Source of the DNA: Streptomyces sp. S.PB5
GTDB taxonomy: Bacteria; Actinomycetota; Actinomycetes; Streptomycetales; Streptomycetaceae
NCBI RefSeq assembly: GCF_030403745.1
Contig: NZ_JAQMWP010000013.1
Location: forward strand, 124,001-188,000
Direction: 5' to 3'
Length of the DNA stretch: 64,000 bases
The number at the start of each line of letters is the position of its first letter. The first letter of the stretch is position 1. Below the pieces are notes generated by a model that was given only the letters and a program-made list of their open reading frames with translations, had not been told where the DNA came from and searched no databases. Position numbers and translations under genes: made by a program. Of the stretch, positions 1-64,000 are shown piece after piece.

Positions 1-1515
1 GAGGAACCCCTGCTCCACCAGGAGCCGGATCTGCGCCGGCGTACGGTCCCGCAGCAACACCGGATCCTCGCCGACCAGTTGGGCGATCGCGTCCAGGATC
101 CGCCCCGCGCTCAGCGTCCCGTCGCACACCCCGGCGAACCCCGCGCCGACCGTGTCCACCTTGGTGGCCCGGCGCATTCCGCGGTTCTGCCGCAGCACCA
201 CATGCTCGGGATCCTCGGCACCGGGCAGCCCGACCTGCTCCTGGACGATCTCGGGCGCGAGCTTGAAATGCCCCGCCAGCAGCGCCGCGTCGTCATGCGC
301 CCGCAGATAGTCGAGCCGCGCGAAGTGCGCCCGTACGGTGTCGCCGAGCGGCTGCTCGACGGGGTGCGGCCACTCCTCGGCGACGACGGAGGGCTCGGCG
401 GCACTCGTCCTGCGCAGGGTGATCCAGCCGAACCCGACGGACCTCACCTTGCGCGCCTCGAACTCGTCCAGCCAGGCGTCGTACAGCGCCTGGTACTCGG
501 CCGGGTCCCCGCGGTGGTCACCGGCGTCCCTGAGCCACAGCTCGGCGTACTGCGTGACGTCCTGCACCTCGCGCTGGACGATCCACGCGTCGCACCCGCG
601 CGGCACCCACGACCTGAGCCTGTCCTGCCAGTCCTCCCCCTCCACGTGCTGCCAGTTGGCGAGGAACTGCGCGAACCCGCCCTCGTTCAGCCGCTCCCCC
701 GCCTGCTGAACGAGCGACCGGCACAGATCGTCCCCGCCCATCCCGCCGTCCCGGTACGTGAGCCGCGCACCGGGCGAGATCACGAACGGCGGGTTCGACA
801 CGATCAGGTCGTACGTCTCCCCGTCCTTGACCGGCTCGAACAGCGAGCCCTCCCGCAGCTCGGCCGCCGGGACGCCGGACAGCGCCAGCGTGAGCCCGGT
901 GATGTGCAGCGCGCGCGGGTTGAGATCGGTCGCCGTCACGCGCGTGGCGTGCTGTGCGGCGTGCAGGGCCTGGATGCCGGAGCCGGTCCCGAGGTCGAGG
1001 GCGGACGCCACCGGCGTACGGACCGTGATGCCCGCGAGGGTCGTGGAGGCGCCGCCGACGCCGAGCACGACGCCCTCGTCGCGGCTGCCGATGCCTCCGG
1101 CGCCCCCGACGGCGCATCCGAGGTCGGACACGATGAACCAGTCCTCGCCGGCGGGCCCGCCGTACGGCCGTACGTCCACGGTGGCGGCGACCTCATCGCC
1201 GGAAGGACCGCCGACCCGCGTGAGCCACCCGCTGTCCAGACACGCGTCGACGGGCAGTACGTCCGCCACGCGCGCGTGGAGCACCGGCTGCTGCAGCAGG
1301 AAGAGCCGTACGAGCGTCTCCAGCGGGGTGTCCCCGCGGGTCGCCCGGAGCGCGGGCACGGTCTCGCTGCGGGCGAGCGCCGCGTACGCGGGAGCGCCGA
1401 GCAGGTCGAGGAGCCCGTCGGCGGTGAAGGAGGCGCCCAGAAGGGCCTCCCTCAGGCGCGCGGCGACGTCGGGGCGGTCGGCGGAGGGCAGGGGGGCAAG
1501 GCTGGCGTTACTCAC
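1..1515 (-). CDS. Class I SAM-dependent methyltransferase (3' end beyond window)
   Basis: The frame reads from a GTG (1513-1515) to the window edge, giving 505 codons without a stop, so the C-terminus is missing. The N-terminal third (about 150 residues) looks like an accessory or winged-helix-like region. The central part has a Rossmann MTase core: the AdoMet motif I is ASALDLGTGSGIQALHAA, and the catalytic motif is LIVSNPPFVIS. An NPPF tetrapeptide is typical of MTases acting on planar nitrogens, such as adenine N6 or the glutamine N5 of release factors. A long C-terminal region follows. In S. coelicolor the gene left of the lipoprotein/hppA pair is a putative methyltransferase, consistent with this. 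The substrate cannot be told from sequence. An upstream ATG (1522) is followed at once by a stop, so the GTG is the plausible start. Confidence 0.85.
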   Translation of the reverse strand, partial: MSNASLAPLPSADRPDVAARLREALLGASFTADGLLDLLGAPAYAALARSETVPALRATRGDTPLETLVRLFLLQQPVLHARVADVLPVDACLDSGWLTRVGGPSGDEVAATVDVRPYGGPAGEDWFIVSDLGCAVGGAGGIGSRDEGVVLGVGGASTTLAGITVRTPVASALDLGTGSGIQALHAAQHATRVTATDLNPRALHITGLTLALSGVPAAELREGSLFEPVKDGETYDLIVSNPPFVISPGARLTYRDGGMGGDDLCRSLVQQAGERLNEGGFAQFLANWQHVEGEDWQDRLRSWVPRGCDAWIVQREVQDVTQYAELWLRDAGDHRGDPAEYQALYDAWLDEFEARKVRSVGFGWITLRRTSAAEPSVVAEEWPHPVEQPLGDTVRAHFARLDYLRAHDDAALLAGHFKLAPEIVQEQVGLPGAEDPEHVVLRQNRGMRRATKVDTVGAGFAGVCDGTLSAGRILDAIAQLVGEDPVLLRDRTPAQIRLLVEQGFL

Positions 1516-1578
1516 CCGTCCATTGTGAACCGGCGCCGCAGGCGATGCCTACGGCGCCGGGACCGCACAGGGGCGGAA

Positions 1579-2151
1579 TCAGCTGGTGGTCGCCGACGCC
1601 GAGGCAGAGGCGCTCTTGCAGCTCTCCTGCTCGGACATCGCCTTGCCGACGTCGCCCTCCTCCAGGGTCTTCAGCGCATCGCTGCCGCTGGTGCTGAGCT
1701 TGTCGAGCTCGGTGGCGATGCCCTTGAGGCCGTCGGCGAACTTGGCCTGGTCCTTGGTGTCGAGCTTCTCGACCTTCTGCTGCAGGGAGGCGTACGACGC
1801 CGAGATGCCGTTGAGCTCCTTGACGGCGTTCTTCTGCTTCGTCTCGCCGTTCTCGACGTCCGGCGCCCCGGCCTTCGTCACCGCGGCCCCGATCGCCTTG
1901 TAGGCGTCGGACATGTCCTGGAAGGCCTGCGCGTCGGTCTTCTGGACGTCCTCCGGCGTGCTGTTGTCCGAGGTCTCCTTCTGGATCGCGGCGTTGGCGG
2001 CCTCGATCTTCTTGGCCTGCGGCTGTACGGCGTCGCAGACCTCCTTCGCCCAGGAGTTCAGCTTGTCGCTGTTGTCGTCGCTGCTGCATCCCGACAGCGC
2101 CAGTACCAGTACCGCACCGCCGGACAGTGCGGCCGCGAGCTTCTTGTTCAC
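1579..2151 (-). CDS. Small secreted lipoprotein
   Basis: This 190-residue protein begins with a charged NKK stretch, then a hydrophobic segment ending in a lipobox-like LALSGC, with Cys followed by Ser-Ser-Asp. It should therefore be exported, lipidated at that Cys and anchored outside the membrane. The rest is a charged, Ala-rich helical domain with many Lys/Asp/Glu and no recognised catalytic motif. It ends in a Ser/Ala-rich tail. The GTG at 2151 is chosen because AAGGGA lies about 9 nt upstream; an in-frame ATG at 2169 would add only six residues. It sits between the methyltransferase and hppA on the same strand, as in other Streptomyces. Function is unknown. Confidence 0.85.
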   Translation of the reverse strand: MNKKLAAALSGGAVLVLALSGCSSDDNSDKLNSWAKEVCDAVQPQAKKIEAANAAIQKETSDNSTPEDVQKTDAQAFQDMSDAYKAIGAAVTKAGAPDVENGETKQKNAVKELNGISASYASLQQKVEKLDTKDQAKFADGLKGIATELDKLSTSGSDALKTLEEGDVGKAMSEQESCKSASASASATTS

Positions 2152-2364
2152 CGGATTGGTCCCTTCCATGGCTCTCGGCCCCGGAAGATACACGCCGGGC
2201 GGACCACGACCGCGCGCCGGTGCTCCGGTTAGGCATCTTTTGTAACCATTTGCACCAAGAGAGAGAAGGCTCACGATGAGGGCGCGAACGCACACAGGGC
2301 GGGCGGGCGACGCGTCAATGCGCGCCACCCGCCCGCCCCTTGAGCAGGCGCCCTCCAGGACCGT

Positions 2365-4770
2365 CTACGAAACCACCGCGGGATCAGCCGGCTTGACCGA
2401 CCTTTTGGCGCTCTCCTCGTCTCCCACGGCGATCCCGCGCCGCTTGGAGACATAGACCGCACCGACGATCACAAGGAGCGAGAGCACGGCGATGGTGATG
2501 CGTACGCCGATGCTCTTGTCGTCGCCGTAGCTGAACTTGATGACCGCGGGCGCGATGAGCAGCGCGACGAGGTTCATCACCTTCAGCAGCGGGTTGATCG
2601 CGGGACCGGCGGTGTCCTTGAAGGGGTCGCCGACCGTGTCGCCGATCACCGTCGCCGCGTGGGCCTCGCTGCCCTTGCCGCCGTGGTGACCGTCCTCGAC
2701 GAGCTTCTTGGCGTTGTCCCAGGCGCCACCGGAGTTGGCGAGGAACACCGCCATGAGCGTGCCCGCGCCGATCGCGCCGGCGAGGTACGCGCCGAGCGCG
2801 CCGACGCCGAGCGTGAACCCGATGAAGATGGGCGCCATCACGGCCAGCAGTCCGGGGGTGGCGAGCTCGCGCAGGGCATCCCGGGTGCAGATGTCCACGA
2901 CCTTGCCGTACTCCGGCTTCTCGCTGTAGTCCATGATCCCGGGCCGCTCACGGAACTGCCGCCGCACCTCGTAGACCACGGAACCCGCCGACCGCGAGAC
3001 GGCGTTGATGGCGAGTCCGGAGAAGAGGAAGACGACCGCGGCGCCCGCGATGAGGCCGACGAGGTTGTTGGGCTGCGAGATGTCCATCATCAGGTTCATC
3101 GGGGCGCCCTCGCCGGACACCTTCTCCCCGACGTCCTGCGCGCCCGTGATGATCGCGTCACGGTACGACCCGAAGAGCGCCGACGCCGCCAGGACGGCGG
3201 TGGCGATGGCGATGCCCTTGGTGATGGCCTTGGTGGTGTTGCCGACCGCGTCCAGGTTCGTGAGCACCTGCGCGCCCGCGCCCTCGACGTCACCGGACAT
3301 CTCGGCGATGCCCTGGGCGTTGTCGGAGACCGGCCCGAAGGTGTCCATGGCGACGATCACACCGACCGTGGTGAGCAGACCGGTGCCGGCCAGCGCCACC
3401 GCGAACAGCGCCAGCATGATCGACGTGCCGCCGAGCAGGAACGCCCCGTAGACGCCGAGGCCGATCAGCAGGGCGGTGTAGACGGCCGATTCGAGACCGA
3501 CGGAGATACCGGCGAGGACGACGGTGGCCGGGCCGGTGAGCGAGGTCTTGCCGATGTCCCTGACGGGACGCCGGGTGGTCTCGGTGAAGTAGCCGGTCAG
3601 CTGCTGGATGACGGCGGCGAGCAGGATGCCGATCGCCACCGCGATGAGCGCGAGGATGCGCGGGTCGCCGTCCTTGCCGGCGATCGCCGCGTCGGTGACG
3701 CCGTCGAGATCGGCGTACGACGACGGCAGGTACGCGAAGACGGCCACGGCCACCAGCACGAGCGAGATCACCGCGGAGATGAAGAACCCTCGGTTGATCG
3801 CGGACATGCCGCTGCGGTCGGACCGGCGCGGTGCCACCGCGAAGATGCCGATCATGGCGGTGATCACACCGATCGCCGGGACGATCAGCGGGAAGGCGAG
3901 TCCGGAGTCGCCGAAGGCCGCCTTTCCGAGGATCAGCGCGGCGACCAGGGTCACGGCGTACGACTCGAAGAGGTCGGCCGCCATGCCCGCGCAGTCGCCG
4001 ACGTTGTCGCCCACGTTGTCGGCGATGGTCGCGGCGTTGCGCGGGTCGTCCTCCGGGATGCCCTTCTCGACCTTGCCGACCAGGTCGGCGCCGACGTCGG
4101 CGGCCTTGGTGAAGATGCCGCCGCCGACACGCATGAACATGGCGATCAGGGCGGCGCCGAGGCCGAAGCCCTCCAGCACCTTCGGTGCGTCGGCCGCGTA
4201 CACCAGCACGACACAGGAGGCGCCCAGCAGACCGAGCCCCACCGTGAACATGCCGACGACGCCGCCCGTGCGGAAAGCGATCTTCATTGCTTTGTGCGAG
4301 ACGGCGGTGAGATCCTTTTCCGGCTCACCTTCCGCAGGAGTCGCTTCCCGTGCCGCCGCGGCAACGCGCACATTGCTGCGCACGGCGAGCCACATGCCGA
4401 TATACCCGGTGGCCGCCGAGAACGCCGCGCCGATCAAGAAGAAGACGGATCGACCGGCACGCTGATTCCAGTCGTCCGCGGGCAGCAGCATGAGCAGGAA
4501 GAACACGACGACGGCGAATACGCCGAGTGTGCGCAACTGCCGTGCCAGATAGGCGTTCGCGCCTTCCTGCACCGCCGAAGCGATCTCTTTCATGCTGTCG
4601 GTGCCCTCGCCCGCCGCGAGCACCTGGCGCACCAGGATGCCCGCGACCACGAGCGCGGCCAGTGCGACGGCGGCGATCACCCAGACGATGATCCGGTTGT
4701 CGTCGGTCAGAACCGCGGCTGCGAGGGAAGTGGGATGGTCCAACTGCTGAGGGGTAGAAAGCCCCGCCAT
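2365..4770 (-). CDS. hppA: K+-independent H+-translocating membrane pyrophosphatase
   Basis: This 801-residue integral membrane enzyme couples PPi hydrolysis to proton pumping. About 16 hydrophobic segments are visible. The hallmark cytoplasmic substrate motifs are present: DVGADLVGKVEKG followed by DDPRNAATIADNVGDNVGD, and C-terminal IGDTVGDPFKDTAGP. The residue after GNTT is Lys (GNTTKAITKG). In this family Lys there marks the K+-independent class, where K+-dependent enzymes have Ala. The ATG start is supported by AGGAGG 5 nt upstream. The C-terminus ends in a short charged tail. The gene is transcribed away from apgA/bldG and separated from them by a strong hairpin, so it is probably a single-gene unit. 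Confidence 0.97.
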   Translation of the reverse strand: MAGLSTPQQLDHPTSLAAAVLTDDNRIIVWVIAAVALAALVVAGILVRQVLAAGEGTDSMKEIASAVQEGANAYLARQLRTLGVFAVVVFFLLMLLPADDWNQRAGRSVFFLIGAAFSAATGYIGMWLAVRSNVRVAAAAREATPAEGEPEKDLTAVSHKAMKIAFRTGGVVGMFTVGLGLLGASCVVLVYAADAPKVLEGFGLGAALIAMFMRVGGGIFTKAADVGADLVGKVEKGIPEDDPRNAATIADNVGDNVGDCAGMAADLFESYAVTLVAALILGKAAFGDSGLAFPLIVPAIGVITAMIGIFAVAPRRSDRSGMSAINRGFFISAVISLVLVAVAVFAYLPSSYADLDGVTDAAIAGKDGDPRILALIAVAIGILLAAVIQQLTGYFTETTRRPVRDIGKTSLTGPATVVLAGISVGLESAVYTALLIGLGVYGAFLLGGTSIMLALFAVALAGTGLLTTVGVIVAMDTFGPVSDNAQGIAEMSGDVEGAGAQVLTNLDAVGNTTKAITKGIAIATAVLAASALFGSYRDAIITGAQDVGEKVSGEGAPMNLMMDISQPNNLVGLIAGAAVVFLFSGLAINAVSRSAGSVVYEVRRQFRERPGIMDYSEKPEYGKVVDICTRDALRELATPGLLAVMAPIFIGFTLGVGALGAYLAGAIGAGTLMAVFLANSGGAWDNAKKLVEDGHHGGKGSEAHAATVIGDTVGDPFKDTAGPAINPLLKVMNLVALLIAPAVIKFSYGDDKSIGVRITIAVLSLLVIVGAVYVSKRRGIAVGDEESAKRSVKPADPAVVS

Positions 4771-5040
4771 TCGTCCTCCTTGACGCTTGGGCTGAGCTCA
4801 AGATGTGGACGGATTGTAGGTACCCCGCCCTGATCAAAACAGGGCGCGGTAAACGGAATTGGTCTTCACGGCTCTTCAGCAAAAGATCGACGTCACGCCA
4901 CAGGACCCTAAAGAGCTAATGCCCCAAAGGCATTGACGTCTCCATAGGCCCTTGATCGAATTATCGCGCGATTGATCGTGAATTTCTTCACGAATTCCCG
5001 CGCACGATCACTCTACGGGCGCGCACGGCCCCCGGACATG
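4771..5040. other. Intergenic region upstream of hppA
   Basis: About 270 bases between the apgA terminator and the hppA ribosome binding site, clearly more AT-rich than the flanks (for example around 4955-5000). It is expected to hold the hppA promoter and leader. No clear riboswitch or convincing -35/-10 pair was identified by eye. Confidence 0.5.
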
Positions 5041-5071
5041 CCGAAGGGCCCTACTCGGTAGGGCCCTTCGG
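5041..5071 (-). terminator. Hairpin terminator after apgA
   Basis: A perfect 14-bp stem (5041-5054 pairing with 5058-5071) with a 3-nt loop TCG. It lies just 3' of apgA on the minus strand and before the hppA promoter region. There is no long U-tract, as is common for Streptomyces terminators. Confidence 0.85.
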
Positions 5072-5091
5072 GCACAAAGCGTGAGTGAGGG

Positions 5092-5529
5092 TCAGGGAAG
5101 CGTCGCGGCCGGCGGAGTGGACGGCCAGGTCATCCTGATCGACCCGCCGTGCTCCCCTGCGGTGACCTCCACGTCGTCCACGAGGCCGCTGATGACCGCG
5201 AGGCCCATCTCGTCCTCTTCGGACTCCACATCGGGATCCTCGGCGGCCCCGCCGGGCACCCGGTCACCCGGGGCCGAGCGCGGCGCCTCGTCGCCGACCT
5301 CGATGGAGAACTGCTTCTCCTCCTCGATCAGCAGCACCTTCACGGGTGCGGTGATGCCACTGTTCTGGTGCAGCCCGACGGCACGGGTGCAGGCCTCGCC
5401 GACGGCGAGCCTCACCTCGTCGAGAACGGCCTCGTCCACTCCGGCCCTGCGCGCCACCGCTGCCGCCACCAGTCGGGCGGTCCGGACGTGCTCGGGCAGC
5501 GCGCTGAAGCGGAGTTCAACGGTGGCCAT
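5092..5529 (-). CDS. apgA: Anti-sigma factor ApgA, RsbW-like GHKL protein
   Basis: This 145-residue protein has the HATPase_c_2 fold of RsbW/SpoIIAB anti-sigma kinases, which bind a sigma factor or an anti-anti-sigma factor. Visible are the N-box helix (DEVRLAVGEACTRAV), the G1-like strand (SIEVGDEAP) and the G2-like MGLAVISGLVDDVEV. The Asn expected in the N-box (EACTNAV in RsbW) is Arg here, and G1 is also degenerate, so ATP/Mg binding may be weakened. It lies directly downstream of bldG with a 117-nt gap. In S. coelicolor the equivalent gene (SCO3548) is co-transcribed with bldG and its product interacts antagonistically with BldG. A 30-residue acidic, Pro-rich insertion precedes the G2 region. 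Confidence 0.9.
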   Translation of the reverse strand: MATVELRFSALPEHVRTARLVAAAVARRAGVDEAVLDEVRLAVGEACTRAVGLHQNSGITAPVKVLLIEEEKQFSIEVGDEAPRSAPGDRVPGGAAEDPDVESEEDEMGLAVISGLVDDVEVTAGEHGGSIRMTWPSTPPAATLP

Positions 5530-5646
5530 GCATCCCCCTCGGAACTACGGGCGTGCTGTCGGGGGACCGGGCTGCCGATAGCCCGGACCCCCCATGTACT
5601 ACGACCGCCCCGGGCACGGTCCTTTTCCGCGCCCGGGCCGGGTGGA

Positions 5647-5988
5647 TCAGTCGGTGGCCGCCACCGCTTCCTCGACCGAGGTGTGGATCGGGAACACCTT
5701 GGTGAGACCGGTGATACGGAAGATCTTCAGAATGCGCTCCTGGTTGCAGACCAGGCGCAGCGAGCCCTCATGGGCACGCACCCGCTTCAGTCCGCCGACC
5801 AGCACGCCGAGCCCGGTGGAGTCGAGGAAGTCCACGCCCTCCATGTCGACGACGAGGTGGAAACTCCCGTCGTTCACCAGCTCGACCAGCTGCTCGCGCA
5901 GCTTGGGCGCGGTATATACGTCGATTTCGCCACCGACCTCGACGACCGTACGATCGCCGACGGTACGGGTCGACAGGGACAGGTCCAC
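5647..5988 (-). CDS. bldG: Anti-anti-sigma factor BldG (STAS domain)
   Basis: This 113-residue STAS-domain protein is controlled by phosphorylation and needed for aerial growth and antibiotic production in S. coelicolor. The phosphorylation motif is [13 protein letters not shown]. Counting from the GTG start, the Ser is residue 57, which agrees with the published BldG phosphosite. The GTG is preceded by GGAGGAT. Known function of the family: unphosphorylated BldG binds anti-sigma factors and frees their sigma partners. Downstream apgA encodes one such partner. Length and sequence match the Streptomyces orthologue end to end. Confidence 0.97.
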
Positions 5989-6069
5989 GGATCCTCCAGC
6001 ACCTTGCTATCGAGCGGTCGCCCGTTAGGACACTCTCGGCAGAGCCCCCAGGACGGTTCGCCAGCCGCG

Positions 6070-8721
6070 ATGGCATTCAATCACTTACCGGCAGGCGTGC
6101 ACGACGCCTTGGTCCCATTGTCCGTCACGCCAGTGACACACTCGGTGCCGATGGCCAAGAATCACCGATCCGATCGACCCTCGGCGGACACCGTCTCCCG
6201 GCCGGAACCGGGCACGGTCCTGGACCGGCTCGCCTCCGGGCCGAGCCGGGCTGCGCGCATCACTCATACGGAGCACTTGCCCCCGCGCGAGGGCCGCCAT
6301 GCCGTCTGGCCTGACCGGATTCGTTCGGAGGTCGTCGCCGCGGTGCAGGCGGCCGGTGTCGAACACCCCTGGGCCCACCAGGCACAGGCGGCCGAGCACG
6401 CCCTCGACGGCGACTCGGTGGTCGTCGCGACCGGCACGGCCTCCGGCAAGTCCCTGGCGTACCTCATGCCGGTCCTGTCGGCCCTCCTGGACGGCTCCGA
6501 GGCCCCCAACGGCCGCGGGGCCACGGCTCTCTACCTCGCCCCCACGAAGGCGCTGGCGGCCGATCAGTGGCGTTCTGTGAAGGAACTTTCACAACCGCTG
6601 GGCAATTCAGTTCGACCAGCGGTCTACGACGGCGACACCCCGTTCGAGGAACGCGAGTGGATCCGCCAGTACGCCAACTACGTGCTGACCAACCCGGACA
6701 TGCTGCACCGCGGCATCCTCCCCTCCCACCCGCGCTGGTCCTCCTTCCTCAAGGCGCTCAAGTACGTCGTCATCGACGAGGTGCACACCTACCGCGGCGT
6801 CTTCGGCTCCCACGTCGCCCAGGTCCTGCGCCGCCTGCGCCGCCTCTGCGCCCGTTACGGCGCCTCCCCCGTCTTCCTGCTGGCCTCCGCGACCGCCGCC
6901 GAGCCCGCGGTCGCCGCACGCCGCCTCACCGGCCTCCGGGTGGTGGAGGTCGCCGACGACGCCTCACCCCGTGGTGAACTGGTGTTCGCCCTCTGGGAGC
7001 CCCCGCTCACCGAGATGCAGGGCGAGAAGGGCGCACCGGTCCGCCGCACCGCCACCGCCGAGACGGCGGACCTCCTGACCGACCTGACCGTCCAGGGCGT
7101 CCGCTCGGTCGCCTTCGTGCGCTCCCGGCGCGGCGCCGAGCTCATCTCGGTCATCGCCCAGGAGAGGCTGGCCGAGGTCGACCGCTCCCTGGCCCGGCGT
7201 GTTGCGGCCTACCGGGGCGGCTATCTCCCGGAGGAACGCCGCGCCCTGGAACAGGCCCTCCACTCGGGCGAGTTGCTGGGCCTCGCCGCGACGACGGCCC
7301 TGGAACTCGGCATCGACGTCTCCGGCCTGGACGCCGTGGTGATAGCCGGCTACCCGGGGACGCGCGCGTCCCTGTGGCAGCAGGCGGGCCGGGCGGGCCG
7401 CTCGGGCCAGGGGGCGCTGGCGGTCCTGGTCGCCCGGGACGACCCCCTGGACACGTTCCTCGTCCACCACCCCGAGGCCCTCTTCGACCAGCCCGTGGAG
7501 TCGACGGTCCTCGACCCCGACAACCCCTACGTGCTGGCCCCGCACCTGTGCGCCGCGGCGGCCGAACTACCCCTGACGGACGAGGACCTGGAGCTGTTCG
7601 GCCCGGCGACCGAGGGCCTGCTCCCCCAGCTGGAGGCCGCGAAGCTGCTGCGCCGCCGTACGAAGGCCTGGCACTGGACCCGCCGGGAATCCGCGGCCGA
7701 CCTCGCCGACATCCGCGGCGGGGGCGGCAGCCCGGTCCAGATCGTCGAGTCCGGCACGGGCCGCCTCCTGGGCACGGTCGACGCGGGCGCCGCGCACACG
7801 ACGGTCCACGCGGGCGCGGTCCACCTCCACCAGGGGCGCACCTATCTCGTCCGCTCCCTGGACCTCGACGAGTCGGTGGCCCTGGTCGAGGAGGCGAACC
7901 CCACGTACTCGACCGTGGCCCGCGACACGACGTCGATCTCCGTCCTGGAGACGGACATCGAAGTCCCGTGGGGCGAGGGCCGGTTGTGCTACGGCTCGGT
8001 CGAGGTCACCAACCAGGTCGTCTCCTTCCTGCGCAGACGTCTGATCACGGGCGAGGTCCTGGGCGAGACGAAACTCGACCTCCCTCCCCGTACGCTCCGC
8101 ACCCGCGCGGTGTGGTGGACGGTCACCGAGGACCAGCTGGACGAGGCCCGCATCAACCCCGAGATCCTCGGCGGCGCCCTGCACGCGGCGGAACACGCCT
8201 CGATCGGCATGCTCCCGCTGTTCGCGACGTGCGACCGCTGGGACATCGGCGGGGTGTCGATCCCGCTGCACCCCGACACGTTGCTCCCCACGGTCTTCGT
8301 CTACGACGGCCACCCCGGCGGCGCGGGCTTCGCCGAGCGCGCCTTCCACACCGCCCGTGCCTGGCTCACCGCCACCCGCCAGGCCATCGCCGCCTGCGAA
8401 TGCGACGCCGGCTGCCCGTCCTGCATCCAGTCCCCCAAGTGCGGCAATGGGAACGACCCGTTGCACAAGAGGGGGGCGGTGCGGTTGCTGACGGTGCTGT
8501 TGCGGGGGGCGCCGGAGGAGAAGGCGGAGGAGGAGAACGCGGAGGGGGGAGCGACCGAGGGGACGGTGCCAGCCGAGTCGGCCTCGGCGGTCACCCCGGC
8601 GGAGGGAACCGCTCCGCCGGAGGGAGCTGCCCCGCAGGACGGAGCCGCCCCGGCGCACGGAGCCGCCCCGCCGGCCCCCGCTACGGAACCTCCGGCGGCG
8701 GAAGCGACTCCGCAGGGCTGA
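6070..8721 (+). CDS. DEAH-type SF2 helicase, YprA/MrfA-like with DUF1998
   Basis: 883 residues from ATG 6070; an in-frame ATG at 6151 is possible and neither has a good ribosome binding site. Domain order: helicase core with Walker A ATGTASGKSLAYLMP, DEAH-like VIDEVHTYRG and motif III LASATAAEP; a C-terminal helicase domain with QQAGRAGRSGQGALAV; then a DUF1998 module with four Cys (CECDAGCPSCIQSPKC), likely a metal site. The last 70 residues are a Pro/Ala/Glu-rich tail. This is the helicase of the actinobacterial 'helicase/secretion neighborhood' families, always found beside a Tad-like cluster. MrfA homologues act in DNA repair; the link to secretion is unexplained. The 3' end overlaps the convergent TadG-like gene by 41 bp. 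Confidence 0.93.
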   Translation: MAFNHLPAGVHDALVPLSVTPVTHSVPMAKNHRSDRPSADTVSRPEPGTVLDRLASGPSRAARITHTEHLPPREGRHAVWPDRIRSEVVAAVQAAGVEHPWAHQAQAAEHALDGDSVVVATGTASGKSLAYLMPVLSALLDGSEAPNGRGATALYLAPTKALAADQWRSVKELSQPLGNSVRPAVYDGDTPFEEREWIRQYANYVLTNPDMLHRGILPSHPRWSSFLKALKYVVIDEVHTYRGVFGSHVAQVLRRLRRLCARYGASPVFLLASATAAEPAVAARRLTGLRVVEVADDASPRGELVFALWEPPLTEMQGEKGAPVRRTATAETADLLTDLTVQGVRSVAFVRSRRGAELISVIAQERLAEVDRSLARRVAAYRGGYLPEERRALEQALHSGELLGLAATTALELGIDVSGLDAVVIAGYPGTRASLWQQAGRAGRSGQGALAVLVARDDPLDTFLVHHPEALFDQPVESTVLDPDNPYVLAPHLCAAAAELPLTDEDLELFGPATEGLLPQLEAAKLLRRRTKAWHWTRRESAADLADIRGGGGSPVQIVESGTGRLLGTVDAGAAHTTVHAGAVHLHQGRTYLVRSLDLDESVALVEEANPTYSTVARDTTSISVLETDIEVPWGEGRLCYGSVEVTNQVVSFLRRRLITGEVLGETKLDLPPRTLRTRAVWWTVTEDQLDEARINPEILGGALHAAEHASIGMLPLFATCDRWDIGGVSIPLHPDTLLPTVFVYDGHPGGAGFAERAFHTARAWLTATRQAIAACECDAGCPSCIQSPKCGNGNDPLHKRGAVRLLTVLLRGAPEEKAEEENAEGGATEGTVPAESASAVTPAEGTAPPEGAAPQDGAAPAHGAAPPAPATEPPAAEATPQG

Positions 8722-9181
8722 CCGGTGAGGTCCCGGGCGGCGGTGGCTGCCCCGGGGTTCCGGCAGCTGCCGACGGGGTCAGTTCCGCCGGTCCCGCCCG
8801 TGCCCTGACCTCCGCCACGAACACCCCCCGGCCCGCCGTCGCCGTCACATCCGAGATCTCGCCCACCATCGCGCACCGCACGAGCCGGGTGCCCTGGGCA
8901 CGGGCCACCCGCTCCGCCCGGGCACAGGCCCCCGCCCCGCCCGCCGCCCAGTGATCCGCCGCCGCGAGCGCCGCGAGATCCGCACCGCCGGCCGCCCGGT
9001 GCCGGACCACGACGGCCTGCCCCAGGGCGAGCACGACTCCGAACACGACACACAGCACGGCGATCGCACCGACGCTCCAGACGGTGGCGGAGCCACGGTC
9101 GGAGGCGAGGCGACGGCGCGGCGGCGACCCCTCTCGCAGCTCCCCTGCTCCCTCGCCGACCCGTCCCAACCCCCCGCTCAC
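8681..9181 (-). CDS. TadE/TadG-like pseudopilin-type protein
   Basis: 166 residues. After a charged N-terminus comes DRGSATVWSVGAIAVL and one long hydrophobic segment, then a domain with one Cys pair (GACARAERV and VRCAMVG) and a Pro-rich C-terminal tail. It matches the 'helicase/secretion neighborhood TadE-like' type. The GTG start (9179-9181) overlaps the stop of the upstream gene as GTGA, implying translational coupling. Position +5 of the putative prepilin site (G|SATVW) is Trp rather than Glu, so prepilin peptidase may not process it in the usual way. The 3' end overlaps the helicase gene tail to tail. Confidence 0.8.
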   Translation of the reverse strand: MSGGLGRVGEGAGELREGSPPRRRLASDRGSATVWSVGAIAVLCVVFGVVLALGQAVVVRHRAAGGADLAALAAADHWAAGGAGACARAERVARAQGTRLVRCAMVGEISDVTATAGRGVFVAEVRARAGPAELTPSAAAGTPGQPPPPGTSPVSPAESLPPPEVP

Positions 9182-9537
9182 GTGCCCGCCCCCTCCACCC
9201 AAGCCACCGCTTCCTCCCGTACCTCGAACGGCAGCCCGTGCAGTACCGGCGGCCTGGCCACGACCACCACACGGACCCGGTCCGCCTCCCGGCTCACCGT
9301 GACCGTGGCGCCCCGTGGAGCCGCCTCCCGGGCCACCGAGACGACCGCGTCGGCCGGATCCTGCCGCGCCGCCGCCCGGGCCCCCGTACGTGCCGCGTCC
9401 ACACACTGGATCTGGGCGGCCACCACGAGCAGCCCCCACACCAGCGCCATCGCGAACATGACCAGCACGGGCAGCACCACGGCCGACTCCGCCGTCACGA
9501 ACCCCCGGTCCGATCGGCCCCGTTCACATCCGCGCAT
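9178..9537 (-). CDS. TadE-like minor pilin/pseudopilin
   Basis: 119 residues. The N-terminus DRGFVTAESAVVLPVLVMFAM has a Gly followed by FVTAE, that is G|xxxxE of type IV prepilins, then a 20-residue hydrophobic helix. The rest is a small extracytoplasmic domain. TadE proteins are minor pilins that support Flp pilus assembly. The ATG start lies 14 bp inside the upstream pilin-like gene and the stop overlaps the next gene as GTGA, so it is part of the operon. Confidence 0.85.
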   Translation of the reverse strand: MRGCERGRSDRGFVTAESAVVLPVLVMFAMALVWGLLVVAAQIQCVDAARTGARAAARQDPADAVVSVAREAAPRGATVTVSREADRVRVVVVARPPVLHGLPFEVREEAVAWVEGAGT

Positions 9538-9739
9538 CGAGGGCCTGCTTCACGATCCCCTGCAGCTCCGCGCTGACGGCTCCACTGGTCACCACCTTGT
9601 AGAGCACCGCCGCGAACGCCACCGCCGCGACGATCCCCACCGCGTACTCGGAGGTGACCATCCCCGCGTCCCTCCGCACCGCACGCGCCGCCACCCCGCA
9701 CACCAGGACACGCACCCGCGCCCGTACCGCCTTGCACAT
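9524..9739 (-). CDS. DUF4244-type Flp pilin-like protein
   Basis: 71 residues from ATG 9739, downstream of a G-rich stretch. A basic leader of about 27 residues ends in Gly, followed by MVTSEYAVG and a hydrophobic helix. This is exactly the Flp prepilin cleavage signature G|xxxxEY. It is very likely the major pilin subunit of the neighbouring Tad machinery. It is annotated in Streptomyces only as DUF4244. It lies between tadC and the tadE-like gene on the same strand. No prepilin peptidase gene occurs in the window. Confidence 0.85.
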   Translation of the reverse strand: MCKAVRARVRVLVCGVAARAVRRDAGMVTSEYAVGIVAAVAFAAVLYKVVTSGAVSAELQGIVKQALDARM

Positions 9740-9854
9740 CTCAACCCCCGTAAAGGTCAGTTCCGTTGACTGATGTTCCAGTCGACCGCTCTTCTCTCCT
9801 GCCGACCGCTTCTGTGCCGACCGGCTCCAGCGCACTCCACCGCTCACGCCCCCT

Positions 9855-10643
9855 TCATCCACCACCACCTCCCAGCACCGGCCCCGCCAGCCCGATCACC
9901 ACGGGCAGCACCCCGACCGCGATGAACGCGGGCAGGAAACACAGCCCCACCGGCGCGGTCACCATGACCGCCGCCCGCCGGGCTCGCGCCGTCGCGGTGC
10001 GCGCCCAGTCCGCGCGGGCCTCCGCGGCCAGCCGGGCGACCGGTGCGGCCGCGGGAAGCCCGGACACATCGGCCCGTTCCAGCAGCCGCGCCAACGGTCC
10101 GGCGCCCGGCATCGCACCCAGCCGCCGCCACGCCTCCCCGGGCGCCCCGCCGAGCCGGACCTCCGCCGCACCCCGTGCGAGCCCCTCCCCGACCGGACCG
10201 CCCAGCGCCTCGCCCACCGCCTGCGCGGCGATCACCGGACCGGCTCCGGCCGCGATACAGGCCGCAAGCAGATCGGCGGCGAGCGGCAGTTGGCGTACGG
10301 CCTCTGCGGTGTCGTACTCCTGCTCGGCACCGGAGACCGGCTGCCGCTCGCGCCACCACCACAACCCGGCCGCGACGAGCAGCCCCACCACGGCTCCGGC
10401 GGCTCCGCCGATCAGCGCCCACCCGCCGGCCACGACGCCCAGGAGGGGCAGCCGGCGCCGCAGAGCCGCGGTCGTCTCTCCCCGCCCGTCACCGGAGTTC
10501 GCCTCCCGGCCCAGCAGCCGAGCCAGTCGCCGCCGGAGTCTGCGCTCCCGTCGCATCCCCGCCGTCCACCGGGCGAGCCACCCGAGGACCAGCGCGGCCC
10601 CCACAACCGCCCCCAGCCTGTGGACAACTTCCGCACTCACCAC
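9855..10643 (-). CDS. TadC-like type II/IV secretion inner-membrane protein
   Basis: 262 residues. It has an N-terminal membrane segment, a highly basic linker (RRERRLRRRLARLLGRE), two central membrane helices, then a T2SSF-type cytoplasmic helical domain with LPLAADLLAACIAAGAGP and a C-terminal hydrophobic hairpin ending in a Gly run. T2SSF proteins form the inner-membrane platform that couples the ATPase to pilus assembly. It starts with tandem GTG codons (10643 or 10640). It follows the TadB-like gene by 34 bp. Confidence 0.85.
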   Translation of the reverse strand: MVSAEVVHRLGAVVGAALVLGWLARWTAGMRRERRLRRRLARLLGREANSGDGRGETTAALRRRLPLLGVVAGGWALIGGAAGAVVGLLVAAGLWWWRERQPVSGAEQEYDTAEAVRQLPLAADLLAACIAAGAGPVIAAQAVGEALGGPVGEGLARGAAEVRLGGAPGEAWRRLGAMPGAGPLARLLERADVSGLPAAAPVARLAAEARADWARTATARARRAAVMVTAPVGLCFLPAFIAVGVLPVVIGLAGPVLGGGGG

Positions 10644-10677
10644 GCCCGCCTCTCCGGACCTGACCCGATTCCCGTTC

Positions 10678-11550
10678 TCACGCCGCCTCCGCTCTCCGCA
10701 CGATCCGTGTCGCCCACCACATCCCCAGCCCCTCCAACAGGCCGCCGATCACCAGGCACCCGAGGCCCGGGCCCGTGTGCAGCAGGACATGCAGCGGGTC
10801 GGAGCCGAGGGCCGTGCCGAGGACCAGCCCCAGGGCGGGAAGTCCGGCGAGCATGAAGGCCGTGGCGCGGGCGCCCGCCAACTGGGCGCGCAGATCCGCA
10901 CGCTGGTCCCGCTCCGCGCGCAGCGCCGCTTCCAGCCGGTCGAGTCCGGCGGCGAGTCCCGCACCCCGGTCCACGGCCACCCGCCAGCACGCCGCGAGGC
11001 CCAGCAGCCCGTCGGCTCCCGGTCGCCGTGCGGCCTCCGCGAGGGCGCCCGGTACGTCACCACCGAACCGTGCCGCCGCCAGTACCGCCGGCTGCGCCTC
11101 GCCGAGCCCTTCGGAGTCGCGTGCGGCTCGCAGCACGGCCTCGCTCGGCTGCCGTCCGGCCCGCACCTCTCCGGCGAGCGCCCCGCACAGCGCGATGACC
11201 GCGTCCCCCCGCCGCTCCCGGGCCCGCCGCGCCTCCCCGGCCAGCCGGACCCGCCGCAGCAACGGCACCCCGGCCGCCCCGAGGACCAGCGGCAGCACCG
11301 AGGCCCCCAGCACGGCCAGCGCCAGTCCGGCCGCGACCGCCCACCACTCGCTCCCCAACCTCCGCACTCCACCGGCCAGTTGGCGCCAAGCAGGCGGACC
11401 GGTCCCGACCGCCCCACCGGCCCCCGCGAGCAGCAGCTCCGCGCGCCGCGCCCCGGAACGCCGTCCGGCCGAGAGCCAGACCGCCGCCGCCCCGGCACCC
11501 ATCAGGGCCGCCCCCGCCGACATCCCGGACCCTCCGCTCACGCCGATCAC
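10678..11550 (-). CDS. TadB-like type II/IV secretion inner-membrane protein
   Basis: 290 residues, with membrane segments at both ends and a central T2SSF helical domain (VIALCGALAGEVRAGRQPSEAV). TadB and TadC proteins form the membrane platform of Flp pilus systems. The ATG overlaps the stop of the TadA-like gene as ATGA, which favours this start over an internal Met at residue 10. There is no sign of disruption. Confidence 0.87.
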   Translation of the reverse strand: MIGVSGGSGMSAGAALMGAGAAAVWLSAGRRSGARRAELLLAGAGGAVGTGPPAWRQLAGGVRRLGSEWWAVAAGLALAVLGASVLPLVLGAAGVPLLRRVRLAGEARRARERRGDAVIALCGALAGEVRAGRQPSEAVLRAARDSEGLGEAQPAVLAAARFGGDVPGALAEAARRPGADGLLGLAACWRVAVDRGAGLAAGLDRLEAALRAERDQRADLRAQLAGARATAFMLAGLPALGLVLGTALGSDPLHVLLHTGPGLGCLVIGGLLEGLGMWWATRIVRRAEAA

Positions 11551-12854
11551 CCCATGTCCTCCCGTCCCCCGGCACCTCGGTCACTCATGACCCCGGCTCC
11601 CCTCGCCACCGCACAGCCCGCTGCCCATCGAGGCCCGAGCAGCCCTCGCAGCCGCTCCCACCCCCGCTCGTACGCGAAGCCCTCCGCACCCCACCGCAGC
11701 GCCGGCACCGTCCGCACCAGCCCCGACGGTTCCCGCTCCAACACATGCACCTCGGCGATCCGCCGCCGCCCGCTCCGGTCCCGGGCGAGATGCAGGACCA
11801 CCGAGAGCGCCGCCGCCAACTGGCTGTGCAGGGCGGTCCGGTCGAGCCCGGCGGCCGTCCCCAGCGCCTCCAGCCGGGCCGGCACATCGGCGGCCGCGTT
11901 CGCGTGGACCGTCCCGCAGCCGCCCTCATGTCCCGTGTTCAAGGCAGCCAGCAGATGCACCACTTCAGGCCCGCGCACCTCCCCGACCACCAGCCGGTCC
12001 GGCCGCATCCGCAGCGCCTGCCGGACCAGGTCCTGGAGCGTGACGAGCCCCGCACCCTCCTGGTTGGCGGGTCTGCTCTCCAGCCGTACGACGTGCGGGT
12101 GATCGGGCCGCAGCTCCGCGGAGTCCTCGGCGAGCACGATCCGTTCGTCAGGTCCGACAAGCCCCAACAAGGCACTCAGCAACGTGGTCTTGCCGCTTCC
12201 CGTCCCTCCGCTGACGAGATACGACAGCCGCGCCTCCATCAACGCCCGCAGCACCCGGTCCCCGCCCGGCGGCACCGTGCCCGCCGCCACCAGCTCGTCG
12301 AGCGTGAACGCGCGCGGCCGTACGACCCGCAGCGACAGACAGGTGCAGTCGACGGCGACCGGCGGCAGCACCGCGTGCAGCCGGGTCCCGTCGGGCAGCC
12401 GGGCGTCCACCCAGGGCCGCGCGTCGTCCAGCCGCCGTCCGGCCACCGCGGCCAGCCGCTGCGCGAGCCGTCGTACGGCGGCGGCATCGGGGAAGGACAC
12501 CGTCGTCAGCTCCAGCCCACCGCCCCGGTCCACCCAGACCCGGTCCGGCGCCGACACCAGGACGTCCGTCACGGACGGGTCGGCGAGCAGCGGCTCCAGC
12601 GGCCCACTGCCGACCAGCTCGGAACGCAACCGATCGGCCGCCCCGAGGACTTCGGCGTCCCCGAGCACCCGCCCCTGCTCCCGCAAGGCCTGCGCGACCC
12701 GCGCGGGCGTCGGCTCGGCACCGCTCTCGGCCAGCCACTGCCGTACACCGTCCAGCAGCGTCGGGGACAGGTCGGCGCGGCTGTCCACGGCACGGACGCT
12801 TCTTGCGGGCACGGCCCGCGTGCCCTCCCGCTCGAACATCACTCCCCGCCTCAT
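11547..12854 (-). CDS. TadA/VirB11-like secretion ATPase
   Basis: 435 residues. The N-terminal domain is followed by the ATPase core: Walker A SGGTGSGKTTLLSALLG, Asp box IVLAEDSAELRP, Walker B-like RLVVGEVRGPEVVHLL, and His box GHEGGCGTVHAN. These are the motifs of TadA/CpaF-type hexameric ATPases that power Flp pilus assembly. The ATG at 12854 overlaps the upstream stop as ATGA; an in-frame ATG lies five codons later. It belongs to the actinobacterial 'helicase/secretion neighborhood ATPase' group. Confidence 0.93.
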   Translation of the reverse strand: MRRGVMFEREGTRAVPARSVRAVDSRADLSPTLLDGVRQWLAESGAEPTPARVAQALREQGRVLGDAEVLGAADRLRSELVGSGPLEPLLADPSVTDVLVSAPDRVWVDRGGGLELTTVSFPDAAAVRRLAQRLAAVAGRRLDDARPWVDARLPDGTRLHAVLPPVAVDCTCLSLRVVRPRAFTLDELVAAGTVPPGGDRVLRALMEARLSYLVSGGTGSGKTTLLSALLGLVGPDERIVLAEDSAELRPDHPHVVRLESRPANQEGAGLVTLQDLVRQALRMRPDRLVVGEVRGPEVVHLLAALNTGHEGGCGTVHANAAADVPARLEALGTAAGLDRTALHSQLAAALSVVLHLARDRSGRRRIAEVHVLEREPSGLVRTVPALRWGAEGFAYERGWERLRGLLGPRWAAGCAVARGAGVMSDRGAGGREDMG

Positions 12855-13957
12855 GCCGCCTCCACCAGCGCCCGCTCCCAGAAGCCCTTGCAGAACCGCG
12901 CCAACGGACCCCGCCCGGCCGCCCCCGGCGGTGTCCTGCTCTCGTGCGGCCGCAGCAGCCCGGCCTCCACGGGCACCTCGCCCACCAGCGGCAGGCCGAG
13001 CAGCCGGGCCACCTCGCGGTCGTCGAGTCCGGGTGCGTAGGGCCCGCGTACCGCGACGCGCAGATCGCGTACGACCATGCCGACCGCGGAGGCCACTCGT
13101 CCGGCCGCCGCGAGGGCACGGAGTTCGGCGGGGACGACGAGGATGCCGAGGTCGAGCTGGGCGAGGGTCTCGGCGACGCCGTCGTCGATGCGGCGGGGCA
13201 GGTCGACGACGACCGTGCCGCCCCGGCGGCGGGCCGCGGCGAGCACCGCGCGGACGGCCTGGGGAGGGACGGCGACGCAGTCGCCGCGGTCCCAGCTCAG
13301 GACCCGCAGGGAGTGCAGTTCGGGCAGGGACTCCTCCAGGGCGCCGCCGCCGACGCGGCCGCGCGAGGCGGCGAACGCGGGCCAGCGCAGTCCCTCGGCG
13401 GTCTCGCCGCCGAGGAGTACGTCGAGTCCGCCGCCCAGGGGATCGGCGTCCACGAGCAGGGTGCGCAGTCCCTCCCGCGCGGAGGTGACGGCGAGGGCGC
13501 ACGCGAGCGTGGAGGCCCCGGCGCCGCCCCGGCCGCCGATGACGCCGACGGTGAGGGCGGGCCGGCCGATGCCCTCGGCGACGTCGGCGATGCGGTCGAC
13601 GAGCCACTGCTCACCGTCGGGCAGCATCAGGACATGGTCGGCGCCGATCTCGACGGCCCGGCGCCAGACCCCGGAGTCGTCCTGGTCCCGCCCGACGAGC
13701 ACGACTTGGCCCCGGCGGCCCGCTCCCCGCACCCGGCGGACGGCGTCGTCGCCGACCAGGACGAGCGGTGCGGCGTCCCAGCGGCCTCTCGGTTCCGGCA
13801 TCCCCGGATGGACCTCCGGGGTGGCGCCTGCCGCCGCGCACAGGCGCAGCAGGTCGTCCAGAAGCACCGGGTCCTCGGTGACGATCAACGGTCCGCCCTG
13901 CCGCCCTCCGGCGGCGGACGGCGGATCGTGTGTGACGGCTGCGGCCACGATTTCCAT
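12851..13957 (-). CDS. CpaE/TadZ-like MinD-family protein (Ssd-like)
   Basis: 368 residues from ATG 13957, which has AAGGGGG just upstream. The N-terminal receiver-like domain is followed by a deviant P-loop, VGVIGGRGGAGASTLACALA, in which the signature Lys of KGGxGKT is replaced. The chain continues with LLVDADPLGGGLDVLLG and VVVDLPR. This is the CpaE/TadZ type that positions Tad machines, and the relative of mycobacterial Ssd (Rv3660c), which affects septum placement. It is first in the tad operon and overlaps tadA by ATGA. An in-frame ATG at 14062 exists but extends into low-quality sequence. Confidence 0.88.
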   Translation of the reverse strand: MEIVAAAVTHDPPSAAGGRQGGPLIVTEDPVLLDDLLRLCAAAGATPEVHPGMPEPRGRWDAAPLVLVGDDAVRRVRGAGRRGQVVLVGRDQDDSGVWRRAVEIGADHVLMLPDGEQWLVDRIADVAEGIGRPALTVGVIGGRGGAGASTLACALAVTSAREGLRTLLVDADPLGGGLDVLLGGETAEGLRWPAFAASRGRVGGGALEESLPELHSLRVLSWDRGDCVAVPPQAVRAVLAAARRRGGTVVVDLPRRIDDGVAETLAQLDLGILVVPAELRALAAAGRVASAVGMVVRDLRVAVRGPYAPGLDDREVARLLGLPLVGEVPVEAGLLRPHESRTPPGAAGRGPLARFCKGFWERALVEAA

Positions 13958-14542
13958 CCCCCTTCGCTGCTTCTCGCGCGGGCCCCGAGGGCCCCGCGAT
14001 TCCCAAACGTGTGAAGAACCGGCAACCGGCCTCCATATGAACGGCCGATACGAACCGGCCAAACGCGGCCGGCTAACCGGATCCGGCCAACAAGTGGCCG
14101 TCGGCGGGCCGCGCTGGAATCACGGTGCAGCGATCCCGGAAATCGTGTGGATCTTGGTCAAAAACTGTGGACAACTCAGTGGTTGTGAATATCGCCGTCA
14201 CCCATACCAGTGTGTCCTGTACTGCCGCCTGTGCGACTTCCGCAGAGCAGTGCGACAGCTACGCACAGTGACGGATCATGGGCATACGGAAGGGACGGCC
14301 TCAGCCGCCTCGACGCGGGCACAGCGCCGCACAGGGAGATGAAAGGAAGAGGAAAACCCACCCGGACATGCGACGACCCCCACCGGGGGGGAGAGTGGGG
14401 GTCGTCTCCACGGCCGACTCGGGGGGGGGAGGAGCCGGACCGGGTTAGCACGGTCGCGAACGATCCGTGACTTCCATGGTGTACCCGAGAGCCCTCTCAG
14501 GCAAACCCACGCGCCCCACCTTACGCCGAATGGGCTGCGCCT
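13958..14542. other. Divergent intergenic region
   Basis: About 585 bp between the tad operon and the divergent HAD gene. It should carry both promoters. It contains a moderately AT-rich stretch (14130-14300) and a strong hairpin described separately. A single DnaA-box-like 9-mer lies at 14166-14174. No credible coding frame was found. Confidence 0.5.
14372..14406. terminator. Terminator-like hairpin in a divergent promoter region
   Basis: A perfect 12-bp stem (14372-14383 with 14395-14406), GACGACCCCCAC and its complement, around an 11-nt loop. It lies upstream of both flanking genes rather than downstream of either. It could end an unannotated short transcript or act as a leader hairpin for the plus-strand HAD gene if transcription begins further left. 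Confidence 0.55.
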
Positions 14543-14554
14543 ATGCTCGGGGTC

Positions 14555-15376
14555 GTGGAAAACCACTCCTTGCCCCGCACAGCGGCCTTCTTTGACCTGG
14601 ACAAGACGGTCATTGCGAAGTCGAGCACGCTCACCTTCAGCAAGTCGTTCTACCAAGGCGGGCTGATCAACCGCAGGGCCGCCTTGCGTACCGCATATGC
14701 CCAGTTCGTCTTCCTCGTGGGCGGCATGGACCACGACCAGATGGAACGGACCCGCGAGTACCTCTCGGCCCTCGTGCGCGGTTGGAACGTCCAACAAGTG
14801 AAGGAGATCGTGGCCGAGACCCTTCACGACCTGATCGACCCGATCATCTACGACGAGGCCGCCTCCCTCATCGAGGAGCACCACATCGCCGGCCGCGACG
14901 TCGTGATCGTGTCCACCTCGGGCGCCGAGGTGGTCGAGCCGATCGGCGAACTGCTGGGCGCGGACCGGGTGGTGGCGACCCGGATGGTCGTGGGCGAGGA
15001 CGGCTGCTACACCGGCGAGGTGGAGTACTACGCCTACGGCCCGACGAAGGCGGAGGCGATCAAGGAGCTGGCCGAGTCCGAGGGATACGACCTGGAGCGC
15101 TGTTACGCCTACAGCGACTCGGCGACCGATCTGCCGATGCTCCAGTCCGTCGGCCATCCCCACGCCGTGAACCCGGACCGTACGCTGCGCCGCGAGGCAC
15201 TCGCGCGCGGGTGGCCGATTCTCGATTTCCACCGGCCGGTCCGGCTCAAGCAGCGGCTCCCCGCGTTCTCCGCACCGTCGCGTCCGGCGCTCGTCGCGGC
15301 CGCGGCCATAGGAGCGGCGGCGGCCACGGCGGGCCTCGTCTGGTACGCAAGTCGGCGCCGGGCGACGGCTCTCTGA
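14555..15376 (+). CDS. HAD-IB family phosphatase, SerB-like, membrane-anchored
   Basis: 273 residues from GTG 14555, or 277 from ATG 14543. Motif I is AAFFDLDKTVIAKSS, motif II is VIVSTSGAEVVEP and motif III/IV is CYAYSDSATDLPMLQSVG. This is a complete catalytic set of the HAD-IB (phosphoserine phosphatase-like, TIGR01490) subfamily. The C-terminus has a hydrophobic helix (ALVAAAAIGAAAATAGLVWYA) followed by basic residues, so it is probably a tail-anchored membrane protein. TATGCT at 14542-14547 lies 7 nt before the GTG, suggesting a leaderless transcript. The substrate is unknown. Confidence 0.9.
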   Translation: MENHSLPRTAAFFDLDKTVIAKSSTLTFSKSFYQGGLINRRAALRTAYAQFVFLVGGMDHDQMERTREYLSALVRGWNVQQVKEIVAETLHDLIDPIIYDEAASLIEEHHIAGRDVVIVSTSGAEVVEPIGELLGADRVVATRMVVGEDGCYTGEVEYYAYGPTKAEAIKELAESEGYDLERCYAYSDSATDLPMLQSVGHPHAVNPDRTLRREALARGWPILDFHRPVRLKQRLPAFSAPSRPALVAAAAIGAAAATAGLVWYASRRRATAL

Positions 15377-15733
15377 CGTGCAGACCGGCCGACGGCTGTC
15401 CGTTTAGAACCTGTTTGAGAGTAAAAGTAAAGAACTGCAGCCAGGGCTTCCGCTTGCCCGGGTCCTGGAGTACAAAGGATTCAACGGCCCGCGAGACCAA
15501 GGACATCCGAGAGGATCACCTTAATAACGCATTTGGCCCCACGGACCGCGCATGATCACCAGGCACCCACGCGACGTCGACCCGTCGATTACGGGCCAGC
15601 CGCACCAGGTGACGGGCAAAGTTCCCGACCTGATGGGCAACATATCGAGGACGCTTGGTAACCAGGTGAGAATGCCAGCGGCGGTACGAATCCTCGTACC
15701 GCCGCAACCCTTTGTCCGGGCCCTCTCACACCG
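15377..15733. other. Intergenic region between convergent genes
   Basis: About 357 bp with no supported gene. The first half is noticeably lower in GC (around 15405-15540). A hairpin at 15680-15703 probably ends transcription of the minus-strand Fic-like gene. A 63-codon minus-strand frame (15516-15707) has no recognisable features and is not called. Confidence 0.45.
15680..15703 (-). terminator. Hairpin terminator after the Fic-like gene
   Basis: A perfect 10-bp stem (GGCGGTACGA pairing with TCGTACCGCC) and a 4-nt loop, about 30 nt beyond the minus-strand stop codon. Confidence 0.75.
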
Positions 15734-16558
15734 TTACGCCGCCCCGCGCTGAAGCGCCTCGCACACCGCCGTCGACTCGCGCGCACCGAGCACGATCGCC
15801 TTGCCGCAGTGGTCGATCCAGGCGGCCATCCCCTCCGGAGTCCCGGAGACATAGCCCTCGAGCGCCGCCAGATAGGCCGCCCGCCCGAGTTCGGCATGGC
15901 CGACCTCCGCCGGACAGATGGACTTCGGGTCCAGGCCGCTGCCGATCAGGACGATGCGTTCGGCCGTACGTGCGACGAGGCCATTGTGGGAGGTGAAGGG
16001 CCGCAGGGCGAGGATCTCGCCGTGCACGACGGCCGCCGTCACCAGGGCGGGGGCGGAACTGCCCGCGATGACCAGCTCGGACAGACCCTCCAGCCGGCCG
16101 TGCACGTCCCCCGCGCTCGGCAGCGCGAGCTCGATCAGCGGCTCGTCGACCGGCTCGCCCGCCTGGCGCGGACGCCCGACCTCGTCGCCGTTCGTCGCGG
16201 CCGCCACCAGGTGCAGCCGGGCCAGCACCCGCAGGGGCGACTGCCGCCAGATGGACAGCAGTTGACCCGCCTCGGCGGTCAGCCGCAGGGCCGCGCCCAC
16301 GACACGCGCCTCGTCGTCGCCGCTGAAGTCGGAGCGCCGGCGCACCTCTTCGAGGGCCCAGTCGGCGCCGGACAGCGCCGCGGAGCCACGGGCGCCGCGC
16401 AGGGCCGCCTCGGAAGTGATCGCGGTGCTGCGGCGCCGCATGATCCGGTGCCCGTAGACCCGGTCCACGGCCTTGCGCACGGACTCCACGGAGTCGGCCA
16501 CACCGGGCAGCGAGCCCAGGGCCGCGAGCGGATCGGCGGTCGCGCCTGTCGTACTCAT
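15734..16558 (-). CDS. Fic/DOC-like protein with degenerate active site
   Basis: 274 residues from ATG 16558. The fold-defining region reads ALRPFTSHNGLVARTAERIVL. This resembles the Fic signature HPFxxGNGR, but the catalytic His is Arg and the spacing around Asn-Gly differs (RPFTSHNGLVAR). Fic enzymes transfer AMP or other nucleotide parts to proteins; this copy probably lacks that activity or uses another chemistry. The orthologous Streptomyces gene is often labelled 'oxidoreductase', with no motif seen here to support that. It is divergent from the neighbouring ParA/CooC-like ATPase gene, with about 100 bp shared upstream. Confidence 0.7.
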   Translation of the reverse strand: MSTTGATADPLAALGSLPGVADSVESVRKAVDRVYGHRIMRRRSTAITSEAALRGARGSAALSGADWALEEVRRRSDFSGDDEARVVGAALRLTAEAGQLLSIWRQSPLRVLARLHLVAAATNGDEVGRPRQAGEPVDEPLIELALPSAGDVHGRLEGLSELVIAGSSAPALVTAAVVHGEILALRPFTSHNGLVARTAERIVLIGSGLDPKSICPAEVGHAELGRAAYLAALEGYVSGTPEGMAAWIDHCGKAIVLGARESTAVCEALQRGAA

Positions 16559-16659
16559 GAGTACGACATTACGCAACCGCGGCCCGCACCCCACGAAGGA
16601 GTGGTCTTCTTCACGCACGCCTGCCACGTACAGCCATCGCGCCACTACCCTTCGTGAAC

Positions 16660-17640
16660 ATGAAAATTGCTTTCGTCGGGAAGGGCGGCAGCGGCAAGAC
16701 CACCCTGTCCTCCCTGTTCATCCGCCATCTCGCCACCACCGGCGCACCGGTGATCGCCGTCGACGCCGACATCAACCAGCACCTGGGCGCCGCCCTCGGC
16801 CTCGATGAGGCGGAGGCCGCGGCGCTGCCCGCCATGGGAGAGCGGCTGTCGCTGATCAAGGACCACCTGCGCGGCACCAACCCGCGCATCGCCTCCGCCG
16901 AGACGATGATCAAGACGACCCCGCCCGGCGACGGCTCCCGGCTGCTGCGGGTGCGCGAGGACAATCCGGTGTACGACGCCTGCGCGCGGCCGGTGGAACT
17001 CGACGGCGGCGCCGTCCGTTTGATGGTCACCGGCCCCTTCACGGACGCCGACCTGGGGGTCGCCTGCTACCACTCCAAGACAGGAGCGGTGGAGCTCTGC
17101 CTGAACCACCTGGTGGACGGGCGGGACGAGTACGTCGTGGTGGACATGACCGCCGGCTCGGACTCCTTCGCCTCCGGCATGTTCACCCGCTTCGACATCA
17201 CGTTCCTCGTCGCCGAGCCGACCCGGAAGGGGGTCTCCGTCTATCGCCAGTACAAGGAGTACGCCCGCGACTTCGGCGTCGTCCTGAAGGTCATCGGCAA
17301 CAAGGTGCAGGGCCAGGACGACCTCGACTTCCTCCGCGCCGAGGTCGGGGACGACCTGCTGGTGACGGTCGGGCACTCGGACTGGGTGCGCGCCATGGAG
17401 AAGGGCCGGCCGCCCCGGTTCGAGCTCCTGGAGGACGTCAACCGCCGCGCCCTGCGCCGGTTGCAGACCGCCGTCGAGGCGACCTACCAGCTGCGCGACT
17501 GGGAGTCCTACACGCGGCAGATGGTGCACTTCCATCTCAAGAACGCCCAGTCGTGGGGCAACGAGCGCACCGGGACCGACCTCGCGGCGCAGGTCGACCC
17601 CGGGTTCGTACTGAGCGAGAGCGTGGCGGCGAACGCCTGA
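16660..17640 (+). CDS. ParA/CooC-like P-loop ATPase
   Basis: 326 residues from ATG 16660; a GTG at 16654 is also in frame. It starts MKIAFVGKGGSGKTTLSSL, a deviant Walker A with the signature Lys of the SIMIBI (MinD/ParA/CooC) class. IAVDADINQHLGAALG matches Walker A' with the conserved Asp, and EYVVVDMTAGSDSFASG is the Walker B region. CooC-like members insert metals into enzymes; ParA-like members position cargo. Nothing here decides between these roles. TACCCT at 16646-16651 lies 8 nt before the ATG, suggesting a leaderless mRNA. It ends 14 bp from the convergent lipoprotein gene. Confidence 0.88.
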   Translation: MKIAFVGKGGSGKTTLSSLFIRHLATTGAPVIAVDADINQHLGAALGLDEAEAAALPAMGERLSLIKDHLRGTNPRIASAETMIKTTPPGDGSRLLRVREDNPVYDACARPVELDGGAVRLMVTGPFTDADLGVACYHSKTGAVELCLNHLVDGRDEYVVVDMTAGSDSFASGMFTRFDITFLVAEPTRKGVSVYRQYKEYARDFGVVLKVIGNKVQGQDDLDFLRAEVGDDLLVTVGHSDWVRAMEKGRPPRFELLEDVNRRALRRLQTAVEATYQLRDWESYTRQMVHFHLKNAQSWGNERTGTDLAAQVDPGFVLSESVAANA

Positions 17641-17654
17641 CGGCCGCCGTACGA

Positions 17655-18926
17655 CTACTGCTTGGCCGCCGGTGCTCCCGGTACCCCCTTCGGGGCCGGG
17701 GCGGGGCGGTCGGAGAGGAAGGACGCCCAGCTCTGCTTCGGGGCCTGGCCGACGCCGAGGGTCCGCAGCTTGGCCAGGGCCTTCGGGTCCTGGGCGTCCA
17801 GCCAGTCGGCGAGCTGGCGGAAGGAGACGCAGCGCACGTCGGGCTTGTTGCAGACACGCTCGATGGTCTCCTCGACGGCGCGCATGTAGGTGCCGCCGTT
17901 CCAGGACTCGAAGTGGTTGCCGATGATCAGGGGCGCACGGTTGCCGTCGTAGGCTCGCTGGAAGCCCTTGAGCAGGCTGTCACGCATCTGGTCGCCCCAG
18001 AACTCGTGCTTGTTCGGGTCGCCGTACATCGTGCCGGACTGGTTCACGGCGAAGTTGTAGTCCATCGTCAGCTGCTCGAAGGAGCGGCCGACGAACGGCA
18101 CGAGCTGCATCGACAGGTCCCACAGGCCTTCCTTCTTCTTCGGCCAGACCTGGTTGTTGACGCCGCTGGTGTCGTAGCGGAAGCCCAGTTCGCGGGCGGC
18201 CTTCATGAAGTTCTTCTGGCCCTCCAGGCACGGGGTGCGGGCGCCGATGAGCTCCTTGTCGTAGTCGAAGGGCAGTGGCGCCGCGTTCTGCATGCCGGTG
18301 TTGGTCTTCCAGGACTTCACGAACTGCTTCGCCTGGGAGATCTCGTCCTTCCACTCCTCGACCGACCACTGGCCGACCCCGCCGCCGCTGCCGCAGAAGT
18401 GGCCGTTGAAGTGGGTGCCGATCTCGCTGCCCTCCAGCCACGCCCCGCGCAGCTGCTTCACGGTCTCGGCGATGCCCTCCTCGTCGTTGAAGCCGATATC
18501 GGAGCGGCCCGGGGAGTGCTGCGGGGGCCGGTAGAGGTCGCGCTTCCCCTCGGGGAGCATGTACACGCCGCTGAGGAAGTACGTCATGGTCGCATTGTTC
18601 GCCTTGGCGACCTTGCGGAAGTGGGAGAACAGCTTCTGGCCGTCCTCTCCGGCGCCGTCCCAGGAGAACACCACGAACTGCGGGGGCTTCTGACCGGGCT
18701 TCATGCGCTCCGGTCTGGGCAGGTGCGGCTGCGCCCCGGTGTAGGCGGTGGAACCGTCGCCGATCAGGCGGACCGCGCTCTTGGGCGGCGCCTGGGCCGG
18801 CTTCGCCTTCTGGGGTCCCGGGACTCCCTTCTCGGCGCCATCGGTTCCGATCGCGCAACCGGCGAGTGATGCGGCACAGACCGCGGCGACCACGGCGCCC
18901 GCGGCGATCCTCTGGGTGGCGGCCAT
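17655..18926 (-). CDS. Secreted lipoprotein with polysaccharide-deacetylase-like fold
   Basis: 423 residues. The signal peptide (VVAAVCAASLAGC) ends in a clear lipobox with Cys, so it is surface-anchored. The mature part starts with a Pro/Lys-rich linker. It then has FVVFSWDGAGEDGQKLFSHF, resembling the NodB first motif (FDDG) with substitutions, and GSEIGTHFNGHF, resembling the second motif (HxxxH) region. A conserved VRCVSFRQLADWLDAQDP ends the domain. It is probably a deacetylase-like cell-wall or glycan protein; whether the metal site is intact is uncertain. The start follows a GGTGGGCGG region. Confidence 0.8.
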   Translation of the reverse strand: MAATQRIAAGAVVAAVCAASLAGCAIGTDGAEKGVPGPQKAKPAQAPPKSAVRLIGDGSTAYTGAQPHLPRPERMKPGQKPPQFVVFSWDGAGEDGQKLFSHFRKVAKANNATMTYFLSGVYMLPEGKRDLYRPPQHSPGRSDIGFNDEEGIAETVKQLRGAWLEGSEIGTHFNGHFCGSGGGVGQWSVEEWKDEISQAKQFVKSWKTNTGMQNAAPLPFDYDKELIGARTPCLEGQKNFMKAARELGFRYDTSGVNNQVWPKKKEGLWDLSMQLVPFVGRSFEQLTMDYNFAVNQSGTMYGDPNKHEFWGDQMRDSLLKGFQRAYDGNRAPLIIGNHFESWNGGTYMRAVEETIERVCNKPDVRCVSFRQLADWLDAQDPKALAKLRTLGVGQAPKQSWASFLSDRPAPAPKGVPGAPAAKQ

Positions 18927-19225
18927 GTTCCGCCCACCTACTTCCTTCTCTCGGGGCCAAGAACAGCGCCGCCAAGCTCGCACGGGACCCGGAAGGAATT
19001 AGTAGGACAAGCCGATGAAATATCCGCATCACCCTGATGAGTGACTTATTCGCCCATTTGCCAGGAAAGTCTATGCCTGTCCTTTACTCTGAATTACGAT
19101 CCGTTTACCGAGCGTTGATTCATCCCGCCGCTTGAACGCCGTGACCCACGGCCGCGACCGACCCCCCGCACCAGACGGGGGACCACCAGATCCGCGACCG
19201 CGCTGCCCCGGAGGAGACGGGAAAC

Positions 19226-21775
19226 ATGTCCGCCTGCGCACCCACCCGCGCCACCGATTCGACTCGTATGAAGCGCATCCACCGACCCCACAGCCCGCCG
19301 CCCTCCGGCCCCCGCCGCTTCCGTATCGCGGGCGCCGACGTGTCGGCCTCGATCGCGGTCTTCCTGATCGCCCTGCCCCTGTCCCTCGGCATCGCCCTCG
19401 CCACCGGCGCGCCCCTCCAGGCCGGCCTCGTCGCCGCCGCCGTGGGAGGACTCGTCGTCGGCCGGCTGGGCGGCTCCCCGCTCCAGGTGAGCGGCCCGGC
19501 GGCCGGACTCACGGTCGTCACCGCCGACCTGATCCACCGCTACGGCTGGCGTACGACGTGCGCCATCACCGTCCTCGCCGGCCTCGCCCAACTCGGCCTC
19601 GGCTGCCTGCGCGTGGCCCGCACCACACTCGCCGTCAGCCCCGCCATCGTGCACGGCATGCTCGCCGGCATCGGCGTCACCATCGCCGTCGCCCAGCTGC
19701 ACATCGTCCTCGGCGGCACTCCGCAGAGCTCCGTCCTGGCCAACCTCCGGGCGCTGCCCCACCAGTTGGCCGAGGTGCACCCCGCCGCCGTGTCGGTGAG
19801 CGCGCTGACGCTGGCCCTGCTACTGCTCTGGCCGCGCATCCCCGGCCGGGCCGGCCAACTGCTGCGCAAGGTCCCGGCCGCGCTCGTCGCCGTCACCGGA
19901 GCCAGCGCGGCCGCGGCCCTCGCCGGACTGACGCTGCCCAGGGTCGACCTGCCCTCCTGGAGCAGTCACGCCCTGGCCGGACTCCCCGAAGGGCCCGTGC
20001 TCGGAATCGTCGCCGCCGTGCTGACCACGACGCTGGTGTGCAGCGTGCAGTCGCTGCTCGGCGCGGTCGCCGTGGACAAGATGGCCGCCGCCCGACCGGG
20101 CCTGACCGCCCAGGTCGGCCGCTCCAACCTGGACCGCGAACTGCTCGGCCAGGGCACCGCCAACATCGTCTCCGGCTCGCTCGGCGGGCTCCCGGTCGCC
20201 GGGGTCGCCGTCCGCAGCGCGGCGAATGTGCACGCAGGTGCCGTGAGCCGGAACTCCACGATGCTGCACGGCGTTCTCGTAGTGATCGCCGCGCTGCTCA
20301 TGGTCCCGCTCCTGGATCTCATCCCCCTCGCCTCGCTCGCCGCCCTGGTGATGGCCGTCGGCATCCAGATGGTGTCCCTGCACCACATTCGCACGGTGAC
20401 CCGCCACCGAGAGGTCCTGGTCTACGCCGTCACCACCCTCGGCGTGGTGTTCCTCGGCGTCCTGGCGGGCGTCATGCTCGGCATCGCCGTGGCCGTCGGC
20501 GTCGCCCTGCACCGCGTCGCCCGCACCCGTATCACCCATGACGAGAAGGAAGGAGTCCATCACGTACACGTACGAGGGCAGTTGACGTTCCTCGCGGTGC
20601 CCCGGCTCAGCCGTGCCCTGCATCTCGTGCCCCAAGGCACCTATGTCGTCGTCGAGTTGGACGGCTCCTTCATGGACCACGCGGCGTACGAGGCACTGCA
20701 GGACTGGCAGAACACGCACACCGCGCAGGGCGGCACCGTGGAACTGACCGGCCGCCGGGCCGGGGTGCGGATCGCCGAGCCCGGCGAGGTCGCCCACACC
20801 GACGCTCACTCTCACGCCCACGCCGAGTCCGAGTCCGGGTCCCGGTTCGGGTCCGGCGCCGGCACCGACGTCGCAGGCAGCCGCGCCGGGAAGGAGGCCG
20901 GCTCCACCGACCCCGCCACCCCCGCCGGTTGCCGCTGCAGCCCCTGGACACCGTGGCGCAATCACCAGTGCGAGGACCCGCGGTCCGCGCCGGCACCCGG
21001 CGGACACCCGGGCGAGTCCGGCAACCCCGGCGACCCCGCCCACTCCAGCGGGACGGACGGCTCGGGCGGCACCGGCATCGGCACCGGCCCCGCCACCCCC
21101 AGCGGGCATGAACTGGCGCGCGGCATCAGCGCGTTCCAGCGCAACACCGCTCCCCTGGTGCGGGGAGAGCTGGCCCGGCTGGCCCGGGAGGGGCAGCGTC
21201 CGGTGCAGCTCTTCCTGACCTGTGCCGACTCACGTCTGGTCACCTCGATGATCACCTCCAGTGGTCCGGGCGACCTGTTCGTGGTGCGCAACGTGGGCAA
21301 CCTCGTGCCGCTGCCCGGCGAGGAGAGCGGCGACGACTCGGTCGCGGCCGCGATCGAGTACGCCGTGGACGTGCTGAAGGTGCGCTCCATCACGGTGTGC
21401 GGACACTCGGGGTGCGGGGCCATGCAGGCGCTGCTCAACTCCGAGCCCGGTGGCACCCGGACGCCGCTCAAGCGGTGGCTGCGGCACGGGCTGCCGAGCC
21501 TGGAGCGCATGGCCGACGACAGCCGGCCCTGGGCCAGACTCGCCGGCCGGGCGCCCGCGGACGCGGTCGAGCAGCTCTGTCTGACCAACGTGGTCCAGCA
21601 GTTGGAGCACCTGCGTGCGCACGAGTCCGTGGCCCGGGCGCTGCGGAAGCGGGAGTTGGAGCTGCACGGGATGTACTTCCACGTGGGCGAGGCGCAGGCG
21701 TATCTGCTGACCGGGGTGAGCGGGGACGAGCTGTTCGACCACGTGGATGTGGAGTCGGCCGACCTGTCGGCCTGA
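19226..21775 (+). CDS. SulP anion transporter fused to beta-carbonic anhydrase
   Basis: 849 residues; the ATG has GGAGGAGACGGG upstream. Residues ~35-445 form a SulP/SLC26 permease with about 12 hydrophobic helices, including the signature GLTVVTADLIHRYGW. Residues ~455-530 look like a STAS domain. A disordered, His/Ser/Gly-rich linker follows. Residues ~630-849 are a beta-class carbonic anhydrase with the zinc ligands CADSRL and VCGHSGCGAM. Such fusions are thought to import bicarbonate and interconvert it with CO2 at the membrane. A further Cys pair (AGCRCSPW) sits in the linker. It is transcribed alone and closed by a strong terminator. Confidence 0.94.
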   Translation: MSACAPTRATDSTRMKRIHRPHSPPPSGPRRFRIAGADVSASIAVFLIALPLSLGIALATGAPLQAGLVAAAVGGLVVGRLGGSPLQVSGPAAGLTVVTADLIHRYGWRTTCAITVLAGLAQLGLGCLRVARTTLAVSPAIVHGMLAGIGVTIAVAQLHIVLGGTPQSSVLANLRALPHQLAEVHPAAVSVSALTLALLLLWPRIPGRAGQLLRKVPAALVAVTGASAAAALAGLTLPRVDLPSWSSHALAGLPEGPVLGIVAAVLTTTLVCSVQSLLGAVAVDKMAAARPGLTAQVGRSNLDRELLGQGTANIVSGSLGGLPVAGVAVRSAANVHAGAVSRNSTMLHGVLVVIAALLMVPLLDLIPLASLAALVMAVGIQMVSLHHIRTVTRHREVLVYAVTTLGVVFLGVLAGVMLGIAVAVGVALHRVARTRITHDEKEGVHHVHVRGQLTFLAVPRLSRALHLVPQGTYVVVELDGSFMDHAAYEALQDWQNTHTAQGGTVELTGRRAGVRIAEPGEVAHTDAHSHAHAESESGSRFGSGAGTDVAGSRAGKEAGSTDPATPAGCRCSPWTPWRNHQCEDPRSAPAPGGHPGESGNPGDPAHSSGTDGSGGTGIGTGPATPSGHELARGISAFQRNTAPLVRGELARLAREGQRPVQLFLTCADSRLVTSMITSSGPGDLFVVRNVGNLVPLPGEESGDDSVAAAIEYAVDVLKVRSITVCGHSGCGAMQALLNSEPGGTRTPLKRWLRHGLPSLERMADDSRPWARLAGRAPADAVEQLCLTNVVQQLEHLRAHESVARALRKRELELHGMYFHVGEAQAYLLTGVSGDELFDHVDVESADLSA

Positions 21776-21789
21776 GGCCGGGTTCACGC

Positions 21790-21825
21790 GGTGTGCGGCC
21801 CCTTTCCCGCAAGGGGCCGCACACC
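21790..21825. terminator. Bidirectional terminator between sulP-CA and the ECF operon
   Basis: A perfect 15-bp stem (21790-21804 with 21811-21825) around the loop TCCCGC, placed between two convergent genes. Confidence 0.9.
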
Positions 21826-21838
21826 ACCCGCAGGACCG

Positions 21839-22435
21839 CTAGGACCGGTTCGGCGTCGGCTTCACCTGGACGCAGGGCTCGACGTCGTCCTGCGACGGGT
21901 AGACGTCGACCTTGTGCGGCTTGTCCCCCGCATTGGTGTTCACGAAGACCAGCACATTGCCTCGGCGCAGGGTGGTCTCCTTGTTCCACTGCAGGACATA
22001 GAGGGGCGTGACTCCGCCCTCCCGCTTCACCGCCCACAGCACCGTGTCGCCCTCACAGACGTAGCCGGGGCGGAGCACCTGGATGTCCACCTCAATGCCG
22101 TAGAGGCTCAGTTTCCGCGCGAGTTGGCGCTGGGCCTCTACGTCGATGTCCTGATCCTTCACCGTGAGCATGACGGTGCCGTCGCCCTTCCGCTCCACCG
22201 CGTACGCCGGTGAGTCGGCCGGTGAACCCGGGACCAGCACCACCGCGAGTCCGGCCAGCGCGCAGGTCGCGGCCGCGAGGGTGAGTCGGCGGCCCGTGAC
22301 CAGGCGGCGCCGGGCGGCGGGAGCCGGGGCGGCGGGAGCCGGGGCGGCGGGAGCCTGGGTGTCGGCCTCCCGGCGTTCGATCTCACCTCGCAGCTCCGCG
22401 AGCAGTCGGTCCTCGAACGTCGTCTTCATGGTCAT
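21839..22435 (-). CDS. Membrane protein partner of the ECF sigma factor (putative anti-sigma)
   Basis: 198 residues. The cytoplasmic N-terminus (about 45 residues) has a Glu-rich helix and an Ala/Pro repeat (APAAPAPAAPAPAA). One hydrophobic helix follows (LTLAAATCALAGLAVVLVPG), then an extracytoplasmic domain with two Cys (GYVCEGDT and VEPCVQV). It is encoded immediately downstream of the sigma factor with an ATGA overlap, the usual arrangement for anti-sigma or signal-transducing partners. No zinc-binding HxxxCxxC anti-sigma motif is present. The role is inferred from context. Confidence 0.75.
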   Translation of the reverse strand: MTMKTTFEDRLLAELRGEIERREADTQAPAAPAPAAPAPAARRRLVTGRRLTLAAATCALAGLAVVLVPGSPADSPAYAVERKGDGTVMLTVKDQDIDVEAQRQLARKLSLYGIEVDIQVLRPGYVCEGDTVLWAVKREGGVTPLYVLQWNKETTLRRGNVLVFVNTNAGDKPHKVDVYPSQDDVEPCVQVKPTPNRS

Positions 22436-23067
22436 GCCCCTCCCCCATTGCCTCGGGCGACCTCGAGTTCTCCAGTGACGTACGGCAGCTCGGCGCCGCC
22501 CCGGACCAGCGCCGCCGAACCCGCCTCCGAACCCGCCTCCGCGCGCAGCGACTTGCGCGCCCGGTGCAGCCGTACGCGCGCGGTGACCTGGGTGATGCCC
22601 AGTGCCGCGGCGGCCTCGGAGACCGTCAGCTGGTCGACCGCGATCAGTTCCAGGACGGCTCGCTCCCCCGCGGGGAGCCGTTCCAGGGCGGCGAGGGCGT
22701 GGCGGCCGGGGCTCTCCGCGTCGAGTTTGTCCTCCAGGCGGGCGATGTCGTCGGGCTCCAGGAGCCGTCGGCCCGAGATACGGCGGTCGCGTGCCGTCTC
22801 GCGGGCCACCCGGCGGTGCTCCCCCGCGACGACGTTGCGGGCGATGCCGTACAGCCAGGCCGTCTCGCTGCCCCGTCCCGGGCGGTAGGTGTGGGCGGAG
22901 TCGAGGACCGCGAGGAAGATCTCGGCGGTGAGGTCGGCGACCGTGTGCGGGTCCGCGACACGCCGGGCCACGAAAGACGTCATGGCGTCCACATGGCGCC
23001 GGTAGAACTCCTCGAAGAGCTCAGGGTCGCGGACCACGGCCTGCGGCCCGCCCCGTATGCCTTCCAC
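22432..23067 (-). CDS. ECF-type RNA polymerase sigma factor
   Basis: 211 residues. Region 2 includes DLTAEIFLAVLDSAHTY and AWLYGIARNVVAGEHRR. Region 4 is a helix-turn-helix, LTVSEAAAALGITQVTARV, followed by RLHRARKSLR. There is no SnoaL or other long C-terminal extension, only a ~40-residue tail. It is co-transcribed with the single-pass membrane protein gene that it overlaps by 4 nt. The promoter specificity cannot be read from the sequence. Confidence 0.93.
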   Translation of the reverse strand: MEGIRGGPQAVVRDPELFEEFYRRHVDAMTSFVARRVADPHTVADLTAEIFLAVLDSAHTYRPGRGSETAWLYGIARNVVAGEHRRVARETARDRRISGRRLLEPDDIARLEDKLDAESPGRHALAALERLPAGERAVLELIAVDQLTVSEAAAALGITQVTARVRLHRARKSLRAEAGSEAGSAALVRGGAELPYVTGELEVARGNGGGA

Positions 23068-23322
23068 TCGGAACTCCCTTCTCGTCGGTGGCGTTACACC
23101 CGTACTTGGGCCGGAGTGTGAGAGGCGTTACAGACCATGAACTCTGCCTGGTCGGCGTCCGTGAGTACGTGTGACTCCGGCCGCCGAAGCCGACGTACGA
23201 GAAAGTCCCCACGAGACCGCCAATAGGTCTAAACCAATTTTCCATCGGCCCTTGTCAGCCGGGCTTCGGTCTGATGAGCTGTGGCCTGGGACACAACGGA
23301 CACCCTGGGAAAGGGAGATGTC

Positions 23323-25281
23323 GTGAGCAACGAGAGCCTGGCCAACCTCTTGAAGGAGGAGCGACGCTTCGCGCCGCCCGCTGACCTGGCCGCGAACGCC
23401 AACGTCACGGCCGAGGCGTATGAACAGGCCAAGGCTGACCGGCTCGGTTTCTGGGCCGAGCAGGCCCGCCGGCTGAGCTGGGCCAAGGAGCCGACGGAGA
23501 CGCTGGACTGGTCGAACCCGCCGTTCGCCAAGTGGTTCAAGGACGGCGAGCTCAATGTCGCGTACAACTGCGTCGACCGGCATGTCGAGGCCGGGAACGG
23601 CGACCGGGTCGCCATCCACTTCGAGGGGGAGCCCGGCGACAGCCGCGCGATCACCTACGCCGAGCTCAAGGACGAGGTCTCCAAGGCCGCGAACGCCCTG
23701 CTGGAGCTGGGGGTCCAGAAGGGCGACCGGGTCGCCGTCTACATGCCGATGATCCCGGAGACGGCGATCGCGATGCTGGCCTGCGCCCGGATCGGCGCCG
23801 CGCACTCGGTCGTCTTCGGCGGGTTCTCCGCGGACGCGCTCGCCACCCGTATCCAGGACGCCGACGCCAAGGTCGTCATCACCTCCGACGGCGGTTACCG
23901 CCGCGGCAAGCCGTCCGCGCTCAAGCCGGCCGTCGACGAGGCCGCCGACAAGGCGGGCAACGTCGAACACGTGCTCGTGGTCCGCCGTACCGGCCAGGAC
24001 GTCGCCTGGAACGACAGCCGTGACGTGTGGTGGCACGAGATCGTCGACCGCCAGCCGGCCGAGCACACCCCCGAGCCGTTCGAGGCGGAGCAGCCGCTCT
24101 TCATCCTCTACACGTCCGGTACGACGGGTAAGCCGAAGGGCATCCTGCACACCTCCGGCGGCTACCTCACCCAGGCGTCGTACACCCACCACGCCGTCTT
24201 CGACCTCAAGCCGGAGACCGACGTCTACTGGTGCACGGCCGACGTCGGCTGGGTCACCGGGCACTCGTACATCGTCTACGGCCCGCTCGCGAACGGCGCC
24301 ACGCAGGTCATGTACGAGGGCACGCCCGACACCCCGCACCAGGGGCGGTTCTGGGAGATCGTGCAGAAGTACGGGGTGACCATCCTGTACACGGCGCCCA
24401 CCGCCATTCGTACGTTCATGAAGTGGGGCGACGACATCCCCGCGAAGTTCGACCTGTCGTCGTTGCGCGTCCTCGGTTCCGTCGGTGAGCCCATCAACCC
24501 CGAGGCCTGGATCTGGTACCGCAAGCACATCGGCGCCGACGTCACGCCGATCGTGGACACCTGGTGGCAGACCGAGACCGGCGCGATGATGATCTCGCCG
24601 CTGCCGGGTGTGACGGAGACCAAGCCCGGTTCCGCGCAGACCCCGCTGCCCGGCATCTCCGCGACCGTCGTCGACGACGAGGCGAACGAAGTGCCGAATG
24701 GTGGCGGCGGTTACCTGGTCCTCACCGAGCCGTGGCCGTCGATGCTGCGCACCATCTGGGGCGACGACCAGCGGTTCCTCGACACGTACTGGTCGCGCTT
24801 CGAGGGCAAGTACTTCGCCGGTGACGGGGCGAAGAAGGACGACGACGGGGACATCTGGCTCCTCGGGCGCGTGGACGACGTCATGCTCGTCTCCGGGCAC
24901 AACATCTCCACCACCGAGGTCGAGTCGGCGCTCGTCTCCCACCCCTCCGTCGCCGAGGCCGCCGTCGTCGGTGCCGCCGACGAGACGACCGGGCAGGCCA
25001 TCGTCGCCTTCGTGATCCTGCGCGGCACGGCCAACGCCGAGGACGAGAGCCTCGTCAACGACCTGCGCAACCACGTCGGCGCCACCCTCGGCCCGATCGC
25101 CAAGCCCAAGCGGATCCTGCCGGTGGCCGAGCTGCCGAAGACCCGCTCCGGCAAGATCATGCGCCGGCTGCTGCGGGACGTCGCGGAGAACCGTCAGCTG
25201 GGTGATGTCACGACCCTGACCGACTCCACGGTCATGGATCTCATCCAGGCGAAGCTCCCGGCGGCGCCCAGCGAGGACTGA
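23323..25281 (+). CDS. acsA: Acetyl-CoA synthetase
   Basis: 652 residues from GTG 23323, preceded by AAGGGAGA at a good distance; an upstream in-frame start (23281) is less likely. It converts acetate, ATP and CoA to acetyl-CoA through acetyl-AMP. The AMP-binding motif [15 protein letters not shown] and the C-terminal hinge and catalytic lysine segment [13 protein letters not shown] are intact. That Lys is the usual acetylation target that switches Acs off. VGWVTGHSY and TWWQTETGA also match Acs. The gene ends in a strong rho-independent terminator. Confidence 0.96.
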
Positions 25282-25300
25282 GTCACCGAGCCCGTTTCGG

Positions 25301-25340
25301 AAGGGGTGCCCGGCGCGAGAACGCGCCGGGCACCCCTTTT
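25301..25340 (+). terminator. Rho-independent terminator after acsA
   Basis: A perfect 17-bp stem (25301-25317 with 25322-25338), loop AGAA, running into TTTT. It starts about 20 nt after the acsA stop codon and is the most canonical terminator in the window. Confidence 0.95.
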
Positions 25341-25436
25341 AGGTAAACTAAACAAAACTAGCGTGACTCCACAGGTGTGCCGGGAAGTCTGGTCGGCGAG
25401 CGACTCAGTCCTACCCACCGACCGGAGGTCCTCCCG

Positions 25437-26873
25437 ATGGCCGCGCCCCGCACCCCCAGCTCCCGCAAGGTCTTCGGACGGCTCTCCCTGCCCGAGCGGA
25501 CCTTCGTCGCGGACGCGCTGCGCACCGAGACCGTCGGTGGTGTCCTGCTCCTCGTCGCCGCCGTCGCCGCGCTGATCTGGGCGAACGTCCCCGCGCTCCA
25601 CGACAGCTACGAGCGCGTCAGCCACTTCCACCTCGGCCCCGGCTCCCTCGGCCTGGACCTCTCGATCGCGCACTGGGCGGCCGACGGCCTCCTCGCGGTC
25701 TTCTTCTTCGTCGCCGGCATCGAACTCAAGCGCGAGCTGGTCGCCGGTGACCTCAAGGACCCCAAGGCAGCCGCCCTCCCGGTCGTGGCAGCCCTGTGCG
25801 GCATGGCCGTACCGGCCCTCGTCTACACCCTCACCAACCTCAGCGGCGGTGGATCGCTCGACGGCTGGGCGGTCCCGACCGCCACCGACATCGCCTTCGC
25901 GCTCGCCGTCCTCGCGGTCATCGGTACGTCGCTCCCCAGCGCCCTGCGCGCCTTCCTGCTCACCCTCGCCGTCGTCGACGACCTCTTCGCGATCCTGATC
26001 ATCGCGGTCTTCTTCACCTCCGACATCGACTTCGCGGCCCTCGGCGGCGCGGTGGTCGGCCTGGTCGTCTTCTGGCTGCTGCTGCGGAAGGGCGTACGCG
26101 GCTGGTACGTGTACGTGCCGCTGGCGCTCGTCATCTGGGGGCTGATGTACAACAGCGGCGTCCACGCCACGATCGCGGGCGTCGCGATGGGCCTGATGCT
26201 GCGCTGCACGCCGCGCGAGGGCGAGGAGCACTCGCCCGGCGAGCACATCGAGCACCTCGTGCGGCCGCTCTCGGCGGGGCTGGCCGTTCCGCTGTTCGCG
26301 CTGTTCAGCGCCGGTGTGTCGGTGTCCGGGGGCGCCCTGGGCGACGTATTCACCAAGCCGGAGACGCTCGGAGTCGTCCTCGGGCTGGTCATCGGCAAGG
26401 CGCTCGGCATCTTCGGCGGGACCTGGCTGACTGCGCGCTTCACCCGGGCCTCGCTCAGCGACGACCTCGAATGGGCGGACGTCTTCGCGGTGGCGACCCT
26501 GGCCGGCATCGGGTTCACGGTGTCGCTGCTGATCGGCGAACTGGCCTTCGACGGGGACGCGGTACTGACCGACGAGGTCAAGGCGGCCGTCCTGATCGGC
26601 TCCCTCATCGCGGCGACCCTGGCCACGGTGCTGCTGAAGATAAGGAACGGCAAGTACCGCCGGATGTGCGAGGCCGAGAACCGCGACGACGACCTCGACG
26701 GCATCCCGGACATCTACGAGGAGGACGAGCCGGAGTACCACCTCCGGATGGCCGCCATCTACGACAACAAGGCCGCCGAGCACCGCCGGATCGCCGAACT
26801 CAAGGCGGCCGAGCGACAGGGGCTTGCCGAAGTGGCGGGCGGGGCAGGCGGGAAGGACAACCGTCGGGCATGA
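25437..26873 (+). CDS. nhaA: Na+/H+ antiporter NhaA
   Basis: 478 residues from ATG 25437, with GGAGG 9-10 nt upstream. It has twelve predicted hydrophobic helices. The catalytic aspartate pair is in TLAVVDDLFAILIIAVFF and the region TATDIAFALAVLAVIG is typical of NhaA. The C-terminal ~75 residues are a charged cytoplasmic tail (EAENRDDDLDGIPDIYEEDEP) longer than in E. coli NhaA. It exports Na+ in exchange for H+, contributing to salt and pH balance. Confidence 0.95.
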   Translation: MAAPRTPSSRKVFGRLSLPERTFVADALRTETVGGVLLLVAAVAALIWANVPALHDSYERVSHFHLGPGSLGLDLSIAHWAADGLLAVFFFVAGIELKRELVAGDLKDPKAAALPVVAALCGMAVPALVYTLTNLSGGGSLDGWAVPTATDIAFALAVLAVIGTSLPSALRAFLLTLAVVDDLFAILIIAVFFTSDIDFAALGGAVVGLVVFWLLLRKGVRGWYVYVPLALVIWGLMYNSGVHATIAGVAMGLMLRCTPREGEEHSPGEHIEHLVRPLSAGLAVPLFALFSAGVSVSGGALGDVFTKPETLGVVLGLVIGKALGIFGGTWLTARFTRASLSDDLEWADVFAVATLAGIGFTVSLLIGELAFDGDAVLTDEVKAAVLIGSLIAATLATVLLKIRNGKYRRMCEAENRDDDLDGIPDIYEEDEPEYHLRMAAIYDNKAAEHRRIAELKAAERQGLAEVAGGAGGKDNRRA

Positions 26874-26966
26874 TCTGACGGGACGGTACAAAAGACTTCT
26901 CCGCACCGGAGATTTCCGTACCGGGAGATTTCCAGTCACGCACTCGGCAGATTCAGGGAGAACGCG

Positions 26967-27455
26967 ATGAGCGCACCCGACGGCAGCCCGGTCGGCGCCG
27001 AACGCAGTATCGGCCAGTTGTTCGCCTCGGCGACGACCGAGATGTCCGCACTGGTGCACGACGAGATCGCGCTGGCCAAGGCGCAGCTCAAGCGGGACGT
27101 GAAGCGCGGCGCGACCAGCGGCGGCGCGTTCATGGTGGCCGGCGCGGTGCTGGTGTTCTCCCTGCCGATGCTGAACTTCGCCCTGGCGTACGGCATCCGC
27201 ACCTGGAGCGACTGGAACATGGCGGTCTGCTTCCTGCTGTCCTTCGCGGCGAACGTGCTCGTCGCGGGCCTCCTCGCGCTGATCGGCGTGGTCTTCGCGA
27301 AGAAGGCGAAGCAGAGCGGCGGCGCACAGAAGACGGCCGCGTCGATGAAGGAGACGGCGAGCGTCCTGCAGAAGGCCAAGCCGCACCCGCGGCCCGAGCT
27401 GGCGGCGGACCGCGTCCCGGAGGCCATCGAAGCTGTGGCACGCTCGTCGTCATGA
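26967..27455 (+). CDS. Phage-holin-like (DUF1469) membrane protein
   Basis: 162 residues. The N-terminal amphipathic segment has SIGQLFASATTEMSALVHDEI and a Lys-rich stretch, followed by two hydrophobic helices (MVAGAVLVFSLPMLNFALAYG and VCFLLSFAANVLVAGLLALIG) and a basic C-terminus. It matches the phage_holin_3_6/DUF1469 family, common as chromosomal genes in actinobacteria and not evidence of a prophage. It overlaps the hydrolase gene by ATGA, so the two form an operon. Confidence 0.85.
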   Translation: MSAPDGSPVGAERSIGQLFASATTEMSALVHDEIALAKAQLKRDVKRGATSGGAFMVAGAVLVFSLPMLNFALAYGIRTWSDWNMAVCFLLSFAANVLVAGLLALIGVVFAKKAKQSGGAQKTAASMKETASVLQKAKPHPRPELAADRVPEAIEAVARSSS

Positions 27456-28393
27456 CGGACCCCGCCACACCTGCCTCGATAGTACGACCGGACACGCTGC
27501 CCGGCGGGAGACAGGTGACCCACCGCGAGGTGGCCGCCAACGGCGCCCGCTTCCACATCGCCGAGATGGGCGACGGGCCGCTGGTCCTGCTGCTGCACGG
27601 CTTCCCGCAGTTCTGGTGGACGTGGCGGCACCAGCTGCCCGCGCTCGCCGACGCCGGGTTCCGGGCCGCCGCCATGGACCTGCGCGGCGTCGGCGGCAGC
27701 GACCGCACCCCGCGCGGCTACGACCCCGCCAACCTCGCCCTCGACATCACCGGCGTGATCCGCTCCCTCGGCGAGCCGGACGCCGCGCTGGTCGGCCATG
27801 ACCTGGGCGGATACCTCGCCTGGACGGCGGCTGCGATGCGCCCGAAGCTGGTACGGCGGCTCGCGGTGGCCTCGATGCCGCATCCGCGGCGCTGGCGCTC
27901 GGCGATGCTCTCGGACGTCAAGCAGACGCGCGCCGGTTCCTACATCTGGGGGTTTCAGCGCCCCTGGATCCCGGAGCGGCAGCTCACCGCGGACGACGGC
28001 GCGCTGGTCGCCCGGCTGATCCGGGACTGGTCCGGGCCGGTGCTGCCGGAGGACGACACGGTGGAGACGTACCGCCGCGCGATGTGCATCCCGTCTACGG
28101 CACACTGCTCGATCGAGCCGTACCGCTGGATGGTGCGCTCGCTGGCCCGCCCGGACGGCATCCAGTTCAACCGGCGCATGAAGCGGCCGGTGCGGGTGCC
28201 GACGCTGCATCTGCACGGCTCGCTGGACCCGGTCATGCGGACCAGGAGTGCGGCGGGATCCGGGGAGTACGTCGAAGCGCCGTACCGCTGGCGGCTGTTC
28301 GACGGACTCGGGCACTTCCCCCACGAGGAAGACCCGGTCGCTTTCACGACAGAACTGGTCAATTGGCTGAAAGACCCCGAGCCCGATCGGTGA
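27452..28393 (+). CDS. Alpha/beta hydrolase, epoxide-hydrolase-like
   Basis: 313 residues. The oxyanion region is LLHGFPQFWWTWRHQLP. The nucleophile elbow is VGHDLGGYLAW with Asp, not Ser, as in epoxide hydrolases and dehalogenases. A downstream acid lies in HGSLDPVMR and the catalytic His in GLGHFPHEED. The substrate is unknown. Its start is coupled to the upstream holin-like gene by an ATGA overlap. Confidence 0.9.
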   Translation: MTDPATPASIVRPDTLPGGRQVTHREVAANGARFHIAEMGDGPLVLLLHGFPQFWWTWRHQLPALADAGFRAAAMDLRGVGGSDRTPRGYDPANLALDITGVIRSLGEPDAALVGHDLGGYLAWTAAAMRPKLVRRLAVASMPHPRRWRSAMLSDVKQTRAGSYIWGFQRPWIPERQLTADDGALVARLIRDWSGPVLPEDDTVETYRRAMCIPSTAHCSIEPYRWMVRSLARPDGIQFNRRMKRPVRVPTLHLHGSLDPVMRTRSAAGSGEYVEAPYRWRLFDGLGHFPHEEDPVAFTTELVNWLKDPEPDR

Positions 28394-28520
28394 CCGTCCG
28401 GACGCGCCCGGTATCCGGACCTGAACGCCTGTCCTACGAACAGCCAATTGCCCGGCGCATAGGCCAATTGGGGGCCCTGGGGGTGGTTATCGACCTTGGG
28501 GCAGGGGCACACGTCGGGGT

Positions 28521-28700
28521 ATGGGCTGGACGCACGACTACAGTGACGCAGCACGCACTCGCCGCTCGGGCCACGGTCTGAGCCCCCACCAAGGAGGGGC
28601 CCCGCAGATGCAGGGCACGGACCTCCGAGTGGGCATTCCGCGCATCCTGCGCCGCCGGGCCCGCTGGGTCTCGGTGCGCCTGCGTCATCCTCGAGGCTGA
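28521..28700 (+). CDS. Possible small basic protein
   Basis: An ATG at 28521 opens a 59-codon frame. An internal in-frame ATG at 28608 has a strong AAGGAGG 10-15 nt upstream and would give a 30-residue peptide rich in Arg (RILRRRARWVSVRLRHPRG). The ribosome binding site before 28608 is as good as any in the window. No family is recognised. It lies in the 347-bp gap between two convergent genes. Coding status is uncertain. Confidence 0.35.
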   Translation: MGWTHDYSDAARTRRSGHGLSPHQGGAPQMQGTDLRVGIPRILRRRARWVSVRLRHPRG

Positions 28701-28740
28701 CGCGCCTTCCTCTTAAGAACCCTTTTTTTGCGAGCGGGCC

Positions 28741-29940
28741 TCACAGCGCGCAGCTGTCGCTGTCCACCTGCTGGTTCGCGGTGCGCCCCTTGACGATGTC
28801 CTCCTGGATCTCGTCCACGGTCAGCGCGTACCCGGTGTCGGCGTCGTCGAGCGACTTCGCGAACACGACGCCGTAGACCTCGCCTTCGGGCGTGAGCAGC
28901 GGGCCGCCGGAGTTGCCCTGTCGGACGGTCGTGAAGAGGGAGTACACATCGCGGTGCACGGTGCCGCGGTGGTAGATGTCCGGACCGTTGGCCGGGATGC
29001 GGCTGCGCACGCGCGCGGCCCGGACGTCGTACGCGCCGTTCTCCGGGAAGCCCGCGACGATCGCGTCGTCGCCGCTCTTGGCGTCCGTGGACGTGAACTC
29101 GAGGGCGGGTGCCCTCAGGTCGGGCACGTCCAGTACGGCGATGTCGCGCTCCCAGTCGTAGAGGACGACCGTCGCGTCGTACTTCTTGCCCTCGCCGCCG
29201 ATCTGGACGGTGGGCTCGTCGACGCCGCCGACGACATGCGCGTTGGTCATGACGCGGCGCTCGCCGAAGACGAAGCCGGTGCCTTCGAGGACCTTGCCGC
29301 AACTCTGGGCGGTGCCCATGACCTTGACGATGGACGCCTTCGCGCGGGTGGCGACCGGGCTGCTCGCGAGCGCCGGGTCGGGCGGCTTGACCTCGTTGAT
29401 CGGCTCGTTGGAGAACGGACTGAAGACCTGCGGGAAGCCGTTCTGCGCGAGGACCGAGGAGAAGTCCGCGAACCAGGTGTCGGCCTGGTCGGGCAGGGCC
29501 CGTGAAACCCCCAGCAGCACCTTGGAGTTGCGGACCTCCTTGCCCAGCGTGGGCAGAGTGGTGCCGGCGAGGGCGGAGCCGATCAGCCACGCCACGAGAA
29601 GCATCGCGACGACGTTGACGAGGGCGCCGCCGGTGGCGTCCAGGGCGCGGGCCGGGGACCAGGTGATGTAGCGGCGCAGCTTGTTGCCGAGATGCGTGGT
29701 CAGGGCCTGGCCGACGGAGGCGCAGACGATGACGACGACGACCGCGACAACGGCGGCGGTCGTGCTGACCTCGGAGTTGTCGGTCAGGGCGTCCCAGATG
29801 ACCGGCAGCAGGTATACGGCGACCAGGCCGCCGCCCATGAAGCCGATCACCGACAGGATGCCGACGACGAAGCCCTGGCGGTAGCCGACGATCGCGAACC
29901 ACACGGCGGCGACCAGCAACAGGATGTCCAGCACGTTCAC
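28741..29940 (-). CDS. MarP-like membrane serine protease (CvpA + trypsin domains)
   Basis: 399 residues from GTG 29940 (VNVLDILLLVAAVWF); an ATG at 29970 is also in frame. The N-terminal ~160 residues form four membrane helices of the CvpA/colicin V production family. The C-terminal trypsin-like domain faces outside, with His in TNAHVVGG, Asp in WERDIAVLDVPDL and Ser in VRQGNSGGPLL. Two Cys (AQSCGKV and the last CAL) could form the disulfide known in mycobacterial MarP, which protects cells from acid and oxidative stress. It is preceded by a NUDIX gene on the same strand with about 50 nt between. Confidence 0.92.
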   Translation of the reverse strand: MNVLDILLLVAAVWFAIVGYRQGFVVGILSVIGFMGGGLVAVYLLPVIWDALTDNSEVSTTAAVVAVVVVIVCASVGQALTTHLGNKLRRYITWSPARALDATGGALVNVVAMLLVAWLIGSALAGTTLPTLGKEVRNSKVLLGVSRALPDQADTWFADFSSVLAQNGFPQVFSPFSNEPINEVKPPDPALASSPVATRAKASIVKVMGTAQSCGKVLEGTGFVFGERRVMTNAHVVGGVDEPTVQIGGEGKKYDATVVLYDWERDIAVLDVPDLRAPALEFTSTDAKSGDDAIVAGFPENGAYDVRAARVRSRIPANGPDIYHRGTVHRDVYSLFTTVRQGNSGGPLLTPEGEVYGVVFAKSLDDADTGYALTVDEIQEDIVKGRTANQQVDSDSCAL

Positions 29941-29988
29941 CGGTTCAGGCCTCGCCTCATCACACGACACAACACGTCGGACACCCTG

Positions 29989-30678
29989 TCATGACCGCCA
30001 GTCGAGTGGGACCTGCCTGTCCCGGTCCCAGGGGTGCTCCCAGCCCGAGTAGTGCAGCAGTCGGTCGATGATTCCGGCCGTGAAACCCCAGACCAGGGCC
30101 GATTCGACCAGGAATGCCGGGCCTCGGTGGCCGCTGGGGTGGACGGTTGTGGCCCGGTTGTCGGGATTCGTGAGATCCGACACGGGCACGGTGAAGACGC
30201 GGGCGGTCTCGTTGGGATCGACGACACCGACGGGCGTCGGCTCGCGCCACCAGCCGAGGACCGGGGTGACGACGAACCCGCTGACCGGGATGTACAGCTT
30301 GGGCAGCACCCCGAAGAGCTGTACGCCCGCCGGATCCAGCCCGGTCTCCTCCTCGGCCTCACGGAGAGCGGCCCTGAGCGGGCCGTCGGCCTTCGGGTCA
30401 CCGTCCTCGGGGTCGAGAGCACCGCCGGGGAACGAGGGCTGCCCGGCATGCGACCTCAGCGAACTCGCCCGCTCCATGAGCAGCAGCTCGGGGCCGCGCT
30501 CGCCCTCCCCGAAGAGGACGAGTACGGCCGACTGCCGCCCCGCCCCGTTCGCCGGCGGCAGGAACCGGCTCAGCTGCAACGGCTCCACCGTCTCCACGGC
30601 ATGCACCACCGGGTCCAGCCACTCCGGCAGACCCTCCTTGCTGAGCGTCACGTCCTGAGCCTTGCTCGCGCGCGTCAT
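29989..30678 (-). CDS. NUDIX hydrolase, CoA-pyrophosphatase-like
   Basis: 229 residues from ATG 30678, with GGGGGTGG upstream. The NUDIX box is GGALDPEDGD...ALREAEEETGL, with an insertion between Gly and the REAEEE core as in NudL/CoA-diphosphatase types. It likely hydrolyses a nucleoside diphosphate linked to another group; CoA derivatives are the best guess. The same frame stays open upstream into a low-complexity repeat to 31134, but that part reads as RPAL-type repeats and is not included. Confidence 0.88.
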   Translation of the reverse strand: MTRASKAQDVTLSKEGLPEWLDPVVHAVETVEPLQLSRFLPPANGAGRQSAVLVLFGEGERGPELLLMERASSLRSHAGQPSFPGGALDPEDGDPKADGPLRAALREAEEETGLDPAGVQLFGVLPKLYIPVSGFVVTPVLGWWREPTPVGVVDPNETARVFTVPVSDLTNPDNRATTVHPSGHRGPAFLVESALVWGFTAGIIDRLLHYSGWEHPWDRDRQVPLDWRS

Positions 30679-30731
30679 CGCCACCCCCGTCCTTCCGAGT
30701 CCAACGCCTGGCCGGACCGAGATCGTTCCTG

Positions 30732-31269
30732 AAGCAACGCCGGAGGGTTCGCCGACCGGGCTGGGGCGGGGGTGGGGATGGGGGGAGCCGAGGGCTGGGC
30801 GGGGGTTGAGGGCTGGGCGACCGAGGGCCGGGCGAGGGTCGAGAGCTGTGCGGCCGGGAGCCCAGCGGGGGGCGAGAGCAGGGCGCGGGCCGGGAGCACA
30901 GCGGGGGTCGAGAGCAGGGCGCGGGTCGGGAGCTGGGCGGCCGAGGGCCAAGCGAGGGTTGAGGGCTGGGCGAGGGCCGCGGATCGGGGAGAGACCGCTG
31001 CCCGGACGCACCCCGGAGCCACTGTCCGCACGCAGCCCGGCGCCACAGTGCCCACGCCGCCGGCCGTCGCCGCCCGCTCCCGGACCATGCCGCCGACCGC
31101 CCGGACGCACTCCGGCACCACGGTCCGCAAGCACCCCGACACCGACACCGGCACCCGCACCCGCACCCGCACCCGCACCCGGCCGACGTCGCCAGCCATC
31201 CGGCCGATCCCCCCGACCCCGATCCGCAGCCCCGTCCGTCCCCGCACCGGGAGCGCGCCCCAGCTGCCG
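30732..31269. repeat. Low-complexity intergenic repeat region A
   Basis: About 540 bp between the NUDIX gene and nth. From 30779 to 30985 the plus strand is a series of degenerate G-rich units built on gggctgggcg / gccgagggcc / gggtcgagagc, roughly 15-24 nt each. From 31149 to 31182 there is a hexamer run (cacccg, about five copies). No promoter or gene is evident beyond what nth and the NUDIX gene would need. The repeats keep several frames open, so the long frames here are not evidence of coding. Confidence 0.7.
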
Positions 31270-31273
31270 CTCC

Positions 31274-32293
31274 TCATCCGGCCCCCAGCGGCGGCGCCGC
31301 CTTGCCGCCCGCGTCCAGATACGCCTGCGGAGGGTTCAGACGCTGGCCCGGGAAGCCGCCCTTCTCGTACTTCAGGAGCTTCGTCGCCTTCTCCGGGTCG
31401 GTCTCGCCCTCGCCGTAGGCCGGGCAGAGCGGGGCGATGGGGCAGGCGCCACAGGCCGGCTTGCGGGCGTGGCAGATGCGGCGGCCGTGCCAGATGACGT
31501 GGTGGGAGAGATCGGTCCAGTCGCTCTTGGGGAAGAGCGCGCCGATCGCGGCCTCGATCTTGTCGGGGTCCGTCTCCGCGGTCCACTGCCAGCGGCGTAC
31601 GAGGCGCTGGAAGTGGGTGTCGACGGTGATGCCGGGGCGCCCGAAGGCGTTGCCGAGGACGACGAACGCCGTCTTGCGGCCCACACCGGGCAGCTTGACC
31701 AGGTCCTCAAGGCGGCCCGGGACCTCGCCGCCGAACTGCTCGACCAGCGCCTTCGACAGCCCTATGACCGACTTGGTCTTGGCCCGGAAGAAGCCGGTCG
31801 GGCGGAGGATCTCCTCGACCTCCTCGGGGTTGGCGGCGGCCAGGTCCTCGGGGGTCGGGTACTTGGCGAAGAGCCCTGGGGTCGTCTGATTCACCCTCAG
31901 GTCGGTGGTCTGGGCGGAGAGGACCGTGGCGACGACGAGCTGGAAGGGGTTCTCGAAGTCCAACTCGGGGTGGGCGTACGGATACACCTCCGCGAGTTCG
32001 CGGTTGATCCGGCGGGCGCGGCGGACGAGGGCGGTGGGCGACTCGGCCTTCACGGGCTTGACGGCCACCTTCTTCGCCGGAGCGGCGGCCTTCTTGACCG
32101 GGACCTTCTTCACCGGGGCCTTCTTCGCGGGCGCCTTCTTGGCCGCGGCCTTCTTCACGACCTCAGGCGCCCCTTTTGCTGCTTTTGCCGTTTTCTTTCC
32201 GCCACCGGAGACCTGTTCGCCCACAGCGGAATCCCGACGTACAACCACCCGCCCAGCCCCCTTGGCCTGTGCTCTCACCGGCGATTTGGACAC
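31274..32293 (-). CDS. nth: Endonuclease III with Lys/Ala/Pro-rich N-terminal tail
   Basis: 339 residues. Residues 1-85 are a basic histone-H1-like extension ([20 protein letters not shown]). The catalytic domain follows: helix-hairpin-helix [14 protein letters not shown] with the catalytic Lys, catalytic Asp in VDTHFQRL, and a 4Fe-4S cluster loop with four Cys spaced C-x6-C-x2-C-x5-C. It removes oxidised pyrimidines and nicks the abasic site in base excision repair. The tail may help DNA binding, as in other actinobacterial DNA proteins. It is divergent from crp. Confidence 0.95.
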
Positions 32294-32395
32294 CCGGCCA
32301 GCCTAAAGCCCGACACCGACAATCGCCCCGGACCCGGGAGATCGGCCCCCGATTGGACCCCTGCCGCTTACCTCGGGACACGTGTGCGGCATCCT

Positions 32396-32409
32396 TGTGA
32401 CAGATCACA
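32396..32409. promoter_or_regulatory. Candidate Crp binding site upstream of crp
   Basis: TGTGACAGATCACA has perfect outer arms TGTGA/TCACA and fits the GTG-N6-CAC consensus reported for Streptomyces Crp (GTG 32397-32399, CAC 32406-32408). It lies about 92 bp before the crp start and in the shared region with divergent nth. This suggests autoregulation, and is an inference. Confidence 0.6.
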
Positions 32410-32500
32410 CTGTTTGGACCGTCCGGCAAAATGGGGAACACGGTCCCCTGGTACCAAGGGGGAGCAAGATCCCCTGAGCAGGTCGACAAGGAGAGAACTC

Positions 32501-33175
32501 GTGGACGACGTTCTGCGGCGCAACCCGCTCTTCGCGGCACTCGACGACGAGCAGTCCGCGGAACTGCGCGCCTCCATGAGTGAGGTGACCCTCGCCCGTG
32601 GCGACTCCCTGTTCCACGAGGGCGACCCGGGCGACCGGCTCTACGTCGTCACCGAGGGCAAGGTCAAGCTCCACCGCACCTCCCCCGACGGCCGCGAGAA
32701 CATGCTCGCCGTCGTCGGCCCCGGCGAGCTGATCGGTGAGCTGTCCCTCTTCGACCCGGGCCCGCGCACGGCGACCGCCACCGCGCTGACCGAGGTCAAG
32801 CTGCTCGGCCTCGGCCACGGCGACCTCCAGCCCTGGCTGAACGTCCGCCCGGAGGTCGCCACCGCCCTCCTGCGCGCCGTCGCCCGCCGGTTGCGCAAGA
32901 CCAACGACCAGATGTCCGACCTGGTCTTCTCCGACGTCCCGGGCCGTGTCGCGCGCGCCCTGCTCGACCTCTCCCGCCGCTTCGGCGTGCAGTCCGAGGA
33001 AGGCATCCACGTCGTCCACGACCTCACGCAGGAAGAGCTCGCCCAACTGGTCGGCGCCTCCCGCGAGACGGTCAACAAGGCCCTCGCCGACTTCGCCCAG
33101 CGCGGCTGGCTCCGCCTGGAGGCGCGTGCGGTGATCCTGCTGGACGTCGAGCGCCTGGCGAAGCGTTCGCGGTGA
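32501..33175 (+). CDS. crp: Crp/Fnr-family transcriptional regulator Crp
   Basis: 224 residues from GTG 32501, preceded by AAGGAGAGA. The N-terminal cyclic-nucleotide-binding barrel has the phosphate-binding cassette IGELSLFDPGPRTATATA. The C-terminal helix-turn-helix is LTQEELAQLVGASRETVNKAL. It matches S. coelicolor Crp (SCO3571, 224 aa), a cAMP-responsive regulator of spore germination, development and antibiotic production. The preceding open frame is a run-in through intergenic DNA and is not part of the gene. Confidence 0.95.
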   Translation: MDDVLRRNPLFAALDDEQSAELRASMSEVTLARGDSLFHEGDPGDRLYVVTEGKVKLHRTSPDGRENMLAVVGPGELIGELSLFDPGPRTATATALTEVKLLGLGHGDLQPWLNVRPEVATALLRAVARRLRKTNDQMSDLVFSDVPGRVARALLDLSRRFGVQSEEGIHVVHDLTQEELAQLVGASRETVNKALADFAQRGWLRLEARAVILLDVERLAKRSR

Positions 33176-33235
33176 CCGTTCCGGGGGCTGCCGTCCCCGG
33201 TCCCCCGCCCCCGGTCCCCCGCTTTCGGCCTAAGC

Positions 33236-33264
33236 GGCCTCGTCCTCAAACGCCGGACGGGCTG
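33236..33264. repeat. Streptomyces-type interspersed intergenic sequence
   Basis: The stretch cctcgtcctcaaacgccgga followed by cgggctg closely resembles a short sequence that I recall occurring many times between genes in Streptomyces genomes. There is one copy in this window. Its function is unknown. Confidence 0.4.
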
Positions 33265-33277
33265 CTGTAGTTAACCC

Positions 33278-34159
33278 ATGTCTCAAAATGTGCCCTCCAG
33301 AGGTCTCGACCCGCAGGGCTACATCGAGCGTGAGGGCTCCCTCGCGCGCGTGCCGCACGCCTTCCGTCCCGTCGTCGCCGTGGCACGGGACCGGCTGCTG
33401 GACGTGTTCGGGGCACGGCTGCACAGCGCGTACCTCTACGGCTCGATTCCACGCGGCACCGCGCGCGTGGGACACAGCGACCTCGATCTCCTCGTCGCAC
33501 TGCACGAGGAGCCGACGGAGTCGGACCGGGAGGCAGCGCGGGCGCTCGACACCCAGCTGGACAAGGAGTTCCCGGAGATCGACGGGGCCGGGACGCTGCT
33601 GTACGGCCGCGCACGGCTCCTGAGCGAGCCGGAGACGTACGACCTCGGCTGGTTCGTGGCCTGTCTGTGCACCCCGCTCCTCGGCGACGACCTCGCGGAG
33701 TACCTCCCGCGCTACCGCCCCGACGCGCACCTCGCGCGCGAGACCAACGGCGACCTCGCCCTGCTGCTGCCGCGCTGGCGCGAGCGGATCGCGGCGGCCG
33801 GCGACTCCGAGGAGGCCCTGCGGTCCCTCGTGCGTGCCACGTCCCGCCGTCTCGTCCGCACCGGCTTCACCCTCGTCATGCCCCGCTGGAACGGCTGGAC
33901 GAGCGATCTGACGGAGATGGCGGAGACGTTCGGCGCGTACTACCCCGAGCGGGCCGAGCAGATGCGGGCGGCGGCGGTGCGCGGGGCCGAGCCGAGGGGG
34001 GACCGACTTGGCGGGGACGGACCGGGCGGGGAGGGTCCGAGCGACGGCAGTCCGAAGGGTGACCGGGATGTGCTCATGTCGTACGTCGACGATCTCGGGC
34101 CATGGCTGGCGGAGGAGTACGCGCGCGTGCACGGGGTGAAGGCGCCGCGGCCGGAGTAG
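33278..34159 (+). CDS. Nucleotidyltransferase-domain protein
   Basis: 293 residues. The minimal nucleotidyltransferase signature is YLYGSIPRGTARVGHSDLDLLV, giving GSxxRG and the metal-binding DxD pair. The C-terminal half is helical and ends in a Gly/Asp/Pro-rich linker and a conserved-looking tail (DVLMSYVDDLGPWLAEEYARVHG). This resembles kanamycin-nucleotidyltransferase-like folds; the substrate could be a small molecule, protein or RNA. It follows crp but has its own upstream spacer. Confidence 0.85.
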   Translation: MSQNVPSRGLDPQGYIEREGSLARVPHAFRPVVAVARDRLLDVFGARLHSAYLYGSIPRGTARVGHSDLDLLVALHEEPTESDREAARALDTQLDKEFPEIDGAGTLLYGRARLLSEPETYDLGWFVACLCTPLLGDDLAEYLPRYRPDAHLARETNGDLALLLPRWRERIAAAGDSEEALRSLVRATSRRLVRTGFTLVMPRWNGWTSDLTEMAETFGAYYPERAEQMRAAAVRGAEPRGDRLGGDGPGGEGPSDGSPKGDRDVLMSYVDDLGPWLAEEYARVHGVKAPRPE

Positions 34160-34197
34160 CCGTACGCGGCCCGCGCCCGTGGACAGCCGGCCCTGGC

Positions 34198-35028
34198 TCA
34201 GATCAGTCCGTGCTCCTCCAGATACTCCAGCTGCGCCCGGACCGACAGCTCGGCCGCCGGCCACAGCGACCGGTCCACATCCGCGTACACATGGGCCACG
34301 ATCTCGCCCGGCGTCCGGTAGCCGTCCTCGACCGCCGTCTCCACCTGGGCGAGCCGATGGGCGCGGTGGGCGAGATAGAACTCCACCGCCCCCTGGGCGT
34401 CCTCAAGGACCGGCCCGTGGCCCGGGAGGACCGTGTGGACGCCGTCGTCGACCGTGAGGGACCTCAGGCGCCGCAGGGAGTCCAGATAGTCGCCCAGGCG
34501 GCCGTCCGGGTGCGCCACGACCGTCGTACCGCGGCCGAGGATCGTGTCGCCCGTCAGGACCGCCTGATCGGCCGGGAGGTGGAAGCACAGGGAGTCCGAG
34601 GTATGCCCGGGCGTCGGTACGACGATCAGCTCAAGGCCGCCGACCCTGACCACGTGCCCGGCGGCAAGACCCTCGTCGCCCAGCCGCAGCGCCGGGTCCA
34701 GCGCCCGCACCCTCGTACCGGTCAGCTCCGCGAAGCGGACGGCGCCCTCGGCGTGGTCCGGGTGACCGTGCGTCAGCAGAGTGAGGGCGATGCGCTTGCC
34801 GGCCTTCTCGGCGGTGTCGAGGACGTTCTGCAGATGCCCCTCGTCCAGCGGTCCCGGGTCGACCACCACGGCCAGTTCGGAGTCGGGTTCGGCGAGGATC
34901 CAGGTGTTGGTGCCGTCCAGGGTCATGGCGGACGCGTTGGGCGCGAGGACGTTGACCGCGCGCGGGGTGGCGGGGCCCGAGAGCACCCCGCCCCTCGGCT
35001 GGCCGGGAAGGGCTGCGGCGTCGGTCAT
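34198..35028 (-). CDS. MBL-fold metallo-hydrolase
   Basis: 276 residues from ATG 35028, with AAGGAG 8-9 nt upstream. The metal-binding motif is LLTHGHPDHAEG, with further ligands in PTPGHTSDS, LTGDTILG and LPGHGPVLED. The C-terminal region is the winged-helix-like end typical of the LACTB2-type branch of MBL hydrolases. These act on thioesters or RNA, so the substrate is open. It is 34 bp downstream of a NUDIX gene on the same strand, probably an operon. Confidence 0.9.
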   Translation of the reverse strand: MTDAAALPGQPRGGVLSGPATPRAVNVLAPNASAMTLDGTNTWILAEPDSELAVVVDPGPLDEGHLQNVLDTAEKAGKRIALTLLTHGHPDHAEGAVRFAELTGTRVRALDPALRLGDEGLAAGHVVRVGGLELIVVPTPGHTSDSLCFHLPADQAVLTGDTILGRGTTVVAHPDGRLGDYLDSLRRLRSLTVDDGVHTVLPGHGPVLEDAQGAVEFYLAHRAHRLAQVETAVEDGYRTPGEIVAHVYADVDRSLWPAAELSVRAQLEYLEEHGLI

Positions 35029-35062
35029 ACGAGGGCTCCTTCTGGCGGCGTCGACCGCGCCG

Positions 35063-35926
35063 TCATGCCGTGGCTCCACCGGTCGGGATGTGCTTCGTGA
35101 ACTCGTCGTGCCCCGGCCAGGACAGCACGATCTCGTCGCCGTCCAGGCGGGCCCGAGCGAGGACCGGGGTCAGGTCGCGGCCGGGGGCGGCGGCCAGGGC
35201 GTCGGCGGCCGTGTCGTACGGCGTCAGCTGGCGCAGGGTCGCGATCGTGGGCGGCATCATCAGCAGCTCGCCCTTGTCGTACGACGACGCCGCGTCCTCC
35301 GGCCGGATCCACACCGTCCGGTCCGCCTCCGTGGAGGCGTTGCGGGTGCGCTGCCCGGCCGGGAGTGCGGCCACGAAGAACCAGGTGTCGTAGCGTCGGG
35401 ACTCGAACTCTGGGGTGATCCAGCGGGTCCAGGCGCCCAGCAGGTCCGAGCGCAGGACCAGGCCGCGGCGCTCCAGGAACTCGGCGAAGGACAGGTCCCG
35501 GGCGACCAGGGCCTCGCGATCCGTCTCCCAGTCCGCGCCCGTGGTGTCGCCGACGACCGAGTCCGGGGCCGGACCGGCGAGCAGGACGCCCGCCTCCTCG
35601 TACGTCTCGCGTACGGCCGCGCAGACGATCGCCTGGGCCTCCGCCTCGTCGACACCGAGCCGCTTCGCCCACCACGCGCGCGTGGGGCCCGCCCAGCGGA
35701 TCTGGTGGTCGTCGTCGCGGGGGTCCACACCGCCGCCCGGATACGCGTACGCGCCTCCGGCGAAGGCCATGGAGGCGCGTCTGCGCAGCATGTGCACGAA
35801 GGGGCCGGCGTCGGTGTCCTTCAGGAGCATCACGGTCGCCGCGCGCTTGGGGACGACCGGGGTGAGCGTGCCCTCGGCGAGCGCACGGATGCGTTCCGGC
35901 CAGTCCTGCGGAAACCACTTCGCCAT
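35063..35926 (-). CDS. NUDIX hydrolase, NUDT19-like
   Basis: 287 residues. The NUDIX motif is split: AYPGGGVDPRDDD, then about 30 residues, then AAVRETYEEAGVLL. That insertion is typical of NUDT19/CoA-diphosphatase-like proteins. C-terminal residues include LLMMPPTIATLRQL. It is followed at short distance by the MBL hydrolase. Confidence 0.87.
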   Translation of the reverse strand: MAKWFPQDWPERIRALAEGTLTPVVPKRAATVMLLKDTDAGPFVHMLRRRASMAFAGGAYAYPGGGVDPRDDDHQIRWAGPTRAWWAKRLGVDEAEAQAIVCAAVRETYEEAGVLLAGPAPDSVVGDTTGADWETDREALVARDLSFAEFLERRGLVLRSDLLGAWTRWITPEFESRRYDTWFFVAALPAGQRTRNASTEADRTVWIRPEDAASSYDKGELLMMPPTIATLRQLTPYDTAADALAAAPGRDLTPVLARARLDGDEIVLSWPGHDEFTKHIPTGGATA

Positions 35927-35939
35927 GGGCGGAGGCTAT

Positions 35940-36560
35940 CCCGTGGTGCGCGAATGTTCGAGAGGTCCCCGAGGTCAGCGGGCCGACGCTGGACCCGAGG
36001 CCCCCGCCGACAGCCCGAGGCCAACCGGAACGACCTCGGCCGTCTTCGGGCTCCGGCCCGCCCCTCCTCAACCGACCACCAACCGACTACCGCCGCCGAC
36101 CGGACACGCGTCCCGGCAGCCATGAGCCGGCCTCCACCGGCCGCGGCCCGCGCCCCAGCCGCTTCAGCCGGCCTCCGCCACGGCATGCGCCCCGGCCCAC
36201 TTCGACCGCCTCCGCCAGCACCGGCCGCCTCTGGCAGCCCCGCCGCCGTCGGCACACATCCCAGCCGCCTCGGGCTGACCCGGCACAGGCTCAGCCGCCT
36301 TCAGCCGGCCTCCGCCAGCCGCAGCGCTCGCCCCGGCCCACTTCGACCAGCCCCAGTCGCCTCGGTTCTCGCCTCGGTCCTCGCCTCAGGCTCTCCTCGG
36401 CAGTCGCCTCAGGCGCCCTCGGCCCTCGCCACAGCCCTTCTCGGCCTTGGCCTCAGGCGCCCTTGACCCTTGCCCCTCGGCCCAGCCTCCTCGCACCTCG
36501 GCCCAGCCATCCTCGGCCCTGGCCTCAGGCACCCTCGGGCCCCGCCCCGCCTTCCTCCGC
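35940..36560. repeat. Low-complexity intergenic repeat region B
   Basis: About 620 bp of C-rich sequence between RidA and a NUDIX gene. Two imperfect copies of a ~48-bp unit are visible (36161-36208 and 36299-36349; both contain agccggcctccgcca and ccccggcccacttcgacc). From 36360 to 36520 there are short units such as ctcgcctcagg and cctcggcc. No gene is supported, and the long frames on both strands are composition artefacts. Confidence 0.7.
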
Positions 36561-36564
36561 CCCG

Positions 36565-37029
36565 CTAGGGAACGAGCTCCACCTGGACCTCGACCTCCAC
36601 CGGCGCGTCCAGTGGCAGGACCGCCACGCCGACCGCGCTGCGGGCGTGGACGCCCTTGTCGCCGAGGACCGCGCCGAGCAGTTCGCTCGCGCCGTTGATC
36701 ACGGCGGGCTGGCCGGTGAAGTCCGAGGCCGATGCGACGAAGCCGACGACCTTCACCACGCGTGCGACGCGGTCCAGGTCACCGGCGACGGACTTGACGG
36801 CCGCCAGCGCGTTGAGGGCACACGTGCGTGCCAGCTCCTTGGCCTCCTCAGGGGTGACCTCCGCGCCCACCTTGCCGGTGACCGGGAGCTTGCCCTCGAC
36901 CATCGGCAGCTGGCCGGAGGTGTACACGTACACGCCCGACTGCACGGCCGGCTGGTAGGCGGCCAGCGGAGGGACGACCTCCGGCAGCGTCAGACCGAGT
37001 TCGGCGAGCTTCGCCTCGACCGCGCTCAT
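36565..37029 (-). CDS. RidA/YjgF-family enamine/imine deaminase
   Basis: 154 residues from ATG 37029. It has the RidA fold with VYVYTSGQLPMVEGKLP, ARTCALNALAAVKSVAG and ARSAVGVAVLPLDAPVEVEV. Family members hydrolyse reactive 2-aminoacrylate. The Arg that binds the substrate carboxylate in canonical RidA should be in the ARSAVGVAVLP segment and is present. Its start overlaps the stop of the small DUF4177 gene as ATGA. Confidence 0.88.
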   Translation of the reverse strand: MSAVEAKLAELGLTLPEVVPPLAAYQPAVQSGVYVYTSGQLPMVEGKLPVTGKVGAEVTPEEAKELARTCALNALAAVKSVAGDLDRVARVVKVVGFVASASDFTGQPAVINGASELLGAVLGDKGVHARSAVGVAVLPLDAPVEVEVQVELVP

Positions 37030-37184
37030 GCCTTCTCCCGCTTCAGGTAGGCCACAAGCTGCTCGGGGTTGTTCGGCCCGGGCACGACCTGGACGAGCTC
37101 CCAGCCGTCCTCGCCCCAGGTGTCCAGAATCTGCTTCGTGGCGTGTACGAGCAGCGGCACAGTCGCGTATTCCCACTTGGTCAT
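37026..37184 (-). CDS. DUF4177-like small protein
   Basis: 52 residues, starting MTKWEYATVPLLVHATKQI and containing DTWGEDGWELVQVVPGP, the typical WEY...DGWELV pattern of DUF4177. The function is unknown. It is translationally coupled to RidA, and the pair recurs next to the ArsA-like ATPases in Streptomyces. Confidence 0.85.
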   Translation of the reverse strand: MTKWEYATVPLLVHATKQILDTWGEDGWELVQVVPGPNNPEQLVAYLKREKA

Positions 37185-37277
37185 GTGGCCGACTTTAGCC
37201 GCTGAGCAGATACAGGCTCCGCTCCCGGGGGTCCGGGGGCCGTCCCCTGGAAAAACGCGTTATCCACAGCCTGCCGG

Positions 37278-37304
37278 TTGGTACCCGCATCGAATGGTTA
37301 CGCT
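37278..37304 (+). promoter_or_regulatory. Possible leaderless promoter of the ArsA-like pair
   Basis: TTGGTA (37278-37283) and TACGCT (37299-37304) resemble -35 and -10 elements with a short 15-bp spacer. The -10 lies 7 nt before the GTG at 37312, so transcription would begin at the start codon. Confidence 0.4.
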
Positions 37305-37311
37305 CGAATAC

Positions 37312-38289
37312 GTGAGCAGGCTCCAGGTCGTCAGCGGCAAGGGCGGAACCGGTAAGACCACGGTGGCCGCCGCCCTCGCGCTGGCCCTGGCCACCGAGGG
37401 GAAGCGCACGCTTCTCGTCGAGGTCGAGGGCCGGCAGGGCATCGCACAGCTCTTCGAGACAGAGGCGTTGCCCTATGAGGAACGGAAGATCGCGGTCGCG
37501 CCGGGCGGCGGGGAGGTGTACGCCCTCGCCATAGACCCCGAACTGGCCCTTCTGGACTACCTCCAGATGTTCTACAAACTCGGTGGAGCCGGCCGCGCCC
37601 TGAAGAAGCTCGGTGCCATCGACTTCGCGACCACCATCGCGCCGGGGCTCAGGGACGTCCTGCTGACCGGCAAGGCGTGCGAGGCGGTGCGGCGCAAGGA
37701 GAAGTCGGGGCGGTTCGCGTACGACTACGTCGTGATGGACGCACCGCCCACCGGGCGCATCACCCGCTTCCTGAACGTCAACGACGAGGTCGCCGGGCTC
37801 GCGAAGATAGGGCCGATACACAATCAGGCGCAGGCCGTGATGCGGGTGCTGAAGTCTCCGGAGACGGCCGTGCACCTGGTGACGCTGCTGGAGGAGATGC
37901 CCGTCCAGGAGACCGCGGACGGCATCGCCGAGCTGCGGGCGGCCAAGCTGCCGGTCGGCCGGGTCATCGTGAACATGGTCCGCCCCGAGGTGTTGGACGC
38001 CGTCGAGCTGGAACTCGTACGAGAGACCGCTCGTTCCTCCTTCGCGCAGTCGCTGTCGGCCGCCGGGCTCGGCGGGGCGCGGCGCGGTGGGCATGCCGAG
38101 CGGCTGGTGGACCCGCTGCTGGCCCAGGCCGAGGAGTACACCGAGCGGTACGAGCTGGAGCACGAACAGCGCGCGGTGCTGGGCGAGCTGGGGCTGCCGC
38201 TGCACGAACTGCCGTTGCTCGCCGAGGGCATCGATCTGGCGGGTCTGTACGAACTGGCCACAGAACTGCGGAAGCAGGGGATGTCATGA
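37312..38289 (+). CDS. ArsA/Get3-like ATPase, first of a pair
   Basis: 325 residues from GTG 37312; ATG 37294 is also in frame, but neither has a ribosome binding site. The P-loop is LQVVSGKGGTGKTTVAAAL, an intact deviant Walker A. Switch regions include LVEVEGRQGIAQLFE (with Glu where ArsA has Asp) and VMDAPPTGRITRFL. It lacks the two Cys ligands that define arsenite pumps, so arsenic transport is unlikely. In actinobacteria this pair always precedes wblA. It overlaps the second ATPase by ATGA, which suggests they form a heteromer. Confidence 0.88.
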   Translation: MSRLQVVSGKGGTGKTTVAAALALALATEGKRTLLVEVEGRQGIAQLFETEALPYEERKIAVAPGGGEVYALAIDPELALLDYLQMFYKLGGAGRALKKLGAIDFATTIAPGLRDVLLTGKACEAVRRKEKSGRFAYDYVVMDAPPTGRITRFLNVNDEVAGLAKIGPIHNQAQAVMRVLKSPETAVHLVTLLEEMPVQETADGIAELRAAKLPVGRVIVNMVRPEVLDAVELELVRETARSSFAQSLSAAGLGGARRGGHAERLVDPLLAQAEEYTERYELEHEQRAVLGELGLPLHELPLLAEGIDLAGLYELATELRKQGMS

Positions 38290-39617
38290 GCCGCCCGGAG
38301 CAGGACCGGCACCACCGCCTCTCTCCCGCGCGCGTGCTCGACCTCGACCCGCTGCTCGACGACCCGGCCACCCGCATCGTGGTGTGCTGCGGCTCGGGCG
38401 GGGTCGGCAAGACCACGACGGCGGCCGCGCTCGGTCTCAGGGCCGCCGAGCGCGGCCGGAAGGTGGTCGTGCTGACCATCGACCCGGCCCGCCGGCTCGC
38501 CCAGTCGATGGGCATCGACTCGCTCGACAACACCCCGCGCCGCGTGAAGGGCGTCGAGGGCGACGGCGAGCTGCATGCGATGATGCTCGACATGAAGCGC
38601 ACCTTCGACGAGATCGTCGAGGCGCACGCGGACCCCGACCGGGCGGCCGCGATCCTGGGCAACCCCTTCTACCAGTCGCTCTCGGCGGGCTTCGCAGGCA
38701 CGCAGGAGTACATGGCGATGGAGAAGCTGGGGCAGCTGCGGGCGAAGGACGAGTGGGACCTCATCGTCGTCGACACCCCGCCGTCCCGGTCCGCGCTGGA
38801 CTTCCTGGACGCGCCCAAGCGGCTCGGGTCGTTCCTCGACGGCCGGCTGATCAGGCTGCTCACCGCCCCAGCGAAACTCGGCGGCCGCGCGGGCATGAAG
38901 TTCCTGAACGTCGGGATGTCGATGATGACCGGCACCCTCGGCAAGCTGCTGGGGGGTCAGCTCCTCAAGGACGTCCAGACGTTCGTGTCCGCGATGGACA
39001 CCACCTTCGGCGGGTTCCGCACGCGCGCGGACGCGACGTACAAACTGCTCCAGGCGCCCGGGACGGCGTTCCTGGTGGTCGCGGCGCCGGAGCGGGACGC
39101 GCTGCGGGAGGCCGCGTACTTCGTGGAGCGCCTCGCCGCCGAGGACATGCCGCTCGCCGGTCTGGTCCTGAACCGGGTCCACGGCAGTGGCGCCGCCCGG
39201 CTCTCGGCCGAGCGGGCACTCGCGGCCGCGGAAAATCTTGAGGAGTCCCGCATTGTCGATCAGGAGGACGGGAAAGCTGGAGTTCGTAACTCTCCCGACA
39301 CAGACGGCAGTTCAGATTCCCCCACGTCCGACCACGCATCCGGTCCGGTGTCCGCCGAAGGCTCCCCCGCCGCGGACCGCACCGTCGAACAACTCACCGC
39401 AGGCCTGCTGAGGCTGCATGCCGAGCGTATGCAGCTGCTCTCCCGCGAGCAGCGCACGCGCGACCGCTTCACCGCGCTCCACCCCGAGGTGGCGGTGGCA
39501 GAGGTGGCCGCGCTGCCCGGCGATGTCCATGACCTCGCGGGCCTGCGTGACATCGGCACCCGGCTCGCGGCCGGCGTGCCGGCGCTGCCCGAGTCGGCCG
39601 AGACCGCGGACGGCTGA
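38286..39617 (+). CDS. ArsA/Get3-like ATPase, second of a pair
   Basis: 443 residues. The P-loop is VVCCGSGGVGKTTTAAALG, followed by VVVLTIDPARRLAQSMG and IVVDTPPSRSALDFLDAP, the ArsA/Get3 switch motifs. The DPARRL element is the hallmark of this branch. A low-complexity insertion of about 65 residues (Ser/Asp/Pro-rich) interrupts the C-terminal part. It is coupled to the first ATPase by ATGA. The role is unknown; membrane-protein targeting or assembly is a family-based guess. Confidence 0.88.
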   Translation: MSRPEQDRHHRLSPARVLDLDPLLDDPATRIVVCCGSGGVGKTTTAAALGLRAAERGRKVVVLTIDPARRLAQSMGIDSLDNTPRRVKGVEGDGELHAMMLDMKRTFDEIVEAHADPDRAAAILGNPFYQSLSAGFAGTQEYMAMEKLGQLRAKDEWDLIVVDTPPSRSALDFLDAPKRLGSFLDGRLIRLLTAPAKLGGRAGMKFLNVGMSMMTGTLGKLLGGQLLKDVQTFVSAMDTTFGGFRTRADATYKLLQAPGTAFLVVAAPERDALREAAYFVERLAAEDMPLAGLVLNRVHGSGAARLSAERALAAAENLEESRIVDQEDGKAGVRNSPDTDGSSDSPTSDHASGPVSAEGSPAADRTVEQLTAGLLRLHAERMQLLSREQRTRDRFTALHPEVAVAEVAALPGDVHDLAGLRDIGTRLAAGVPALPESAETADG

Positions 39618-39781
39618 GGCTGAGCCGAGACCGCGCACGGCTGAGCCCAGGCGGACGGGCCGACCTAGCCGATACCGGCGGGCCGGGCCGACCGGGACTG
39701 GCGGACCGAGCCGAGACCGAGACCGGCGGACCGAGCCGAGGCGGACGGGCCCCCAGGAGCCTCGCCCTCACGACCTCGCTG
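39618..39781. repeat. Degenerate short repeats between convergent ATPase and wblA genes
   Basis: Units of the type ggcggaccgagccgagaccg recur about three to four times, with variants gaggcggacgggcc. No clean hairpin terminator is seen, so convergent transcription may end within the repeat. Confidence 0.55.
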
Positions 39782-40120
39782 TCAGCCCACCGCCGCGTAG
39801 TTCTCGTACACCTCGTCGTCGTCGAGGGGCAGGATGCCGACCCCTCGCTCGTACTCCGTGCGCGCCGTCTCCAGCAGGCGGCGCCAGGAGGTCACGGTGG
39901 GCCGCCTGCGCAGCAGTGCGCGGCGCTCCCGCTCGGTCATTCCTCCCCACACGCCGAACTCGACGCGATTGTCCAGCGCATCGGCCAGGCACTCGGTCCG
40001 CACCGGGCATCCGGTGCACACCGCCTTGGCCCTGTTCTGCGCTGCTCCTTGAACGAACAGTTCATCCGGATCGGTAGTGCGGCAGGCCGCCTGCGCACTC
40101 CAGTCGGTTACCCAGCCCAT
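39782..40120 (-). CDS. wblA: WhiB-like iron-sulfur regulator WblA
   Basis: 112 residues from ATG 40120; an in-frame ATG at 40177 would add 19 residues. The 4Fe-4S ligands are Cys13, Cys35, Cys38 and Cys44 (CTGCPVRTEC), followed by the GVWGG turn at 56-60 and the basic segment ERERRALLRRR that contacts DNA. Length and sequence match S. coelicolor WblA (SCO3579), a global regulator that promotes sporulation and represses antibiotic production. GGGAGAGGA lies about 10-18 nt before ATG 40120. The next gene upstream is divergent, leaving a long regulatory region. Confidence 0.95.
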   Translation of the reverse strand: MGWVTDWSAQAACRTTDPDELFVQGAAQNRAKAVCTGCPVRTECLADALDNRVEFGVWGGMTERERRALLRRRPTVTSWRRLLETARTEYERGVGILPLDDDEVYENYAAVG

Positions 40121-40594
40121 ACCGGCGCCGTCCTCTCCCGAATCGAGGCTCCCCCACGGCGGCAGCGGCATATTCACCGCCGCCAGTTGAGGACGTTACG
40201 GAAGGTGGGCACAGCGCAACACCCCCTTCGGGCCCAATCTTGAATGGCCCGAACGGACTATGCGTAAGCGGCAGATCACCCGGGGGAGTGAGCTGGCGAC
40301 ATGCGTGATCATCCCGACAAAGCGGGACAGTTCAGTTGAGTCACAACGGGCACCAGGTGACACACAAGGCGGATTCGGACACGCCCCCAACAGAAAGCCG
40401 GGAAACCTCCGGAACGATTCGGGGTCGCCGGACGTATTGATACGTGGCCGCACTGCTGTGACAGTTGTGAGCAGCTTAGGCCAAGGCCTGCACGCGTGTC
40501 CGGCGAACGAGAAGGTAGGCGCTCTCTTTGCCATGCGCTCGAAACGGCCAAAGGACTTCGTCGAACGTTCATGAGTACGGATTAGGCTGCCCCC
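40121..40594. other. Divergent regulatory region of wblA and the penicillin-binding protein gene
   Basis: About 470 bp with lower GC than its flanks, consistent with a long wblA promoter/leader. TAGGCT (40583-40588) lies 6 nt before the PBP ATG and may serve a leaderless transcript. No unambiguous regulator sites were assigned. Confidence 0.5.
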
Positions 40595-42862
40595 ATGTCG
40601 AAGAAGCGCTCCGGTGGTGGGCTGTCCCCCGCCCAGCAGGCCGCCAAGTTCCTAGGTGTCAGCGTGCTCTCGGGCGCGGTGCTGGCAGGCATCGCGCTGC
40701 CAGCGTTCGGTGCGCTGGGGCTCGCCGCCAAGGGCTCGGTGGAGAGCTTCGACGAGCTCCCGGCCAATCTGAAGACACCACCGCTGAGCCAGCGGACCAC
40801 GATCCTGGACGCCAAGGGCGGCACCATCGCCACGGTGTACTCGCGCGACCGCACGGTGGTCGAGCTCAAGGACGTCTCGCCCTACATGCAGCAGGCGATC
40901 GTCGCGATCGAGGACTCCCGCTTCTACAAGCACGGCGCGGTGGACCTGAAGGGCGTGCTGCGCGCGCTCAACAAGAACGCGCAGAGCGGCGGGGTCGCCG
41001 AGGGCGCCTCCACCCTCACCCAGCAGTACGTGAAGAACGTCTTCGTGGAGGAGGCCGGTGACGACCCGACCAAGGTCGCCCAGGCCACCCAGCAGACCCT
41101 CGGCCGCAAGATCAAGGAACTGAAGTACGCGATCCAGGTCGAGGAGGAGCTCGGCAAGAAGAAGATCCTCGAGAACTACCTGAACATCACCTTCTTCGGC
41201 CAGCAGGCCTACGGTGTCGAGGCCGCCGCCGGGCGCTACTTCTCCAAGTCCGCCAAGGACCTCACCCTCGCCCAGTCCGCCCTGCTCGCCGGCATCGTCC
41301 AGTCGCCGAGCCGCTACGACCCGGTCAACGACGAGGCCGAGGCGACCAAGCGGCGCAATGTCGTGCTCCAGCGCATGGCCGAGGTCGGCAACATCTCCCG
41401 TACCGAGGCCGCCAAGGCCCAGGAGGAGCCGCTCGGCCTGAAGGTCAGCCAGCCCAAGAACGGCTGCATCACCGCCGTGAAGGGCGCCAGCTTCTTCTGC
41501 AAGTACGTCGAGGCCGTCTTCAAGAGCGACCCGGTCTTCGGCAAGACCAAGGAGGACCGCGCCAAGGTCTGGAACCAGGGCGGTCTGACGATCAAGACCA
41601 CGCTGGACCCGCAGGCCCAGGACTCGGTCCAGGCCTCGCTCAAGGACCACGTCTACAAGTCGGACAAGGTCGCCGCCGCGGCCACGCTCGTCGAGCCCGG
41701 CACCGGCAAGATCGTCGGCATGGGCCAGTCGAAGCCGTTCGGCTACGGCAAGAACGAGACCGAGATCAACTACTCGGTCGGCTCCGGTATGGGTGGCTCC
41801 AACTTCGGCTTCCCGACCGGTTCGACGTTCAAGCCGTTCGTCGCGGCGGCCGCGCTGGAGGAGGGCCGGCCGGTCACCCAGCGGTACGCGTCGCCGTACG
41901 AGATGGACTACCCGAGCCCCGTCCAGACCTGCGACAGCAAGCCGTGGGTCAACACCGACGGCGCGACCGTGGAGAACGAGTCGGAGTCGGAGCGTGGCCC
42001 CTACAGCCTGAAGAAGGCGATGGAGCTGTCGGTCAACACCTACTTCGTGGAGATGATCTCCGACATCGGTCTGTGTCCCGTGGTCAACATGACCAACAAG
42101 CTCCAGGTCGTCCAGGGCAACGGCGACAAGCTGCCCGAGGTCCCGGCGATCTCCCTCGGTTCCAAGGGCATCTCCCCGCTGACGATGGCGACCGCGTACG
42201 CCGCCTTCGCCGCCCGCGGCATGTACTGCACGCCGATCGCCATCGAGTCGATCACGCAGAAGGTCGGCCAGCAGCAGAAGTCGCTGGAGGTCCCCAGGTC
42301 GACCTGCTCGCGCGCCATGTCCGAGACCACCGCGGACACCATCAACAACCTGCTCGAAGGCGTGGTCGACTCCGGCACCGGCCAGGCGGCCGGCCTCTCC
42401 GACCGCGCCAACGCCGGTAAGACGGGTACGACCGACTCCCGCAAGAACGCCTGGTTCGTCGGCTACACGCCGAACCTGTCGGGCGCGGTCTGGGTCGGCA
42501 GCGCCTCCCAGAAGGTCGAGATGAAGAACATCACGATCGGCGGCGAGTACCACCCGCTCGTCTACGGCGGCAAGGTCCCGGGCCCGATCTGGAAGGACGC
42601 CATGACCGGCGCCCTCCAGGGCAAGGACGCCCCGAACTTCACCTTCGTCCGCATCCCGGAGGACAAGCCCGACCGCGGCGACGGCGACGGCAACGGAAAT
42701 GGGAACGGCAACGGGAACGGCAACGGCGACGGGGACAACGGCGACGACAACGGCGGCCAGGACAACGGCGGCACCGACGGCGGCGCCTTCCCGGACCCGT
42801 CCTTCTCGATCCCGGAGAACCTGTTCCAGGGGAACAACGGGAACGGCGGCCGCAACGGCTGA
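40595..42862 (+). CDS. Class A penicillin-binding protein (bifunctional transglycosylase/transpeptidase)
   Basis: 755 residues. A short cytoplasmic N-terminus and one membrane helix (~residues 19-44) precede the GT51 transglycosylase domain, with catalytic Glu106 in IVAIEDSRFYKHGAVD and ASTLTQQYVKN. The transpeptidase domain has SxxK as GSTFKPF, SxN as SVNTYF and KTG as NAGKTGTTDS, so both activities look intact. The C-terminus is an Asp/Gly/Asn-rich tail (NGNGNGNGNGNGDGD). It polymerises and crosslinks peptidoglycan. A 22-bp terminator hairpin follows. Confidence 0.95.
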   Translation: MSKKRSGGGLSPAQQAAKFLGVSVLSGAVLAGIALPAFGALGLAAKGSVESFDELPANLKTPPLSQRTTILDAKGGTIATVYSRDRTVVELKDVSPYMQQAIVAIEDSRFYKHGAVDLKGVLRALNKNAQSGGVAEGASTLTQQYVKNVFVEEAGDDPTKVAQATQQTLGRKIKELKYAIQVEEELGKKKILENYLNITFFGQQAYGVEAAAGRYFSKSAKDLTLAQSALLAGIVQSPSRYDPVNDEAEATKRRNVVLQRMAEVGNISRTEAAKAQEEPLGLKVSQPKNGCITAVKGASFFCKYVEAVFKSDPVFGKTKEDRAKVWNQGGLTIKTTLDPQAQDSVQASLKDHVYKSDKVAAAATLVEPGTGKIVGMGQSKPFGYGKNETEINYSVGSGMGGSNFGFPTGSTFKPFVAAAALEEGRPVTQRYASPYEMDYPSPVQTCDSKPWVNTDGATVENESESERGPYSLKKAMELSVNTYFVEMISDIGLCPVVNMTNKLQVVQGNGDKLPEVPAISLGSKGISPLTMATAYAAFAARGMYCTPIAIESITQKVGQQQKSLEVPRSTCSRAMSETTADTINNLLEGVVDSGTGQAAGLSDRANAGKTGTTDSRKNAWFVGYTPNLSGAVWVGSASQKVEMKNITIGGEYHPLVYGGKVPGPIWKDAMTGALQGKDAPNFTFVRIPEDKPDRGDGDGNGNGNGNGNGNGDGDNGDDNGGQDNGGTDGGAFPDPSFSIPENLFQGNNGNGGRNG

Positions 42863-42928
42863 GAGACGGGGCGGCGAGGGGCGAGGGGCGAGGCGAGGCG
42901 GCTGAGCCACCGGCGCTCTCAAGGCAAC

Positions 42929-42976
42929 GGCCCCTTCACCGTCGTACAGAATCGTCTGTACGACGGTGAAGGGGCC
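42929..42976. terminator. Bidirectional terminator between the PBP and YqeY-like genes
   Basis: A perfect 22-bp stem (42929-42950 with 42955-42976) and a 4-nt loop ATCG between two convergent genes. It is the longest perfect hairpin I found in the window. Confidence 0.93.
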
Positions 42977-43033
42977 GATCGCTATGCGGAGCCGGCCGCC
43001 TTGCGGGGGCCGGTGACTCTGTGGGGCCGTCGG

Positions 43034-43501
43034 TCAGCCGGCCAGGAGCTTCTTCACCGTGGCGGCGACGCGGCCGCCCTCGGCGAGGCCCGCGACCTTG
43101 GGGTTCACGATCTTCATGACGGCACCCATGGCGCGGGGGCCCTCGGCGCCGGCGGCCTTGGCCTCCTCGACGGCCTGGGCCACGATGTCGTTCAGCTCCT
43201 CGTCGGACAGCTGCTTGGGCAGGTAGTCGGCGAGGATCGCGCCCTCCGCCTTCTCCCGCTCGGCGCTCTCGGCACGACCACCCTGCGCGAAGGCGTCGGC
43301 GGCCTCACGGCGCTTCTTCGCCTCCTTGGTGATCACCTTGAGGACCTCGTCGTCGGAGAGCTCGCGCTTCTCCTTGCCCGAGACCTCTTCCTTGGTGATC
43401 GCGGCGAGCGTCATGCGCAGCGTCGAGGAGCGGAGCTCGTCGCGCTCCCTGATCGCGGCGGTGAGGTCGTCCTGCAGCTTCGACTTGAGCGTGGTGGTCA
43501 T
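43034..43501 (-). CDS. GatB/YqeY-domain protein
   Basis: 155 residues, typical length for YqeY. MTTTLKSKLQDDLTAAIRERD opens the helical domain, and GPRAMGAVMKIVNPKVAGLAEGGRVAATVK is the conserved C-terminal end, similar to the tail domain of the GatB amidotransferase subunit. Family members are thought to act in tRNA-related or unknown roles. It is divergent from the metallophosphoesterase gene. Confidence 0.92.
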   Translation of the reverse strand: MTTTLKSKLQDDLTAAIRERDELRSSTLRMTLAAITKEEVSGKEKRELSDDEVLKVITKEAKKRREAADAFAQGGRAESAEREKAEGAILADYLPKQLSDEELNDIVAQAVEEAKAAGAEGPRAMGAVMKIVNPKVAGLAEGGRVAATVKKLLAG

Positions 43502-43625
43502 GGGCTCGATTCTCGCAGGTACCGCGGACCGGGCGCCCGTCTATTTGGACGGGCCCGCGTAAGTGGGCTTGCGCACAGGGGCGGTGGGCGCCGGAGCACT
43601 TGCCGGGTCTGACACGATGGGACGT

Positions 43626-44552
43626 ATGCGCGCGCGATACGGAGTACCTCTGTCGGTCGCGGCGGCTGGCGCCGCCGGTCTGGTCTACGCGGCGGGCTTC
43701 GAGGCCCGCTCCTACCGGCTCCGACGGGTGACCGTGCCCGTCCTCCCCGCCGGGATGCGCCCACTGCGGGTGCTGCAGGTCTCCGACATCCACATGGTCG
43801 GCGGCCAGCGCAAGAAACAGCGCTGGCTGCGGTCGCTGGCGGGGCTGCGCCCCGACTTCGTGATCAACACGGGCGACAACCTCTCGGACCCGGAGGGCGT
43901 ACCGGAGGTCCTGGACGCGCTGGGGCCGCTGATGGAGTTCCCGGGCGCGTACGTCTTCGGCTCGAACGACTACTACGGGCCCAAGCTCCGCAACCCCGCC
44001 CGCTACCTCTTGGAGAAGGCGAGCGGCCGCCACGGCCTGAACGGCAACGCACCGGCCGTCGGCGCGATCCACAACCCGTGGGAGAACCTGCGGGACGGTT
44101 TCGACTCGGCGGGCTGGCTCAACCTGACCAACACCCGCGGCATGCTGAAGATCGAGGGCGTGTCGATCGAGCTGACGGGACTGGACGATCCGCACATCAA
44201 GCGGGACCGGTACGCGGAGGTCGCGGGCGGGCCGTCCGGGGCGGCGGACTTCTCGATGGGTGTCGTACATGCGCCGTATCTGCGGGTGCTGGACGCGTAC
44301 ACGGCGGACGCCTATCCACTGATCCTCGCCGGACACACGCATGGCGGGCAGCTGTGCATCCCCTTCTACGGGGCGCTGGTGACCAACTGCGACCTCGACA
44401 CGGAGCGGGTGAAGGGGCTGTCCACGCATACGGCGGAGGGCCGGACGTCGTATCTGCATGTGTCGGCGGGGTGCGGGACGAATCGGTATACGCCGGTGCG
44501 GTTCGCTTGTCCGCCGGAGGTTACGTTGTTGACGTTGGTGGGGCGGGAGTAG
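43626..44552 (+). CDS. Membrane-associated metallophosphoesterase
   Basis: 308 residues from ATG 43626; ATG 43617 is also possible. An N-terminal hydrophobic segment (LSVAAAGAAGLVYAAG) may anchor the protein. Metal-binding motifs follow in order: VSDIHMVGG, INTGDNLSD, GSNDYYGPK, VHAPY and LAGHTHGGQ, a complete calcineurin-like set of the YkuE type. YkuE-like enzymes cleave phosphoesters, possibly in lipid or cell-wall metabolism. Confidence 0.9.
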   Translation: MRARYGVPLSVAAAGAAGLVYAAGFEARSYRLRRVTVPVLPAGMRPLRVLQVSDIHMVGGQRKKQRWLRSLAGLRPDFVINTGDNLSDPEGVPEVLDALGPLMEFPGAYVFGSNDYYGPKLRNPARYLLEKASGRHGLNGNAPAVGAIHNPWENLRDGFDSAGWLNLTNTRGMLKIEGVSIELTGLDDPHIKRDRYAEVAGGPSGAADFSMGVVHAPYLRVLDAYTADAYPLILAGHTHGGQLCIPFYGALVTNCDLDTERVKGLSTHTAEGRTSYLHVSAGCGTNRYTPVRFACPPEVTLLTLVGRE

Positions 44553-44605
44553 GGGGTCCGGGGGTCCGGGGGTCCGGGGGTCCGGGGGTCCCGGGGGTCC
44601 CGGGG
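44552..44605. repeat. G-rich tandem repeat (gtccggggg units)
   Basis: Six to seven copies of a 9-nt unit ggggtccgg with one-base variants, starting directly at the stop codon of the phosphoesterase gene. It has strong G-quadruplex potential on the plus strand. Confidence 0.85.
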
Positions 44606-44703
44606 TGACTAGGAAGTCCGTGGCCTCGGGATGAACTCGGGTTGGTTAACCCGCACGGACCGCCCGTATCGCCCCTTTTATGTGGCCTGCTTAGCGTGAG
44701 GGC

Positions 44704-45501
44704 ATGACCGCCCCGATACCCAGAGACATCCCGGACCTGCCCGCGGTCCCGGGCGTACCCGCGCTGCCGCCCTCCCCCGTCCCCGCCACAGCGGTGGTGG
44801 CCCCCGTACGCCGCCCGCTGACCGCCGCGTACCGCCTGCTGGTCGCCCTCGCGGCCGCCGCGGCCGTGACGATCGACCTGATCCTCGGCAGCCCGACCCG
44901 CGTACTGAGCTATTTCTCGGTCCAGAGCGCGATCCTGCTGGCGCTGGTCTTCACGGTGTCGGCGAAACGCGCGTGGAGCGCCCGGCGCCCCCTGTCCGGA
45001 ACCCTGACCGGCGCGACACTCCTCTACGTCCTGATCACGGCCTCGGTGTACCACCTGCTTCTGGCCGACGCGGCGACACCGTTCTCCATGACCGGCGGCA
45101 CGACGCCCCCGACCGGCTGGCAGGCCCTGGCGAACCACGCCCTCCATACGGCGATCCCAATCGCGGCGGTCGTGGACTGGCTGCTCCTGACCCCACCCGG
45201 CCGCCTCCACCTCCGCCGGGCGGCGACCTGGCTCCTCTATCCCCTGGCCTACCTGGCCTTCTCCTTCACCCGAGGCGAACTGCTCCTCCCCGGCACACCG
45301 GCCCGCTACCTCTACCCCTTCCTCGACGTCGACCTCCACGGCTACAAGAGCGTCCTCGGCAACGCCCTCCTCCTCGGCCTCTCCTTCTACGCCCTCGCCG
45401 TCCTCCTCGTGGCCCTCGACCACGCCCGCCCCAACCCCATCCGCCACCGCTCCCATCACCACGCCAAAACCGGATTTCGTCTCCAGCCACCGGTGGGCTA
45501 A
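44704..45501 (+). CDS. Pr6Pr family membrane protein
   Basis: 265 residues. A Pro-rich cytoplasmic N-terminus is followed by six hydrophobic helices, with conserved features such as LSYFSVQSAILLAL, ALANHALHTAIPIAAVVDWLL and RYLYPFLDVDLHGYK. These match the Pr6Pr family of six-helix proteins with conserved Pro. The function is unknown. It ends 42 bp before tRNA-Pro, with no clear terminator between. Confidence 0.85.
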   Translation: MTAPIPRDIPDLPAVPGVPALPPSPVPATAVVAPVRRPLTAAYRLLVALAAAAAVTIDLILGSPTRVLSYFSVQSAILLALVFTVSAKRAWSARRPLSGTLTGATLLYVLITASVYHLLLADAATPFSMTGGTTPPTGWQALANHALHTAIPIAAVVDWLLLTPPGRLHLRRAATWLLYPLAYLAFSFTRGELLLPGTPARYLYPFLDVDLHGYKSVLGNALLLGLSFYALAVLLVALDHARPNPIRHRSHHHAKTGFRLQPPVG

Positions 45502-45543
45502 AGTAAACGTCGTCGCCGCGACAAGCAGGACTAGCAGCGACAT

Positions 45544-45617
45544 CGGGGTGTAGCGCAGCTTGGCAGCGCGCTTCGTTCGGGACGAAGAGGTCGTGGGTTC
45601 AAATCCCGCCACCCCGA
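45544..45617 (+). tRNA. tRNA-Pro (anticodon CGG)
   Basis: A 74-nt cloverleaf. The acceptor stem CGGGGTG pairs with CACCCCG, the discriminator is A, and the anticodon stem CTTCG/CGAAG carries the loop TTCGGGA with anticodon CGG. The T arm contains GGTTCAAATCC. CCA is not encoded. Its 3' part is the integration site of the adjacent element, and the element restores an intact tRNA. Confidence 0.95.
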
Positions 45618-45618
45618 C
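45574..45618 (+). repeat. attL: 45-bp direct repeat inside tRNA-Pro
   Basis: Identical over 45 bp to 52986-53030. It covers part of the anticodon stem, the anticodon loop, the T arm and the acceptor 3' strand. The bases before (T versus G) and after (G versus A) differ, which defines the ends. Confidence 0.95.
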
Positions 45619-45670
45619 GCAGGTCAGAGGGCCATTCGCATGATCGCGAATGGCCCTCTTTCATGCCCAC

Positions 45671-45691
45671 GGGGCCAAACGGGGGGCCAAA
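45671..45691 (+). repeat. 21-bp subterminal repeat, left copy
   Basis: A sequence beginning ggggccaaacggggggccaa lies 52 bp inside the left att repeat, between att and the integrase gene. An identical copy in the same orientation lies inside the right end. Each copy itself holds two ggggccaaa half-units. It is a candidate integrase arm-type site. Confidence 0.8.
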
Positions 45692-45700
45692 CGAATTTGA

Positions 45701-46906
45701 TCAGGCCACCGCGTCGCCCTCTTCCTCGCCCTCCGCGTCCTCCCCTTCCTGATCTTCGGCGAAGATGTGATCCATCGCTTCGGCACCCTGCGTGATCACG
45801 GGCCGGAGCTGCTTGCGGTAGACCGCCTCTGTGGTCGCCTGACTGCTGTGACCGACCAAGAGCGCGATCCGTTCCAGGGGGATGCCGTGATCGGAGAGCA
45901 GGGACACGAAGCTGTGCCGGAGTTCCCGCGGCGTCCACTCCGGCTTCAGTCCGGCCTTCTTCACGATGGCCTTGAAGTCTCGCCGGACGTTGGCCGCGTC
46001 AAGCGCCTCGCCGCTCCGAGTCGTGAAAACGCGGCCGGTCGGGCTCCACTCCATCCCTCTCGATGCCCGCTCCTGCTTCTGCCATCGCATGTGCTCTTCG
46101 AGGACGTCGACCACCTGCTTCGGCAGAGCGATGGTCCGGCGGCTCTTCCTGGTCTTGGTCTCACCGTGCTTGCGCACCGAACGCCACACCGCGACGTGAG
46201 GCGGGATGCCGTCCGTCGTCTCCAGGAAGACGTGATCCCAGGTGAGGGGCCGCGCCTCTTCCGTGCGCACACCGCTGAGCAGCGAGAGCACGAGGTAGGC
46301 GTACAGCCGTGACGGACGCGCGGCGGTGAGCACGGCTTTCGCCTGCTCCAGGTTCAGTGCCTTGCTCGGTCGGCCGGGGCGCCCCTCCGGAGCGGTGACG
46401 AGTAGGGCGACGTTCCGCGCAGCCTTGTCCCTGCGCTGAGCGTGTGCGATGGAGCGGCGCAGGATGGCGAGCAGGTCACGCAGGCTTCGCGTCGCAAGGA
46501 ATTCGGCCCTGTCGTCCAACCAGTCGTCAACGTCGTCCGCGCTGAGTTCCTTCAGCTTGGCCTTGCCGATGAACGGGATCAGGTGCTTGTTCGCCATCGA
46601 GCGGTTCTTGCCGATGGTGCCCTTCTCGTCGCGCCCCTTAAGCCCGCGCTCCAACCAGTCGTTCACCGCGTCGGCCACGGTGTAGTTGGCCGGCGCCTTG
46701 ACGCCCGTCTGCACCTCCTTCTTCAAGTCCCGGATCTTCTGGCGGACTTCGGTCTTCGTCTTGCCGTACACCTTCGGTCGACGGCGCTTGCCGTTCGGGC
46801 CGTGTCCCAGGGAGACGGCCCCCACGAAACTCTTCTTGGCCGGGTCCCAGTAGATGGTGTCCGCACCATGGCCAGCCCTTTGGGCGCGCTTCGGGGTGTC
46901 GGTCAT
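45701..46906 (-). CDS. Tyrosine recombinase (integrase) of the element
   Basis: 401 residues from ATG 46906, which has GGAGG 11 nt upstream; ATG 46924 is also in frame. It has an N-terminal arm-binding domain (YWDPAKKSFVGAVSLGHGPNGKRRRPKVYG), a SAM-like core-binding domain, then the catalytic domain. Catalytic residues are Arg in LLSGVRTEEA, HxxR in TPRELRHSF, His in LVGHSSQATTEAVY and the nucleophile Tyr in that last segment. The C-terminus is very acidic. It integrates and excises the element at tRNA-Pro. Confidence 0.95.
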   Translation of the reverse strand: MTDTPKRAQRAGHGADTIYWDPAKKSFVGAVSLGHGPNGKRRRPKVYGKTKTEVRQKIRDLKKEVQTGVKAPANYTVADAVNDWLERGLKGRDEKGTIGKNRSMANKHLIPFIGKAKLKELSADDVDDWLDDRAEFLATRSLRDLLAILRRSIAHAQRRDKAARNVALLVTAPEGRPGRPSKALNLEQAKAVLTAARPSRLYAYLVLSLLSGVRTEEARPLTWDHVFLETTDGIPPHVAVWRSVRKHGETKTRKSRRTIALPKQVVDVLEEHMRWQKQERASRGMEWSPTGRVFTTRSGEALDAANVRRDFKAIVKKAGLKPEWTPRELRHSFVSLLSDHGIPLERIALLVGHSSQATTEAVYRKQLRPVITQGAEAMDHIFAEDQEGEDAEGEEEGDAVA

Positions 46907-46980
46907 GCTCTGTCGTGCCTCCATAGGACAGGGCCGCGCCCTGAAGGACGCGGCCCTGTGGAACTCGGGTGATGGGAAGT

Positions 46981-47190
46981 TCAGGCGGTGGCTTCTGCCT
47001 CACGCTTGAGGAGTTCGACGTACCGCTCGATGTACTCCGGCGGCACGAGACGGCGACGGCCGATGCGGACGGTCTGAAGTCGTCCGAGGCGTATCTCCTC
47101 GTAGACCATCGAGCGTCCGATCCTGAGAGCCTTGGCCGCCTCTTCCGGGCGGTAGAGGAGCTGTTCGGCGGGTTCAGCAATGGTGGCCAT
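46981..47190 (-). CDS. Excisionase-like winged-HTH protein
   Basis: 69 residues from ATG 47190, with GAGGAGG upstream. LLYRPEEAAKALRIGRSMVYEEIRLGRLQTVRIGRRRLVP is the MerR/Xis-type helix-turn-helix and wing of small excisionases. It is placed directly upstream of the integrase gene, as expected. It probably controls excision direction and may also bind the repeat array just upstream. Confidence 0.9.
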   Translation of the reverse strand: MATIAEPAEQLLYRPEEAAKALRIGRSMVYEEIRLGRLQTVRIGRRRLVPPEYIERYVELLKREAEATA

Positions 47191-47245
47191 GCGGCGGTGC
47201 CTCCTCGGCAGGGCTCCGGGGGCGGTGGCCCCCTTCCTGTCAGGT

Positions 47246-47462
47246 CCGCTACTTCCGCTACCTCCGCTACCGCCCTGGTCAGGGGCATGATCCAGGTAGC
47301 GGATAGGGGCAGCGGTAGCGGATGGAGCCGCTACCGGCCCCGGATTCGTGGCCACGGGGCGGGTAGCGGATGGGGTGTTGCGGTAGCGGATGCGGAGCGG
47401 CTTGCCGCTACCCAGAAACCGCCTCTGAGCTGCCCGGTAGCGGAAGTAGCGGAAGTAGCGGA
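47246..47462. repeat. Array of 9-bp iterons (GGTAGCGGA / TCCGCTACC)
   Basis: At least eleven copies of a 9-bp unit are present. Three tandem reverse copies lie at 47245-47271, and single copies in both orientations lie near 47295, 47314, 47328, 47362, 47382 and 47404. Three tandem forward copies lie at 47436-47462. The array spans the xis-ATPase gap and the 3' end of the ATPase gene. Tandem sets at both ends face each other. It resembles plasmid iterons or a multi-site operator. A partial unit follows near 47480. Confidence 0.85.
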
Positions 47463-48583
47463 CTTTCCGCGGGGGGTGGGCAGTAGCGCTGCCACGCGTC
47501 GTGCAGATCGCTCGCGTAGTAGCCCTTCATGACGCTCCCGCCTGCCTTGATGTTGCGGGCCGCGATGGGGGTGTTGTCCGCGGTCATGTACTCCCGCAGT
47601 ATCCTCGACAGCCCGCGAGCATCGAGCGCCTTGCCGCTCATGTCCGCCCACGGCGCCTCTTCGAGGCTGTGCAGCCTGTCGAGGATGGCGACGGTGGGCA
47701 GGCGGTCGATGCCGTTGAACACGTAGTCGCGCAGGTCGGTCAACAGCCGGATACCGACGCTGCCCTTGTCGCTGGTCTTGGCCGCGTTCACCAGCTCGAT
47801 GCACGCGGCGCGGGCTCGCTCCGGCCAGGCGCCGCCCGCCGCATCCGCCACGGCGAGCAGGGGTTCCCACACGTCCGCAGGCCGGTCGCTGATGCCCTCC
47901 GGCAGTGCCGGGAACACCCCGTCGACCAGGTGGCGGATGGACTGTGCCCAGGTGGCTAGCCGGTCGCGCAGCGCGTGGCCTTCCTTCTCGTGGATGCGCT
48001 GCCGGAACGGCTCCACCTGCTCGTTCGGCGCGCGGCGGCGCATGCGGACGATGACCGAGCGCGTGAGGATCGTGTCCGGCAGCGAGCCGAGACCAGCGAC
48101 CGCGACTCCGCAGAACGACGGGAACTCCTGTACCTGTTGGTTGGAGCCGTCGCCTACGCAGCGCCACATAACGCCGGAGCGTCGGTGACCTGCGTTCAGG
48201 AAGCCTCGAAGCTGTTCGTTCTCTCCGGCCTTGGGGCTAAAGATGGTGTCGATCTCGTCGAACAGGATCGTGGGCCGCCCCTCCATCCCGGACACCGCAC
48301 GGAAGAGCGCGGAGGCGGAGGCGTTGACCGCGACCATCGGTTGCGGCACGAGGGTTTCCACGATCTCCAGCGCGCGGGACTTGCCGGAACCCGGCTCCGG
48401 GGAGAGGAACGCGAGCCGCGGTGTGGAGTCGAAGCAGTCGAGCAGGTGCGCGTGTGCGTCCCACAGCGTCACGGCGACGTACGCGGCTTCGAGGGGGAAG
48501 ATGTTGAAGCGCCGGTGGAAGGCTTCCACCTCATCGAGCAGTGCGGAGCCGTCCATGGCGGGTGCCGACGGATTGGTGCTCAT
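47408..48583 (-). CDS. DUF3631-type P-loop ATPase of the element
   Basis: 391 residues from ATG 48583, with GGGAGG upstream. Walker A is LSPEPGSGKSRALEIVE, Walker B is RPTILFDEIDTIFS and sensor-like residues follow. A C-terminal helical domain contains LSRILREYMTADNTPIAARNIK. It matches DUF3631 proteins, which are common on actinobacterial integrative elements and often sit beside or fused to primase-polymerase domains; here no primase domain is present. It is probably a replication or mobilisation helicase-like ATPase. The last codons run through the iterons, giving a repeated LLPLLPLP C-terminus. Confidence 0.85.
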   Translation of the reverse strand: MSTNPSAPAMDGSALLDEVEAFHRRFNIFPLEAAYVAVTLWDAHAHLLDCFDSTPRLAFLSPEPGSGKSRALEIVETLVPQPMVAVNASASALFRAVSGMEGRPTILFDEIDTIFSPKAGENEQLRGFLNAGHRRSGVMWRCVGDGSNQQVQEFPSFCGVAVAGLGSLPDTILTRSVIVRMRRRAPNEQVEPFRQRIHEKEGHALRDRLATWAQSIRHLVDGVFPALPEGISDRPADVWEPLLAVADAAGGAWPERARAACIELVNAAKTSDKGSVGIRLLTDLRDYVFNGIDRLPTVAILDRLHSLEEAPWADMSGKALDARGLSRILREYMTADNTPIAARNIKAGGSVMKGYYASDLHDAWQRYCPPPAESPLLPLLPLPGSSEAVSG

Positions 48584-48936
48584 GCCGCCTGCCTCCCTTC
48601 CTGGTTGGTGCGGAGCGGGCATGCGTCGCGGTGGGCGGTGTGGTCTTCGATCAGGGCGAGCACCTTCGTGTGACCGACGGCGCTGCGGTCCCTGCCGCAC
48701 AGGCACTTCGAGGTGGCGGTAGGCACGGCGCCGCGTGGTGCGCAGATGCACAGCCACGCGACCGGGTACCGGCCGTCTCCCTCGTGCGGGTCAGGACGAA
48801 GAGCAGAAGGGACGCCCTTGCGGGCGGCGCCTTTCGGCTCGCCCACGGCCGGACCGAGCGCGGCTTGTGCGGCGGCACGCGGCACGGTCGGGGTGGCGGG
48901 AAGGCTCTTCAGTGCAGGGCTGGGCGGAGCGCTCAT
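48580..48936 (-). CDS. Small Cys/His-rich protein of the element
   Basis: 118 residues from ATG 48936; the frame is open to 49020, and the start is uncertain. It overlaps the ATPase gene by ATGA, supporting that it is real. The C-terminal half has CICAPRG, CLCGRDRSAVG and HTAHRDACP, a Cys/His set likely to bind zinc. The N-terminal part is Ala/Pro-rich and may have been joined from other sequence. The function is unknown; proteins like this occur beside DUF3631 genes. Confidence 0.65.
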   Translation of the reverse strand: MSAPPSPALKSLPATPTVPRAAAQAALGPAVGEPKGAARKGVPSALRPDPHEGDGRYPVAWLCICAPRGAVPTATSKCLCGRDRSAVGHTKVLALIEDHTAHRDACPLRTNQEGRQAA

Positions 48937-49141
48937 GCGTGAGGGCGACCTGGAGCAGGCACTCATCTTGGGGGAGCGGGCTCTCGAAGGGGACCGACAG
49001 TCGGTGCCATCGCTCATCATGACCAGTCGCGAGCTTGCAGCCGAGATGCGGCGCCGATACGCCGCAGAACCTGCGGCGCAGGACTACCTCGGCCGGCTCC
49101 ACTCATTGGCACAGGAGAAGCCTGGCTTCATGCCCCGATGA
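48935..49141 (+). pseudogene. 3' fragment of a TPR-type (XRE-associated) regulator
   Basis: The plus strand encodes MREGDLEQALILGERALEG, then RQSVPSLIMTSRELAAEMRRRY and a short tail ending GFMPR. This is the characteristic C-terminal end of Streptomyces helix-turn-helix regulators with tetratricopeptide repeats. The N-terminal DNA-binding part is absent, and the 5' side runs into the minus-strand small gene. It looks like a truncated remnant. Confidence 0.65.
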
Positions 49142-49257
49142 GGTTCAGACCGGACGATCACCAGCCCAGGGCTTATTGTCCTGGGCTGATCCTTGCCGTG
49201 GACGAGAGCTGGGCAACGCACCAAACATCCGAGCATTCGTTCAAATCTGCGTATCCC

Positions 49258-49287
49258 ATGACATGCAAGGAGCTCTGGCTCTATAGT
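49258..49287 (+). promoter_or_regulatory. Housekeeping-type promoter of the cargo operon
   Basis: ATGACA (49258-49263) and TATAGT (49282-49287) match the -35 and -10 consensus at five of six positions each, with an 18-bp spacer. The start codon of the SLATT gene is about 36 nt downstream. This is the best sigma-70-type promoter I see in the window. Confidence 0.7.
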
Positions 49288-49322
49288 GTGCCAACTGCAT
49301 GCGCAACCTGTTCGGAGCATAA

Positions 49323-50249
49323 GTGGCGCCCCTTGAGCAAGGTCTCACCGAAGCGGACTTCCCAGACATTTATCGCTCTGCAGATTCTGCTTCCCTAGAG
49401 GGCCAGAAAAGGTATCTGAAGTATACCAAACTGCGGCTCTATTTCGTAATCTCCGCCGCTACAGCCAGCGCGCTATCCACTGGAATTTCAAGCACGGGAA
49501 TTCAGAAAACCCTGATAGCCCTTTCACTATTTTCCTTCCTAGTGGCATCCGCTGCCGAGATTGTTTTGCTCAGCATCAGTCCGGAGGAATCTTGGTACCA
49601 CGGACGCGCCGTGGCGGAATCCGTAAAAACTCTGACATGGAAATTTGCGGTCTGTGCAGATCCATTCTCCCGCCCCGTTGAAGCGGCAGATTCCGAGCGC
49701 CTCTTTCTTCAACAGCTCACCGAAATCGTAGCCGAATCGCCGATATTCGTCGACTACAGCTCGACCGGGTCGCAGCAAATTACTCCAAAAATGAGGGAAC
49801 TACGTGGAGCAGACTTGGAAACCCGCCGGATGGCCTACCGTGATGGGCGAGTTGAGGACCAAAGAATCTGGTATTCAGGAAGTGCCAAGAAAAATGAGCG
49901 TAACGCCCTAAGGTGGCGTATTGCTCTAGTTGTTTTGGAACTTCTGGGAGCTACCGGAGCCCTACTTATTTTGCTTAACGTGACCAATCTAGACGTGGGT
50001 AGTGCACTAGCCGCAGGTGTAGCCGCCGGCGGGGCGTGGATTGGGGTAAAGCAGTACGACAGCCTAGCGAGCGCCTACTCATTGACTGCTACAGAGTTGG
50101 CACTTGTCCGCGCAGAGGCAGAACAGGTAACAGATGACACATCTTGGTCCAAGTACGTCATCTCTGCAGAACAGGCGATTAGCAGGGAGCACACTATGTG
50201 GCTGGCTCGGCGAGCACGTGTAAGAATGCCCCGAAGGAGATCGGCGTAA
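49323..50249 (+). CDS. SLATT/DUF4231-type membrane protein
   Basis: 308 residues from a GTG with GGAG about 7 nt upstream. Two helical hairpins are visible: membrane segments near 40-56 and 62-84, and again near 198-218 and 226-243. Motifs around them include SLEGQKRYLKYTKLRL, SWYHGRAVAESVKTLTWKF and AYRDGRVEDQRIWYSGSA. C-terminal SAEQAISREHTMWLARR is the hallmark end of SLATT domains. SLATT proteins were predicted as 2-TM pore-forming effectors of nucleotide-signalled conflict systems. This protein seems to hold a DUF4231-like and a SLATT unit in tandem. Codon use and GC are far lower than in the flanks. Confidence 0.8.
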   Translation: MAPLEQGLTEADFPDIYRSADSASLEGQKRYLKYTKLRLYFVISAATASALSTGISSTGIQKTLIALSLFSFLVASAAEIVLLSISPEESWYHGRAVAESVKTLTWKFAVCADPFSRPVEAADSERLFLQQLTEIVAESPIFVDYSSTGSQQITPKMRELRGADLETRRMAYRDGRVEDQRIWYSGSAKKNERNALRWRIALVVLELLGATGALLILLNVTNLDVGSALAAGVAAGGAWIGVKQYDSLASAYSLTATELALVRAEAEQVTDDTSWSKYVISAEQAISREHTMWLARRARVRMPRRRSA

Positions 50250-50254
50250 ATTCT

Positions 50255-50866
50255 GTGGCCAACTACTACGCAAATGAGCAGGCGAAGCGGGAGCTTCGTC
50301 AGATCTCGGCACGCTATGCGGGATCTAGCGAAACAGCCACTCGGCACAAATGTTTCATCAGCTACCACGGTGCCAACGCTACAGAGGTTCTCTCTTTCGT
50401 TAAGCGATTCGAGCACATCTTCATTCCTCGGGTGATCGGCGTCACCGATGACGACCCCAGGATTAACAGTGACGACGTTGACTATGTCATGGATACGATC
50501 CGAGAAAAATACCTATCGGACTCAACCGTCACAATCCTAATGGTTGGCAGTTGCACTTGGTCGCGAAAATTCATTGACTGGGAAATCTACAGTTCGTTGA
50601 GGCGTGACAAGGTAAACCGCTTGAACGGTCTAATGGGTATCGAACTTCCCAGCGTGGCGCAGGCGGGCGCGACACTTCAAAGCAGGTTCAGTGACAACCT
50701 ACCTAAGGGGGAGGGAGAGGAGGGGTACGCACGCTACTGGTCATACCCTCGGACTGACCAGGCTTTGCGCGACTGCATTCAAGATGCCTTCAACGCCCGC
50801 CAGCAAAGAGATCATTTGATTCGTAACGCGCGCCAACGCCGGCAGAGAGATTCGACATGCCCGTGA
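50255..50866 (+). CDS. TIR-like DUF1863/ThsB-type protein
   Basis: 203 residues from GTG 50255; an upstream ATG (50198) overlapping the previous gene would add 19. KCFISYHGANATEVLSFVK opens a TIR-like fold, followed by VIGVTDDDPRINSDDVDYVM, IREKYLSDSTVTILMVGSC and TWSRKFIDWEIYSSL. This pattern is the DUF1863 (MTH538-type) TIR family, to which ThsB of the Thoeris antiphage system belongs. ThsB-type proteins make cyclic ADP-ribose-like signals from NAD+. No ThsA (SIR2 or Macro-SLOG) gene is present; the SLATT protein could be the effector instead. Confidence 0.8.
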   Translation: MANYYANEQAKRELRQISARYAGSSETATRHKCFISYHGANATEVLSFVKRFEHIFIPRVIGVTDDDPRINSDDVDYVMDTIREKYLSDSTVTILMVGSCTWSRKFIDWEIYSSLRRDKVNRLNGLMGIELPSVAQAGATLQSRFSDNLPKGEGEEGYARYWSYPRTDQALRDCIQDAFNARQQRDHLIRNARQRRQRDSTCP

Positions 50867-50915
50867 AAGGGCCGTCGATACATCTAATCACATCGTGACA
50901 CCCAAGGAAGATGTC

Positions 50916-51764
50916 ATGGACGAGATCGCTTTTGTGGCTATGAAATTCGAAAGTGATCCTTGGCGGGATAAGAAGTACCTAGCCATCTCTGACGTATTAA
51001 GTGAGGCAGGCTTCAAAGCGCTGCGCGCCGATGAGATTCGCACCTCTGGCATATCCATGAATGAGGTAACAAATTATCTCCGGAATGCCAACCTCGTCGT
51101 TGTGGATATCTCAGGGCAGTCTCTTAACGTATCCTACGAATTGGGATATTGCCATGGAATCGGGAGGGACTCGGAAAACGTCATTCTACTATGCAAGGAA
51201 GGAGTTAATATCCCATTTAACTATGCGCACTACAGACATAACATGTACAGAGATTTGCGTCACCTGCGCACAATTCTAAGATACCGGCTGGAGATCTCAA
51301 CCCCGCTCACAGACGATCAGCTGGGATACGCCTTTTCCATTACTGACCTTTCTCGTACCTACGGTGCCACGGTAGCCGAGGCAGTACTGGATTCTCTGCG
51401 GGCAATGAGCTTCACAGGTCGTTGCGAGTATTACGCAGGCGACACACTTCCGGGGCTTTATGTCGTTGGCCTCGCTGTGAAAGGTGCCTCCCGCAGGCAG
51501 AAGTTCGACGATAGATGGTGGATGAAGCTTAGACAGTTGGTCGCAAGAAACCTGGATGAGGGCGAAAGCACATGCAAGCTTGACGAGATTTTGTCTGAGT
51601 ACGCAGAAGTAAGAGCATTCCGTCAGCAGCTGCTGCCACGAGGCGTAGCCGAGTTCGCCGATGGGCACCCGAAGCAGCTCCTAAGACCAGCTGAAGAAGA
51701 TTCTTGGTTTTCCGGTGCAATTCTGGACAGGCTGCAGCCCGAAAGGGAAACGGGTCAGGAATAA
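50916..51764 (+). CDS. 2-deoxyribosyltransferase-like (NDT/TIR-like fold) protein
   Basis: 282 residues from ATG 50916, with AAGGAAG upstream; GTG 50895 is also in frame. The N-terminal ~120 residues start IAFVAMKFESDPW and include GFKALRADEIRTSGISMNEV, LVVVDISGQSLNVSYELGY and VILLCKEG. This is the pattern of nucleoside 2-deoxyribosyltransferase-like proteins, which cleave or sense N-glycosidic bonds and are frequent in bacterial conflict systems. The C-terminal ~150 residues are not recognised (LPGLYVVGLAVKG is one feature). It is the last gene of the three-gene cargo operon, 49 nt after the TIR-like gene. Confidence 0.72.
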   Translation: MDEIAFVAMKFESDPWRDKKYLAISDVLSEAGFKALRADEIRTSGISMNEVTNYLRNANLVVVDISGQSLNVSYELGYCHGIGRDSENVILLCKEGVNIPFNYAHYRHNMYRDLRHLRTILRYRLEISTPLTDDQLGYAFSITDLSRTYGATVAEAVLDSLRAMSFTGRCEYYAGDTLPGLYVVGLAVKGASRRQKFDDRWWMKLRQLVARNLDEGESTCKLDEILSEYAEVRAFRQQLLPRGVAEFADGHPKQLLRPAEEDSWFSGAILDRLQPERETGQE

Positions 51765-52003
51765 GCAGCTACTCCGGCCCGTCCTCCTCAGCGCGTAGCC
51801 CGCTGTCGGTTCCTGGCGCCTCCGGCATCCATACCGCCCTACACCGAGGTCCGTTGGCCGCAGGCGAGCAGAAAGTCGCGGTGCATGCGAGCAGCCGCCA
51901 TCGTCTCTAACCCTCGGACAATCGCAACCTGCTGGAATGTGCTGGCGACCCGGGTATGCGTAAACGAGATGGCTCCAGGGGCCGCGTGGACTACCGTGTA
52001 GTC

Positions 52004-52741
52004 ATGAGTCGTTGTACAGCCCCACGTCAAGGGCATCGGACCGCCAGCGGACGTGCGGCGTGCCCCGCATGCGGCGGCGGAGGCTACGGGTACTCATCGC
52101 CCCGGTCCTACTACCCGCCGCCGACTTACACGTCGCGGAACAACGGCGGCGGCGCGACCAGTAGCGGCCGCTCCAGTAGCGGTAGAACGCGGGCGCCTTG
52201 GTCACCGAGCACCTCGTCCGTGACTTACACGCCTGCCGAGGTGAAGGGGCTGGCTCCTGTTCGCGACGCCGCCGTATTGCGCGCGCGTCAACTGCCAGAC
52301 CTTCGCGATGTGTTCCTCTGCCACGCATGGGATGACCGGCGCGGTGCTGCCAGGGAGTTGTGCGACCTGTTGGAAGCAGAGGGCGTGTCCGTCTGGTTCA
52401 GCGAGAAGGACATCGCGCTCGGCCTACCGTTCATGCGGGAAATCGACAGGGGCCTGGCGAGGTCGCGTACGGGTCTCGTCCTGGTCACCCCTGCGCTGCT
52501 GAGGCGCATCGAGCACGGTGGCGTCTCTGACAAGGAGCTCTCGGAGCTCCTTGCGCGTGACCTGCTGCTCCCTGTCGTGCACGAGACGACCTACGGTGAA
52601 CTTCGGAACGTCAGCCCCTTGCTTGCATCCCGAAACGGGTTGGACACGGCGGATGATTCGATGGCAGTCATTGCCACCAAGATTGCCGAGCTGGTCGCCC
52701 CTGAGGACGACTTGACCGCGCCACCCACATCGGCGAACTAG
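52004..52741 (+). CDS. Zinc-ribbon and TIR-domain protein
   Basis: 245 residues from ATG 52004. The N-terminus has CTAPRQGHR and CPACGGGGYGY, a small Cys-rich ribbon, then a Ser/Tyr/Gly-rich disordered linker (about residues 27-75). Residues ~101-225 are a TIR domain: DVFLCHAWDDRRGAARELC, GVSVWFSEKDIALGLPFM, then REIDRGLARSRTGLVLVTP. Bacterial TIR domains often hydrolyse NAD+; a Glu is present at MREID, but whether it is the catalytic one is not certain. No ribosome binding site is seen, and TACCGT lies 6 nt upstream, so it may be leaderless. GC is near the chromosomal average. Confidence 0.82.
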   Translation: MSRCTAPRQGHRTASGRAACPACGGGGYGYSSPRSYYPPPTYTSRNNGGGATSSGRSSSGRTRAPWSPSTSSVTYTPAEVKGLAPVRDAAVLRARQLPDLRDVFLCHAWDDRRGAARELCDLLEAEGVSVWFSEKDIALGLPFMREIDRGLARSRTGLVLVTPALLRRIEHGGVSDKELSELLARDLLLPVVHETTYGELRNVSPLLASRNGLDTADDSMAVIATKIAELVAPEDDLTAPPTSAN

Positions 52742-52863
52742 GCGTCTGGCGGCGTGCCCGGGCGTCGCTCCACGTCGCCGACGCCATGCCCAAAACGGAC
52801 GCGACCCTGGCCAGCACCGCGGGCATAGCCTTACGGAACGTCCTCTCACAGGCTTGACCGTCG

Positions 52864-52884
52864 GGGGCCAAACGGGGGGCCAAA
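52864..52884 (+). repeat. 21-bp subterminal repeat, right copy
   Basis: Identical and in the same orientation to 45671-45691. It lies about 100 bp inside the right att repeat, in the gap after the TIR gene. Two copies near opposite ends of the element suggest a function in recombination. Confidence 0.8.
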
Positions 52885-52985
52885 GCAGGTAGCCGGTCCA
52901 AGACCTTTCTGGACTCTAATGGACGGTGGCGGAGGCGAATGGGCAGTTCAGCCACTCCAAGTCCAGGTCACACGGGCCCCGATCG

Positions 52986-53030
52986 CGTTCGGGACGAAGA
53001 GGTCGTGGGTTCAAATCCCGCCACCCCGAC
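52986..53030 (+). repeat. attR: 45-bp direct repeat
   Basis: The right copy of the tRNA-Pro 3' segment. It lacks the 5' half of the tRNA (acceptor 5' strand and D arm), so it is not a functional tRNA gene. Confidence 0.95.
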
Positions 53031-53045
53031 AGTGAAGTACCAATT

Positions 53046-53080
53046 CAGGGGCCTGATCCGCAGTGCGGGTCGGGCCCCTG
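53046..53080 (+). terminator. Hairpin, probable original tRNA-Pro terminator
   Basis: CAGGGGCC (53046-53053) pairs with GGCCCCTG (53073-53080), with a second TCCGC/GCGGG pairing inside. It lies just past attR, so before integration it would have followed the tRNA gene directly. Confidence 0.65.
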
Positions 53081-53099
53081 CGTGGTTTCTGGAGATCAC

Positions 53100-53350
53100 G
53101 TGCGCTGGTCGGCCTTCGGCGGCCCGGACGGCGTCGACGACGGACTGTGCCTGTGCTCGCTGCACCACAAGCTCTTCGACAAGGGCGTCCTCGATGTCGG
53201 CGAGGGTCGCCGCGTCCTGGTCTCCCAGCGCTTCGTCGGCCACAGCCCCGCCGACCGCGAACACGTCATCGCACTCGCTGAGCGCCCACTCGTCGGATCT
53301 CAACCGGGCGCCCACCCCGTCGCCGCGATCCACCGCTCCTGGCACGCCGG
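53100..53350 (+). pseudogene. C-terminal fragment of an HNH endonuclease gene
   Basis: VRWSAFGGPDGVDDGLCLC, SLHHKLFDKGVL and VLVSQRFVGHSPADREHVIAL read as the C-terminal half of a Streptomyces HNH endonuclease (the LHHKLFD core includes the metal-binding His). The N-terminal half is absent and no start is credible. It is debris adjoining the integration site. Confidence 0.7.
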
Positions 53351-53508
53351 ATCCTGGCCGACGCCAAGTTGCACGGCCACAAGTGCGCAATCGACGCCGA
53401 GATCGCCGTGATCGCGCGGCAGCAGATGGGACAGGTCACCGTCTTCACCTCGGACGTCGACGACCTGGAGAAGTCGTTCCCGACACGGCCGTCGTCAAGA
53501 AGGTCTGA
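53351..53508 (+). pseudogene. C-terminal fragment of a PIN-domain (VapC-like) toxin
   Basis: ILADAKLHGHKCAIDAEIAVI followed by GQVTVFTSDVDDLEK is the end of a PIN-domain ribonuclease. After DDLEK the frame shifts by one base and continues as VVPDTAVVKKV before the stop at 53506-53508. The N-terminal half is missing and the fragment is joined to the HNH remnant in another frame. Confidence 0.6.
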
Positions 53509-53727
53509 CCCACCCACGCCCCTCAAGGGCCCGCAGTTCGGATGGCACCAGCGCGGGTGGAGGCTCCGTCGGGCGGCGAGCGCTACCTCCCGCTGCTCGG
53601 TCAAGCAACAGGTTCGCAGGATGCTGCGACGTGGCTCGCAGGAAGTTGCGCGTCGTTCTGGGCGGGTCGGGGTGAGGGCGCTGGAAAAGTGGAGGGACCA
53701 ATCCCCCTTGCAGAAGGAGCCGGCACG

Positions 53728-53910
53728 ATGGCCCAGAAATCCACGGGCGGGAGTACGCGGAATCCGCTGGCCGGGCTGACCGGCATGCTGATCGCGCTCG
53801 CCTGTTCTCTTGTGATCTTCGACGGTGCGACGAAGGTCGTGACGGTGTCCGTGTTCGCCATCGGGGCGCTCGTCTGTGCCCGTTCGCTGACGCGGGCGAG
53901 TCGGCAGTAG
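53728..53910 (+). CDS. Small two-helix membrane protein
   Basis: 60 residues from ATG 53728, with AAGGAG 9 nt upstream. After a polar N-terminus it has two hydrophobic stretches (LTGMLIALACSLVIF and VVTVSVFAIGALVCA) and a basic end. No family is recognised. The strong ribosome binding site supports it as a real gene. Confidence 0.7.
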   Translation: MAQKSTGGSTRNPLAGLTGMLIALACSLVIFDGATKVVTVSVFAIGALVCARSLTRASRQ

Positions 53911-53996
53911 GGCCGACCGCGTTCCTCGTCCGGCGGGGTGGGAGCAGCTGCTTCTCAGCGTGCTCCCACCCCCGTCGTGTTGATTTCGGGCGCCGG

Positions 53997-55013
53997 TCAG
54001 ACCCAGCCTCGTTCGCGGGCGAGCAGCGCGGCCTGGAAGCGGTTCGACGCGCCCAGTTGCTGCATCAGGGACGCCACGTACTTGCGGTAGGTGCGGACCG
54101 AGATGCCGACGTCACGGGCCCCCGTCTCGTCCTTGTCCACCGTGCACAGGGATTCCAGAATTCTGCGCTCGATCTCACCGGGGCGGTCGTCGGCCGGGGC
54201 CGGTCTGCCCTCACCCGACAGCGGTGGGAGTTCCTGGGCCTGGCCCCACATGCGCTCGAAGAGCGAGACCAGCGTGGCGACGAGCCCGGGTTCGCGGGCC
54301 AGCAGGGCGCCGCGGCTGGTGTCGGCCGGGTCGATCGGGGTGAGCGCGGCGGCCCGGTCGAAGATCAGGACGCGTTCCAGCGGGAGCCGGGAGATCCGGA
54401 TCTCCGCTCCCTTGGCGGTCAGTTCACGCAAGTAGGCCATGGTGCCGGGGTCGTCCAGCGCGGCGGACCCGATCAGGCTCCGCATCCGTATGCCGCGGCG
54501 CAGGATGCGCTCGTCGGACGACCGGGACGTCGCGACGACCTGCGGCGGGATCAGTCCGCTCGGCCAGGTGGTCAGGCTCTCCGAGTGGGTGAAAAAGGTC
54601 AGCTCGTCGATCGCGGCGCGGACCCGGTCGATTCCCTCCAGTCGCTCCATCGCCGGCCGGCCGTCTCCTGCGATGGCGTCGCTCGCCGGTGCGGCGTGCC
54701 GCTCGGCGAGCAGGGAGGCGACGATGTCGTGGTCGGCGGCCGCGTTCTCCAGTTCCGACCGGGTCAGGGCCACCTTGCGCTCGATGAGGGCTTCGATCGC
54801 CTTGGCCGGAGCGACGGGGCGCGGCAGTCCGTCGGCGATGGTGGCGATCCCCAGTTCGAGGGTCCGCTTCTGCAGGGACCGCATCGATTCCTCGTCCGGG
54901 GAACAGTGCTCTGCCAGCTCTTTCGAGTCAGCACCTCCGGTCCGCAACAGCGCGCGGTAGAAGGCCTCCTCCTCCGGTCTGACGCCCAGGAACTCAAGAC
55001 TCGGGTGCGCCAC
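53997..55013 (-). CDS. LuxR/TrmB-like transcriptional regulator
   Basis: 338 residues from GTG 55013, preceded by GGGGGGAG. The N-terminal ~75 residues resemble a TrmB/winged-helix domain (LRTGGADSKELAEHCS). The middle is an effector-like region with a PLD-like pattern (LIFDRAAALTPID). The C-terminal helix-turn-helix of LuxR type is ESLCTVDKDETGARDVGISVRTYRKYVASLMQQLGA. Such regulators often sit beside peptide-biosynthesis genes in Streptomyces; a LanC-like remnant lies next door. The frame is open upstream, but with no better start. Confidence 0.85.
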   Translation of the reverse strand: MAHPSLEFLGVRPEEEAFYRALLRTGGADSKELAEHCSPDEESMRSLQKRTLELGIATIADGLPRPVAPAKAIEALIERKVALTRSELENAAADHDIVASLLAERHAAPASDAIAGDGRPAMERLEGIDRVRAAIDELTFFTHSESLTTWPSGLIPPQVVATSRSSDERILRRGIRMRSLIGSAALDDPGTMAYLRELTAKGAEIRISRLPLERVLIFDRAAALTPIDPADTSRGALLAREPGLVATLVSLFERMWGQAQELPPLSGEGRPAPADDRPGEIERRILESLCTVDKDETGARDVGISVRTYRKYVASLMQQLGASNRFQAALLARERGWV

Positions 55014-55339
55014 TGCTCCCCCCAAAAAAAATCCAACGATGGTCAGTCGTTTTCCTAGATCTAACCTGGTCAAGCGGGGAAAAGCCATGTAGATCCACAT
55101 GCCTGTTCGAGCCGGTTGCGGCACAACACGCGCATCAAGTGACACGGCGATGCGCAGCAATCCGCCCTCCCCGGGCTGCCCTCCCTCCCCCCGGTGATCC
55201 TGCACGAGGTGGTGTCGGCCGGCCGCCTGATCCACGACTGGATGTAAGCGGTCCCGACGTCAGCCGAGGACCAATAAGGAACCAGAGGAACAACCAGAGG
55301 AACAACCAGAGAAACCAGAGGAACAAGGAGACAGCCCCG
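55014..55339. other. Intergenic region upstream of the LuxR-type regulator
   Basis: A region of 326 bp containing a T-rich run next to the regulator start (55021-55031). At 55266-55330 there are four near-copies of accagaggaaca in tandem, which place SD-like AGAGG and AAGGAG motifs before ATG 55340. No gene is supported. Confidence 0.5.
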
Positions 55340-55451
55340 ATGACCGCCTACTCGGTCCTCGTGCCGTTCGTCCCGAGCAGACCCGAGCAGACCCGAGCAG
55401 ATGGTGCCGTTCGCGGGACTCGTGCACTGGACCGGCGCCCACCGGCTGTGG
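55340..55451 (+). pseudogene. 5' fragment of an LLM-class oxidoreductase gene, frameshifted
   Basis: MTAYSVLVPFVPSRPEQ is the start of an F420/flavin LLM-class oxidoreductase, and MVPFAGLVHWTGAHRLW is its continuation in another frame. The two are separated by one extra copy of the 10-bp unit acccgagcag (55378-55402). Removing it restores a continuous reading. The similarity ends at HRLW, where LanC-like sequence begins. Confidence 0.65.
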
Positions 55452-55925
55452 CATGTGCTCGTCTCCGCCACCCCCGAGCGGACGGATCGTCTCTTCCCCG
55501 GTGACGCCGACCAGTTCAGCCACCCGGACGGCAGCCTGAACATCGCCAACGGCGCGGCGGGCGTACTGTGGGCGCTGCACTTCGCGGGTGTCGCGGTGCC
55601 GGAGCAGCACGTCGACTGGCCGGCCGGGGCCGCCCGCAGGCTGGACGCCGCCCGCCCCAGGCTCTATGACGGGCTGGCCGGAAAATCGCCTGTGTCCTGC
55701 ACGACCTAGGCCGTCCCGACGAGGCCGCCGAGCTGCTGGACCGCGCCCTGCCCCTCCCCGCGAACGCCATCGCGACGGCAGCCCCGCCCACAGTCTCGCG
55801 GGCGGCACGGCCGGGCTCGGCATGGCGCTGCTCCGTCTCGTCGGCCGCCGCGGCGACGACTCCCTGGCCCGGGAGGCACACCGGCTCGCCGACGAGCTGA
55901 CCGCCGGGCTCCCGGCCGCCCACGG
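55452..55925 (+). pseudogene. Remnant of a LanC-like cyclase domain (lanthipeptide synthetase type)
   Basis: Three pieces in different frames read as one LanC-like domain: RLFPGDADQFSHPDGSLNIA with GAAGVLWALHFAGVAVPE; IACVLHDLGRPDEAAELLDRAL; and HSLAGGTAGLGMALLRLVG followed by LAREAHRLADELTAGL. Frameshifts lie near 55683 (extra AA) and near 55790. This resembles the cyclase part of LanKC (class III) synthetases. Neither start nor end is preserved. Confidence 0.6.
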
Positions 55926-55933
55926 GAGTGCCC

Positions 55934-56182
55934 ATGTCCACCCGGTTACTGGTCAGCATCCGCAAGACCGCGGACGCTCTGCCCGCGTCGGCGCCCGAGA
56001 CGGCGGTCGTCCGTCTGGTCTCGATCCTGCCGGGAGACTGGGTCGTGCGACCGGCCGGCAACACGAGCAGCACCGCCACCCTGGCCGTCACGGCTCCGGA
56101 CGGCACTCCGGCGCCCCAGGCCCTGCGCACGGTGGACGACGCCCTCTCCACTCCCCCCATGCACGGCTGGATCCGCGGCTGA
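55934..56182 (+). CDS. Small conserved-looking hypothetical protein
   Basis: 82 residues from ATG 55934, with GGGAG upstream. The sequence is compact and looks like a folded beta-rich domain (AVVRLVSILPGDWVVRPAG, then STATLAVTAPDGTPAP). No family is recognised. It begins where the LanC-like remnant ends, so it could be a surviving gene of that locus or the tail of an older one. Confidence 0.45.
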   Translation: MSTRLLVSIRKTADALPASAPETAVVRLVSILPGDWVVRPAGNTSSTATLAVTAPDGTPAPQALRTVDDALSTPPMHGWIRG

Positions 56183-56272
56183 GCAGCTGGGGGAGATGAG
56201 CAGCTGGGGGAGGTGAGCAAAGCCGTAGCCTTTGTCGGCAGGGACCGACCGCCTCCCGGAAAGGAACCCCTC

Positions 56273-56515
56273 GTGATCATCTTCGGCACCAAGGGCTACC
56301 TCTACCAGCTCGCCATACTCACCCTCGTCTGCGGCCACTGCGGCAACCCCGCGGCGCACACGCTCCGCAAGCGGGTCACGAAGTTCACGCTGTTCTTCGT
56401 ACCGCTGTTCCCGTTCTCGACGAAGTACGCGACGCAGTGCACCTTCTGCGGCACCGAGCAGAAGATCACCGCAGAGCAGGCAGAGCAGTTGCAGGCAGTT
56501 CCGGCTCCTCGGTGA
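56273..56515 (+). CDS. Zinc-ribbon membrane-associated protein
   Basis: 80 residues from GTG 56273, preceded by AAAGGAA at 8 nt; an upstream in-frame start (56213) is weaker. Two Cys pairs, LVCGHCGNPA and CTFCGTEQ, make a zinc ribbon around a hydrophobic stretch (FTLFFVPLFPF). It matches the zinc_ribbon_15 type. The function is unknown. The 3' end overlaps the convergent oxidoreductase gene by 50 bp. Confidence 0.85.
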   Translation: MIIFGTKGYLYQLAILTLVCGHCGNPAAHTLRKRVTKFTLFFVPLFPFSTKYATQCTFCGTEQKITAEQAEQLQAVPAPR

Positions 56516-57161
56516 ACAGGGTGTCCAGGCGCTTCGCGTACGCCTTCTTGGCCGCTTCGAAGCGTTCCTCCGGCAGCTCGTTCGTCTCGTACACCGCGAA
56601 GGGTTCCAGCGGGGTCATGCCCGTGAAGCGGAACACGCCGTGCTGCAAGGGGTGCAGTACGTCCGACAGGCGGCCGTGGATGCCCGTGTCCGCGAACGAC
56701 TTCTCCTTCGCGCCCAGCGTCAGCGAGAGCAGGGCCCGGCGGCCCGTGAGCGGCGCGCTGTCGCCGTACGGCGGCGGGACCTGAGGGCCGTATGCGAAGC
56801 CGCTGGTGAGGACCCTGTCGATCCAGCCCTTCAGGATTGCCGGGACCGAGAACCACCACATCGGGAACTGCAGGATCACCGCGTCCGACCAGCGGATCTT
56901 CTCCTGTTCCGCGGCGGCGTCAGAGGACAGGCGGCCGGCCAGGGTGGCCCGTTCCGAAGCCGCCATCACATGGAGGCGGTGGTCAGAGGTGTGGTCCGGG
57001 TAGTCGTCGGCGTCGACCGTCGGCTTCCACTTCATCGCGTAGAGATCCGAGACCACCACCTCGTGTCCGGCCTCGCGCAGGCGGTTCGCCGCGAACGCCG
57101 TCAACTCGGCGTTCAGGGAGCGGGGTTCGGGGTGGGCGCTGACGATCAGGATCTTCTTCAT
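56466..57161 (-). CDS. Flavodoxin-fold NAD(P)H:quinone oxidoreductase
   Basis: 231 residues from ATG 57161, with GGAGG upstream. MKKILIVSAHPEPRSLN is the FMN phosphate-binding start of NQO1/MdaB-type proteins. VILQFPMWWFSVPAILKGWIDRV is the classic active-site segment. It reduces quinones with NAD(P)H in two-electron steps. The divergent XRE regulator shares its 99-bp promoter region and probably controls it. Confidence 0.92.
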   Translation of the reverse strand: MKKILIVSAHPEPRSLNAELTAFAANRLREAGHEVVVSDLYAMKWKPTVDADDYPDHTSDHRLHVMAASERATLAGRLSSDAAAEQEKIRWSDAVILQFPMWWFSVPAILKGWIDRVLTSGFAYGPQVPPPYGDSAPLTGRRALLSLTLGAKEKSFADTGIHGRLSDVLHPLQHGVFRFTGMTPLEPFAVYETNELPEERFEAAKKAYAKRLDTLFTEEPELPATALPALR

Positions 57162-57260
57162 GGCCTCCACGTTCGCGGGGAAGCCGCTCCCCAGCCAGAA
57201 CCCCCTTCGACCGTCGGAACCGTGATCCTGGTATTGGCAGGGCCACGCATACTGGAATTC

Positions 57261-58109
57261 ATGGATGTGAGCTACGACGGTCAGCGGGCCCTCGGTGGAT
57301 TTCTGCGGGCCCGTCGTGGGCGGGTCTCGCCGGAGCAGGTGGGGATCAAGGCGCTCGCCGGGGCCGGTGCGGGCAAGCGGCGGCGGGTACGGGGGCTGCG
57401 GCGCGAGGAGTTGGCGCAGCTCGCCGGCATCAGCGTGGACTACTACGTCCGTCTGGAGCAGGGGCGGGCCACGCAGCCGTCCGCGGAGGTGCTGGACGCG
57501 CTGGCGCGGGTGCTCGGGCTCGATGTGGCGGAGCGGCGGCACCTGGACACCCTGGCCGCCGGGCGGAGCGAGCCGGTGCCGGACACCCGGATCGGGCCGG
57601 GGCTGCGGCGCGCGCTGGACGCCATGGAGCGACTGCCCGTGTTCGCCACCGATCACCGTCTCGATGTCGTCGCCTGGAATCGGCTGGGGGGCGCCCTCAT
57701 GGGCGGGCTCGATGTGCCGGGGCGCCGGGATCCCAACAACGCCCGGTTCCTCTTTCTGGACCCCGCCGCCCGCGACCTCCATCCCGACTGGGAGGCACGG
57801 GCCGCCGAGGCGGTCGGACAGCTGCGCGTCGCCGCCGGACGGCATCCCGACGACACCCGGCTGGCCTCGCTGATCGGCGAACTGACCGCCGAGAGCGGGG
57901 AGTTCCGGCAGATCTGGAACTCGGGCGAGGTGACGATGTGCGCGGCCGGACGCAAGCGGGTAAGGCATCCCGCCGTCGGGGTGCTGGAGTTGGACTTCGA
58001 GACGCTGCATGTGCCGGCGGCGCCTGGGGAGTCCGGGCTGGTCCTGCATGTGTTCAGCGCGGCGGAGGACAGTCCTGAGGCCGCCGCGCTCCGCGAGCTG
58101 CTCGCCTAG
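57261..58109 (+). CDS. XRE-family regulator with MmyB-like ligand domain
   Basis: 282 residues. The helix-turn-helix is GLRREELAQLAGISVDYYVRLEQGR. It is followed by SAEVLDALARVLGLDVAERRHL and a PAS-like MmyB ligand-binding domain (DHRLDVVAWNRLGGALMGG). It is divergent from the quinone reductase gene, the usual partner layout, so it probably represses it. It ends directly against the convergent DUF1980 gene. Confidence 0.92.
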   Translation: MDVSYDGQRALGGFLRARRGRVSPEQVGIKALAGAGAGKRRRVRGLRREELAQLAGISVDYYVRLEQGRATQPSAEVLDALARVLGLDVAERRHLDTLAAGRSEPVPDTRIGPGLRRALDAMERLPVFATDHRLDVVAWNRLGGALMGGLDVPGRRDPNNARFLFLDPAARDLHPDWEARAAEAVGQLRVAAGRHPDDTRLASLIGELTAESGEFRQIWNSGEVTMCAAGRKRVRHPAVGVLELDFETLHVPAAPGESGLVLHVFSAAEDSPEAAALRELLA

Positions 58110-58820
58110 TCATTCGTTCCACGTCTCGTCGTACGGGTCCGCCGGCGCCGTCGCCGGACGCGCCTCCGTGACCTTCAGATACGGGATCGGGCCGTTGTTG
58201 ACCGGGTCCTTCGTCCGCTCGGGGGTGTAGGTGCCGGTGACCTCCAGCCAGGCGTCCGGGCGGAGCACCGGGGGGATCGCGCCGGTCAGGGCGATCTTCA
58301 CCGGCTGGGCGTCCGCGGCACAGCAGTTGAGGGCCATGCGGACCAGGTAGGGGTGGCCCGCGCGGTCCATCGCGAGGAAGCCGGTCACCTTGAGCTCGCG
58401 GCCTTTTATGGAACGGCCCTGGTCGTACACCGCACGTCCCGCGTAGTCGGCCACACCGAGCCGGAGCGGGCCCTTGGCGGGCAGCTCGTCATAGCCGTAC
58501 GGCTGTTGCAGGGCCGTCCCCGTGCGCATCGCGCTGTACGAGCCGAGGGCGGGCGGGGCCACCAGGACCAGGGCGAGGAGGGGGAGGACGAGCAGCCAGG
58601 AGACCCGGGGTTCGTGGTGCTGGTGCTGGTGTTCCTTCCGGGGGCCTCGCCTCTCGTACCAGACCGTCGCCACCGCCGCCGCGATCAGCACCGCCCCGGA
58701 GAGCAGCAGCAGCGGCCGCAGGCCCGACTTGACGTAGCGGAGGTAGAGGTCGGTGCTGCCCGCGTGGAGCAGGGTCGCGCCGAGCAGGAACATGACCGCC
58801 GACTGTGCGTGCCGGTTCAC
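58110..58820 (-). CDS. TIGR03943/DUF1980 membrane protein (YcgQ-like)
   Basis: 236 residues from GTG 58820, overlapping the permease stop as GTGA. Two to three membrane helices come first, with a His-rich loop (EHQHQHHEP) between them. The C-terminal extracellular domain contains LVRMALNCCAADAQPVKIAL, a conserved Cys-Cys motif of the family. It pairs with a permease of the YcgR type. The His-rich loop and Cys pair suggest metal handling, but this is inference. Confidence 0.87.
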   Translation of the reverse strand: MNRHAQSAVMFLLGATLLHAGSTDLYLRYVKSGLRPLLLLSGAVLIAAAVATVWYERRGPRKEHQHQHHEPRVSWLLVLPLLALVLVAPPALGSYSAMRTGTALQQPYGYDELPAKGPLRLGVADYAGRAVYDQGRSIKGRELKVTGFLAMDRAGHPYLVRMALNCCAADAQPVKIALTGAIPPVLRPDAWLEVTGTYTPERTKDPVNNGPIPYLKVTEARPATAPADPYDETWNE

Positions 58821-59884
58821 AGCAGCACCGCCCCCACCGCGACCGACACCAGGACCGCCAGGGCGAAGGTGGCGGGGGCGAAGCGCAGGGCGAAGGACCG
58901 GCCGAAGGTGCCCGCCTGCATCGCGAACAGTTTCAGGTCGATCATCGGGCCCACCACCAGGAACGTCAGCCGCGCGGTCAGCGAGAACTGGGACAGGGAC
59001 GCGGCGACGAACGCGTCCGCCTCCGAGCAGATCGACAGCAGGACGGCCAGTACGGCGAGGGCGAGCACGGAGACGAACGGGTTCCCCGCCGCCGTACGCA
59101 GCCATTCCTCCGGTACGACCGCCTTCAGCGTCGCCGCCGCCATCGCACCGACGACCAGGAAACCGCCGGCATGCATCACGTCGTGCCGGACCGACCCCCA
59201 GAACGCCGCTCCCCTGCCCTGACCCTCGTACGACGAACGGGCCGGCGGGCGCAGCCAGTCGGTGCGGCCGAGGCGCAGCCACAGCCAGCCCATCGCGCAC
59301 GCCACCAGCAGGCTCGCGACGAGACGGGCGAGGACCATCTCGGGGTTGCCCGGGAACGCCACCGCCGTCGCCGTCAGCACGATCGGGTTGATCGCGGGTG
59401 CGGAGAGGAGGAAGGCGAGGGCGGCGGCGGGTGTGACGCCTCGCCGTACCAGCGCTCCGGCGACGGGGACCGACGCGCACTCGCACCCGGGCAGCACCAC
59501 ACCGGCGGCTCCCGCCACCGGGACCGCGAGGGCGGGGCGTTTCGGCAGCGCCCGGGCGAAGAACGACGGCGGCACGAACACTGCGATCGCCGCGGAGAGG
59601 AGCACCCCGAGCACCAGGAACGGCAGCGCCTGCACGACCACGGCCACGAACACCGTCATCCAGCTCTGCATCACCGGCGCGGCGAGCAGACCCCGGATGG
59701 GCCCCTGCATCAGCAGCACCATGAGCAGGAGCATCGTGAGCAGGAGGGGGGAGTTGAGATGGCGGGCCTGATCGTCCGGACGCGGATCTCCCGAACCCTG
59801 ATCTCCCGGGCGCGGATTTTCCGGATGTGAATCTTCCGGATGTGGCTCCGTCGCCCGGTTCGGCGCGGGCTTGGTGATGGCCAC
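58817..59884 (-). CDS. Permease of the DUF318/UPF0718 (YcgR/ArsP-like) family
   Basis: 355 residues from GTG 59884, with GGGAGG upstream. The N-terminal ~42 residues are a hydrophilic Pro/Asp/Glu repeat (PHPEDSHPENPRPGDQ). About eight helices follow. The signature PGCECASVPVAGALVRRG and LLSAPAINPIVL are present. A second conserved half has LLSICSEADAFVAASL. It is probably a metal or metalloid-related exporter acting with the DUF1980 protein that it overlaps. Confidence 0.88.
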   Translation of the reverse strand: MAITKPAPNRATEPHPEDSHPENPRPGDQGSGDPRPDDQARHLNSPLLLTMLLLMVLLMQGPIRGLLAAPVMQSWMTVFVAVVVQALPFLVLGVLLSAAIAVFVPPSFFARALPKRPALAVPVAGAAGVVLPGCECASVPVAGALVRRGVTPAAALAFLLSAPAINPIVLTATAVAFPGNPEMVLARLVASLLVACAMGWLWLRLGRTDWLRPPARSSYEGQGRGAAFWGSVRHDVMHAGGFLVVGAMAAATLKAVVPEEWLRTAAGNPFVSVLALAVLAVLLSICSEADAFVAASLSQFSLTARLTFLVVGPMIDLKLFAMQAGTFGRSFALRFAPATFALAVLVSVAVGAVLL

Positions 59885-60029
59885 GGGCGAGGTACCTCCC
59901 GAAGGGTGCTGGTTTCCCTCCCCTCCAGTACGGCGGGGTGCGGGCGGGCGTTCAGTGCCTGTCAGCGCCTGTCAGTTCCTGTCAGTGCCTTCTGGAACCT
60001 CCCGCCCCGGTGAGGCACTCTTTTCCCTC

Positions 60030-62012
60030 GTGGCGAGCGTTCCGAATCAGGGTCAGGCGGGGAACAGCGCCGCACACATGGTGGTGTGCGGGGACGACGG
60101 GCTCGCGCATCGGCTGGCCGCCGAGTTGCGGGGGGTGTACGGGGAGCAGGTGACGCTGGTCGTGCCCGCCTCCGAACGGACCGTGCGGACGCCGGTGGTG
60201 GGGCGGGCGCGGGCGGCCTCCGCGGCGTTGCTGGGCCGGGTGGACCGGGTGGTCAGTGCCGCTGCCGGACGGGCGGTGGTGAGTGAACCGGCCGGTGGTG
60301 AGCGGACGTTGGAGGCCGCCGAGGCGAGCGAGGCGGTGCTGGCCGAGGCGGGGGTGGAGCGGGCCGCGGCGCTGGCGCTCGTCTATGACGACGACGAGAC
60401 CAATATCCGCGCCGCCCTGATCGCCCGTCGGATCAATCCTCGGCTGCGGCTGGTGCTTCGCCTCTACAACCGGCGGTTGGGGGCACACATCGAGGAACTC
60501 CTCGATCAGGCCTCCGCGTTGGCGTCCGGCGGCGAGGGTGCGGGTGCGGGAGCGGGCGGTTCCGGGGTCGACGCCTCTACGACCGTGCTGTCCGACGCCG
60601 ACACCGCCGCGCCGGCGCTGGTGGCCAGTGCCGTCGCCGGGACCAGCAAGGTCGTACAGACCGACGGATTGTTGCTGCGGGCGGTGGAGCGGCCGCCGGT
60701 GGGAGGCTCGGGGGCGGTGGGTGGTGCCGCCGGGCTGGCCACCCTGGCGTTGCTGTCCCCTTCCGGGAACGGGACGGGCGGGCCCGACGGGGCCGAACCG
60801 GGTGCAGCCGAGCAGGGGCCCGAGCTGTTGCCGGATGCGGCGGCCGTGCGGGACGCGGACGGGCGCGGGACTTTGGTGCTGGAGCAGGTGTCGTACGCGG
60901 GGCCCTCGGTGCCTTCGGGGCGGGGTGGGGTCGTGCCGCCGTTCGCCTCCTTGTTCTCGCGGCGGCTTCGGTGGTCGTTGGCGGGGCTGGTGGGGTGTGT
61001 GGCCGCGCTGGCCGTCGCGCTGTCGGTGGTCACCGGGGATCATCCGCTCTACGCCACGTACGAGGTGCTGCTCGATCTCTTCGCGATCAACGATCCCGCG
61101 CTCAATCAGCCTCTCGGCCGGCAGATTCTCCAACTCCTCGCCGGGCTCGTGGGATTGCTGCTGCTGCCGGTGCTGCTTGCCGCCGTACTCGAGGGGCTCG
61201 GGACCTTCCGGAGCGCGTCCGCGTTGCGCAAACCGCCTCGGGGGCTGGGTGGGCATGTCGTCCTCCTCGGGCTGGGCAAGATCGGGACCAGGGTGCTGAC
61301 CCGGTTGCGGGAGCTTCATATTCCTGTCGTGTGCGTCGAGTCCGATCCCGAGGCCCGGGGGCTGGCGACCGCTCGGCGGCTGCGGGTGCCCGTGGTGCTC
61401 GGGGATGTCACTCAGGAAGGGGTGCTGGAGGCCGCCAAGATTCATCGGGCGCATGCACTGCTGGCTGTGACCAGCGCGGATACGACGAATCTGGAGGCCG
61501 TGCTGTACGCGCGGTCCGTGCGGGCCGATCTTCGGGTCGTGCTGCGGCTGTACGACGACGACTTCGCGACCGCCGTGTACCGGACGCTGCGGGCCGCTCA
61601 TCCGCAGGCCTCCACACGGAGTCGGAGTGTGTCCCATCTGGCTGCGCCCGCGTTCGCCGGAGCGATGATGGGGCGGCAGATCCTGGGGGCGATTCCTGTG
61701 GAGCGGCGGGTGCTGCTGTTCGCGGCGCTTGAGGTGGCCGGGCACCCGGAGCTGGAGGGGAAGACGGTCGGGGAGGCGTTCCGGGCGGGGGCGTGGCGGG
61801 TGCTGGCGCTGGACACGGCCGCGTCCGGCGGGACGCCTGCCGTGGAGGAGGCTTACGAGGAGGCGGGGCAGGCCGGGGGGTCCGGGTTGGTCTGGGACCT
61901 GCCCGACACCTATGTCCTGAAGGGCGAGGACCGGGTGGTGCTCGCGGCCACGCGGAGGGGTCTGGCGGAGTTGCTGGGGAGGCGGCGGGCCCGGGAGCGG
62001 ACGGGGACTTGA
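60030..62012 (+). CDS. TrkA/RCK-type NAD-binding membrane protein
   Basis: 660 residues from GTG 60030; the frame is open further upstream with no better start. A first Rossmann/RCK unit lies at ~residues 20-170 (MVVCGDDGLAHRLAAEL; degenerate nucleotide loop). A low-complexity linker and two membrane segments (LAGLVGCVAALAVALSVVTG and ILQLLAGLVGLLLLPVLLAA) follow. The second RCK unit is intact: HVVLLGLGKIGTRVLTRL. It resembles Castor/Pollux-like or TrkA-linked potassium channels, but the TVGYG-type selectivity filter is not visible between the two helices. The transported ion is uncertain. Confidence 0.8.
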   Translation: MASVPNQGQAGNSAAHMVVCGDDGLAHRLAAELRGVYGEQVTLVVPASERTVRTPVVGRARAASAALLGRVDRVVSAAAGRAVVSEPAGGERTLEAAEASEAVLAEAGVERAAALALVYDDDETNIRAALIARRINPRLRLVLRLYNRRLGAHIEELLDQASALASGGEGAGAGAGGSGVDASTTVLSDADTAAPALVASAVAGTSKVVQTDGLLLRAVERPPVGGSGAVGGAAGLATLALLSPSGNGTGGPDGAEPGAAEQGPELLPDAAAVRDADGRGTLVLEQVSYAGPSVPSGRGGVVPPFASLFSRRLRWSLAGLVGCVAALAVALSVVTGDHPLYATYEVLLDLFAINDPALNQPLGRQILQLLAGLVGLLLLPVLLAAVLEGLGTFRSASALRKPPRGLGGHVVLLGLGKIGTRVLTRLRELHIPVVCVESDPEARGLATARRLRVPVVLGDVTQEGVLEAAKIHRAHALLAVTSADTTNLEAVLYARSVRADLRVVLRLYDDDFATAVYRTLRAAHPQASTRSRSVSHLAAPAFAGAMMGRQILGAIPVERRVLLFAALEVAGHPELEGKTVGEAFRAGAWRVLALDTAASGGTPAVEEAYEEAGQAGGSGLVWDLPDTYVLKGEDRVVLAATRRGLAELLGRRRARERTGT

Positions 62013-62142
62013 GCGGGGCGGGGACTTGAGCGGGGCGGGGTGCCCGTCGGGTGGGGTGTGCGTTGTCCGGGGACGAGTGGTTGCCCGGGGCGCAGGCTAG
62101 GTGGGTGGGCGCAGGCGGGCTTCGCTCGCCCTCGACGAGAGC

Positions 62143-62166
62143 GAGCGGGCGCGAGCGCGCCCGCTC
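62143..62166. terminator. Hairpin between convergent genes
   Basis: A perfect 10-bp stem (62143-62152 with 62157-62166) and the loop GAGC, between the TrkA-type gene and the S9 peptidase gene. Confidence 0.75.
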
Positions 62167-62175
62167 CGCCCGTGG

Positions 62176-63999
62176 CTAGTTCGTCGTCGGCAGGTGCCTT
62201 GCCGCGAAGTCCAGTTCCAGTCTGACCTGCTTGATGCGTTCGTCGACCACCAAGGAGCCGTGACCGGCGTCGTAGCGGTAGACCTCGTGGGGTGCGGACC
62301 TGGTTTCGAGGCGCTTGACGTAGTTGTCGATCTGGCGGATGGGGCAGCGGGGGTCGTTGACCCCGGCCGAGATGTAGACGGGGGCCCTGACCTCGTCGAC
62401 GTAGGTCAGGGGCGAGGACGCCTCGAAGCGTTCGGGGACTTCCTCCGGGGTGCCGCCCAGGAGGGTGCGGTCCATGGCCTTCAAGGCTTCCATCTCGTCG
62501 TGGTACGCCGTGACGTAGTCGGCCACCGGGACCGCCGCGATGCCCAGGGTCCAGGAGTGCGGCTGGGTCCCCAGGCCCAGGAGGGTGAGGTAGCCGCCCC
62601 AGGAGCCGCCCGTCAGGATCAGGCGGGCCGGGTCTGCCAGGCCCGAGCTCACCGCCCATTCGCGCACGGCCGCGATGTCCTCCAGCTCGATCAGGCCCAC
62701 CCGATGCTTCAGGGCGTCCGTCCAGGCTCGGCCGTAGCCCGTGGAGCCCCGGTAGTTGACTCTGACGACCGCGTATCCGTGGTCCACCCAGGCCGCCGGG
62801 CCCGCCGCGAAGGCGTCGCTGTCGTGCCAGGTCGGGCCGCCGTGGATGTCGAAGACCGTCGGGAGGGGGCCGGAGGCGCCCTTCGGCTTCTGGACCAGGG
62901 CGTGGATGCGGCCGCCCGGGCCCTCCACCCAGATGTCCTCCACCGGGACCGAGCCGGGGGACTTCATGCCCGGCGGGTCGAGGACGACCTGGCCCGTGGT
63001 CGAGCGGACCGTCGAGGGTTCCGCGGCCGAGGACCACAGGTACTCCACGCTGCCGTCGGGGCGGGCGGTCGCGCCCGAGACCGAGCCGGGGGGAGTCGGG
63101 ATCCTGACCAGCTCCCGGGTCGTCAGGTCGTAGCGGAAGAGTTCGCTGCGCGCCTCGAAGCTGTGGGCGATGAGCAGGCCCGTGCCGTCCGGGTACCACT
63201 CGGCGCTCACATCGCCCGGGAGGTCCAGGGCCAGGTCCGTCTCCTCGCCCGTGGACACGTCCCACACCAACGGCTCCCAGCGGCCTCGGCGCTGGTGGCC
63301 GATGAGGAGACGGGGGTCGCCGTCGACCGGGGCGAAGCCCAGGACCTCCAGGCCCAGCTCCTCCGTGCCCTCCTTGGTGTCGTCGAGCTCGGCGACCGCG
63401 GTGCCGTCGGGGCGGACCACGCGCAGGGCCGAGTGCATCGCGTCGCCGTGCTCGGTGTGCTCCAGGGCGATCAGCGTGCCGTCGTGGGAGAGGTCACCGA
63501 CGCCGGCGGACTCGCGGTGGCGGTAGATCTCCACGGGCGCCTCGCCGGTGCGGGCGACATAGATCGTCGTACCGTCCTCGTCCGTGGAACGGCCCACCAC
63601 CGCGGTGCGGCCGTCTCTGCCCAGGGCCAGGCCCGCCGGGTACGAGGCGTCCAGGCCGGGGGCCGCCAGCTCGTCCTCGCCGCCTTCGAAGGGCTGGCGG
63701 CGCCAGACACCGAACTCGTCGCCGTCCTTGTCGTCGAACCACCAGATCCAGGCGCCGTCCGGGGAGAGCACGCCGTCCGTCGTGCCGTTCGGCCGGTTGG
63801 TGACCTGGCGTTGCTCGTCCTTGGCGCGGTCCCAGGCGTACAGCTCGTACGTCCCCGTCGCGTTCGACACGAACAGGGAGCGGTCCGGTGCGTCCTCCGC
63901 CCAGTCCGGCAGGGACACCCGGGGCGCCCGGAAGCGCTTCTCCCAGTCCGGCATCGACTCGTTCTGCTCGGGCGAGACGGACTCGTTGCTCTCAGTCAT
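62176..63999 (-). CDS. S9-family serine peptidase (prolyl-oligopeptidase type)
   Basis: 607 residues, complete, with ATG at the window edge. The N-terminal ~340 residues form a beta-propeller (repeats such as GTYELYAWDRAKDEQRQVT). The C-terminal alpha/beta-hydrolase domain has Ser in LTGGSWGGYLTLLG, Asp in SAGVNDPRCPIRQ and His in DAGHGSLV. The HGGPTWHD strand is typical of the acylaminoacyl-peptidase branch. It likely removes dipeptides or acylated residues from small peptides in the cytoplasm; no signal peptide is present. Confidence 0.94.
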   Translation of the reverse strand: MTESNESVSPEQNESMPDWEKRFRAPRVSLPDWAEDAPDRSLFVSNATGTYELYAWDRAKDEQRQVTNRPNGTTDGVLSPDGAWIWWFDDKDGDEFGVWRRQPFEGGEDELAAPGLDASYPAGLALGRDGRTAVVGRSTDEDGTTIYVARTGEAPVEIYRHRESAGVGDLSHDGTLIALEHTEHGDAMHSALRVVRPDGTAVAELDDTKEGTEELGLEVLGFAPVDGDPRLLIGHQRRGRWEPLVWDVSTGEETDLALDLPGDVSAEWYPDGTGLLIAHSFEARSELFRYDLTTRELVRIPTPPGSVSGATARPDGSVEYLWSSAAEPSTVRSTTGQVVLDPPGMKSPGSVPVEDIWVEGPGGRIHALVQKPKGASGPLPTVFDIHGGPTWHDSDAFAAGPAAWVDHGYAVVRVNYRGSTGYGRAWTDALKHRVGLIELEDIAAVREWAVSSGLADPARLILTGGSWGGYLTLLGLGTQPHSWTLGIAAVPVADYVTAYHDEMEALKAMDRTLLGGTPEEVPERFEASSPLTYVDEVRAPVYISAGVNDPRCPIRQIDNYVKRLETRSAPHEVYRYDAGHGSLVVDERIKQVRLELDFAARHLPTTN

Positions 64000-64000
64000 G

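Follow-up and report, generated by a model that had tools for sequence, protein, structure and literature searches.

A DrHyd/NDT-like protein with an orphan carboxyl-terminal domain encoded beside TIR and SLATT genes in a Streptomyces integrative element

Introduction

Parts of three papers from the Aravind group describe TIR-SLATT neighbourhoods and DrHyd effectors (PMC9503650, PMC7159879, PMC8195603). In the sections of PMC9503650 drawn on here, SLATT proteins are predicted signal-regulated membrane effectors, the TIR, DrHyd and SLOG domains are grouped in a single clade that acts on NAD+ or derivatives of ADP-ribose, and cleavage of N-glycosidic bonds is attributed to DrHyd enzymes. The same sections mention no DrHyd partner for the TIR-SLATT pairs of firmicute phages (PMC9503650).

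The present work concerns a gene that stands third behind a SLATT and a TIR gene in the window, that is, the whole 64,000-nt stretch of Streptomyces sp. S.PB5 DNA that was analysed. SLATT proteins are predicted membrane effectors of many prokaryotic conflict systems, and how a signal gets to them is, to our knowledge, not settled. We also know of no activity, ligand or phage phenotype for the product of this third gene. SLOG or Macro domains sense the signal in Thoeris effectors. Retron-Eco1 (Ec86) has an NDT-like effector whose extra domain is DNA-binding, and this retron is said, in the title of a 2024 paper by Carabias et al., to form NAD+-hydrolysing filaments. No description of a SLATT-TIR-DrHyd trio was found among the open-licence papers listed; it may nevertheless be published, and articles by Burroughs (2015, NAR) and by Burroughs and Aravind (2020, J Bacteriol) are likely to treat such a trio.

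Organization of the three genes

The trio is composed of the following genes:

49323 to 50249, forward strand: gene 1, membrane protein with tandem SLATT_3 and SLATT_1 domains (PF18184, E 4e-43; PF18181, E 3e-32).
50255 to 50866, forward strand: gene 2, ThsB-type TIR protein (PF08937, E 1e-12); start uncertain, frame open from 50198.
50916 to 51764, forward strand: gene 3, DrHyd/NDT-like protein of 282 amino acids with an orphan carboxyl-terminal domain (open reading frame, alignment with a Nocardia protein, AlphaFold2 model, structure match).

The SLATT_3 and SLATT_1 domains of gene 1 score 148 and 112 bits, respectively, against Pfam cut-offs of 26.3. In its product residues 60-82 and 200-231 are hydrophobic, and its Pfam layout has no nucleotide-binding domain. 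The TIR domain coded by gene 2 reaches 48 bits (Pfam cut-off 21), carries W109 and E110 that are invariant across four aligned TIR sequences, and its profile matches the PDB entries 6lhy and 9b7d (ThsB1) with an E-value of 3e-6.

The open reading frame of gene 3 is real. Its ATG at position 50916 is preceded by the sequence AAGGAAG (50904-50910), located 5 nt upstream, and translation from this codon yields the 282-residue product. A longer form of 289 amino acids would start at the GTG at position 50895, a start that is less well supported because the alignment with the Nocardia relative begins at the ATG. The SLATT, TIR and DrHyd genes are adjacent on the same strand, with gaps of 5 nt between genes 1 and 2 and of 49 nt between genes 2 and 3 for the starts used here, in agreement with the original prediction that gene 3 codes the third component of a TIR/SLATT operon. 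Promoter and terminator scans gave results at chance level. It is probable that the trio constitutes a three-gene anti-virus alarm on a small mobile element.

The integrative element at tRNA-Pro

The trio is cargo of a 7.4-kb integrative element inserted at a tRNA-Pro gene, whose other features are:

45544 to 45618, forward strand: tRNA-Pro (CGG) gene identified with ARAGORN; its 3' 45 bp (45574-45618) are the left attachment repeat.
45701 to 46924, reverse strand: tyrosine integrase (PF00589, E 2e-21).
46981 to 47355, reverse strand: HTH_17 (excisionase-like) protein (PF12728, E 1e-9).
47408 to 48580, reverse strand: DUF3631 protein (PF12307, E 1e-61); start uncertain, reading frame open to 48757.
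51956 to 52741, forward strand: second TIR protein (TIR_2, E 6e-15; PADLOC ThsB profile PDLC00424, 344 bits).
52986 to 53030, forward strand: right attachment repeat, identical to 45574-45618 (repeat search; empty site in genome G007).

The attachment repeats are perfect over 45 bp and spaced by 7,412 bp. The empty site is found in the relative G007, where 9650918 is the last position of the left flank and 9650919 the first of the right flank; in genome G002 the aligned flanks lie 3 bp apart. On contig C9 of genome G006, about 46.7 kb separate the end of the left-flank match from a second att-like copy with the right flank after it; here a different insertion probably occupies this tRNA-Pro site. 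The second TIR protein has a relative at positions 6735-7487 of locus L052.

The GC content is 51-59% over positions 49000-51999 against 64-72% in the rest of the region 44000-54499. Because of this drop across the cargo, the latter looks foreign even to the element that carries it.

The amino-terminal domain

Gene 3 codes two domains:

50916 to 51290, forward strand: amino-terminal DrHyd/NDT-like Rossmannoid domain, residues 1-125 (Z about 10 to deoxyribosyltransferases and DNPH1).
51138 to 51140, forward strand: codon of Glu75 in the YELG motif (E in 37 of 43 rows), aligned with the YELG glutamate of Rcl/DNPH1.
51291 to 51761, forward strand: carboxyl-terminal alpha/beta domain, residues 126-282 (no family; 42% identity to the protein of Nocardia locus L042; ferredoxin/RRM-like topology in two models).

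The whole protein has no Pfam match below an E-value of 0.1 and no NCBIfam match, while the best Pfam hit of the amino-terminal domain alone is TIR_2 (E 0.07), under the cut-off; its profile finds rat Rcl/DNPH1 weakly (E 0.005). The only PADLOC match of gene 3 is the CBASS effector profile PDLC00733, covering residues 55-119 of the 289-residue form (E 7e-7), which is also matched by the proteins of loci L028, L030, L042, L092 and L101.

When the AlphaFold2 model is compared with solved structures by VIA, residues 1-105 align to nucleoside 2'-deoxyribosyltransferases and DNPH1 with Z scores of about 10 over 97-99 residues. The matches include 7o62 (Z 10.1, 99 aligned, rmsd 3.4), 8pqs and the DNPH1 structure 8rpt (Z 10.0 each), and TIR domains score slightly below these enzymes. 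Foldseek alone yielded no hit for this domain with an E-value under 0.001. The fold match and the kept YELG glutamate support the view, put forward in the original prediction, that the first 120 residues or so are NDT-like.

Residue conservation was assessed in 43 distinct aligned rows derived from 46 matches in genomes, plasmids and phages, three of these rows being brief additional matches within proteins already represented. The position of Glu75, aligned with the catalytic YELG glutamate of Rcl, is occupied by E in 37 rows, by G in 4, by A in 1 and by a gap in 1. Asp39 is present in all 43 rows, Asp64 in 41 and Arg37 in 40. The position of the second catalytic aspartate of human DNPH1 (Asp80, the residue mutated in 8rpt) corresponds to Val51 in gene 3 and is hydrophobic (I, V, M, L or A) in all 43 rows, from which it follows that the protein may have a different or a weak activity, or that the domain may only bind nucleotides. 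Assignment of gene 3 as a plain deoxyribosyltransferase was rejected on account of this replacement. The domain belongs to a conflict-system branch of the TIR-DrHyd-SLOG class.

Stand-alone DrHyd genes coding proteins of about 219 amino acids are found in a Staphylococcus phage (L119, 2893-3552) and in a Streptococcus phage (L120, 2911-3570). In each phage the gene that precedes the DrHyd gene lies on the other strand, and in L119 so do all annotated neighbours shown.

The carboxyl-terminal domain

The carboxyl-terminal part alone (residues 121-282) has no match in Pfam (up to an E-value of 10), PHROGs or PDB sequences, and whole-protein scans with NCBIfam and PADLOC gave nothing over this region. 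These are the roughly 150 residues for which the original prediction recognised no family.

A full-length relative of nearly equal length is encoded by Nocardia amikacinitolerans (locus L042). The two proteins share 71 of 125 residues in the amino-terminal part (57%) and 66 of 156 in the carboxyl-terminal part (42%); the SLATT proteins of the two loci share 34% identity only. Locus L042 emerged when the TIR protein was used as the anchor for scanning the genome collection, a search that gave 128 relatives, of which the best 80 were kept, defining 79 loci. Its three genes are contiguous and reordered, with the SLATT gene on the other strand, the DrHyd gene convergent and the TIR gene divergent relative to it. 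Since the same partners are kept in two genera with a differing gene order, it is likely, on comparative grounds, that the three products function as a unit. Its conservation in Nocardia at 42% identity, beside SLATT and TIR genes, makes it unlikely that the carboxyl-terminal part is a disordered tail.

The domain is rare. Among 396 genomes of the phylum and 374 of the class its only copy is that of the window, while 301 genomes of the family of genome G464 and 118 genomes of the genus of G984 (Nocardia group) contain one and the same copy, in G984 (contig C30, 3367-3888), which is the same place as L042 (contig NZ_BDAU01000030.1, with reversed coordinates); the four genome sets overlap and their counts are not additive. 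The carboxyl-terminal part from the window has no match on plasmids and that of Nocardia has three at chance level, and no copy was confirmed in viral contigs. When the whole protein is compared to phages and plasmids, the matches listed (20 of 45 and 20 of 26, respectively) cover the amino-terminal domain and none extends beyond residue 145. Among 392 Streptomyces-group genomes the alignments extend to residue 185 in locus L003, 182 in L009, 147 in L006 and 150 in L013. These extensions were taken as spill-over because the carboxyl-terminal profile finds nothing, up to an E-value of 10, in the open reading frames of loci L002-L023. In the searches made here the domain is therefore present in two genomes, those of the window and of Nocardia.

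The best full-length AlphaFold2 model has a mean pLDDT of 66, the other four of the five models range from 53 to 57, and the carboxyl-terminal domain folded alone reaches 43. The best full-length model and that of the isolated domain agree on a beta-alpha-beta-beta-alpha-beta core followed by further alpha/beta elements, suggesting a ferredoxin/RRM-like core with moderate confidence in the former model and low confidence in the latter. The structure prediction proposed as a check of this region thus speaks for a folded domain in the best of five models, but was poor when the domain was folded by itself. The original prediction had named a known common domain unrelated to signalling, or disorder, as the findings that would speak against it; the region is instead without a known family, conserved and predicted, with moderate confidence, to be folded.

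Foldseek and VIA searches with the predicted domain retrieve ferredoxin-like proteins of many unrelated kinds, none clearly ahead, including ribosomal protein S6, eIF2-alpha, antibiotic monooxygenases and de novo designs. The full model matches HP0184 (2atz) with a Z score of 8.8 (99 aligned, rmsd 3.2), and a library of viral structures yields one match with an E-value under 0.001, named CMP/hydroxymethyl CMP hydrolase. A TRADD-N identity of the domain was considered and not adopted. The Foldseek hit to TRADD-N (1f3v, E 0.03), obtained with the model of pLDDT 43, stands amid many generic ferredoxin-like folds. The relevant part of PMC8195603 assigns to TRADD-N a motif of a tiny residue plus serine in the turn between strands 2 and 3. 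In the moderate-confidence model this motif is absent between strands 168-175 and 181-188, for the window protein and for that of L042.

A variable third gene at TIR-SLATT loci

The survey anchored on the TIR protein covers 83 loci, namely the 79 described above and four chosen beforehand (the window, L028, L029 and L030); L029 and L038 represent a single place, and identical rows come from L052 and L054. Tandem SLATT genes were detected in 22 of the 83 loci, DrHyd genes in 11 and both in 6.

TIR-SLATT pairs are found repeatedly, with a third gene that differs from locus to locus or is absent. A DrHyd gene with another tail lies 35 nt behind the TIR gene in L028 and 46 nt behind the SLATT gene in L092, and in the Vibrio locus L030 a DrHyd+TPR-S gene is found on the strand opposite to the TIR gene. 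The third gene of L061, 20 nt behind SLATT, codes a TIR protein (TIR_2 below the Pfam cut-off), and a TIR gene convergent with SLATT occupies this place in L043. DUF4062-like genes are found about 0.3 kb behind TIR in L043 and about 0.9 kb behind SLATT in L064; both match the PADLOC profile PDC-S60, and DUF4062 itself is matched by L043 only, below its cut-off. A pentapeptide+TIR protein is encoded on the other strand near the TIR-SLATT pair of L037. No DrHyd match was found near the TIR-SLATT pairs of L029/L038 and L037. As genes were called by a crude script and several contigs end nearby, this variation indicates a tendency and not a count.

A DrHyd gene adjoins the pair in three of the five distinct Streptomyces TIR-SLATT places (window, L028, L029/L038, L037 and L092). 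DrHyd matches number 23 in the 392 Streptomyces-group genomes. As a rough guide, the occurrence of DrHyd genes within 50 nt of TIR-SLATT in L028 and L092 is far from chance, though defence genes cluster. DrHyd is not needed by all TIR-SLATT systems. The carboxyl-terminal domain of gene 3 is likewise not a general requirement of SLATT action, since at other TIR-SLATT loci the third gene is of another kind or none was found. The carboxyl-terminal halves of the DrHyd proteins are more variable than the amino-terminal ones, with identities of 42% versus 57% between the window and L042 and of 46% versus 77% between L028 and L092.

Three loci of the survey have further peculiarities. The Vibrio harveyi plasmid pVH3 (L030, 2230-5564) carries genes for a DrHyd+TPR-S protein, a small TIR, a SLATT and a ThsB-type TIR on alternating strands. 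In L028 a second DrHyd gene (4837-6498, 553 amino acids) is found downstream of the trio, separated from it by a transposase-like open reading frame identified by eye. A small TIR, a 647-residue DrHyd protein and a ThsB-type TIR are encoded consecutively at 2511-5615 in L052/L054, a locus that has no SLATT match.

Possible roles of the gene 3 protein

The likeliest reading, still a tentative one, is that gene 3 codes an interchangeable third member of a TIR-SLATT defence cassette, which would act on NAD or nucleotides and use its carboxyl-terminal domain for control or docking. Upon infection, the ThsB-type TIR protein would generate an NAD+-derived signal or deplete NAD+, and the tandem SLATT protein would be the effector acting on the membrane. 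The DrHyd protein might serve as a second glycosidase on the same pool, either NAD+ or the TIR product, so as to amplify, convert or limit the signal, while the ferredoxin/RRM-like domain could regulate this activity or tether the protein to a partner or trigger. The most likely mechanism would be that of a second NAD+/nucleotide glycohydrolase controlled by the carboxyl-terminal domain. Retention of the glutamate speaks for an enzyme, whereas a protein that only binds its ligand would be compatible with the lost aspartate and with the kinship to SLOG sensors. As defence genes cluster, the adjacency of the three genes carries limited weight by itself.

The main rival, a possible if doubtful one, follows the idea of the original prediction that the extra domain may bind the signal or the SLATT protein: the signal made by TIR would be held in the DrHyd pocket, with no need for catalysis, and the carboxyl-terminal domain would pass it on to the SLATT channel. 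Such a relay is consistent with a SLATT layout that has no nucleotide-binding domain, with the loss of the second catalytic aspartate and with the grouping of the DrHyd clade with SLOG sensors in the part of PMC9503650 that treats them. However, conservation of Glu75, Arg37, Asp39 and Asp64 (37, 40, 43 and 41 of 43 rows) is more than a pure sensor needs, and there are TIR-SLATT loci without a DrHyd match (L029/L038 and L037). The position of gene 3 as third in a compact operon, its optional presence, which suits an accessory regulator, and the N-glycosidic bond cleavage ascribed to DrHyd enzymes in that same paper (PMC9503650) would also agree with a brake that degrades or sequesters the TIR product and guards the cell against unintended SLATT activation; this is improbable, as third genes elsewhere are partly TIR-like and point to more of the same activity rather than to its removal.

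The greater divergence of the carboxyl-terminal halves, and their differences between loci, could alternatively reflect recognition of a phage component by this domain, the third gene being swapped to alter detection. Domain tails, however, commonly diverge faster, which makes such a trigger receptor an improbable explanation as well. We know of no escape mutants or triggers for the domain. That gene 3 is a stand-alone defence gene sharing the mobile element by chance is very improbable: the element does contain another TIR gene (51956-52741) and DrHyd genes do occur alone in phages, but gene 3 is on the same strand as the pair at 49 nt from it, the three genes are also together in Nocardia, and DrHyd genes adjoin TIR-SLATT in L028 and L092.

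A compact cassette on an excisable element, in which a third gene can be exchanged beside a core of two, would permit a direct test of whether SLATT responds to the TIR product or to the third protein. A bolder and unlikely proposal is that the carboxyl-terminal domain is a new module for sensing a signal or an invader, and the third gene a swappable slot (DrHyd, TIR, DUF4062, varying tails) that couples the TIR messenger to opening of the tandem SLATT membrane effector, in a Thoeris-like pathway with a separate, exchangeable receptor or enzyme.

Comparison with known systems

The trio combines a conserved, rare domain with known defence parts in an unusual way. For comparison with complete systems, the seven open reading frames of the element taken as genes were scanned with Pfam. 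The ThsB_TIR domain (PF08937; solved relatives 6lhy and ThsB1 9b7d) is shared with Thoeris; a full Thoeris system was rejected since no ThsA-type effector (SIR2-SLOG, or Macro plus membrane helices), nor any SIR2, SLOG or Macro domain, is present among the seven. Retron-Eco1 (Ec86) is a phage-defence unit with an NDT-like effector, and gene 3 likewise codes an NDT-like protein; a retron was rejected because the scanned proteins include no reverse transcriptase. They also include no CD-NTase and PDLC00733 covers residues 55-119 only, by which CBASS was rejected.

With nucleoside 2'-deoxyribosyltransferases and DNPH1 (Rcl), gene 3 shares the fold (Z about 10) and the YELG glutamate, but it differs in the hydrophobic residue at the Asp80 position, in the extra carboxyl-terminal domain and in having no Pfam match above the cut-off. 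The DrHyd+TPR-S, or MAP3K TRAFs-binding-type, proteins of Vibrio (L030) and Alteromonas (L101) have an amino-terminal domain of the same DrHyd clade and are likewise encoded beside ThsB-type TIR genes, in Vibrio together with SLATT. Their carboxyl-terminal part is TPR-S (PF20308, E 1e-23 and 2e-21), whereas residues 121-282 of gene 3 are without a Pfam match up to an E-value of 10. The MAP3K TRAFs-binding Pfam model is matched by the TPR-S members of the DrHyd clade, to which gene 3 adds an uncharacterised carboxyl-terminal domain. The TIR-SLATT pairs of the Aravind group are similar in placing a ThsB-type TIR gene beside SLATT, here in the tandem SLATT_3+SLATT_1 form; the locus differs from them by its third gene, coding a DrHyd protein with an orphan carboxyl-terminal domain, and by its location in an integrative element at tRNA-Pro.
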